Positions 1 to 32,144 of a stretch of DNA of 32,144 bases are shown here, in pieces (position 1 is the first letter of the stretch; the number at the start of each line of letters is the position of its first letter). Source of the DNA: Caulobacterales bacterium (GTDB lineage Bacteria > Pseudomonadota > Alphaproteobacteria > Caulobacterales > Caulobacteraceae); assembly GCA_947474805.1 (NCBI GenBank), contig CANJKM010000007.1, positions 1 through 32,144 of the forward strand, given 5' to 3'. The notes below the pieces were generated by a model. It saw only the letters and a program-made list of their open reading frames with translations. It was not told the DNA's origin and did not search any database. The position numbers and the translations under genes are program-made.

Positions 1-1
1 C

Positions 2-631
2 TTCGATAAGGCCTGCTACGTCGGCTGCGGCGTGACCACCGGCGTCGGCGCCGTGGTCAACACCGCCAAGGTCACGCCCGGCGCCAACGCCGTGGTGTTC
101 GGCCTGGGCGGCATCGGCCTGAACGTCATCCAGGGTCTGAAGATGGCCGGGGCCGACAAGATCATCGGCGTCGACATCAACGACTCCAAGGAAGAATGGG
201 GCCGCCGCTTCGGCATGACTCACTTCGTCAACCCCAAGAAGATCAGCGACGACGTCGTGGCCCACCTGGTCAATCTGACCGAGGGCGGCGCCGACTACAC
301 CTTCGACTGCACCGGCAACACCACGGTGATGCGTCAGGCGCTCGAAGCCTGCCATCGCGGCTGGGGCGAGAGCATCATCATCGGCGTGGCCGAGGCCGGC
401 AAGGAGATCGCCACCCGTCCGTTCCAGCTGGTCACCGGCCGGGTCTGGAAGGGTTCGGCCTTCGGCGGCGCGCGCGGTCGCACCGACACCCCGAAGATCG
501 TCGACTGGTACATGAACGGGAAGATCGAGATCGATCCGATGATCACCCACACCCTGCCGCTCGAAGACATCAACAAGGCCTTCGACCTGATGCACGCCGG
601 CGAGAGCATCCGCTCCGTCGTGGTGTTCTAA
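2..631 (+). CDS. frmA: S-(hydroxymethyl)glutathione dehydrogenase / class III alcohol dehydrogenase, 5'-truncated by window edge
   Basis: Reading frame open from the window edge (FDKACYVGCGVTTGVGAVVNTAKV...VFGLGGIGLNVIQG), GxGxxG Rossmann motif and typical class III ADH C-terminus; next to S-formylglutathione hydrolase. Confidence 0.93.
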   Translation, partial: FDKACYVGCGVTTGVGAVVNTAKVTPGANAVVFGLGGIGLNVIQGLKMAGADKIIGVDINDSKEEWGRRFGMTHFVNPKKISDDVVAHLVNLTEGGADYTFDCTGNTTVMRQALEACHRGWGESIIIGVAEAGKEIATRPFQLVTGRVWKGSAFGGARGRTDTPKIVDWYMNGKIEIDPMITHTLPLEDINKAFDLMHAGESIRSVVVF

Positions 632-636
632 GGACC

Positions 637-1473
637 ATGAGCGAGATCGAGACCGTCGAGGAACACGCCGCTTTCGGCGGCGTGCAGGGCGTCTATAAGT
701 TCACTTCCGAAGCCTTGGGCGGGCCGACGACCGTCGCGGTCTTCGTCCCGCCGGGGAAGGGTCCGTTCCCGGTCGTGACCTATCTGTCCGGCCTGACCTG
801 CACCCACGCCAATGTGATGGAGAAGGGCGAGTATCGCCGCCTGGCCGCCGAGCTGGGTCTGGTCGTGGTCTGCCCGGACACCTCGCCGCGCGGCGAGGGC
901 GTGCCCAATGATGACGCCTATGACCTCGGTCAGGGCGCGGGCTTCTACGTCAACGCGACGCAGGCGCCGTGGGCCGGCCGCTTCAACATGTACGACTATG
1001 TGACCAAGGAGCTGATGGCGGTTGTTGCTGGGAAGTTCCCGGTCGATGTGAAGCGTCAGAGCATCTTCGGCCATTCGATGGGCGGCCACGGGGCGATCTC
1101 GATCGCGTTGAACAGTCCGGGCGTCTATGCGTCCGTCTCGGCCTTCTCGCCGATCGTGGCTCCGAGCCAGGTCCCTTGGGGCCAGAAGGCCTTCACCGCC
1201 TATCTGGGCGCCGACCAGGCCAACTGGCGGGCGCACGACAGTGTGGCTCTTCTGGAAGACGGCAAGGGCGATCTGAAGGACCTCCTGGTCGATGTCGGCA
1301 CGGCCGACCCCTTCCTGGAGAAGGAATTGAAGCCCGAGCTCCTGGAAGCCGCATGCGCCAAGGCCGGGGTCGCCCTGACCCTGCGCCGTCAGCCGGGCTA
1401 TGACCACAGCTACTATTTCATCTCGAGCTTCATGGACGACCACCTGCGCTGGCACGCGGACCGCCTGAAGTAA
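637..1473 (+). CDS. fghA: S-formylglutathione hydrolase
   Basis: Start trimmed from the 196 ORF to MSEIETVEEHAAFGGVQGVYKF; GHSMGGHGA serine-hydrolase elbow, LSGLTCTHANVMEKGEYRRLAAELGLVVVCPDTSPRG; 5 bp after the frmA stop. Confidence 0.95.
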   Translation: MSEIETVEEHAAFGGVQGVYKFTSEALGGPTTVAVFVPPGKGPFPVVTYLSGLTCTHANVMEKGEYRRLAAELGLVVVCPDTSPRGEGVPNDDAYDLGQGAGFYVNATQAPWAGRFNMYDYVTKELMAVVAGKFPVDVKRQSIFGHSMGGHGAISIALNSPGVYASVSAFSPIVAPSQVPWGQKAFTAYLGADQANWRAHDSVALLEDGKGDLKDLLVDVGTADPFLEKELKPELLEAACAKAGVALTLRRQPGYDHSYYFISSFMDDHLRWHADRLK

Positions 1474-1525
1474 AAACGTTCGCAGAATCCGGGCTCGAAT
1501 GGCCGGGCTTTAAGGGAGACTATCC

Positions 1526-1894
1526 ATGTTCACGCACACCACTGTCGGCACCAACGACCTCGACGGCGCCCGCAAGATGTACGACGCCGCCCTGGGCGCG
1601 CTCGGCCACGCCCGCACCGCCGACCTCGGCGACAACGGCTCGATCTACGGCGGCCAGTTCTTCGTCCTGAAGCCCGCGGACGGCGCCCCCGCCACCGCCG
1701 GCAACGGCACGACCATCAGCCTGGCCGCGCCCTCGCGCAGCGCCGTGGACGAGTTCCACGCCGCCGCCCTGGCCAATGGCGCGACCTGCGCCGGCGCTCC
1801 CGGTCCGCGCGGCTTCGCGCCCAACGCCTACGCCGCCTATATCCGCGACCTGGACGGCACCAAGATCGTCGCCGTCTGCACCAAGCCGGAATAG
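1526..1894 (+). CDS. VOC (glyoxalase/bleomycin resistance) family protein
   Basis: 122 aa; MFTHTTVGTNDLDGARKMYDAALGALG...YAAYIRDLDGTKIVAVC typical VOC ends. Confidence 0.88.
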   Translation: MFTHTTVGTNDLDGARKMYDAALGALGHARTADLGDNGSIYGGQFFVLKPADGAPATAGNGTTISLAAPSRSAVDEFHAAALANGATCAGAPGPRGFAPNAYAAYIRDLDGTKIVAVCTKPE

Positions 1895-1918
1895 GCGGCT
1901 CTAAGAACTAGAGTTCGG

Positions 1919-1953
1919 AAGGCCCCGTCGGCGTCGCGCCGGCGGGGCCTTTT
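1919..1953 (+). terminator. Rho-independent terminator after VOC gene
   Basis: AAGGCCCCG...CGGGGCCTT stem with inner CGGC/GCCG pairing, followed by TT. Confidence 0.75.
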
Positions 1954-1970
1954 AGTGCGAGATTGAGCCT

Positions 1971-2522
1971 ATGACTCACCGCTGCTCCTGGGCCGACGCT
2001 GACCCGCTGATGCGGGCCTACCACGACGCCGAATGGGGCGTGCCCCAACGCGACTCTCGCATGCTGTGGGAGATGCTGATGCTGGAGGGCTTCCAGGCGG
2101 GGCTGTCCTGGCAGGTGATCCTGAAAAAGCGCGAAGCCTTCCGGGCGGCCTTCGCCGGGTTCGATCCGCGCAAGGTGGCGGCCTTCGATGAGGCCGATGT
2201 CGAGCGCCTGATGCTCGACCCAGGCATCGTCCGGGCGCGGGCCAAGATCGTGGCGACCATCCGCGGCGCGCAGATCTATTGCGAGATGGAGGAGGCGGGC
2301 GAGCGGTTCGCCGAAGTCTGCTGGTCTTTCACGGACGGGAAGGTGCTCAAGGGCGAGGGGACAAGCTGGATCGCCTCCACCCCTCTGTCAGAGGCGATCT
2401 CCAAGGACATGAAGCGGCGCGGCTTCAAATTTGTCGGCCCGACCATCGTCTATGCCTGGATGCAGGCGGTCGGGATCGTCAACGACCACAGCGTCGCTTG
2501 CTTTCGTTGGGACGAGGTCTGA
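1971..2522 (+). CDS. tag: DNA-3-methyladenine glycosylase I
   Basis: 183 aa; RCSWADADPLMRAYHDAEWGVP, MLMLEGFQAGLSWQVILKKREAFRAAFAGFDP, FVGPTIVYAWMQAVGIVNDH. Confidence 0.96.
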   Translation: MTHRCSWADADPLMRAYHDAEWGVPQRDSRMLWEMLMLEGFQAGLSWQVILKKREAFRAAFAGFDPRKVAAFDEADVERLMLDPGIVRARAKIVATIRGAQIYCEMEEAGERFAEVCWSFTDGKVLKGEGTSWIASTPLSEAISKDMKRRGFKFVGPTIVYAWMQAVGIVNDHSVACFRWDEV

Positions 2523-2533
2523 CCCCAAAACAA

Positions 2534-2559
2534 AACCGCCCGGCCGAGGCCGGGCGGTT
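2534..2559 (-). terminator. Rho-independent terminator of the minus-strand TonB receptor gene
   Basis: AACCGCCCGGCC-GAG-GGCCGGGCGGTT-type stem; on the minus strand it is followed by TTTTGTTTT. A second hairpin (GGGGCGGGC-GCGAG-GCCCGCCCC) lies at 2570-2592. Confidence 0.75.
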
Positions 2560-2605
2560 GAGCTAGAGCGGGGCGGGCGCGAGGCCCGCCCCGATATCGG
2601 TTCGC

Positions 2606-5437
2606 TTAATACTGGAACCGCAGGCCCATACGCCAGGCCATGCCGAGCGAGTCGTACATGTAGGCGGGCTGCGAGATCGGGTAGACGTAGAGCGGAGGAC
2701 CGCGGTTGAAGGCGTTCTGGATGGTCCCGTAGAGCTGCAGGCGACGGCCGTCGGCGTCCAGGATCACATAGGAAGCCGACAGGTTGACCGTGGTCTGGCT
2801 GGGCAGCTTGTTGTTGTCGCGCTGCGTCGCCGTACCGGTGATCGAGGTGATCTCGGTCACGCCCGGGCCGATGTACTTCAGCTGGATGGCGCCCATGAAT
2901 TTGCCGATGTCGTACTGGATATTGTACGTCGCCAGCCATTCCGGGATCTGCAGGGTGCCGGCGAAGGTCGCGTGGTTCTGGCCGACGCTGTTGCGATAGC
3001 CGCCAAGGTCGGTCTGGGCGTATTCGAACACCTTAGTGGCGAAGGCCCGCAGGGTGATCTGGCCCGGAAGCGGCAGCACCGGCAGCTCGCCGAGCGGCTG
3101 GACGAAGCTGGCTTCCAGGTCGAGACCACGGGTCTGGAACCGGGCGTTGTTGACCGACGAGTTCTGCACCGCGGTGATCGTGCGGGCGGCGTCGAAGGTC
3201 AGCAGGGCGCAGATGTCCGCCCGGCCGTCGCGGCAGAGGTTGACCATGTCCTGGGCGCCGATGGTGCCGATCTGGTCGCGGATCTTGATGTTGTAATAGT
3301 CGGCCGAGAACCGCAGGCGGGCGAACTTGGGCTGGATGCTGCCGCCGATCGTCCAGGTCTTGGACTTCTCGGGGGTCAGGTTCGGGTTACCCGAGGTGAC
3401 ATAATCGGTCAGGGTGGCCTGGCCGGTGAAGGGACCCGAGAACTGGGTGATGTTGTTCCGGCTGACGCCGCCCTGGTTGTAGAGTTCGGTGTTGTTCGGC
3501 GCCCGGATGTCGCGCGACAGGGTCGAGCGGAGCATGATCTCGTCGATCGGCTTCCAGGTGCCGCCGATCTTCCAGGTCGTTGCCCCGCCCGAGGTCGAGT
3601 AGTCGGCGTAACGGATGGCGCCGTTGATATCGAGCGCGCGGGCGAAGACCATGTCCTTGGCCAGGGGCACGGCGACTTCGGCGTAGCCTTCCTTCACGCT
3701 GTACGAACCGGCGAGCGGACGGATGTTGCCGGAGTCATAGCCGCCGACGCGGGCGATCGGGTCGGAGGTCGTGTTGATCTGTTCCTTGCGGTATTCGCCG
3801 CCGACCGCCACGGCCACCGGACCGGCCCAGGTCGAGATCGGCTCGCCCCGGACGTTGAAGGTGGCGTTGTTCTGGGTAGTGTCGCGGTTGGCCGACTGCA
3901 TGGCGAACACGAAGTCACGGGCGGCCTGGCTGGCGGCGTTCGGGCCGAAGATGTTGAAGGGCACGCAGCCGCCGGCCGGGTTGCGGCAGACGGGGACGCC
4001 GTTCGGGCCGGCGACGGCGTCGAGGGCCTGGGTCCAGCGGGCGTTGATACGGCTGCCGTCGGTCAGGAATTCGCTGTGCAGGCGGCCGTATTGGTAGTGG
4101 GCGTCCCAGGTCCATTCCTTGCCGAGCGCGCCGAACGAGCCGTCAAGACCACCGACGAAGCGGTAGATCATGTTCTTGATGTCGGAGTCGGGTTGGCCGC
4201 CGTCGCTGTTCAGGCGGCCCATGGTCAGGTTGGCCAGGTTCAGACGGGTCATCTCGGCCGCGATATTGGCCGGGATGAAGGGGTTGCCGCGCAGGATGGT
4301 GATGTTGCCCTGGTCGCGAGGGCGGACGATCGGCACCGTGGCCTTGGTCTGGGCGTTGCCGTACTCGAGCCAAGCGTTGACCTTGTCGGTCACCTTGTAA
4401 TCGAAGTGGCCGAGCAGCGAGTAGCGCTCGAACTTCGGACGCAAGGCGAAGACCTGGTTATAGGCGCCGCTGACGTCGCCGCCGATCATGTTGTTGCCGG
4501 TGACGATGCCGTACTGGAACTGGCGCGACACGCCGCCGTCCTCGAAGGTGATGCCCTTCAGCGGGCCGGCGGTGATGATGCCGCCGGGGTTCTGGGTCGA
4601 GAAGCGGACGTCCTCATAATAGCCGAAGGGCGAGAGACGGTTGCCCACGCCGCCGCAGGAAGCCGCCAGCGGCGCGAGCCCCAGCCCGGAGCAGGGGTTC
4701 TGAATTTGCAGGTAGCGCTCTTCGGCCACCCACGGACGCTTGTCTTCGTAGGGCTTCTCAGCGGTGTAGGCGCCCTTGCCGTAGGAGTAGTCGCCGCCCA
4801 GCAGCAGGTGGGCCCGGTCGTTGAAGAAGCTCTTGCCGAAGGCCACGGCGCCCTGCCAGGTCTCGTCGTCGCCGTATTTGGACTGGCCGTACTGGGCCTG
4901 ACCCTTCAGGCCTTCGAACTTGGTGTCGAGCACTATGTTGACCACGCCGGCGACGGCGTCCGAGCCGTAGGCGGCCGAGGCGCCGCCGGTGACGACGTCG
5001 ATGCGCTGGGTCAGGATGACGGGGAATTGGTTCAGGTCCTGCGAGCCGCCGGTGCGGCGACCGTTCAGCAGCAGCAGGGTGCGCTGGTTGCCCAGGCCGC
5101 GAAGGTCGACGAGGTTGCCGCCCGCGCCCGAGTTGGCGCCGTTGGTCGGCGAGGAGGTGTTCTGCGCCGTGGTCGACGGGCGGAAGGCCGGGATGTCGTT
5201 GATGACTTCCAGCACGCTGGTGGGGGCGCGGCGCTGAAGGTCGGCCGTGCCCAGAACGGTGGTCGGGGTCGGGGCCGTGAAGCCCGCGCTTTGAATGCGC
5301 GAGGCGGTGACAACCACCTCGCCGACATCGGCGGCGTCTTGGGCGGAAGCGGCGGTAGCCAGGCCCAGGATCAGAGCCGTGGCGCTAGCGGCGCACATGT
5401 AAGTGGCAGCCGAACGGCCACGTTGGCGTTGAGTCAT
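2606..5437 (-). CDS. TonB-dependent outer-membrane receptor
   Basis: 943 aa; signal peptide ending ASAQDAA, TonB-box-like GEVVVTASRI, plug domain (LVDLRGLGNQRTLLLLNGRR), C-terminal aromatic RMGLRFQY. Confidence 0.95.
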   Translation of the reverse strand: MTQRQRGRSAATYMCAASATALILGLATAASAQDAADVGEVVVTASRIQSAGFTAPTPTTVLGTADLQRRAPTSVLEVINDIPAFRPSTTAQNTSSPTNGANSGAGGNLVDLRGLGNQRTLLLLNGRRTGGSQDLNQFPVILTQRIDVVTGGASAAYGSDAVAGVVNIVLDTKFEGLKGQAQYGQSKYGDDETWQGAVAFGKSFFNDRAHLLLGGDYSYGKGAYTAEKPYEDKRPWVAEERYLQIQNPCSGLGLAPLAASCGGVGNRLSPFGYYEDVRFSTQNPGGIITAGPLKGITFEDGGVSRQFQYGIVTGNNMIGGDVSGAYNQVFALRPKFERYSLLGHFDYKVTDKVNAWLEYGNAQTKATVPIVRPRDQGNITILRGNPFIPANIAAEMTRLNLANLTMGRLNSDGGQPDSDIKNMIYRFVGGLDGSFGALGKEWTWDAHYQYGRLHSEFLTDGSRINARWTQALDAVAGPNGVPVCRNPAGGCVPFNIFGPNAASQAARDFVFAMQSANRDTTQNNATFNVRGEPISTWAGPVAVAVGGEYRKEQINTTSDPIARVGGYDSGNIRPLAGSYSVKEGYAEVAVPLAKDMVFARALDINGAIRYADYSTSGGATTWKIGGTWKPIDEIMLRSTLSRDIRAPNNTELYNQGGVSRNNITQFSGPFTGQATLTDYVTSGNPNLTPEKSKTWTIGGSIQPKFARLRFSADYYNIKIRDQIGTIGAQDMVNLCRDGRADICALLTFDAARTITAVQNSSVNNARFQTRGLDLEASFVQPLGELPVLPLPGQITLRAFATKVFEYAQTDLGGYRNSVGQNHATFAGTLQIPEWLATYNIQYDIGKFMGAIQLKYIGPGVTEITSITGTATQRDNNKLPSQTTVNLSASYVILDADGRRLQLYGTIQNAFNRGPPLYVYPISQPAYMYDSLGMAWRMGLRFQY

Positions 5438-5501
5438 TTCACTCCCCTTAGAATTTTTAGTCTTTTTAAGCGTCTACGAATGGCCACCTTATTAGGCAGC
5501 C

Positions 5502-5512
5502 ATACATTGTAT
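5502..5512. promoter_or_regulatory. Small inverted repeat upstream of TonB receptor (ATACATTGTAT)
   Basis: ATAC-ATT-GTAT, about 65 bp upstream of the ATG at 5437. Confidence 0.3.
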
Positions 5513-5605
5513 AGTGCAGACATGACCTAAGGCTGTTCAACCCGGAAATGACGTCTGAACTGAAACAAACCGTGACTGCGGCTCAAGTGTCACTCTTAAG
5601 TCGCA

Positions 5606-5620
5606 CTGAACGCCGTTCAG
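5606..5620. promoter_or_regulatory. 15-bp perfect palindrome CTGAACGcCGTTCAG, operator candidate
   Basis: 7-bp arms with 1-nt centre, in the intergenic region upstream of the TonB receptor. Confidence 0.4.
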
Positions 5621-5673
5621 ACCTGTAATGGAAATTGTACGTATCCCCAACAATAAGAGCTGGCTTGTCTCCG

Positions 5674-6354
5674 TCAAACCTCGGCCCACATCCGCAGCAG
5701 ATTGTGGTAGGCCCCCGTCAGCGAAATGATCGACGGGTCCGACTGGCCCGCGGCCTGGGCGAGCCGCTGGATGGCGAGATCCATGTCGAAAAGCAGCGCG
5801 CGCTGCTCGACTCCGCGCACATAGCTCTGAATCCAGAAGAAGGCGGCGACCCGCTCGCCCCGGGTGATGGGCGTGACCTGATGCAGGCTGGAGGCCGGGT
5901 AGAGGATCAGGTCGCCCGCGCTCAGTTTCACCGAATGGGCGCCGTAGGTGTCCTCGACCATCAGCTCGCCGCCGTCGTAGTCGCCCGGCTCTGAGAGGAA
6001 CAGCGTGGCCGAGAGGTCGGCCCTCAGGACGCCGCCCTCGGGATTGGCGCGGATCGAATTGTCGATATGGCCGCCGAAGGTCTGGCCGACGCCATAGCGG
6101 TTGAACAGCGGCGGCAGGACGGTGCGGGGCAGGGCGGCGCTGGTGAAGAGGAGACTGGCGTCGAGGGCCCGGCGGATGATGTGGCCGGCGGCGCGCGAGG
6201 CTTCCGATGCGTGGGGCAACTGCAGGTTATTCTTGGCCATGGCGGCCTGGAAGCCGGAGGTGGCGTTCCCATCGCTCCAGTCGCCCGCGTCGATGATCCG
6301 GCGGCACTCGGCCAGCTGTTCGGGGTTAAGGACCTGGGGGATGTGGAGCATCAT
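5674..6354 (-). CDS. piuC: Fe(II)/2-oxoglutarate-dependent PKHD-type hydroxylase (PiuC/YbiX family)
   Basis: 226 aa; [35 protein letters not shown] (HxD), [29 protein letters not shown]; directly downstream of a siderophore receptor. Confidence 0.93.
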
Positions 6355-6434
6355 GACGGGCGTCTCGGATAAAGAGGCGCCCCATCCGCGAGCGACGGGG
6401 CGGGGCGCCAGGAAACCGCTTCCGGTTGGGGTAT

Positions 6435-8879
6435 TTAGAAGCGGTAGCTGACGGTGAGGCTGCCGAACCGCGCGTCGCTGGGGGTCGCCCAGCCGTTGTT
6501 CCGCATCCGCGTGTAGTAGGTCTTGTCGAACAGGTTGTTGATGTTGAGCCGCAGCTCTACGGCGTCGGTCGCGCGCCAGGCGGCGAACAGGCGGTGGACC
6601 GAATAGTCCTGGCTCTTGATCAGCGGGAGGGTCGTCCGGCCAGCGTAAACCGCCGGAACCGCGGGGGCCGTCGCCGTGGCGGCGACCGCCGCGACGCGGA
6701 CAACGCCGGCGTGCTGGGTGAGGTAGGTTTCGCCCTGGTAGGTGACGGCGTAGCCGAGCTGGAACCGGTCGGTGAAATCATAGGTCGCCATGACCGAGAA
6801 GGCGTGGTCGGGAACCTGCAGCAGAGGATCGCCCTTGATGAAGTCGGCGTCGGTGCCGTTGAAGCCGCCCCGGGCCGAGAAGTCGGACGCGCCCGTCAGC
6901 ACCTTGGACTTCAGATAGGTGTAGTTGGCGAACATCGACATGCGCCGGGTGATTTTGCCGGCCGCGCCGAGGGCCAAGCCGTCCACGCGCGAGGCGCCGT
7001 TCAAGAGCTGGACGGTGACGATCGGGTCGCCCGACGGCACACGGTAGTTGGTGCGCTCGTTGCGGAATACTGCGCCGTTGAGCGATAGTAGCCCGTCGCG
7101 GGCCTCCCACTTCACGCCGGCCTCGTAGTTCAGGCCCTCTTCGGGCGCGACGTTGCAGGTGTCGACGGTGCAGGCGCCGTTGACGGCCGTCTGCGAGGGG
7201 GTCTTGGAGTTGCCGGCCGAGACATAGAGGCTCCACTCCGGGCGCGGCTTGTAGACCGCGCCGATCCGGTAGGAGAAGAGGTGGTTGCGGTTGCGGAAGG
7301 TCGGGCCCGGCGTGATCGCGCCGGTGGTCGGCGGGACGACGGCGTAGGTGTCGGTCGAGTTGGCGCCCTCGTTGTTCTCGTAGCGGACGCCGCCGGTCAG
7401 CTGGACGTGCGGGCCAAGGGCGATGGTGTCGAACAGATAGGCCGCCTGGGTCTTGCGGTCGCCGTCCTGGGCCGAGGCCTGGATGTAGTTGACCGGGCCG
7501 CGCCAGACATTGTCCGGCGTGTAGATGTTCATCAGCGGAAGCACGGGGTTGGGCGTGGCCCCCAGCGGGTTGCGCAGCACATTGCCGGTGTCGAGCCGGT
7601 AGGTCTCGCTGAGGAAGCTGGCCCCCACGACCATGGTGTGAGCCAAGCCGCCGGTCGCGAAGGTCACGGTCAGGTCGGTCTGGCTGTAGAGCATGGTGTT
7701 GCGGGTATCGCGTACATTTCCCCGCGGTCCCGACAGGCTGTAGAGGCCCGGCGTCGCGCACGAAACATAGCCGGTCAGATCGGTCGCGGTCGGGGTCTGG
7801 CTGGTCGCGGCGGGCTGACGGCCGTCGGCGAGGCAGTAAGTTCCCTGCGGGGGATCGACGAGCGAATACTGCTTCACTGTCTGCCAGCGGCCCAGGCTGT
7901 GGATCGACAGGTTTTCGTTGAACGCGTGGCTCAGGACGCCGGTGAAGATGTCGATATTGGTCTTCTGGGTGTCGAGGTTGCGGTAACCGAAATAGGTCTC
8001 GCGGCTGACGCCCGGAACGGCGCGGCCGTTGTAGAAGGGGACACCGTATTGCGGCGTGTTCTCGTCCTCCTGGTGGAACCAGTTGGCGGTGAAGCGCGTC
8101 GAGGTTCCGAGCCCGAAGGCGATCGAGGGCGCGACGCCCCAGCGCTTGTATTGTTCGACGTCGCGACCGGGCACGTCGTTGCGATGCAGGAGGAGGTTGA
8201 GACGGACCGCGATAGTATCGCCGAGGGTCGTGTTGGCGTCGAGTGTCAGCCGGCCATAGGCGTCGGTTCCGGCCCCGGCGGTGATGAGGGTCTGGTCGCG
8301 CAGGCTCGGCGTCTTGGACACCATGTTGATGACGCCGCCGACCGATCCGGCGCCATTGTAGACGGTCGAGGCGCCGTTGATGACCTCGACCTGTTCGATA
8401 TTGAAATTGTCAGAGCGGCTGTACTGGGCGCTGTCGCGGACGCCGTCGAGGGTGATGTCGGCGTTGGCCGAGAAGCCGCGCAGGGTGATGCTGTCGCCGT
8501 ACCCCACGCCACCTTCTCCAGCTCCGAAGGTAATTCCGGGAACGGTCGCCAGCACATCGCGGAGGCTGAACAGATTCTGAGCCTGCATGGTGCGGGCGGT
8601 GACCACGGTCACGGTCTGAGGTGTATCGGCGAGGGGGGAGGTGAATTTGGGAGAGACGGCTTCGCGCGCCTGGCGCCCGATCACATCGACCCGCGAAACT
8701 TGGGCGGCGACGGCCACCGCGGCGGCGGCCATCGGGGCGCTCTGGGCCAGGGCGGCGTGTGGAGCGCAGAGTCCGGCCAAGCCCGCGACGGCCGCCGCAC
8801 CCAGGGCCGGACGGCTCAGGGATTTCACGGCTGCGCTCCGAGACTCAAGCGGGAGCGTGCTGCGGTTGGACTCGGTCAC
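6435..8879 (-). CDS. TonB-dependent siderophore receptor (Fiu/PiuA-like)
   Basis: GTG start at 8879 preferred over the 8957 ATG ([46 protein letters not shown]); [51 protein letters not shown] plug; C-terminal LTVSYRF. Confidence 0.94.
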
Positions 8880-8903
8880 GGCGTATCCCCGGTGAAAATG
8901 CTC

Positions 8904-8920
8904 TTGCGAAACGTTCGCAA
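8904..8920. promoter_or_regulatory. Inverted repeat TTGCGAAacgTTCGCAA, iron-regulator operator candidate (upstream site 1)
   Basis: Perfect 7-bp arms, 3-nt spacer; between divergent siderophore receptor and ybaN-like genes. Confidence 0.55.
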
Positions 8921-8926
8921 TATTAG

Positions 8927-8943
8927 TGCGAATGACTCGCATT
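8927..8943. promoter_or_regulatory. Fur-box-like sequence (minus-strand reading AATGCGAGTCATTCGCA)
   Basis: TGCGA...TCGCA dyad with overlapping AATG...CATT; matches the general look of proteobacterial Fur boxes; upstream of a siderophore receptor. Confidence 0.65.
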
Positions 8944-8997
8944 TTTAGGGGTGTCAAGAATGAAACTCAGGTGCATAGAAGAAGGTGTGATCGGGAC

Positions 8998-9432
8998 GTG
9001 GCTTTGAACCTGAGGCGGGCGCTCTATCGGGCGCTGGGCGTAGCCTGCGTGGGGTTGGCAGTCGCCGGGGCCGTTCTGCCCCTGTTGCCCTCGACGCCCT
9101 TTGTGCTGCTGGCGGCCTGGGCCTTCGCTGAGAGCTCGCCCACCCTGCACGCCAAGCTGCGGGCCGACCCCCGTTTCGGGCCGGCGCTGCAAAATTGGGA
9201 GGACTATGGCGCGATCTCGCCCCGCGCCAAGCTGACCACGATCGTAACCATGGCGATCAGCCTTCTGGTGCTGGTGCTGACCGTCAGGCGACCGCTGGCG
9301 GTCATACTGACGGCGGGCGTGATGACCTGCAGCGCCGCTTTCGTCCTGACCAGGCCGTCGGGCCCGAAAATCCTAGTGGGGCCAGAGCCGGAGAAACAGG
9401 GTGAGGAGGAGAACGGCGACGCACCAGGCTAG
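8998..9432 (+). CDS. YbaN/DUF454 family inner-membrane protein
   Basis: Trimmed to GTG at 8998 (VALNLRRALYRALGVACVGLAVAGAVLPLLPSTPFVLLAAWAFAESSPTLHAKL...FGPALQNWEDYGAISPRAKL). Confidence 0.85.
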   Translation: MALNLRRALYRALGVACVGLAVAGAVLPLLPSTPFVLLAAWAFAESSPTLHAKLRADPRFGPALQNWEDYGAISPRAKLTTIVTMAISLLVLVLTVRRPLAVILTAGVMTCSAAFVLTRPSGPKILVGPEPEKQGEEENGDAPG

Positions 9433-9490
9433 AGAGGCGAGCTTGGGTTAGGGCGCAGTTAGAGTAGGATTGGGCGCACAGGAGACGCCG

Positions 9491-10126
9491 ATGACCGCCA
9501 CCCTTTCTATCGATGCTGTTATGGCCCTGGCTCCGGTGATCCCGGTGCTGGTGATCGACGATGTGCGCCAGGCTGCGCCGCTGGCCGAGGCCTTGGTCGC
9601 GGGTGGGATATGCGCACTGGAGGTGACGCTTCGGACGCCCGCGGCGCTGGAGGCCATTACAGAGATGGCGTCCGTGCCCGGCGCGGTCGTCGGCGCGGGG
9701 ACAGTTCTGAACGGCGCCCAGCTCGACGCGGCAATGAAGGCGGGAGCGCGTTTCATCGTTAGCCCAGGTCTGACGGAAGGCCTGGCCCGGTCGGCCGCCA
9801 ATTCGGGGGCGCCCCTGCTGCCCGGCGTGCAGACGGCGACCGACATCATGCACGGCCTCGACCTGGGGCTCGAGCGGTTCAAATTCTTCCCTGCCGAGAG
9901 TTCGGGCGGCGCGGCGGCCCTGAAGGCGCTGACAGGGCCGTTCGGTGGGGTGAAGTTCTGCCCCACCGGTGGAATCACGCCGGAGACGGCGCCGCACTAT
10001 CTCGCCATACCGCAGGTGGTCAGCGTTGGTGGCAGCTGGCTGGCGCCGCGCGACGCCGTCGCCGCGGGCGCGTGGGCTCGCATCAGCGCCCTAGCGCGGG
10101 CGGCTTCGGACCTGAAGGGAATGTAG
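9491..10126 (+). CDS. eda: 2-dehydro-3-deoxy-6-phosphogluconate aldolase (KDPG/KHG aldolase)
   Basis: MTATLSIDAVMALAPVIPVLVIDD, GGICALEVTLRTPAALEAI, GAGTVLN, FFPAESSGGAAALKALTGPFGGVKFCPTGGI (Schiff-base Lys). Confidence 0.95.
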   Translation: MTATLSIDAVMALAPVIPVLVIDDVRQAAPLAEALVAGGICALEVTLRTPAALEAITEMASVPGAVVGAGTVLNGAQLDAAMKAGARFIVSPGLTEGLARSAANSGAPLLPGVQTATDIMHGLDLGLERFKFFPAESSGGAAALKALTGPFGGVKFCPTGGITPETAPHYLAIPQVVSVGGSWLAPRDAVAAGAWARISALARAASDLKGM

Positions 10127-10161
10127 AGCTCGCCCTTCCCGACGGGAACGGCGGTGCTGTG

Positions 10162-10452
10162 CTAGCTACGGCCGGGAACTGGCGGTTCTTGCTGCTGGGT
10201 GGCCGAGGACAGCTTGGGAGCCTCGATTACGCCACCCTTGACGGTCGGCTCGCGCTTCTTGGCCGCCTTCTTGGTGACGGGCTCGCCGCCAAAGGCGGGC
10301 GGATGGCCGACTTCAGGCGCGATCACGGGGCCGGTGCCGAACTTGGGGCTGCTCTCGCGCGGCGCCTCGAGCGGCTGGCCGAACTGCTGTGCCATGGCCG
10401 GAGCGGCCAAAGCGATGACGGCGGCGCCGACGATGAACAGGGTCTTGCTCAC
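10162..10452 (-). CDS. Small secreted hypothetical protein, Lys/Pro-rich
   Basis: 96 aa; clear signal peptide MSKTLFIVGAAVIALAAPAMAQ; no recognised domain. Confidence 0.6.
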   Translation of the reverse strand: MSKTLFIVGAAVIALAAPAMAQQFGQPLEAPRESSPKFGTGPVIAPEVGHPPAFGGEPVTKKAAKKREPTVKGGVIEAPKLSSATQQQEPPVPGRS

Positions 10453-10590
10453 TATAATCCTCCAGGGTGTCGGACCCCTCGTTGGGGCGCCCGGCAGTCG
10501 TGTTCTTATAAGCTAGTTTTCCATCCCGCAGACCGGTTGTCGACTCCCTGCCTGGCGCCGCATTGATGACGGTAGGCGAGAGATCGAAAC

Positions 10591-11040
10591 ATGTCCCAAT
10601 GCGATGAAGAGGCGGCGGCGGTCGTGGCTCGTCTGGGCCTGATCCCGCACCCCGAGGGCGGCTGGTATCGCGAGACCTGGCGCGCTCCCCCGGGGGAGGA
10701 TAGGGCGCGGTCAGCGGGAACGGCGATCCTCTATCTACTTGAGGCCGGCGGCCGGTCCCACTGGCACAGAGTCGACGCGGCCGAGCTTTGGATATTCCAG
10801 GCTGGCGCCTCTTTGGTATTGAAGACGGCGACCAAGGCAGGGGTCTCCGAGCGGCGGCTGGGCGCGGATGTGCTGGCTGGGGATCAGCCGCAGCATGCGG
10901 TCCAGCCAGACGAATGGCAGTCGGCGGAGGCTGGAGAAGGTTGGGCGCTCGCGGCGTGCGTGGTGGTCCCGGGATTTGAGTTCGCCGGCTTCGAGTTGGC
11001 GCCGCCGGGGTGGGAGCCGGGGCTTAGCGATTCATTTTGA
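10591..11040 (+). CDS. Cupin domain protein, DUF985 family
   Basis: HPEGGWYRETWRAPPG...AILYLLEAGGRSHWHRVDAAELWIFQAG; C-terminal VVPGFEFAGFELAPPGWEPG. Confidence 0.9.
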   Translation: MSQCDEEAAAVVARLGLIPHPEGGWYRETWRAPPGEDRARSAGTAILYLLEAGGRSHWHRVDAAELWIFQAGASLVLKTATKAGVSERRLGADVLAGDQPQHAVQPDEWQSAEAGEGWALAACVVVPGFEFAGFELAPPGWEPGLSDSF

Positions 11041-11085
11041 CCTAGCTCAAGGCGTGGGGCCGTCGACTGGGTCCCACTGATCGCC

Positions 11086-11436
11086 ATGACAAGAAACGCA
11101 CCCCCTTCCATTCCCGGCACGCCGGTTTTCACTGGCGTCCAGGCCGTACGCGGCTATGCGCTCAACCATCTTTGCTACTCACTCAACGACGCCGCCAACC
11201 GGGCGACGTTCAAGGACGATCCGATGGCCTATTGCGCCCGCTATAACCTAACGCCCGAGCAGACCGAGGCGGTCCGCTCGTTGAACGTCCTGGCGATGAT
11301 CGCGGCCGGCGGCAACGTCTACTACCTAGCCAAGCTGGCGGGAGTTTATGGCCTGGGCGTGCAGGACATCGGCGCCCAGCAGACCGGGGTCAGCCTGGAA
11401 GAGTTCAAACAGAAGCTTCTTGAGGCGGCGCACTAA
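11086..11436 (+). CDS. ligA: Protocatechuate 4,5-dioxygenase alpha-subunit-like protein (LigA family)
   Basis: 116 aa; TFKDDPMAYCARYNLTPEQTEAVRSLNVLAMIAAGGNVYYLAKLA; its stop overlaps the ligB start (TAATG). Confidence 0.85.
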   Translation: MTRNAPPSIPGTPVFTGVQAVRGYALNHLCYSLNDAANRATFKDDPMAYCARYNLTPEQTEAVRSLNVLAMIAAGGNVYYLAKLAGVYGLGVQDIGAQQTGVSLEEFKQKLLEAAH

Positions 11437-12296
11437 TGGCCAAGATCGTCGGCGGACTCGCCACCTCCCATGTTCCGGCCATCGGCAAGGCCATGTCGGA
11501 ACAGAAGTTCCAAGACCCCTACTGGAAAAGCTTTTTCGAGGGTTATGAGCCCGCCCGCGCCTGGCTGGAGAAGACCAAGCCCGATATCGCCGTGGTCTTC
11601 TACAACGACCACGGACTGAACTTCTTCCTCGACAATCTGCCGACCTTCGCCGTCGGCGCGGCGCCCGAATACGGCAACGCCGACGAGGGCTGGGGCCTGC
11701 CCGTTGTCGCGCCCTATCCCGGCGATCCGGCCCTGTCCTGGCGTTTGATTGAGGATCTGGTCGCCGAGGAATTCGATGTCTCCACCTGTCAGCAGATGAA
11801 GGTCGATCACGCCTTCTGGATTCCGATGGCCCTTCTGTGGCCCGGAGCCCAGCGGCCGGTGCGGGTGATCCCGATCGAGATCAACACCGTCCAGCACCCG
11901 CTGCCCTCGGCCAAGCGCTGCTTCAAGCTGGGTCAGGCGGTCGCCCGCAGCATCGCTGGCTGGGACAAGGATTTGAAGGTCGTGGTGATGGGCACCGGCG
12001 GCCTGTCGCACCAGCTCGAAGGCGAGCGGGCCGGCTTCATCAACAAGGAGTTCGATCTCCAGTGCCTTGAGGATATCGTCGCCCATCCCGAAAAGCTGAC
12101 CGGCTACAGCAATTTTGAACTGGTCGAGCTGGCCGGCTCTCAGGGCGTCGAGCTTCTGATGTGGCTGGCGATGCGGGCGGCGATGGGGCCTGAAGCTCAG
12201 GTCGTGACGTCAAGCTACCACGTGCCCATTTCCAACACGGCGGCCGGCCTCCTGGTGTTGGAGCCGAAGGCCAGGGCGATGGCTGAGGCCGTCTAG
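11436..12296 (+). CDS. ligB: Class III extradiol dioxygenase, protocatechuate 4,5-dioxygenase beta-like (LigB family)
   Basis: 286 aa; SHVPAIGKA, VVFYNDHGLNFFLDNLPTFAVGAA, MGTGGLSHQLEGERAGFINKEFDL, SQGVELLMWLAMRAAM, SYHVPISNTAAGLLVLEP. Confidence 0.9.
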   Translation: MAKIVGGLATSHVPAIGKAMSEQKFQDPYWKSFFEGYEPARAWLEKTKPDIAVVFYNDHGLNFFLDNLPTFAVGAAPEYGNADEGWGLPVVAPYPGDPALSWRLIEDLVAEEFDVSTCQQMKVDHAFWIPMALLWPGAQRPVRVIPIEINTVQHPLPSAKRCFKLGQAVARSIAGWDKDLKVVVMGTGGLSHQLEGERAGFINKEFDLQCLEDIVAHPEKLTGYSNFELVELAGSQGVELLMWLAMRAAMGPEAQVVTSSYHVPISNTAAGLLVLEPKARAMAEAV

Positions 12297-12391
12297 ATAG
12301 CCCAGCGCGCTCGGCCTTGAGCGCGCGGCTGGCGTCTCGTTGGCCTTGACTTCGGGCGCGCAGGCTATGTGTCATCGACTTGAGGTAGCCG

Positions 12392-13045
12392 ATGGCGATG
12401 CGGATTTTTATTGGAGCGCCCCTTGCCCTGCTGATCGCAGGATCAGCCGGGGCGGCGGAGGTATCGAACGCCTCCTGGAGCCGAACGCCCAGCTGGGCCC
12501 AGATGCAGGCGGTCTATCCGGTTACAGCGAAGTCCAACGCGGGCTCCGTCACCCTGCGCTGTACGGTCGGCCCGGCGGGCGTTCCTACCGACTGCCTGAA
12601 CGGGGGCGAGCGCGCTGAGGGCGAGGGCTTTTATGAAGCGGCCTTGAAGCTCGCCGCTTTGTTCGTGATCGCACCGACCACTTTGTCGACGCCTGCCGAG
12701 GGCGATGTTGTCGAGGTGCCCTTTCGCTTCACCCGGCCCAGATCAAAGGATCCGCGCGAGCTTCGCAGCCCCAAGTGGGTGAACCAAATGAGCGTGGCCG
12801 AGGCCCAGTCCCTCTTCCCGGCCGCCGCACCGGACGGGGTCAAGCAGGGCGCCGCGGTCGTGAAATGCCAGATTACGGCCGAGGGGCGGCTAAAGCCCTG
12901 CAGCGTCCTGGCAGACGCGCCCAAGGGCATGGGTTTCGGCGCCGCCGCCCTGGCGACAGCCGAGCGCATGGCGATGAATCCATGGAGCGAGGGCTTTCCG
13001 GTCGAGGGCTTGACCCTGTCCTTCCGTCTGGCCTTCTCGCGCTGA
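12392..13045 (+). CDS. Secreted protein with two TonB C-terminal-like repeats
   Basis: Signal peptide MAMRIFIGAPLALLIAGSAGAAE; repeat 1 GSVTLRCTVGPAGVPTDCL...AEGEGFYEAALKLAALFVIAPT; repeat 2 GAAVVKCQITAEGRLKPCSVLADAPKGMGFGAAALATAERMAMNP. Confidence 0.7.
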   Translation: MAMRIFIGAPLALLIAGSAGAAEVSNASWSRTPSWAQMQAVYPVTAKSNAGSVTLRCTVGPAGVPTDCLNGGERAEGEGFYEAALKLAALFVIAPTTLSTPAEGDVVEVPFRFTRPRSKDPRELRSPKWVNQMSVAEAQSLFPAAAPDGVKQGAAVVKCQITAEGRLKPCSVLADAPKGMGFGAAALATAERMAMNPWSEGFPVEGLTLSFRLAFSR

Positions 13046-13058
13046 GCTTTCGCCGGGC

Positions 13059-14948
13059 CTAGTGAGTTCGCCGAAGCTCGATCACCTGGGCGATCTCGCT
13101 GTGCACCGGAGCGGGGGCCTTTTCCAGCCGGTCGACCAGGGCCTCGTGCTCCTCCCATAGGGCGGCCGGCAGGCGGTCGCCGAACTTCTCATAAGCCGAG
13201 GGGATCAGCGAGGCCTCCTCCTTCCAGACCGAGCGGTCGACGGAGAGGAGCAGATAGAGCTGGTGGTCGGTCAGGTTCAGGCCTTCGACATCCAGAGACT
13301 CGCGGGTCGGCAAGCGGCCGATGGGCGTCTCCTGGGCGGCGGCCGTGCCCTCGAGGCGACCGACGATCCATTTCAGCACGCGGCTGTTCTCGCCATAGCC
13401 CGGCCAGAGGAACTTGCCGTGCATGTCCTTCCTGAACCAGTTGACGAAGAAGATCTTCGGCAGCCTGGCGCCCGGACGTTCGCCCATCTTCAGCCAGTGG
13501 CCGAAATAGTCGGCCATGTTGTACCCGCAGAAGGGCAGCATGGCGAAGGGGTCGCGGCGCAGCTCGCCGACCTTGTTCTCAGCCGCGGCGGTGCCTTCGG
13601 AGGCGACATTGGAGGCCAGGAAGACGCCGTGCCGCCAGTCGAAAGCCTCGGTCACGAGCGGCACGGCGGTAGCGCGGCGGCCGCCGAACAGGATGGCCGA
13701 GATCGGCACGCCGTTGGGGTCTTCCCACTCGGGCGCGATGATCGGCACCTGGGCGGCGGGGACGGTGAAGCGGGCGTTGGGATGGGCCGCGGGCTCGGGG
13801 CTGTCGGGGGTCCAGGGGCGGCCCTTCCAGTCGGTCAGGCGCGCGGGCGGCTCTTCGGTCAGGCCCTCCCACCAGACGTCATTGTCCTCGGTCAGGGCGA
13901 CGTTGGTGAAGACGCTGTTGGCGTAGAGGCTGTCGATGGCGTTCTTGTTGGTCCTGATCCCGGTGCCTGGGGCGACGCCGAACAGGCCCGCCTCCGGGTT
14001 GATGGCGTAGAGTCGGCCGTCGTCGCCGAAGCGCATCCAGCAGATGTCGTCGCCGATGGTCTCGGCCTTCCAGCCGGGCAGGGTCGGCTGCAGCATGGCG
14101 AGGTTGGTCTTGCCGCATGCCGAGGGGAAAGCGGCGGCGATATAGTGGCTGGCACCCTCGGGCGAGGTCAGCTTGAGGATGAGCATGTGTTCGGCCAGCC
14201 AGCCCTCGTCGCGGGCCATGACCGAGGCGATGCGCAGAGCGTAGCATTTCTTGCCCAGGAGGGCGTTGCCGCCGTAGCCCGAGCCGTAGGACCAGATCTC
14301 GCGGCTCTCAGGGAAGTGGACGATGTATTTGTTGTCGTTGCAGGGCCAAGCGACGTCGGCCTGGCCCTCGGCCAACGGCGCGCCGAGGGTGTGGACGGCC
14401 GGGACGAAGAAGCCGTCGTCGCCGATGGCCGCCAGCGCAGCCGTGCCGACGCGGGTCATCACCTTCATCGAAATGGCGACATAGCCGCTGTCGGTGATCT
14501 CAACCCCGTAGGCGGAAATCTTCGAGCCGAGCGGGCCCATGCAGAAGGGCACGACATACATGGTGCGCCCGTGCATGCAGCCCTTGAACAGGCCGTTCAG
14601 CGTCGTGCGCATCTCGTCTGGATCCGTCCAATTGTTAGTCGGGCCGGCGTCGATTTCCTTCTCGGAGCAGATGAAGGTTCGGCTCTCGACCCGGGCCACG
14701 TCGCGGGGGTCGGAGGCGGCGTAGTAGGAGTTGGGGCGCTTCTGCGCGTTCAGCGGCTTCAGCGTGCCCTTGCCCACCAGTTCCTTGCAGACGCGGTCGT
14801 ATTCGGCCTCCGAGCCGTCGCACCAATAGACCCGGTCGGGCCGGGTCAGTTCGGCGATTTCGCGCACCCAGGCCAGCAACTTGGCGTGCTTGGTGGGAGC
14901 GTCGGCGAGGCCGGGAATGTCGGTGACGGACAAGGGGCGATTCTCCAA
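13059..14948 (-). CDS. pckG: Phosphoenolpyruvate carboxykinase (GTP)
   Basis: 629 aa; [15 protein letters not shown]-loop, [64 protein letters not shown]. Confidence 0.97.
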
Positions 14949-15023
14949 CAGGATTCAGGCGTCTGCGCGCCTTGTTGCGATACTGTAACCAACTCGTGCC
15001 GTCGAGGCGACTTTGAACGAGCG

Positions 15024-16175
15024 TTATTGCGCCGCAGGGGGGGCCGCGGCGTAGCGGCCCCATCCCTGGATCAGGGCGTGGACCACCATCGACCCAGCCC
15101 TGTAGGCGCTTTCGAGCGCTGGCAAATAGCCCGCGTAGGAACCGGGACCCTGGTCTGCGAGACCCTGCGCGGCGCTGACGCCCGGAGGCGGCATGTCGAA
15201 ATTACTGGCGGCGCGCAGCAGCATCACCCGGTTCGGATCGACCCGTCCCGCGGCGGCCAGGGCCGAGATGGCGACCATCGACCCGGCGTCGTTGGTCTCG
15301 GTGGTGACATAGGCGCCCTGGCCGTCGGTCATGTAACGGGTCCAGTCGGCGGCCCATAAGTCCAGCAGGGCGCCGTGCCAGAAGGTCTCGGCCGAGAGGG
15401 TGGCGCCGAGGTGGACCTTGGGCGCTCGCTGGGCGGCGGGATAGCCGGCATAGGCTTTGCGGACCGCCTGCATCACTGCGTCGTCCGTCAGCGTCACCCC
15501 CGCGGTCTGGGCCAGGGCCCATCCGGCCAGGCCGCGATTGAGCGCGATGACATTGCCCCCGCCGTTGCGGTTGAAGGCGGCCTTCGACCAGGTACGGACA
15601 TCTTCCTTGCTTCCCTGGACGACCCGAGGGGTCTGATAGGGCGACTGCTTGCCGGCGGGGAAGTAGCCGGTGGGCCAGTCCTTGGGGATTTCGCGGGCGT
15701 CGATCTCGTGGCCGACGTCGCCGTTCACCACAAAGTCGGTCCAGACCACATCGCCGATCGTGCCGGCGGCCGGGCTGATGCCGGCGATGCCGTTGAACAG
15801 CCAATAGCTTTTGGAGAAGTCGAACTGAGGATCGAGACCAAGCGCGGTAATGTTGACCGCCGGATGAAGGCTGTTGGGCCCGACCTTCATGGCTAGGATC
15901 GATCCGTCGGCGCTGAGATAGGCTGGGTTGAAGGCGCCGCGCACCTTGATCACGCGGGTCAGGCGTTCGCGCTCGACCCAATAGCGCAGCTCGCCGGGGC
16001 GGTCGCTTTGTCCGCCGCTGTCGCCCCAGACCGAGGGGCTGACCGCCTGGCCCGGCAGTTTGCTGGTCTCGAAATAGCTGATGATCACCACCTTGGGCGC
16101 AATCACCGCCGCTCCGGCCGGCGCGGCCGTCAGAAGCAGAGCTAGGCCAAGAGCGAGGCGGGCGACGAGGCTCAT
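15024..16175 (-). CDS. Purine nucleoside permease (NUP) family periplasmic protein
   Basis: Trimmed from the 16544 ORF; signal peptide MSLVARLALGLALLLTAAPAGAAV; VVIISYFE, WVERERLTRVIKVRGAFNPAYLSADGSILAMKVGPNSLHPAVNITAL; ATGA overlap with upstream gene. Confidence 0.85.
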   Translation of the reverse strand: MSLVARLALGLALLLTAAPAGAAVIAPKVVIISYFETSKLPGQAVSPSVWGDSGGQSDRPGELRYWVERERLTRVIKVRGAFNPAYLSADGSILAMKVGPNSLHPAVNITALGLDPQFDFSKSYWLFNGIAGISPAAGTIGDVVWTDFVVNGDVGHEIDAREIPKDWPTGYFPAGKQSPYQTPRVVQGSKEDVRTWSKAAFNRNGGGNVIALNRGLAGWALAQTAGVTLTDDAVMQAVRKAYAGYPAAQRAPKVHLGATLSAETFWHGALLDLWAADWTRYMTDGQGAYVTTETNDAGSMVAISALAAAGRVDPNRVMLLRAASNFDMPPPGVSAAQGLADQGPGSYAGYLPALESAYRAGSMVVHALIQGWGRYAAAPPAAQ

Positions 16176-18295
16176 CGGGTGGTCTTCAGGCCACGAAATT
16201 CCAGCATCGGGCCGATGTCGGGGGCCTTGCCGTAGAAGGCGCGCCACATCTCGCCGTAGTCGAGGGTGTGGCCCCGCGAGAGCACCAGATCGCGGAATCG
16301 CTGGCCGTTGGTGCGTGTAAGGCCGCCGTGGGTCTGGAACCAGGAGAAGGCGTTGTCGGCTAGCATCTGGGTCCACAGATAGGCGTAGTAGCCCGAGGCG
16401 TAGCCGCCGCCCCAGATGTGGCGGAAGTAACTGGTGCGGTAGCGAGGTGGGACATTGGGAAAGTCGACCCCGGCCCGCTTCAGGGCCTCGGTTTCGAAGG
16501 CGCTGACGTCCTTGATCACGGCCCCCTTGGCCAGGGTGTGCCACTGGATGTCGAGCTGGGCGGCGGCTTCGAGCTCGCCCATCTCGTAGCCCTTGTTGAA
16601 GGTCGCGGCCTTCTTGATCTTGTCGACGAGGGCTTGGGGCATGGGAGCCTTGGTCTGATAATGAATCGCGTAGTGGCGCAGCACCGCGGGCTCCAGCGCC
16701 CAGTATTCGTTGAATTGCGAGGGGAATTCGACCACGTCGCGGGCGACGCTGGTGCCCGACAGGGTCGGGTAGGTCTGATCCGAGAACAGGCCGTGCAGGG
16801 CGTGACCGAACTCGTGGAACATGGTCGTGACGTCGTCGAAGCTGATCAGGGCCGGCTGGCCGGGACCCGGCTTGGTCAGGTTGGCGACATTGAAGACGAC
16901 GGGCTTGGTGCCCAGCAGCTTCGACTGGCCGACGAACTGGGACATCCAGGCCCCGCCCGATTTATTGTCGCGCTTGAAGTAGTCGAAATACATCAGGCCC
17001 AGCGTCTTGCCGTCCTTGTCGAACACCTCATAGACGCTGACGTCCGGGTGATAGACGGGGATGTCGGCGCGCGGCTTGAAGCTGACGCCGTAGAGCTGAC
17101 CGGCGGCGTAGAGGACGCCGTTCTGCAGCACGTTGTTCAGCTCGAAATAGGGCTTCACCTCGTCCTGGTCGAGGTCGTAGCGGGCCTTGCGGACAGCTTC
17201 AGAATACATCTGCCAGTCCCAGGGCTCGAGCTTGAAGCCGGCCCCGGCCTTGTCGATCACCGCCTGGATGTCCTTGGCCTCCTCCTCGGCGCGGGCGCGG
17301 GTCGGCGGCGCGAGCGCGCGCATGAAGGTCTCGACGGCCTGGGGCGTCTTGGCCATCTGATCTTCCAGCACGTAGTCGGCGTAGGTCTTGTAGCCCATTA
17401 GGACCGCCTTTTCGGCGCGCAGGGCGGCGAGCTTCAGAACGGTCTCGCGGGTGTCGTTGGCGTCGCCCTTCTCGGCGCGGCTCCAGGACTGTTCATAGAG
17501 GCTCTTGCGCACGGCGCGGTCGGTCAGAGAGCCGAGCAAGGGCTGCTGGGTGGTGTTCTGCAGCGGCAAAACCCAGCGGTCCTTCAGCCCGCGCGCGGTC
17601 GCGGCCTCCGCGGCGGCGGCGATGTCGCCGGCGTCCAGCCCCGCCAGCTTGGCCTTGTCGTCGATGACCAGGCCGCCGTCCTTGGTGGCGGCCAGCAGCT
17701 TCTGCTCGAAGGCGGTGGAGAGGGAGGACAGCTCCTTGTTGATGTCCTTCAGCCGCGTCTGATCGGCGGGCCCCAGCTTGGCGCCGGCGCGAATGAACTG
17801 GTCGTGGACCACTTCGATCAGCTTTCGGCCCTCTGGTCCGAGGCCGAGCTTGGCGCGGCGGTCATAGAGGCTCTGGACGCGCTTGAAGAGCTTGGGGTTC
17901 AGATAGATGGCGTCGATGTGAGCCGCCATCTTGGGAGCCATGTCGGCCTCGACCTTTTGCAGCAGGTCGTTCGTATTGGCCTGGGTCAGGGCGTAAAAGA
18001 CGCTGCCGGCCCGGTCCAGCATTCGGCCCGAACGCTCCATGGCCACGATGGTGTTCTGGAAGGTGGGCGCGGCCTTGTTGCTGGCGATGGCGGCGATCTC
18101 AGTCGCCTGGATGCGCATGCCTTCTTCGAGCGCGGGTTGGAAATCGGCGTCCTTGATCTTGTCGAATTGCGGCGCCTGGTAAGGCAGGGGGCTGCGCTGG
18201 GCGAGCACGCCGGCCGGGGCGGCGAAGGCCTGGGAGGAAACAGCCATGCCCAGCAGGACCGCCGGCAAGGCCAGCCGCTGAATATCACCGATCAT
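16172..18295 (-). CDS. M3 family zinc metallopeptidase (peptidyl-dipeptidase/oligopeptidase), exported
   Basis: Trimmed to MIGDIQRLALPAVLLGMAVSSQAFA (signal peptide); FHEFGHALHGLFSD (HExxH M3 signature); FGGGYASGYYAYLW-like C-terminal motif GGGYASGYYAYLWTQM. Confidence 0.93.
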   Translation of the reverse strand: MIGDIQRLALPAVLLGMAVSSQAFAAPAGVLAQRSPLPYQAPQFDKIKDADFQPALEEGMRIQATEIAAIASNKAAPTFQNTIVAMERSGRMLDRAGSVFYALTQANTNDLLQKVEADMAPKMAAHIDAIYLNPKLFKRVQSLYDRRAKLGLGPEGRKLIEVVHDQFIRAGAKLGPADQTRLKDINKELSSLSTAFEQKLLAATKDGGLVIDDKAKLAGLDAGDIAAAAEAATARGLKDRWVLPLQNTTQQPLLGSLTDRAVRKSLYEQSWSRAEKGDANDTRETVLKLAALRAEKAVLMGYKTYADYVLEDQMAKTPQAVETFMRALAPPTRARAEEEAKDIQAVIDKAGAGFKLEPWDWQMYSEAVRKARYDLDQDEVKPYFELNNVLQNGVLYAAGQLYGVSFKPRADIPVYHPDVSVYEVFDKDGKTLGLMYFDYFKRDNKSGGAWMSQFVGQSKLLGTKPVVFNVANLTKPGPGQPALISFDDVTTMFHEFGHALHGLFSDQTYPTLSGTSVARDVVEFPSQFNEYWALEPAVLRHYAIHYQTKAPMPQALVDKIKKAATFNKGYEMGELEAAAQLDIQWHTLAKGAVIKDVSAFETEALKRAGVDFPNVPPRYRTSYFRHIWGGGYASGYYAYLWTQMLADNAFSWFQTHGGLTRTNGQRFRDLVLSRGHTLDYGEMWRAFYGKAPDIGPMLEFRGLKTTR

Positions 18296-18416
18296 CGATA
18301 ATGCTCCCAACGCGCCGCTCTTGGGCGGATTGGAGATTTGGCCGCTGAGACGCGCCGGAGTCCAGCGTCCAGGGGACAAGGCCGACGTTGGCTGCGGCTT
18401 GGCCTTAACCTGTCTT

Positions 18417-18432
18417 GTCGGGTTAACCTGAC
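18417..18432. promoter_or_regulatory. Inverted repeat GTCgGGTTAACCtGAC in the divergent M3 / Tat-FAH intergenic region
   Basis: 7 of 8 complementary pairs around a GGTTAACC core; a second TTAACCTG half-site copy lies just upstream as a direct repeat. Confidence 0.4.
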
Positions 18433-18482
18433 GACAGAGGATTGAAGCCGTGCGGCTGAACATGAAAAAGAGAGAGAAGACG

Positions 18483-19496
18483 ATGGACCAGGATCGCCGC
18501 GAACTGCTCAAGCTGGCCGGACTGGGTCTTGGCGCGGGCGCCGTACTGACGGGAGGAGCCTCGGCGCAGGCCGCCCGCCCGGCCGCCGCCGGTCAGCCGC
18601 GCCTGCGCGGCATCGACATCACCACGATCGTGACCGACGCCGGGCCCGGTCTTGGGGTGAAGACGCCGAGAGGCGTGCTGGACGTCGCCGGCGTCGAGCG
18701 CGATCGCCACCTTGGGCTTCCAATCCGGGCCATCGACGTTATCGAGGGCCGCGGCGACCAGCGGGTGTTGGCGGCGCTGCTCGCAAATGGCGCGGCGGCG
18801 GCTCCCGCCAGCCGTCTGATCCCCGAGGCGCGGGTGCGTTTCGGCAACATCGTCGACAAGCCCGGCAAGATCATCTGCGTGGGGCTCAACTACGCGGCCC
18901 ACGCGGCCGAGGGCGGGACACCCCCGCCCAAGGAGCCCATCCTTTTCAACAAATTCAACACCGCCGTGAACCACCACAACGGGGTCATCGAGATCAGCAA
19001 GGAGACCGCGCCGCCCAAATGGGACTATGAGGCCGAGCTGGTGTTGGTGATGGGCAAGGGCGGGCGCAACATCCCCGAGGCCACCGCGCTTGACTGGGTG
19101 TTCGGCTACGCCAGCGGCAACGACTTCAGCAACCGCGATCTGCAGTTCCGCTCGGGCCAGTGGATGCTGGGCAAGACGCAGGACGGCTCCGGTCCGTTCG
19201 GACCATGGCTGGTCAGCGCCGATCAGGTCGACGTCAACAATCTGCGCATGCGTATGCTGGTCAACGGCGAGGTGCGCCAGGACACCAATACCAAACTGAT
19301 GATTTTCAACTGCGCCCAGATCATCGCCTATTGCTCCAGGGCCTTCACCCTCGAGCCGGGGGATGTGATCTTCACGGGGACCTGCGAGGGCGTCATCTCC
19401 GGCTATCCCCCGGAGAAGCAGGTCTGGCTCAAGCCCGGCGACCGGCTTGTCACCTCCATCGAGAAGATCGGCGACCTGCACGTCACCTTGACCTGA
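18483..19496 (+). CDS. Fumarylacetoacetate hydrolase (FAH) family protein with Tat-like signal
   Basis: MDQDRRELLKLAGLGLGAGAVLTGGASAQA (twin-Arg), then FAH fold: IICVGLNYAAHA, DYEAELVLVMGKGGRNI, GYASGNDFSNRDLQF, GDVIFTGTCEGV. Confidence 0.88.
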   Translation: MDQDRRELLKLAGLGLGAGAVLTGGASAQAARPAAAGQPRLRGIDITTIVTDAGPGLGVKTPRGVLDVAGVERDRHLGLPIRAIDVIEGRGDQRVLAALLANGAAAAPASRLIPEARVRFGNIVDKPGKIICVGLNYAAHAAEGGTPPPKEPILFNKFNTAVNHHNGVIEISKETAPPKWDYEAELVLVMGKGGRNIPEATALDWVFGYASGNDFSNRDLQFRSGQWMLGKTQDGSGPFGPWLVSADQVDVNNLRMRMLVNGEVRQDTNTKLMIFNCAQIIAYCSRAFTLEPGDVIFTGTCEGVISGYPPEKQVWLKPGDRLVTSIEKIGDLHVTLT

Positions 19497-19564
19497 GCTT
19501 GACGCGACGCTAAGCGCCGCCCGGCGGTGGCTGGGCGCGAGGGGCGTCGGATGACGTTTCGTCG

Positions 19565-19596
19565 CGCCTAGCTTGAAAGATAGGCGAGACGTTTTT
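19565..19596 (+). terminator. Possible Rho-independent terminator after the Tat-FAH gene
   Basis: CGCCTA-GCTTGAAAGA-TAGGCG stem then AGACGTTTTT. Confidence 0.4.
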
Positions 19597-19771
19597 CAAT
19601 CGCCTGACCGTACCGGAGATCGGGCAGAATCCTTGGTCGCGCTCGCAGTCGGGTGGCTACCGGTCTCCTGGGCAGCCCTCCATAATGAGCATGCGGGAGC
19701 GTCCATTGCAGGCGTGATTCAGTTTCTGCTCCTGAAGCTCTCAGCCACGCTTGAGGCCGTTACACCCGGTC

Positions 19772-19787
19772 ACAAAGTTGACTTTGT
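19772..19787. promoter_or_regulatory. 16-bp palindrome ACAAAGTtgACTTTGT upstream of the EthD-like gene
   Basis: 7-bp perfect arms, about 63 bp before the start at 19850; a CAACTgAGTTG dyad follows at 19802-19812. Confidence 0.45.
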
Positions 19788-19849
19788 ACACCTTGGCGGG
19801 CCAACTGAGTTGATCGGGATTGCGGTCCCAATAATCAGGGGAGGAATGC

Positions 19850-20287
19850 GTGTTCAAATCGTTGGTCTATGTGGCCGCAGTCGCTTTCGCCGCCGGCCTT
19901 CCGACGGTGAGCAACGCTGCTCCGGCGGCGCGCAACTATGCTGGGATCATCCCCCAGGGCTCGAACATGTTGATGGTCTTCGCCAACCCGGTCGCGGGCA
20001 AGGAGGCCGAGTTCGCCGATTGGTACGAGACCCACATGAACGCCATGGCCAAACTGCCGGGGATGGTGCGCATCCAGCGCCTCCAGGCCGTTTCACGCCA
20101 GGGCCGTCCGGACGCCGCCTTCGGCTATTCGGTGTTGTATGAATACACTGGCGACGCCAACGAGATGCACCAGCGAATCCAGGCGGCGGTGAAGGACGGC
20201 AAGGTGGCGAGCCCTGATCCCCGCTATGTCGCCAAGTATGACTCGATGGTCTATCGCGCGGTGACGCCCGGCGTCGTTTCGAAATAG
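19850..20287 (+). CDS. Exported EthD-like / dimeric alpha-beta barrel protein
   Basis: GTG start, signal peptide FKSLVYVAAVAFAAGLPTVSNAAP; MLMVFANPVAGKEAEFADWYETHMNAMAKLPGMVRIQRL resembles EthD/ABM fold. Confidence 0.65.
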   Translation: MFKSLVYVAAVAFAAGLPTVSNAAPAARNYAGIIPQGSNMLMVFANPVAGKEAEFADWYETHMNAMAKLPGMVRIQRLQAVSRQGRPDAAFGYSVLYEYTGDANEMHQRIQAAVKDGKVASPDPRYVAKYDSMVYRAVTPGVVSK

Positions 20288-20351
20288 CAGCGACCCTTCT
20301 CCGACCTTTGGGCGAGAGCGGCCGTAAACGCCGCTCTCCGCATAGCAAAAA

Positions 20352-20381
20352 CGGCCCCGGCGCATCCGATCGCCGGGGCCG
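20352..20381 (-). terminator. Rho-independent terminator of the minus-strand DUF711 gene
   Basis: CGGCCCCGGCG-N8-CGCCGGGGCCG 11-bp stem; the minus strand continues TTTTTGC. A separate GAGAGCGGC/GCCGCTCTC hairpin at 20314-20338 follows the plus-strand gene. Confidence 0.8.
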
Positions 20382-20449
20382 TCCGCTTTGGGCTCTAAGG
20401 GGACTTGGAACTTGTAGCGGATGGTGGCGCGGGAGCGGCCGGTCCGGCG

Positions 20450-21685
20450 CTAATGAATCTTGGTGTTGACGATGCCGGGGGCGGTGAAGGCTGTTGTGTC
20501 GCCCTTGGCCTTGCCCGGCGAGGGCATCAGCCGAACGCTGAGCGGCTTGCTCCATTTGAAGGCGAGCCAGGAGGTATCGCCGATGATGCGGGCGATCTCC
20601 TGTTCGCTGACGGCGCCGGCCAGAGGCACCGTATCGACGCCCGCCGCGCAGACCGCCGACCAGGAGAGGATAGAGTCGAGCGTGAAGGTCCCTTCGGCCC
20701 AGCGTTTGGCGAGGGGGCCTTCCTCCATCACCGGGATCATCAGGCCTGAATAGCCGGTCCGCTTGACGGGCGTGGCCTGGACCGACCGGGTGATGATCCC
20801 CGCCGCGGTCATCGAGCCTGGGCTGCCGATCGGGGCGCCGAGGTAGGCTTCGAAAGCGGTGGCGATGGAGTAGTCGCCGCCCGGCGCCGGGGTGGCGTCG
20901 ATCCCTTCGTAGGTCCAGCCGGTGGCGGCGGCGACCTTGAGGGCGACGGCCTCGGCCTCCTTGGTGTAGCGCGAGAGTTCCTCGGTCAGGTGGGCCTGGG
21001 CCTCGACCGGATCGTGGTACTGGGCGAAGATGCGGTTGACGACATTGGCCGTCTCCATGGCGATGGCGAAATGCTTGCCGGGGCCGGTGTGCCAGGAGCC
21101 CGGGAAGTAGGGGCCATAGGGCTTCACCATGGCGGTGGCGGCGAAGAAGAAGTTGCCGTCCCCGTTGGGCGTCTTGGCGGCGATATCCTTGATTAGATGG
21201 GCGGTCTCACGCACTGCCCGCCAATGTATGCCCTTTTCGTCGGCGACCACGATGCTGGCGTTGGCGTAGCCCTCGGCGAGGATGGCTGGCAGGAGGGCGA
21301 GCGGGGCGGTGTCGTCGTTATCATTTAGCATAGCCGGGCCGATGTTGAGGGCGACGCGGTTGGCCTTGGCCCGGGCGTTGAGGGCCCTCAGCAGGGTGAT
21401 CGCGTCCTCGTGCTTCATGCCCTTGGTGTATTGCGGGAAGGGCTGGGTGGTGACCCGGCCGTTGGCGCCCGGAAAGCCGGCGTCGTTGAGGGCGGTCTTG
21501 GCGCTGGCCAGGAACTTTACCGTCTCGTCTATGCGGGCCGTGTAGTCGTCGGCGGAGACGTTGATGAAGGCCGTGACGGCGCGGATGCGCGGCCGGTCGG
21601 TCGCCGCCGTCTGGGCGAGGGCGGGGGCTCCTGTGGACAGGCCGATCAGCAGCCAGAGCCCGGCCGCCCAGTTCAAACTCCGCAT
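20450..21685 (-). CDS. DUF711 (UPF0210) family protein with signal peptide
   Basis: 411 aa; signal MRSLNWAAGLWLLIGLSTGAPALAQ; FFFAATAMVKPYGPYFPGSWH, GIDATPAP, GYSGLMIPVMEEGPLAKRW, LSWSAVCAAGVDTVPLAGAVSEQEIARIIGD. Confidence 0.88.
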   Translation of the reverse strand: MRSLNWAAGLWLLIGLSTGAPALAQTAATDRPRIRAVTAFINVSADDYTARIDETVKFLASAKTALNDAGFPGANGRVTTQPFPQYTKGMKHEDAITLLRALNARAKANRVALNIGPAMLNDNDDTAPLALLPAILAEGYANASIVVADEKGIHWRAVRETAHLIKDIAAKTPNGDGNFFFAATAMVKPYGPYFPGSWHTGPGKHFAIAMETANVVNRIFAQYHDPVEAQAHLTEELSRYTKEAEAVALKVAAATGWTYEGIDATPAPGGDYSIATAFEAYLGAPIGSPGSMTAAGIITRSVQATPVKRTGYSGLMIPVMEEGPLAKRWAEGTFTLDSILSWSAVCAAGVDTVPLAGAVSEQEIARIIGDTSWLAFKWSKPLSVRLMPSPGKAKGDTTAFTAPGIVNTKIH

Positions 21686-21731
21686 CTTCCCTCCAAACCG
21701 GTCAGGCCGGATAGCCAGTGCAATAGGATAT

Positions 21732-21751
21732 AGTTTAACAAGTCAACTGAG
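21732..21751. promoter_or_regulatory. Operator-like motif copy A (minus strand CTCAGTTGACTTGTTAAACT) upstream of DUF711
   Basis: 17/20 identical to the opposite-orientation motif at 23462-23481; quasi-palindromic AGTT-N9-AACT. Confidence 0.55.
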
Positions 21752-21778
21752 ATTTGATCTTGGCATCGCGATGGCTGT

Positions 21779-22591
21779 CTAGGCTTTGGAAAAGCGCAGG
21801 GCCGCGTCTTGCGCCGCTTTGTGCGCCATGGCCTCCATGCCGACGCGGCCGGACTTGATTTCGCGGACCAGCTCGGGCCCGGCGCGTTCGGGCGTGCCCG
21901 CGTCGAACGGCGGTTCGGGAGCATATTCGATCAGGAGCTGGACACGCTTGGCGGTGTGCTCATCGCGCAGCCTGGCGGCGAGGGTGAGGCCGAAGTCCAA
22001 GCCGGCGGTGACGGCGGCGCCGGTGATTCTGTTGCGGTCGGTGATGACGCGACCCGGCGTGTAGATGGCGCCCATGATGGGAAGGATGTCGGTGACCGTC
22101 CAGTTGCTGGTCGCCTTATAGCCCCGCAGCAGGCCCGCGGCGCCGAGCACCAAAGAGCCAGTGCAGACGGAGGTGACGAACTTGGCGCGGCTGCCGCGGT
22201 CGGCAAGGAAGTTCAATACCTCCGGGTCGTTCATGCAGGCGATCGTCCCCATGATCCCGCCGGGGACGAATAGGACGTCCAGATCCTTGGGGCAGTTGAC
22301 GAAGCTTGTGGTCGAGGCAATCGGCATCAGATCGGCCGCGATGGGCCCGACCTCTTTCCAAACGTAGTGGATCTCGCACTGGCAAATGTTGAGCACGGTG
22401 GCCGGGCCGATCAGGTCGAGCAGGACCATACGGGGATGGACCAGCATGGCGACCTTGGGTCGTGGCGCGCCCGGCGGAGGCGCATCGGCGGCGAGCGCTT
22501 CCGACCCAGGAAGGCCGGCTCCGCCCAGCGCGGCTCCGAGCGCCAGAAGCTGCATAAGCTTGCGGCGATCGGCATTCAGAATGTCGGACAT
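21779..22591 (-). CDS. DJ-1/PfpI family protein (isonitrile-hydratase-like) with Tat-like signal
   Basis: NADRRKLMQLLALGAALGGAGLPGSEALA; VLFVPGG, VTSVCTGSLVLGAAGLLRGYKATSNW catalytic-Cys elbow. Confidence 0.88.
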   Translation of the reverse strand: MSDILNADRRKLMQLLALGAALGGAGLPGSEALAADAPPPGAPRPKVAMLVHPRMVLLDLIGPATVLNICQCEIHYVWKEVGPIAADLMPIASTTSFVNCPKDLDVLFVPGGIMGTIACMNDPEVLNFLADRGSRAKFVTSVCTGSLVLGAAGLLRGYKATSNWTVTDILPIMGAIYTPGRVITDRNRITGAAVTAGLDFGLTLAARLRDEHTAKRVQLLIEYAPEPPFDAGTPERAGPELVREIKSGRVGMEAMAHKAAQDAALRFSKA

Positions 22592-22600
22592 GGGCTTCCT

Positions 22601-23443
22601 TTAGGCCCTATTGGTGCGGGCCTTGCCCGCCTTCACGAGGTCATCGCTGAAGCTGGCGATCATGCTCTGAACCAGGGACACGGATTCCGGCCAGGCCTTG
22701 TGCGGGCTGCCCGAATCGAAGGGCGGAGCCGGGTCGTACTCGGCCAGGAGCTGGCAAACACGGGCGTTGTCCGGCCCCCGCAGCAGGGCCGCGAGGTGAA
22801 GCCCGAAATCGATGCCGGCGGTCACACCGCCGCCGGTGATCCGGTTCCGGTCGACGACATAGCGGGCGTCGACCGGAATGGCGCCTACGGCCGGCAGAAC
22901 CTTGTCGCGAATGCCCCAGTTGGCGGTGGCGCGATAGCCCTTCAGCAGGCCAGCGGCGCCCAGGAGCAGGGGGCCGGTGCAGACAGCGGTCACGTAGCGC
23001 GCCCGCTCGCCCCGGTCGGCCAGGAAGTCGATGAGCTGGTCGTTCTTCATAGCGTCCAGGGTGGGGAAACCGGCGCCGGGCACGAAGAGGATGTCGACCG
23101 CTTTGGGCACATCGGCGTAGGTGGCCGTCGGCGACAGGGTGACGCCCTGGCCGCAAGCGACCGGGGCCATGGTCGGGGCGACCAGATGCACCTTAGCGCC
23201 CCGCATAGTGCTGAAGAAGTAGTGGGGCCCGATCAGGTCCAGAGCGGTCATGCCGGGATAGAGGACCATGGCGATGTACTCACCACCCGTGACCTTGGTG
23301 AAATAGCTGGGGTCGGCGCTGGGGCGCGGCCCGTGCTCGATCCGTTCGGTGACGGAGACGGGAGCGGCCTCGCCCTCGCCCCCAGCCAGGGCGGCGCCCG
23401 CCAGCAAGGCCGCCATGGCGATTTCGCGACGAGATAGCTTCAT
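22601..23443 (-). CDS. DJ-1/PfpI family protein (isonitrile-hydratase-like) with Tat-like signal, paralog
   Basis: MKLSRREIAMAALLAGAALAGGEGEA; ILFVPGAGFPTLDAM, VTAVCTGPLLLGAAGLLKGYRATANW; 9 bp upstream of the paralog at 21779-22591. Confidence 0.88.
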   Translation of the reverse strand: MKLSRREIAMAALLAGAALAGGEGEAAPVSVTERIEHGPRPSADPSYFTKVTGGEYIAMVLYPGMTALDLIGPHYFFSTMRGAKVHLVAPTMAPVACGQGVTLSPTATYADVPKAVDILFVPGAGFPTLDAMKNDQLIDFLADRGERARYVTAVCTGPLLLGAAGLLKGYRATANWGIRDKVLPAVGAIPVDARYVVDRNRITGGGVTAGIDFGLHLAALLRGPDNARVCQLLAEYDPAPPFDSGSPHKAWPESVSLVQSMIASFSDDLVKAGKARTNRA

Positions 23444-23461
23444 GTCGACCCCCAACCCGCT

Positions 23462-23484
23462 CTCAGTTTACTTGTATAACTGAG
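23462..23484. promoter_or_regulatory. Operator-like motif copy B CTCAGTTTACTTGTATAACTGAG upstream of the DJ-1/PfpI pair
   Basis: CTCAGTT-N9-AACTGAG perfect 7-bp dyad, 18 bp upstream of the ATG at 23443. Confidence 0.6.
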
Positions 23485-23514
23485 GGGCTCCGGTCATGCC
23501 GCGCCAATGTTGCG

Positions 23515-23874
23515 TCATATAGTGACAATGACGCCGTTGCACACCGCCACTGGCCAGGGCGTAAGGCCTGCGCCGAAGCATGGGCCGCCCAGGCAGGCGC
23601 CGTCCTCGACGGCGAAGAGGGCGCCGTGCCAGCTGCATTGGATTACTTCGCCGTCCGCGGCGAGATAGGCGTCGAGCTGCTGAGCGAGCGGCAGGCCCTG
23701 ATGCGGGCAGCGGTCGACGTAGCCCTTCACCGCGTCTCCCTTTCGGACCACGAAGCCGTGGAACCGCCCGGCCCGCAGCTGCAGCACGAAACCACGGGCG
23801 CCGGGGTCGGAGATCAGGTGTAGTTCGCCGAGGGCGACGCCCGGCGGCGTACGGGAGAGACGTTCGGCGGTCAC
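23515..23874 (-). CDS. Rieske (2Fe-2S) domain protein
   Basis: GTG start overlapping the maiA stop (GTGA); CPHQGLPLAQQLDAYLAADGEVIQCSWHGALF = CxH...CxxH Rieske ligands. Confidence 0.88.
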   Translation of the reverse strand: MTAERLSRTPPGVALGELHLISDPGARGFVLQLRAGRFHGFVVRKGDAVKGYVDRCPHQGLPLAQQLDAYLAADGEVIQCSWHGALFAVEDGACLGGPCFGAGLTPWPVAVCNGVIVTI

Positions 23875-24515
23875 GCCAAGGGGTCCGCGTCCGGTTGCCG
23901 GCTGGGGTGGGCGGCGGCGACGGGCTCTAGCGCCATCGCGGCGTCGGCGACGCGCCGGATGTTGGGGTAGGGATCGAACGGGACCTTGAACCGCTCGGCC
24001 GAATAGACCTGCGGGACGAGGCAGCAGTCGGCCAGGCTGATGCTGTCGCCGAAAGCGAAGGCCCTCCCGTGGCGGGCGATCAGGGTCTCGAGCGCGTCGA
24101 AGCCCTCGACGATCCAGAGGCGGATCCAGGCCTGAATGTCCGCCTCGCCGGCCTTGAACTGCGACTTGAGTTGATTGAGCACCCGGAGGTTGTTCAACGG
24201 GTGGATGTCGCAGGTGATCAGGGCCGCCATGGCCCGCACCTGGGCCCGATCCGCCGTCGAGGCCGGCAGAAGCGGCGGCTCCGGATAAGTCTCTTCCAGC
24301 CACTCCATGATGGCGCTGCTTTGGGTCAGGATCAGTCCGTCGGCGTCGAGCGTCGGCACCAGGCCCTGCGGCGACAGGGCAAGGTAGGTAGGGTCGCGCT
24401 GCTCTTGCCGGCGTAGGTCTCGCGTGACCTGTGAGAAGGTCGCGCCCTTAAGATTTAGAGCGATCCTGACCCGGTAGGCGGCGCTGGATCGCCAGTAGCC
24501 GTGCAGGGTGATCAT
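23871..24515 (-). CDS. maiA: Maleylacetoacetate isomerase (zeta-class GST)
   Basis: [74 protein letters not shown]. Confidence 0.95.
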   Translation of the reverse strand: MITLHGYWRSSAAYRVRIALNLKGATFSQVTRDLRRQEQRDPTYLALSPQGLVPTLDADGLILTQSSAIMEWLEETYPEPPLLPASTADRAQVRAMAALITCDIHPLNNLRVLNQLKSQFKAGEADIQAWIRLWIVEGFDALETLIARHGRAFAFGDSISLADCCLVPQVYSAERFKVPFDPYPNIRRVADAAMALEPVAAAHPSRQPDADPLA

Positions 24516-25816
24516 GGCTCGGACTGAGAGGCGAGGATGCGGGCGCGGCATTCGCCGAAGCCGATCGAGGCGGCGCCCGGAGCGCTGGCGCGGGCAACGA
24601 TGACCACTTCGTCGCCGTCCTCCAGGAAGGCGCGGGTCTCGCCGCTGGGGAGGGTGAGCGGCTGCCTGCCATTGCTGCTGATCTCCAGAAGGCTGCCGAA
24701 CGCTTCGCGCGTTTTGCCCGACAGGGTGCCGGTGCCGATCAGGTCGCCGGGCTGGAGGTTGCAGCCGCCCGACGCGTGGTGAGTGAAGATCTGGGCCACC
24801 GTCCAGTACATGGTGTCGGCGCCGGCGCGGCTGATCACCTGGGGCGCCAAACCCCCGGCTCGCATGCGCGCGGTGGAGATGCTGAGCGCGAGCTCGATCG
24901 CCAAAGCGCCGGCGGTCTGATCGCCGGCGTCCGACAGATAGGCCAGGGGCTGCGGATCATCCGCGGTTCGGGGCGGCTGAGGAATCCAGAAGGGCGCCAG
25001 GGCCTCGGCCGTCACCACCCAGGGCGATATGGTGGTGTGGAAGTTCTTCCCCAGAAAGGGACCGAGCGGCTGGTACTCCCAGGCCTGGATGTCGCGCGCC
25101 GACCAGTCGTTGAGGATGCAGGCGCCGGCGAAATGGTCCAGCGCCTTGTCGATGGGAATGGCCTGGCCCAGGGCGTTGCCCGGCCCGACCCACAGGCCGA
25201 GCTCCAATTCATAGTCGAGCTTGCCGCTGGGGGCGAAGACGGGCGGGGCGTCGGGGGCGGGCTTGATTTGCCCGCGCGGGCGGACGACCGGCTCACCCGA
25301 TGGGCGCACCGACGAGGCGCGGCCGTGGTAGCCGATCGGCACGTATTTGTCGTTCGGCATCAAGGGCGGGTCCGGCCGGAACAGACGGCCGACGTTCACC
25401 GCGTGGTTTATGCCCACGTAGAAGTCGGTGTAGTCGCCGATGCTGGCGGGGTTCCGCAGGCGGCATCCCTTCGCCTCGACCAGCATTGGCCGGACCAGGA
25501 TCTCGTGCGCCCGATCGGTCAGCAGACGGGAGACGTCGGCGCGAAGCGCCCGCCTCTCGGTCGCCGGCAAGGCCAATAGGGCGTTCAGCCGCGGCTCGCG
25601 GGCCGCCAACTGAACGGAGGCCGGGAGAAGGCCGGCCGTGGCGGCGGCGCGCAGATCCAGAATGGAGTCGCCGATGGCGACGCCGATGCGGGCGTCCTCA
25701 CCCGGTGGTTCGAATACGCCGAGCGGCAGGTTCTGGATCGGGAAGTCTCGGTGGTCGTCGGCGGACGCGACCCAGCTCTTGAGGTCGGGGGCGTGGGTCG
25801 AATCTAGAGATTTCAT
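24512..25816 (-). CDS. fahA: Fumarylacetoacetase
   Basis: 434 aa; [85 protein letters not shown]. Confidence 0.97.
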
Positions 25817-27102
25817 ACTGGGAGCTGGGCCTTGGTGAAGCCGCTCCAGCAGTCGTCGTAGTCGGACTGCAGATGCGAACTTTCGAGAGCAAAACGGGTG
25901 GGCTGCAAGGGGCGGCGGCCTTCGAACATGAAGGCCATGGTGCCGTCGATCTTATGGGGCGGGTTCTGGGCCTGGATGGCGATCTCGTAGGTCGATCGAT
26001 CCGGGCCGTGATGGCTAATGCAATTGTGCAGCGAGGCGCCTCCCGGCACGAAACCGCCGAGCTTCGCGTCATAGGCGCCGGTGATGAGCCCCATGAACTC
26101 GCTCATGATGTTGCGGTGGAACCAGGGCGGCCGGAAGGTGTGCTCGGCCACCATCCAGCGCGGCGGGAAGATGACGAAATCGCAGTTGGCCGTGCCCGGG
26201 GTGTCGGTGGGCGAGGTCAGGACGGTGAAGATGGAGGGATCGGGGTGGTCGAAGCTGACCGTCCCGATCGTGTTGAAATTGGCGAGGTCGTATTTGTAGG
26301 GCGCGAAATTGCCGTGCCAAGCGACCACGTCGAGCGGCGACCAGGCGAGCTCGGTGCTCCACATTCGTCCCTGGTACTTCTGCACCCATTGGGTCGGGGT
26401 CTCGACGTCCTCGTACCAGGCGCAAGGCGTGAGGAAGTCGCGCGGATTGGCCAGACCGTTGGAGCCGATGGGGCCAAGCTCGGGGAGGCGGAACAGGGCG
26501 CCGTAGTTCTCGCAGACATAGCCGCGCGACGGGCCGGCGACACCGACCCGGAACTTCACCCCGCGCGGCACGACGGCGATCTCGCCGGGGGAGACGGAAA
26601 GGCGGCCAAGCTCGGTGTCGATGGCGAGCGCGCCCTCTTGCGGCAGGATCAGCAGCTCGCCGTCGGCGTTGGAGAACACCTTTCCGGTCATCGGGATGTC
26701 GGCGCGGTAGAGGTGCACGCCCATGCCGGAGGCGTCGGCCGGCGCGCCGCTGCCGGCGTAGGTGGCCAGGCCATCGACGAAGTCGGTCGGCTTTTCGGAG
26801 GGGGGCAGGGGGTCCCACCGGAGGCGGTTCGGCCCGGCCTCGGCCTCATCGAACGGCCCCGAGCGGATCAGAGGGGCGCCCCCGTAGGGCCCAAAGCGCG
26901 GGTGGCCCACGGTCGGCCGCAGGCGATAGAGCCAGGAGCGACGGTTCTCTCCGCGCGGGGCGGTGAAGGCGGCGCCGGAAATCTGTTCGGCGTAAAGCCC
27001 GTATGGCACGCGCTGGGGCGAGTTCTGGCCCGTAGGCAGGGCTCCAGCGACCGCTTCGGAAGCGAAGTCGTTGGCGAAACCGGAAAGGTAGTCTTGCACC
27101 AT
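25813..27102 (-). CDS. hmgA: Homogentisate 1,2-dioxygenase
   Basis: [86 protein letters not shown]. Confidence 0.98.
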
Positions 27103-27104
27103 GA

Positions 27105-28163
27105 TTAGGCGTCCACCGTGATCACGCCGCGCCGGATCTGGTCGAGTTCGATCGACTCGAACAGGGCCTGGAAGTTGCCGTTGCCAAAACCCTGGTTGCC
27201 CTTGCGCTGGATGATTTCGAAGAAGATCGGGCCGAACAGATTGTTGCTGAAAATCTGCAAGAGGACGCCCTCCCGGCTCACATCGCCGTCGATCAGGATG
27301 CGGTTCCGACGCAGCCGGTCCAAGTCCTCGCCGTGGCCCGGAACGCGCTCGTCGACCAATTCGTAGTAGGTCTCGATGGTGTCCTGCAGCACTAAGCCCC
27401 GAGCGCGCAGCGTCTCGACCGTGCCGTAGATGTCGTCGGTGGTGAAGGCTAGGTGCTGGATGCCCTCGCCATTGTACTCGCGCAGGAACTCCTCGATCTG
27501 GCTCTTGTCGTCCTGGCTTTCGTTGAGGGGGATTCGGATCGCGCCGTCGGGGGCGATCATGGCCTGACTGAAGAGGCCCGTGGCCTGGCCCTTGATGTCG
27601 AAATACTTCTGCTCGTCGAAGCCGAAGATCTGCCGGTAGAACTCCGACCAGGTCCGCATCTCGCCGCGCCGGACATTGTGGGTCAGGTGGTCGAGCTGGA
27701 GGAGGCCGACCCTGTTCGCGGCTGCGGCCTCGGCGGCGCCGGGAATCGGCTCCCAATCCGCGAAGGCTTGGCCCGCGCCGACCAGATAGAGATAGGATCC
27801 GCCAATCCCTTCGAGCACCCGTGCGCTCGGCCCGAGCAGCGAACGGGCAGGATCGCCCGCCTTGGCTCCGCGCCGAAGCGCCTCCTTGTAAGCGTATTCG
27901 GGCGCAGCGACCTTGAAGGCCATGCCGTTGGCGGAGGGTCCGTGCTGCGCGCGGAAGTCCGCGACCTGCCCCGATGGCTCTTCGTTGACGACGAGGTTGA
28001 TCCGGCCCTGGGTGTAGAGCGTGGCCGCCTTGGTCGGGTGGCGGGCGGCGCCGGCGAAGCCAAACAGCTCCAAAGTCGTCTTCATCGCGGCTGGATCGGC
28101 GCTGGTGAACTCGACGAAGGCGAAGCCGTCCAGGCCCAGCGGGTTGTCGCGATCGTAATTCAT
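27105..28163 (-). CDS. hppD: 4-hydroxyphenylpyruvate dioxygenase
   Basis: [86 protein letters not shown]. Confidence 0.97.
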
Positions 28164-28239
28164 GGAAACGGCTCCAGCATGAGGTCTGCGAAGCAGACTA
28201 TCCACGATGCCCGAGCGCGTCCGTTCAGATGGTGGGTTA

Positions 28240-28258
28240 ATTCCAAGAATTGTGGAAT
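28240..28258. promoter_or_regulatory. Inverted repeat ATTCCA-N7-TGGAAT between divergent hppD and Lrp-family gene
   Basis: 6-bp perfect arms in an AT-rich patch; a second dyad CCAT-N7-ATGG lies at 28277-28291. Confidence 0.5.
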
Positions 28259-28299
28259 ATATGTTTCGACTATTGGCCATATAGCAAATGGTTTGTTCC

Positions 28300-28755
28300 A
28301 TGGATGCGCTAGATCGCAACATTGTAATCGCCCTGCAGCGGGAAGGCGGGCTGAGCCACGCCGCCCTGGCCGAGCGGGTTGGGGCCTCCCAGGCCGCGTG
28401 CTGGCGCCGGGTGAAAGCCCTGGAAGCGGCGGGTGTCCTGGGCCCGACCGTGCGATTGGTCGAACCGGGCGCGGTGCAACTGACCGTGACGGTGATCTGT
28501 CAGGTGCGGTTGAAAAATCATCTGCCTGAGAGCACGCGGCAGTTCGAAAGCTTCGTGTCGACCCAGCCTGAGATCATGGAGTGCTATTCCATGTCGGGGG
28601 AGTGGGACTACCTGCTGAGAGTCGTCGCTAAGGATGTCGCCGGCTATGAGACGTTCTTGATGCGGCACCTTTTGCCCCAGCCTTCAGTAGCGACGGCGGC
28701 GTCTCATTTCGCCCTGCGCGAGGTGAAATACACTACCGTCCTGCCCATCCCCTAG
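28300..28755 (+). CDS. Lrp/AsnC family transcriptional regulator
   Basis: MDALDRNIVIALQREGGLSHAALAERVGASQAACWRRVKALEAAGVL (HTH) + C-terminal RAM-like domain; possible earlier ATG at 28288. Confidence 0.95.
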   Translation: MDALDRNIVIALQREGGLSHAALAERVGASQAACWRRVKALEAAGVLGPTVRLVEPGAVQLTVTVICQVRLKNHLPESTRQFESFVSTQPEIMECYSMSGEWDYLLRVVAKDVAGYETFLMRHLLPQPSVATAASHFALREVKYTTVLPIP

Positions 28756-29963
28756 ACGGCTAGACGGCGGCTGCTCTCGGTGCGGCGGAAGCACCACGCG
28801 GCGGCGAGGCCGGCGATCACTGCCAGCGGTATGATGCGCATCAGGACGGTCGAGCTGGACAGGCCGCCCGACAGCATCAGACCCACCGCCGCCGGTCCGA
28901 CCACCGAGCCAGCCCGGCCCGCGGCCACGGCGGCTCCAACGCCCGCCCCCCGTAAGCGGCTGGCGTAGAGTTCGGGGGTGAGGCCATAGAGGACGAAGGC
29001 CGAAGTGATCACAAAGGCGCCGGCGAAGAAGGCGAGGGAAAGCATGGCCGCAGGCTGGTCGCCGAACGACGCGAGGCCGAGAAGGCTGGCGGCCATGCCC
29101 AGGTAGACCGCGGCGATCATGGTCCGGGGCCGCGAGGTCGCCAGGCCAGCGGCGAAGAGGAGCGTGCCTGTGCAGCCGCCAAGGTTGAACCAGAAGGCCG
29201 CAGCCGCCGCGACCTGCGGCGGGTGGCCCTGGCCCGTCACCAGCAGGGGCAACCAGTTGAGAAACAGGTGGAGTAGGAGGAGGGTGCAGAAGAAGGCGAG
29301 CCACAGGGCGATGGTCGACCCGGCTCGCTCTCTCGAGAAGAGCTCTTTCCACAAGCTTTGGCCGTCGCTTTCCGCCGCGCTCGTCTCGGTCTTCGGCACG
29401 CAGAGCAGAACTAAGGGCGCAAGGAAGATAGGCCCCAGTCCGCCCGCTAGGAAGATCAAGCGCCAGTCGGCGGCGCCGCGCGCGATCTGGGACGCAATCA
29501 GGCCGCCGACCGGGGTTCCGACCCAGAGGGCGGTGGCCATTGACCGCTTCCAGCGAAGCGGGGTGGCGTCGGCGGTGATGGCGATCAGGTTAGGCATGGC
29601 TCCGCCAAGGCCCAGGCCGGTCAGGAAACGGACGAGCACTAAGGCGGCGGGTGTAGCCGCGACTGTCATAACGAGGGAGAAGACGCCGAAGATGACGATG
29701 GAGCCTGCCAGCGCCCAGCGCCGACCGATACGGTCTCCTAGCCAGCCGCCCGGCCCCGCGCCGAAAAAGAGCCCGAGGGGGCCGGCGCTAAACAGCAGGC
29801 CGGCCTGAGTCGGCGAGAGCCCGAACTCTTTCACCAGTTTGGGGGCGGCTACGCCCACGGACTGGATGTCGAGGCCTTCGAGTACGGTGGCCAACAGGCA
29901 GACGGCGATTGTCGAGATCCACACGCGCAGAGTCGTCCTGTCCTCCGCCATGGGAGCCCCCAA
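28752..29963 (-). CDS. MFS transporter, aromatic acid:H+ symporter (AAHS)-like
   Basis: 403 aa; multiple TM segments; GLDIQSVGVAAPKLVKEFGLSPTQAGLLFSAGPLGLFFGAGPGGWLGDRIGRRWAL, RFLTGLGLGGAMPNLIAI; start may be 29951. Confidence 0.9.
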   Translation of the reverse strand: MGAPMAEDRTTLRVWISTIAVCLLATVLEGLDIQSVGVAAPKLVKEFGLSPTQAGLLFSAGPLGLFFGAGPGGWLGDRIGRRWALAGSIVIFGVFSLVMTVAATPAALVLVRFLTGLGLGGAMPNLIAITADATPLRWKRSMATALWVGTPVGGLIASQIARGAADWRLIFLAGGLGPIFLAPLVLLCVPKTETSAAESDGQSLWKELFSRERAGSTIALWLAFFCTLLLLHLFLNWLPLLVTGQGHPPQVAAAAAFWFNLGGCTGTLLFAAGLATSRPRTMIAAVYLGMAASLLGLASFGDQPAAMLSLAFFAGAFVITSAFVLYGLTPELYASRLRGAGVGAAVAAGRAGSVVGPAAVGLMLSGGLSSSTVLMRIIPLAVIAGLAAAWCFRRTESSRRLAV

Positions 29964-30004
29964 TCTGTTGGATTGCTGGTGCGGAGTCGGATCGCCTGGC
30001 GGCG

Positions 30005-30382
30005 CTAGTGGGCTTCGCCGATGACGCGGCCGTCGGCGCCGGCGACCGTCATCAAGCTGCCGCCCGGCTGGCCGTCGCGGAGAGGGCGAATCTTGACCAC
30101 GATCTTGTCGCCCGGCTTGATCGAGTTGCGCTTCCAGCCCTTGCGGGCCAGACCGTTAGGGCTGGTGCCCTCGATCGACCATTCGATCTGCTTGCCCTGC
30201 TGGTTGGGGACATACAGCTGGATCCAGGTGTGTGGATTCTCCCACTGAAATTCCTTCACCGTACCGGTGAGCGTCAGTTCCTTCGTCGCGTCGAACATCG
30301 CGAAGGAGTGGTGGGCGAGGGCCAGCCCCGGAGCGGCGGCGACGCCGGCCGCCAAGGCGACGGCGATCGGATTGAGTTTCAT
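30005..30382 (-). CDS. DUF6152 family exported protein
   Basis: Signal MKLNPIAVALAAGVAAAPGLALA then HHSFAMFDATKELTLTGTVKEFQWENPHTWIQLYV. Confidence 0.82.
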   Translation of the reverse strand: MKLNPIAVALAAGVAAAPGLALAHHSFAMFDATKELTLTGTVKEFQWENPHTWIQLYVPNQQGKQIEWSIEGTSPNGLARKGWKRNSIKPGDKIVVKIRPLRDGQPGGSLMTVAGADGRVIGEAH

Positions 30383-30426
30383 GGCGCGTTCCTTCCTGTC
30401 CTGGGTCTCTATTCGGGCGCGAGGCC

Positions 30427-31212
30427 CTAGTCTTCCTGCTTGGGCAAGACGATCTGGGTCTGGCCCTTCTCGTCTATGTAGAAGCGATTGTTGGTGCAGA
30501 CGTAATCGACGATCTCGTAGTCCTTGATCCGCGAGTAGGTGCGTGTCGATTTGTACGGCGCGGTGAATGCCACCGGGTCGTACATGGTCAGCTCGTCCTC
30601 CATCTTGTCCGGGCTGAGCAGGCGGATGCGCTCAACGATCCGCATCTTGTCGCTGCGGGGCACGCCCGTGCTCTGTATCGGCGTTTCGCCTCGGATGTTG
30701 ACGGTCTCGACGACCAGAGTGTTCCCCTCCCAGTGGCCGGTCGAGTGGCCGTTGAACAGGAGCCCGGCTTCCTCCGGGTCCGGGTGCTTTCGGCCGTCCA
30801 GATAAATGCGGCGAGCCTGATTGAGGTATTCGGTCAGGAGGGTGACCTGCTTATCCTGGATGATCCATTCGAACGGGTAGGGAGTGATCATCAGGCGCGG
30901 CATGCCGGGCGGCGAGCAGTTGGTCGTGGGATCGTTGACGGCTATTCCCTGGGCCGCGAGATCTTGAATCGCCTTATACTTAGCGGCGAACTCAGGCGTG
31001 AAGGGCGGCGGGTTGATCGCGTCGTTGTGACCAGGCGTGTTTCCGCTGGCGGCGCCCTTGGTCGGATCCGTGAAAAGCACGCCCTGGTCCTGCTCCCAAA
31101 TGCCGGAAAAGTCGCGGCTGGCGGGCGTGGGCGCCGCGCTCGTGGAAGGGGCCGATCCCAACGCCAGCCCGGCGAGGACGGTGGACATCAGGATTGAGCG
31201 GAATGCTCGCAT
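30427..31212 (-). CDS. Exported uncharacterised protein ('GHWEG' family)
   Basis: MRAFRSILMSTVLAGLALGSAPSTSAAP signal; FSGIWEQDQ, TNCSPPGMPRLMITPYPFEWI, STGHWEGNTLVVETVNI, VERIRLLSPDKMEDELTMYDPVAFTAPYKSTRTY. Confidence 0.78.
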   Translation of the reverse strand: MRAFRSILMSTVLAGLALGSAPSTSAAPTPASRDFSGIWEQDQGVLFTDPTKGAASGNTPGHNDAINPPPFTPEFAAKYKAIQDLAAQGIAVNDPTTNCSPPGMPRLMITPYPFEWIIQDKQVTLLTEYLNQARRIYLDGRKHPDPEEAGLLFNGHSTGHWEGNTLVVETVNIRGETPIQSTGVPRSDKMRIVERIRLLSPDKMEDELTMYDPVAFTAPYKSTRTYSRIKDYEIVDYVCTNNRFYIDEKGQTQIVLPKQED

Positions 31213-31276
31213 TGGCGTCGCCTTTGATTGGGGCCAGCGGCCCAGGAAGCGGCCAAGCGGCCGCTCGAAAGTTGGG

Positions 31277-31675
31277 TTAGTTGGCGTTGGACGGGTTCTG
31301 CCCAAGCTGGTTATTGGTCTTTTTGCGAACGTCGTCGATGAACTCGGGCGTGACCGGCGCGGCGCCGTTGCCCCAGCTCATCCGGATATGGCTGACAATG
31401 GCCGCCAGCTGCTCGTCGGCAAGGTCGTTCTTGAACGAGGGCATGCCGTTACGCCCGGCCAGGATGGTCCGGGTCAGCTCGGTCGGGTCGCCCTTCACGA
31501 ACGGATTGCTGGCGAGGGCCGGGAAGATTCCCTGAATGCCGGCGCCCTCGGGCTGGTGGCAGGCCGAGCAGTTGTCGATGAAGGTCTGGCGCGGCTCGGC
31601 CGGCGCGGCGCCGCCGACAGCGGGCGCCAGCAGCGCCAGTCCCAGCACAACGGGGATGGCGGCGGCCTTGATCAT
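31277..31675 (-). CDS. Cytochrome c family protein
   Basis: MIKAAAIPVVLGLALLAPAVGGAAPAEPRQTFIDNCSACHQPEGAGIQGIFPALASNPFV (CxxCH), GRNGMPSFKNDLADEQLAAIVSHIRMSWGN (axial Met). Confidence 0.95.
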   Translation of the reverse strand: MIKAAAIPVVLGLALLAPAVGGAAPAEPRQTFIDNCSACHQPEGAGIQGIFPALASNPFVKGDPTELTRTILAGRNGMPSFKNDLADEQLAAIVSHIRMSWGNGAAPVTPEFIDDVRKKTNNQLGQNPSNAN

Positions 31676-32144
31676 GCCTGCTGCACGCGGGCATGCAGCT
31701 TGGCGATCTGTTGCCATGCCGACTCGATGGCCCCGGCCTGCCAGCCGCCCAAATAGGAGAGGTGTTCGCCCGAGAGGTAGATGCGCCCATCGGGTTCGCA
31801 CAGGACAGGGTAGGCGTCCCGGCGCCCTTCCTCAGACCAGCTGGCCCAGCCGCCGAGGTTGTAGCGGTCGAGGTGCCAGGACTTGCTGACGCCGGTCTCG
31901 AACTCCTGGGTGTATTCCGGGAAGATTTCCGTGCCCGCCTCGAGCGCGAACTTGATGCGGTCGGCCGGCGAAAGGGCGCTGACTCGGGCGGCGTCGGCGG
32001 GATTGACGGTGTAGTAGCCGAGGATGACGCCCTTCTTTCCGTACCAGCCGGTCGAGGGCAGGGAGATGTAGTTGACCCCAGGCTTGTCGGTCCAGACGTG
32101 GCCGCCGAAGATTTCGTGCTTGGTCTCCCAGAAGCGCGACTTCA
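31672..32144 (-). CDS. Flavin-dependent monoamine oxidase family protein, 5'-truncated by window edge
   Basis: Manual minus-strand translation: KSRFWETKHEIFGGHVWTDKPGVNYISLPSTGWYGKKGVILGYY...GRIYLSGEHLSYLGGWQAGAIESAWQQIAKLHARVQQA*; ATGA overlap with the cytochrome c start. Confidence 0.85.
   Translation of the reverse strand, partial: KSRFWETKHEIFGGHVWTDKPGVNYISLPSTGWYGKKGVILGYYTVNPADAARVSALSPADRIKFALEAGTEIFPEYTQEFETGVSKSWHLDRYNLGGWASWSEEGRRDAYPVLCEPDGRIYLSGEHLSYLGGWQAGAIESAWQQIAKLHARVQQA

Follow-up and report, generated by a model that had tools for sequence, protein, structure and literature searches.

Isocyanide hydratases (ICHs) are regarded in the literature as protection from natural isocyanides, a group that includes some chalkophores (PMC10971408, PMC10792529). 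Work on them has so far treated them as defensive enzymes of the cytosol, and their natural substrate is not settled; no description of Tat-exported DJ-1/PfpI proteins was found in the open-access literature, which is weak evidence of absence. DUF711, a family named in a single paper found in that literature, is placed with RNR and PFL in a group of ten-stranded barrels (PMC4390871).

The stretch of DNA analysed here (the window) is 32,144 nucleotides long. An earlier note on it had described seven consecutive open reading frames between positions 15024 and 23443, on both strands, each beginning with an export signal. All seven were found where claimed, next to a homogentisate operon:

15024-16175, minus strand: NUP; PF06516 family, Sec-like signal
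16172-18295, minus strand: M3/Dcp; M3 peptidyl-dipeptidase, Dcp-like, Sec-like signal
18483-19496, plus strand: FAH-family protein; FAH-superfamily hydrolase, Tat-like signal with twin arginine DRRELLK
19850-20287, plus strand: EthD-like small protein; GTG start, Sec-like signal
20450-21685, minus strand: DUF711 (UPF0210); Sec-like signal, separated by 93 nt from DJ1a, which lies upstream on the same strand
21779-22591, minus strand: DJ1a; DJ-1/PfpI domain, Tat-type signal ADRRKLMQLLALG with twin arginine DRRKLM
22601-23443, minus strand: DJ1b; DJ-1/PfpI domain, Tat-type signal MKLSRREIAMAALLAG with twin arginine SRREIA
23462-23482: interrupted palindrome TCAGTTATACAAGTAAACTGA (minus strand), just upstream of DJ1b
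23515-28163, minus strand: homogentisate operon; HPPD, HmgA, fumarylacetoacetase, GST-type maleylacetoacetate isomerase and a Rieske protein

Pfam recovered NUP, M3, FAA_hydrolase, DUF711 and, twice, DJ-1/PfpI in the run. Export signals were scored by a heuristic of our own (charged n-region, hydrophobic core and cleavage-like motif) and not by SignalP. Six of the seven N-termini pass with their starts as called, while DJ1b passes from the ATG at 23443 (N-terminus MKLSRREIAMAALLAGAALA), the gene-caller start having been placed 27 nt downstream. By this measure every protein carries a Sec-like or Tat-like signal, the three twin arginines are present as claimed, and it is confirmed that seven neighbouring genes encode predicted exported proteins. 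Wrong start codons are an unlikely source of false signals, given that homologues carry signals too and that the copies of DJ1b and DJ1a on a second contig of the same assembly, C218, retain the RR and the hydrophobic core. Signal-bearing relatives exist for six of the proteins: NUP (in L079), the FAH-family protein (a 45% relative in G409), DUF711 (in L010), M3, whose exported form is common in Caulobacterales (most of 29 homologues), and the two DJ-1 proteins (12 further Tat-type proteins). The exception is the EthD-like protein, none of whose readable relatives has a signal.

The frequency of such runs was gauged from 397 genes in twenty 20-kb samples (400 kb) of the same genome. In this baseline 81–96 genes (about 20–24%) are positive by the heuristic, positive genes cluster mildly, and the longest exported run is five. 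Runs of seven would be expected 0.03 times per genome under independence and 0.2 times when neighbour correlation is allowed for; the run is unusual but not decisive. If the bacterium simply exports many enzymes, the run could be a chance cluster in which nothing functional unites even neighbours. That reading would fit the high proportion of exported-looking genes and their clustering, as well as the class-V aminotransferase and TIM-barrel isomerase-like proteins with Tat signals that are encoded elsewhere in this genome and come from usually cytosolic families. It is nevertheless improbable, as the genes show pairwise organisation: M3 and NUP share an ATGA overlap in which the NUP start codon lies on the M3 stop, and the C218 copy keeps the DJ1b–DJ1a order and shows purifying selection.

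By strand and spacing, the seven genes fall into three transcription-unit-like blocks. The first would comprise M3/Dcp–NUP on the minus strand, the second FAH–EthD-like on the plus strand, and the third DJ1b–DJ1a, possibly with DUF711, on the minus strand behind the homogentisate operon. The earlier note had suggested that all seven could constitute a single periplasmic catabolic or detoxification module, a suggestion that draws on their adjacency, the presence of export signals throughout, the low expected frequency of such a run and the aromatic-catabolic genes next door. Co-occurrence in homologous loci was looked for and not found. At ortholog-like thresholds, no exported FAH, EthD-like or DUF711 protein was present in 60–289 relatives, and these three families and NUP are absent or rare among hundreds of relatives. 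NUP lies beside M3 at none of 29 other M3 loci; two DUF711 relatives have none of the other six genes adjoining, one of them being truncated by a contig end just upstream; and in no relative found do two of the three blocks occur side by side. Moreover, dipeptidase, nucleosidase-like, FAH, DUF711 and ICH-like chemistries form no obvious sequence. The single seven-gene module, which is very improbable, was rejected because of this lack of co-occurrence; the window shows that exported enzymes may form a striking run without making up a pathway. The sole recurring arrangement is DJ1b–DJ1a beside the homogentisate operon, on C218.

Two further origins for the run were considered. A recent foreign island lacks compositional support because the seven genes agree with the homogentisate genes in GC and GC3, although relatives seldom carry four of the families. 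No plasmid record carrying the cluster was found, the matches in plasmid records being one weak match to the EthD-like protein and only distant ones to DUF711. Scanning for promoters and terminators yielded no signal beyond the chance level.

Outside the DJ-1 pair, the families are assigned with differing clarity. NUP has a full-length PF06516 domain (E 1e-96) and gave an unusable single-sequence AlphaFold model (pLDDT 34); M3 has HEFGH at 494. The FAH-family protein has the putative catalytic residues H140/E143, E183/E185, D214 and K231. For the EthD-like protein, Pfam returned nothing at a cut-off as loose as E=5, and its relatives match DUF4286 weakly, not EthD. Its single-sequence model (pLDDT 63) contains beta-alpha-beta elements and gives a weak match to the EthD structure 2FTR among many unrelated ones, the model being too weak for a firm fold match.

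DJ1b–DJ1a is the part of the run with evidence of a defined role, and the best lead. Both proteins contain the motifs LDLIGP and VCTG, whose Asp and Cys we take to be the catalytic Asp and nucleophilic Cys of isocyanide hydratase; the residues are Asp69, Cys155 and Thr156 in DJ1b and Asp59, Cys143 and Thr144 in DJ1a. Among solved structures the top matches of both are 3EWN and then isocyanide hydratases, and the closest biochemically characterised protein to each is isocyanide hydratase. In the C218 copy of DJ1b the Thr beside the Cys is replaced by Ile, which argues against strictly conserved isocyanide-hydratase chemistry. The reading preferred here, to which a probability of roughly 55% is given, is that the run consists of three adjacent exported units, not one pathway, and that DJ1b–DJ1a encodes periplasmic isonitrile-type hydratases. 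Both proteins would fold in the cytoplasm and then be exported by Tat. In the periplasm the conserved Cys, together with the Asp and the neighbouring Thr, would hydrate an isonitrile or a similar electrophilic small molecule to a formamide, so that the compound is dealt with before it reaches or damages the cell. The substrates may be isonitrile-like compounds, possibly metal chelators. The signal sequences, the catalytic residues, the grouping of exported proteins in a tree and the homogentisate linkage on two contigs are observed, whereas export as such, hydratase activity, the substrate and any tie to tyrosine or homogentisate breakdown are inferred. Isonitriles were among several substrates suggested in the earlier note and are its best-fitting mention, both DJ-1 proteins being nearest to ICHs; as the actual substrate they are presumed.

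A tree of the DJ-1 proteins, built on mature domains only, splits with support 98/97 into a side with 14 Tat-type proteins and a side with 18 cytosolic ones. The exported side also takes in two non-Tat rows: L052, which has a long branch, and L132, which has no signal. DJ1a and DJ1b group with other Tat-bearing alphaproteobacterial proteins, apart from the cytosolic relatives, and appear to be one member each from two subclades of a Tat-exported, ICH-like DJ-1/PfpI lineage. At 7 of 12 loci of the exported lineage the neighbourhood includes a TonB receptor or copper chaperones (PCuAC/SCO), compared with 0 of 22 cytosolic loci.

The homogentisate operon lies upstream of DJ1b on the same strand, across a 71-nt gap that includes the palindrome, a candidate operator kept in the C218 copy. 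On C218, DJ1b–DJ1a again follows homogentisate genes, in DNA 88.7% identical. With dN/dS of about 0.09–0.18 against the C218 copies (0.089 for DJ1b), the pair is under purifying selection. Because C218 comes from the same assembly, this linkage counts as that of a single close relative or a duplicate and not as evidence from a separate lineage. The proximity to the homogentisate operon, which had been remarked on for the whole run, recurs for DJ1b–DJ1a and not for the other genes. Another Tat-type DJ-1 gene of this genome adjoins a homoprotocatechuate (hpa) cluster, on C111. Both pathways carry easily oxidised di-hydroxy aromatics, and one exported relative in Thalassospira follows katG. Such settings would suit periplasmic stress proteins that use the same Cys against reactive carbonyls, quinones or peroxides from homogentisate and homoprotocatechuate auto-oxidation. 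This role is rather unlikely: of the named DJ-1 homologues in the PDB, isocyanide hydratase is by a wide margin the nearest in sequence to DJ1a and DJ1b, the two score far under the NCBIfam cut-offs for PfpI/YhbO and DJ-1, and exported relatives elsewhere lack aromatic-catabolism neighbours. That those relatives adjoin TonB receptors, copper chaperones or katG instead also tells against the preferred reading.

Hydration of isonitriles in the periplasm would also admit a more speculative extension, for which the odds are low: Tat-exported ICH-like DJ-1 proteins may be metallophore-processing enzymes. A TonB receptor would import an isonitrile copper chelator (a chalkophore), the exported hydratase would turn the isonitrile into a formamide unable to hold copper, and PCuAC/SCO proteins would then gather the freed metal. 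Since many natural isonitriles are tyrosine-derived, the window's genus may have put the same chemistry to use alongside the breakdown of tyrosine and 4-hydroxyphenylacetate. If an exported branch is encoded with copper chaperones and immediately after TonB receptors, ICHs would gain a physiological place, and it would become testable whether bacteria obtain copper by breaking down isonitrile chelators in the periplasm.

Compared with known systems, M3 scores over the PRK10280 equivalog cut-off for peptidyl-dipeptidase Dcp by a small margin, and nothing notable sets it apart. The FAH-family protein shares the PF01557 domain and the HxxE, ExE, D and K residues with its superfamily (HpaG, 2,4-diketo-3-deoxyrhamnonate hydrolase, FAHD1), but has a Tat-like signal and scores far under the curated cut-offs of all named subfamilies. 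DUF711 matches PF05167 across 370 residues and the UPF0210 structure 2HA9 (E 8e-12); unlike that family it carries a signal peptide, and no more than two close relatives of it occur in GTDB genomes. With the isocyanide hydratases InhA/ICH (3NON, 6NI4 and others), DJ1a and DJ1b share a DJ-1 domain of ~200 residues (E 1e-58 to 1e-46) and the conserved Asp and nucleophilic Cys with a Thr next to it; the ICHs known so far have been described as enzymes of the cytosol, whereas these two bear Tat-type signals and lie apart from the cytosolic proteins in the tree. Their best solved match, 3EWN, annotated only as a ThiJ/PfpI protein (E 3.5e-64 for DJ1a, 3.1e-66 for DJ1b), is matched more strongly by a TonB-receptor-linked Methylocystis protein (E 2.6e-80) and probably belongs to the same exported lineage. 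The interest of the run lies in an apparent exported branch of the isonitrile-hydratase family that has drawn little notice and that occurs elsewhere in predicted metal-uptake gene clusters.

The earlier note had described seven consecutive ORFs, each with an export-like N-terminal signal, between 15024 and 23443; all seven were located there, and all do start with such a signal. They lie next to the homogentisate operon, as set out below.

Features of the exported run and its upstream neighbour
15024-23443, both strands: NUP (-), M3/Dcp peptidase (-), FAH-family protein (+), EthD-like protein (+), DUF711 protein (-), DJ1a (-) and DJ1b (-), in that order
16172-16175, minus strand: 4-nt overlap of the M3 and NUP genes
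Plus strand: FAH and EthD-like genes, opposite to the other five, with a 353-nt gap between them
Minus strand: DUF711 gene, starting 93 nt after DJ1a
21779-22591, minus strand: DJ1a, a DJ-1/PfpI protein
22601-23443, minus strand: DJ1b, a second DJ-1/PfpI protein, spaced 9 nt from DJ1a
23515-28163, minus strand: homogentisate operon (HPPD, HmgA, fumarylacetoacetase, GST-type isomerase, Rieske protein), on the same strand as DJ1b and upstream of it, ending 71 nt away

Strand and spacing thus divide the run into three strand blocks. A simple heuristic for export was applied to 397 genes from a 400-kb sample of this genome, a draft that is 82% complete with 3.1% contamination. Between 20 and 24% of these genes scored as exported, with mild clustering (the probability of export was 0.28 after an exported gene and 0.20 after one that was not), and the expected number of runs of seven in a genome of this size is 0.03 under independence and 0.2 under a Markov model. 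The run is uncommon, and it was chosen after the fact. Export of mostly cytosolic families is not rare in this genome: Tat-type signals were met on a class-V aminotransferase and on a xylose-isomerase-like protein among only a few proteins sampled.

For the further suggestion that the seven genes could form a single module, the note had named co-occurrence in homologous loci as the test; the seven did not co-occur in the relatives searched, so the module interpretation fails that test and is not supported. For the exported FAH protein no relative reached E 1e-60 among 98 further genomes of the family or E 1e-75 among 288 further genomes of the class, the EthD-like protein had none at E 1e-12 within the family, and DUF711 had none in 59 relatives' genomes or the 288 class genomes. 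A scan of GTDB contigs yielded only two DUF711 relatives, in an Acidobacteria MAG (59%) and an alphaproteobacterial MAG (about 71–74%); unrelated genes flank both, the alphaproteobacterial contig ending inside DUF711 so that only one of its sides is readable. NUP has two relatives, both distant. Relatives of M3 are plentiful, the majority of them exported, and NUP lay near M3 at 0 of 29 other M3 loci. A smaller, better-defined finding, concerning the DJ-1 pair, replaces the module; the observation of the exported run itself was right.

Oligopeptides and nucleosides imported through the outer membrane are the most likely substrates of the M3/Dcp peptidase and NUP; export of M3 is nothing unusual in this order. 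The FAH protein retains the catalytic residues of its superfamily, and no named subfamily matched closely enough for its substrate to be named. In another genome, G409, an exported relative (45%) is instead followed by an exported RidA-family protein (both within L020, 9285-11045), and another exported RidA lies at L011, 3514-3969. DUF711 belongs to a family without known activity, and one of its relatives, from a different phylum, is exported too. The EthD-like protein is small and of uncertain fold, and all its readable relatives are without a signal. Elsewhere in the window lie the end of a flavin amine oxidase gene together with a cytochrome c and other proteins, DUF6152 among them, that are all exported (31277-32142), a similar Tat amine oxidase–cytochrome pair being found at L026, 8130-10136, and an iron-uptake pair of a TonB-dependent receptor followed by a PiuC-like PKHD-type 2OG-Fe(II) hydroxylase (5674-8957).

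The nearest solved structures to DJ1a and DJ1b are 3EWN, which has no assigned function, and the isocyanide hydratases (ICH), and the Asp, Cys and Thr positions are preserved in both proteins. The favoured reading is that the pair would hydrate an isonitrile-like electrophile. Its main rival is that they are stress proteins, and the copy of DJ1b on C218, another contig of the assembly, has Ile beside the cysteine, a warning against over-reading the likeness to ICH.

All four distinct DJ-1/PfpI genes of the genome with a readable N-terminus (DJ1a, DJ1b and those on contigs C111 and C152) have Tat-type signals, although a contig frameshift splits signal from domain in C152. In a tree built on the mature domains alone, which also took in relatives found in the class and on plasmids, a 98/97 branch divides 14 Tat-type proteins from 18 signal-less ones; L132 and the long-branch L052, without a recognised signal, group on the Tat-type side. 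On this side DJ1a and DJ1b occupy separate subclades, supported at 99/97 and 95/92; the pair is therefore not a recent tandem duplication. That they are cytosolic enzymes which chanced to acquire a signal here was rejected, as the tree puts both in the exported lineage. By this phylogeny the two belong to an established exported DJ-1 lineage.

In Methylocystis iwaonis and on two Methylosinus plasmids a DJ-1 gene of the exported lineage follows a TonB-dependent receptor after 8–9 nt, and in genomes G159 and G383 it likewise lies directly behind a receptor. All five encode, between signal and domain, a shared HDMSxM stretch resembling a His/Met copper motif. Near the G159 gene there are also PCuAC, a copper chaperone, and a PepSY protein. 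One gene of the DJ1a subclade, from Allorhizobium ampelinum S4, overlaps SCO1/SenC and PCuAC genes, behind a metallophore-type ABC importer (pAtS4e, L142, 10917-13278: PCuAC, SCO1/SenC, Tat-type DJ-1). A receptor or copper chaperone was in reach at 7 of 12 exported-lineage loci (including C152, with its neighbour only at about 1.8 kb) versus 0 of 22 cytosolic loci; the flanks compared were unequal, and those of most cytosolic loci came to about 1.5 kb. The five receptor-linked loci cluster on the tree with L132 (89/85) and so are not independent; the association is a lead, no proof. In the C152 region 1585-6486 the DJ-1 gene adjoins an exported M20 peptidase, and a gene for an N-formylglutamate amidohydrolase lies some 1.6 kb off; that this deformylase is close to a putative hydratase of isonitriles may be no more than chance.

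Positions 1-5181 of C218 are collinear with 22138-27322 of the window at 88.7% identity, covering HmgA, fumarylacetoacetase, the isomerase, the Rieske protein, DJ1b and the start of DJ1a. C218 may represent a second close strain or species in the bin, or a duplication; there were no other such duplicates in the 400-kb sample. Both Tat-type signals are preserved in C218, and the dN/dS values of DJ1b (0.089) and of the available part of DJ1a (0.175) resemble the 0.14–0.16 of the homogentisate enzymes. The 71-nt gap upstream of DJ1b contains an interrupted palindrome, TCAGTT-N9-AACTGA (23462-23482), present in the window and C218 copies and nowhere else in the window; it is a candidate operator. 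On C111 a Tat-type DJ-1 gene (1992-2804; about 60% to DJ1b) is followed by a MarR gene and adjoined, on the other strand, by a homoprotocatechuate degradation cluster. Linkage of DJ1b-DJ1a to the homogentisate operon, and of the C111 gene to this cluster, points to tyrosine-related chemistry or protection from oxidised di-hydroxy aromatics.

ICH converts isocyanides to N-formamides via a cysteine thioimidate in a role thought to be defensive, and natural isocyanides may be antibiotics or copper-binding chalkophores (PMC10971408, PMC10792529). An exported ICH-like form near receptors and copper chaperones suggests either periplasmic defence or copper recovery from chelators of this kind.
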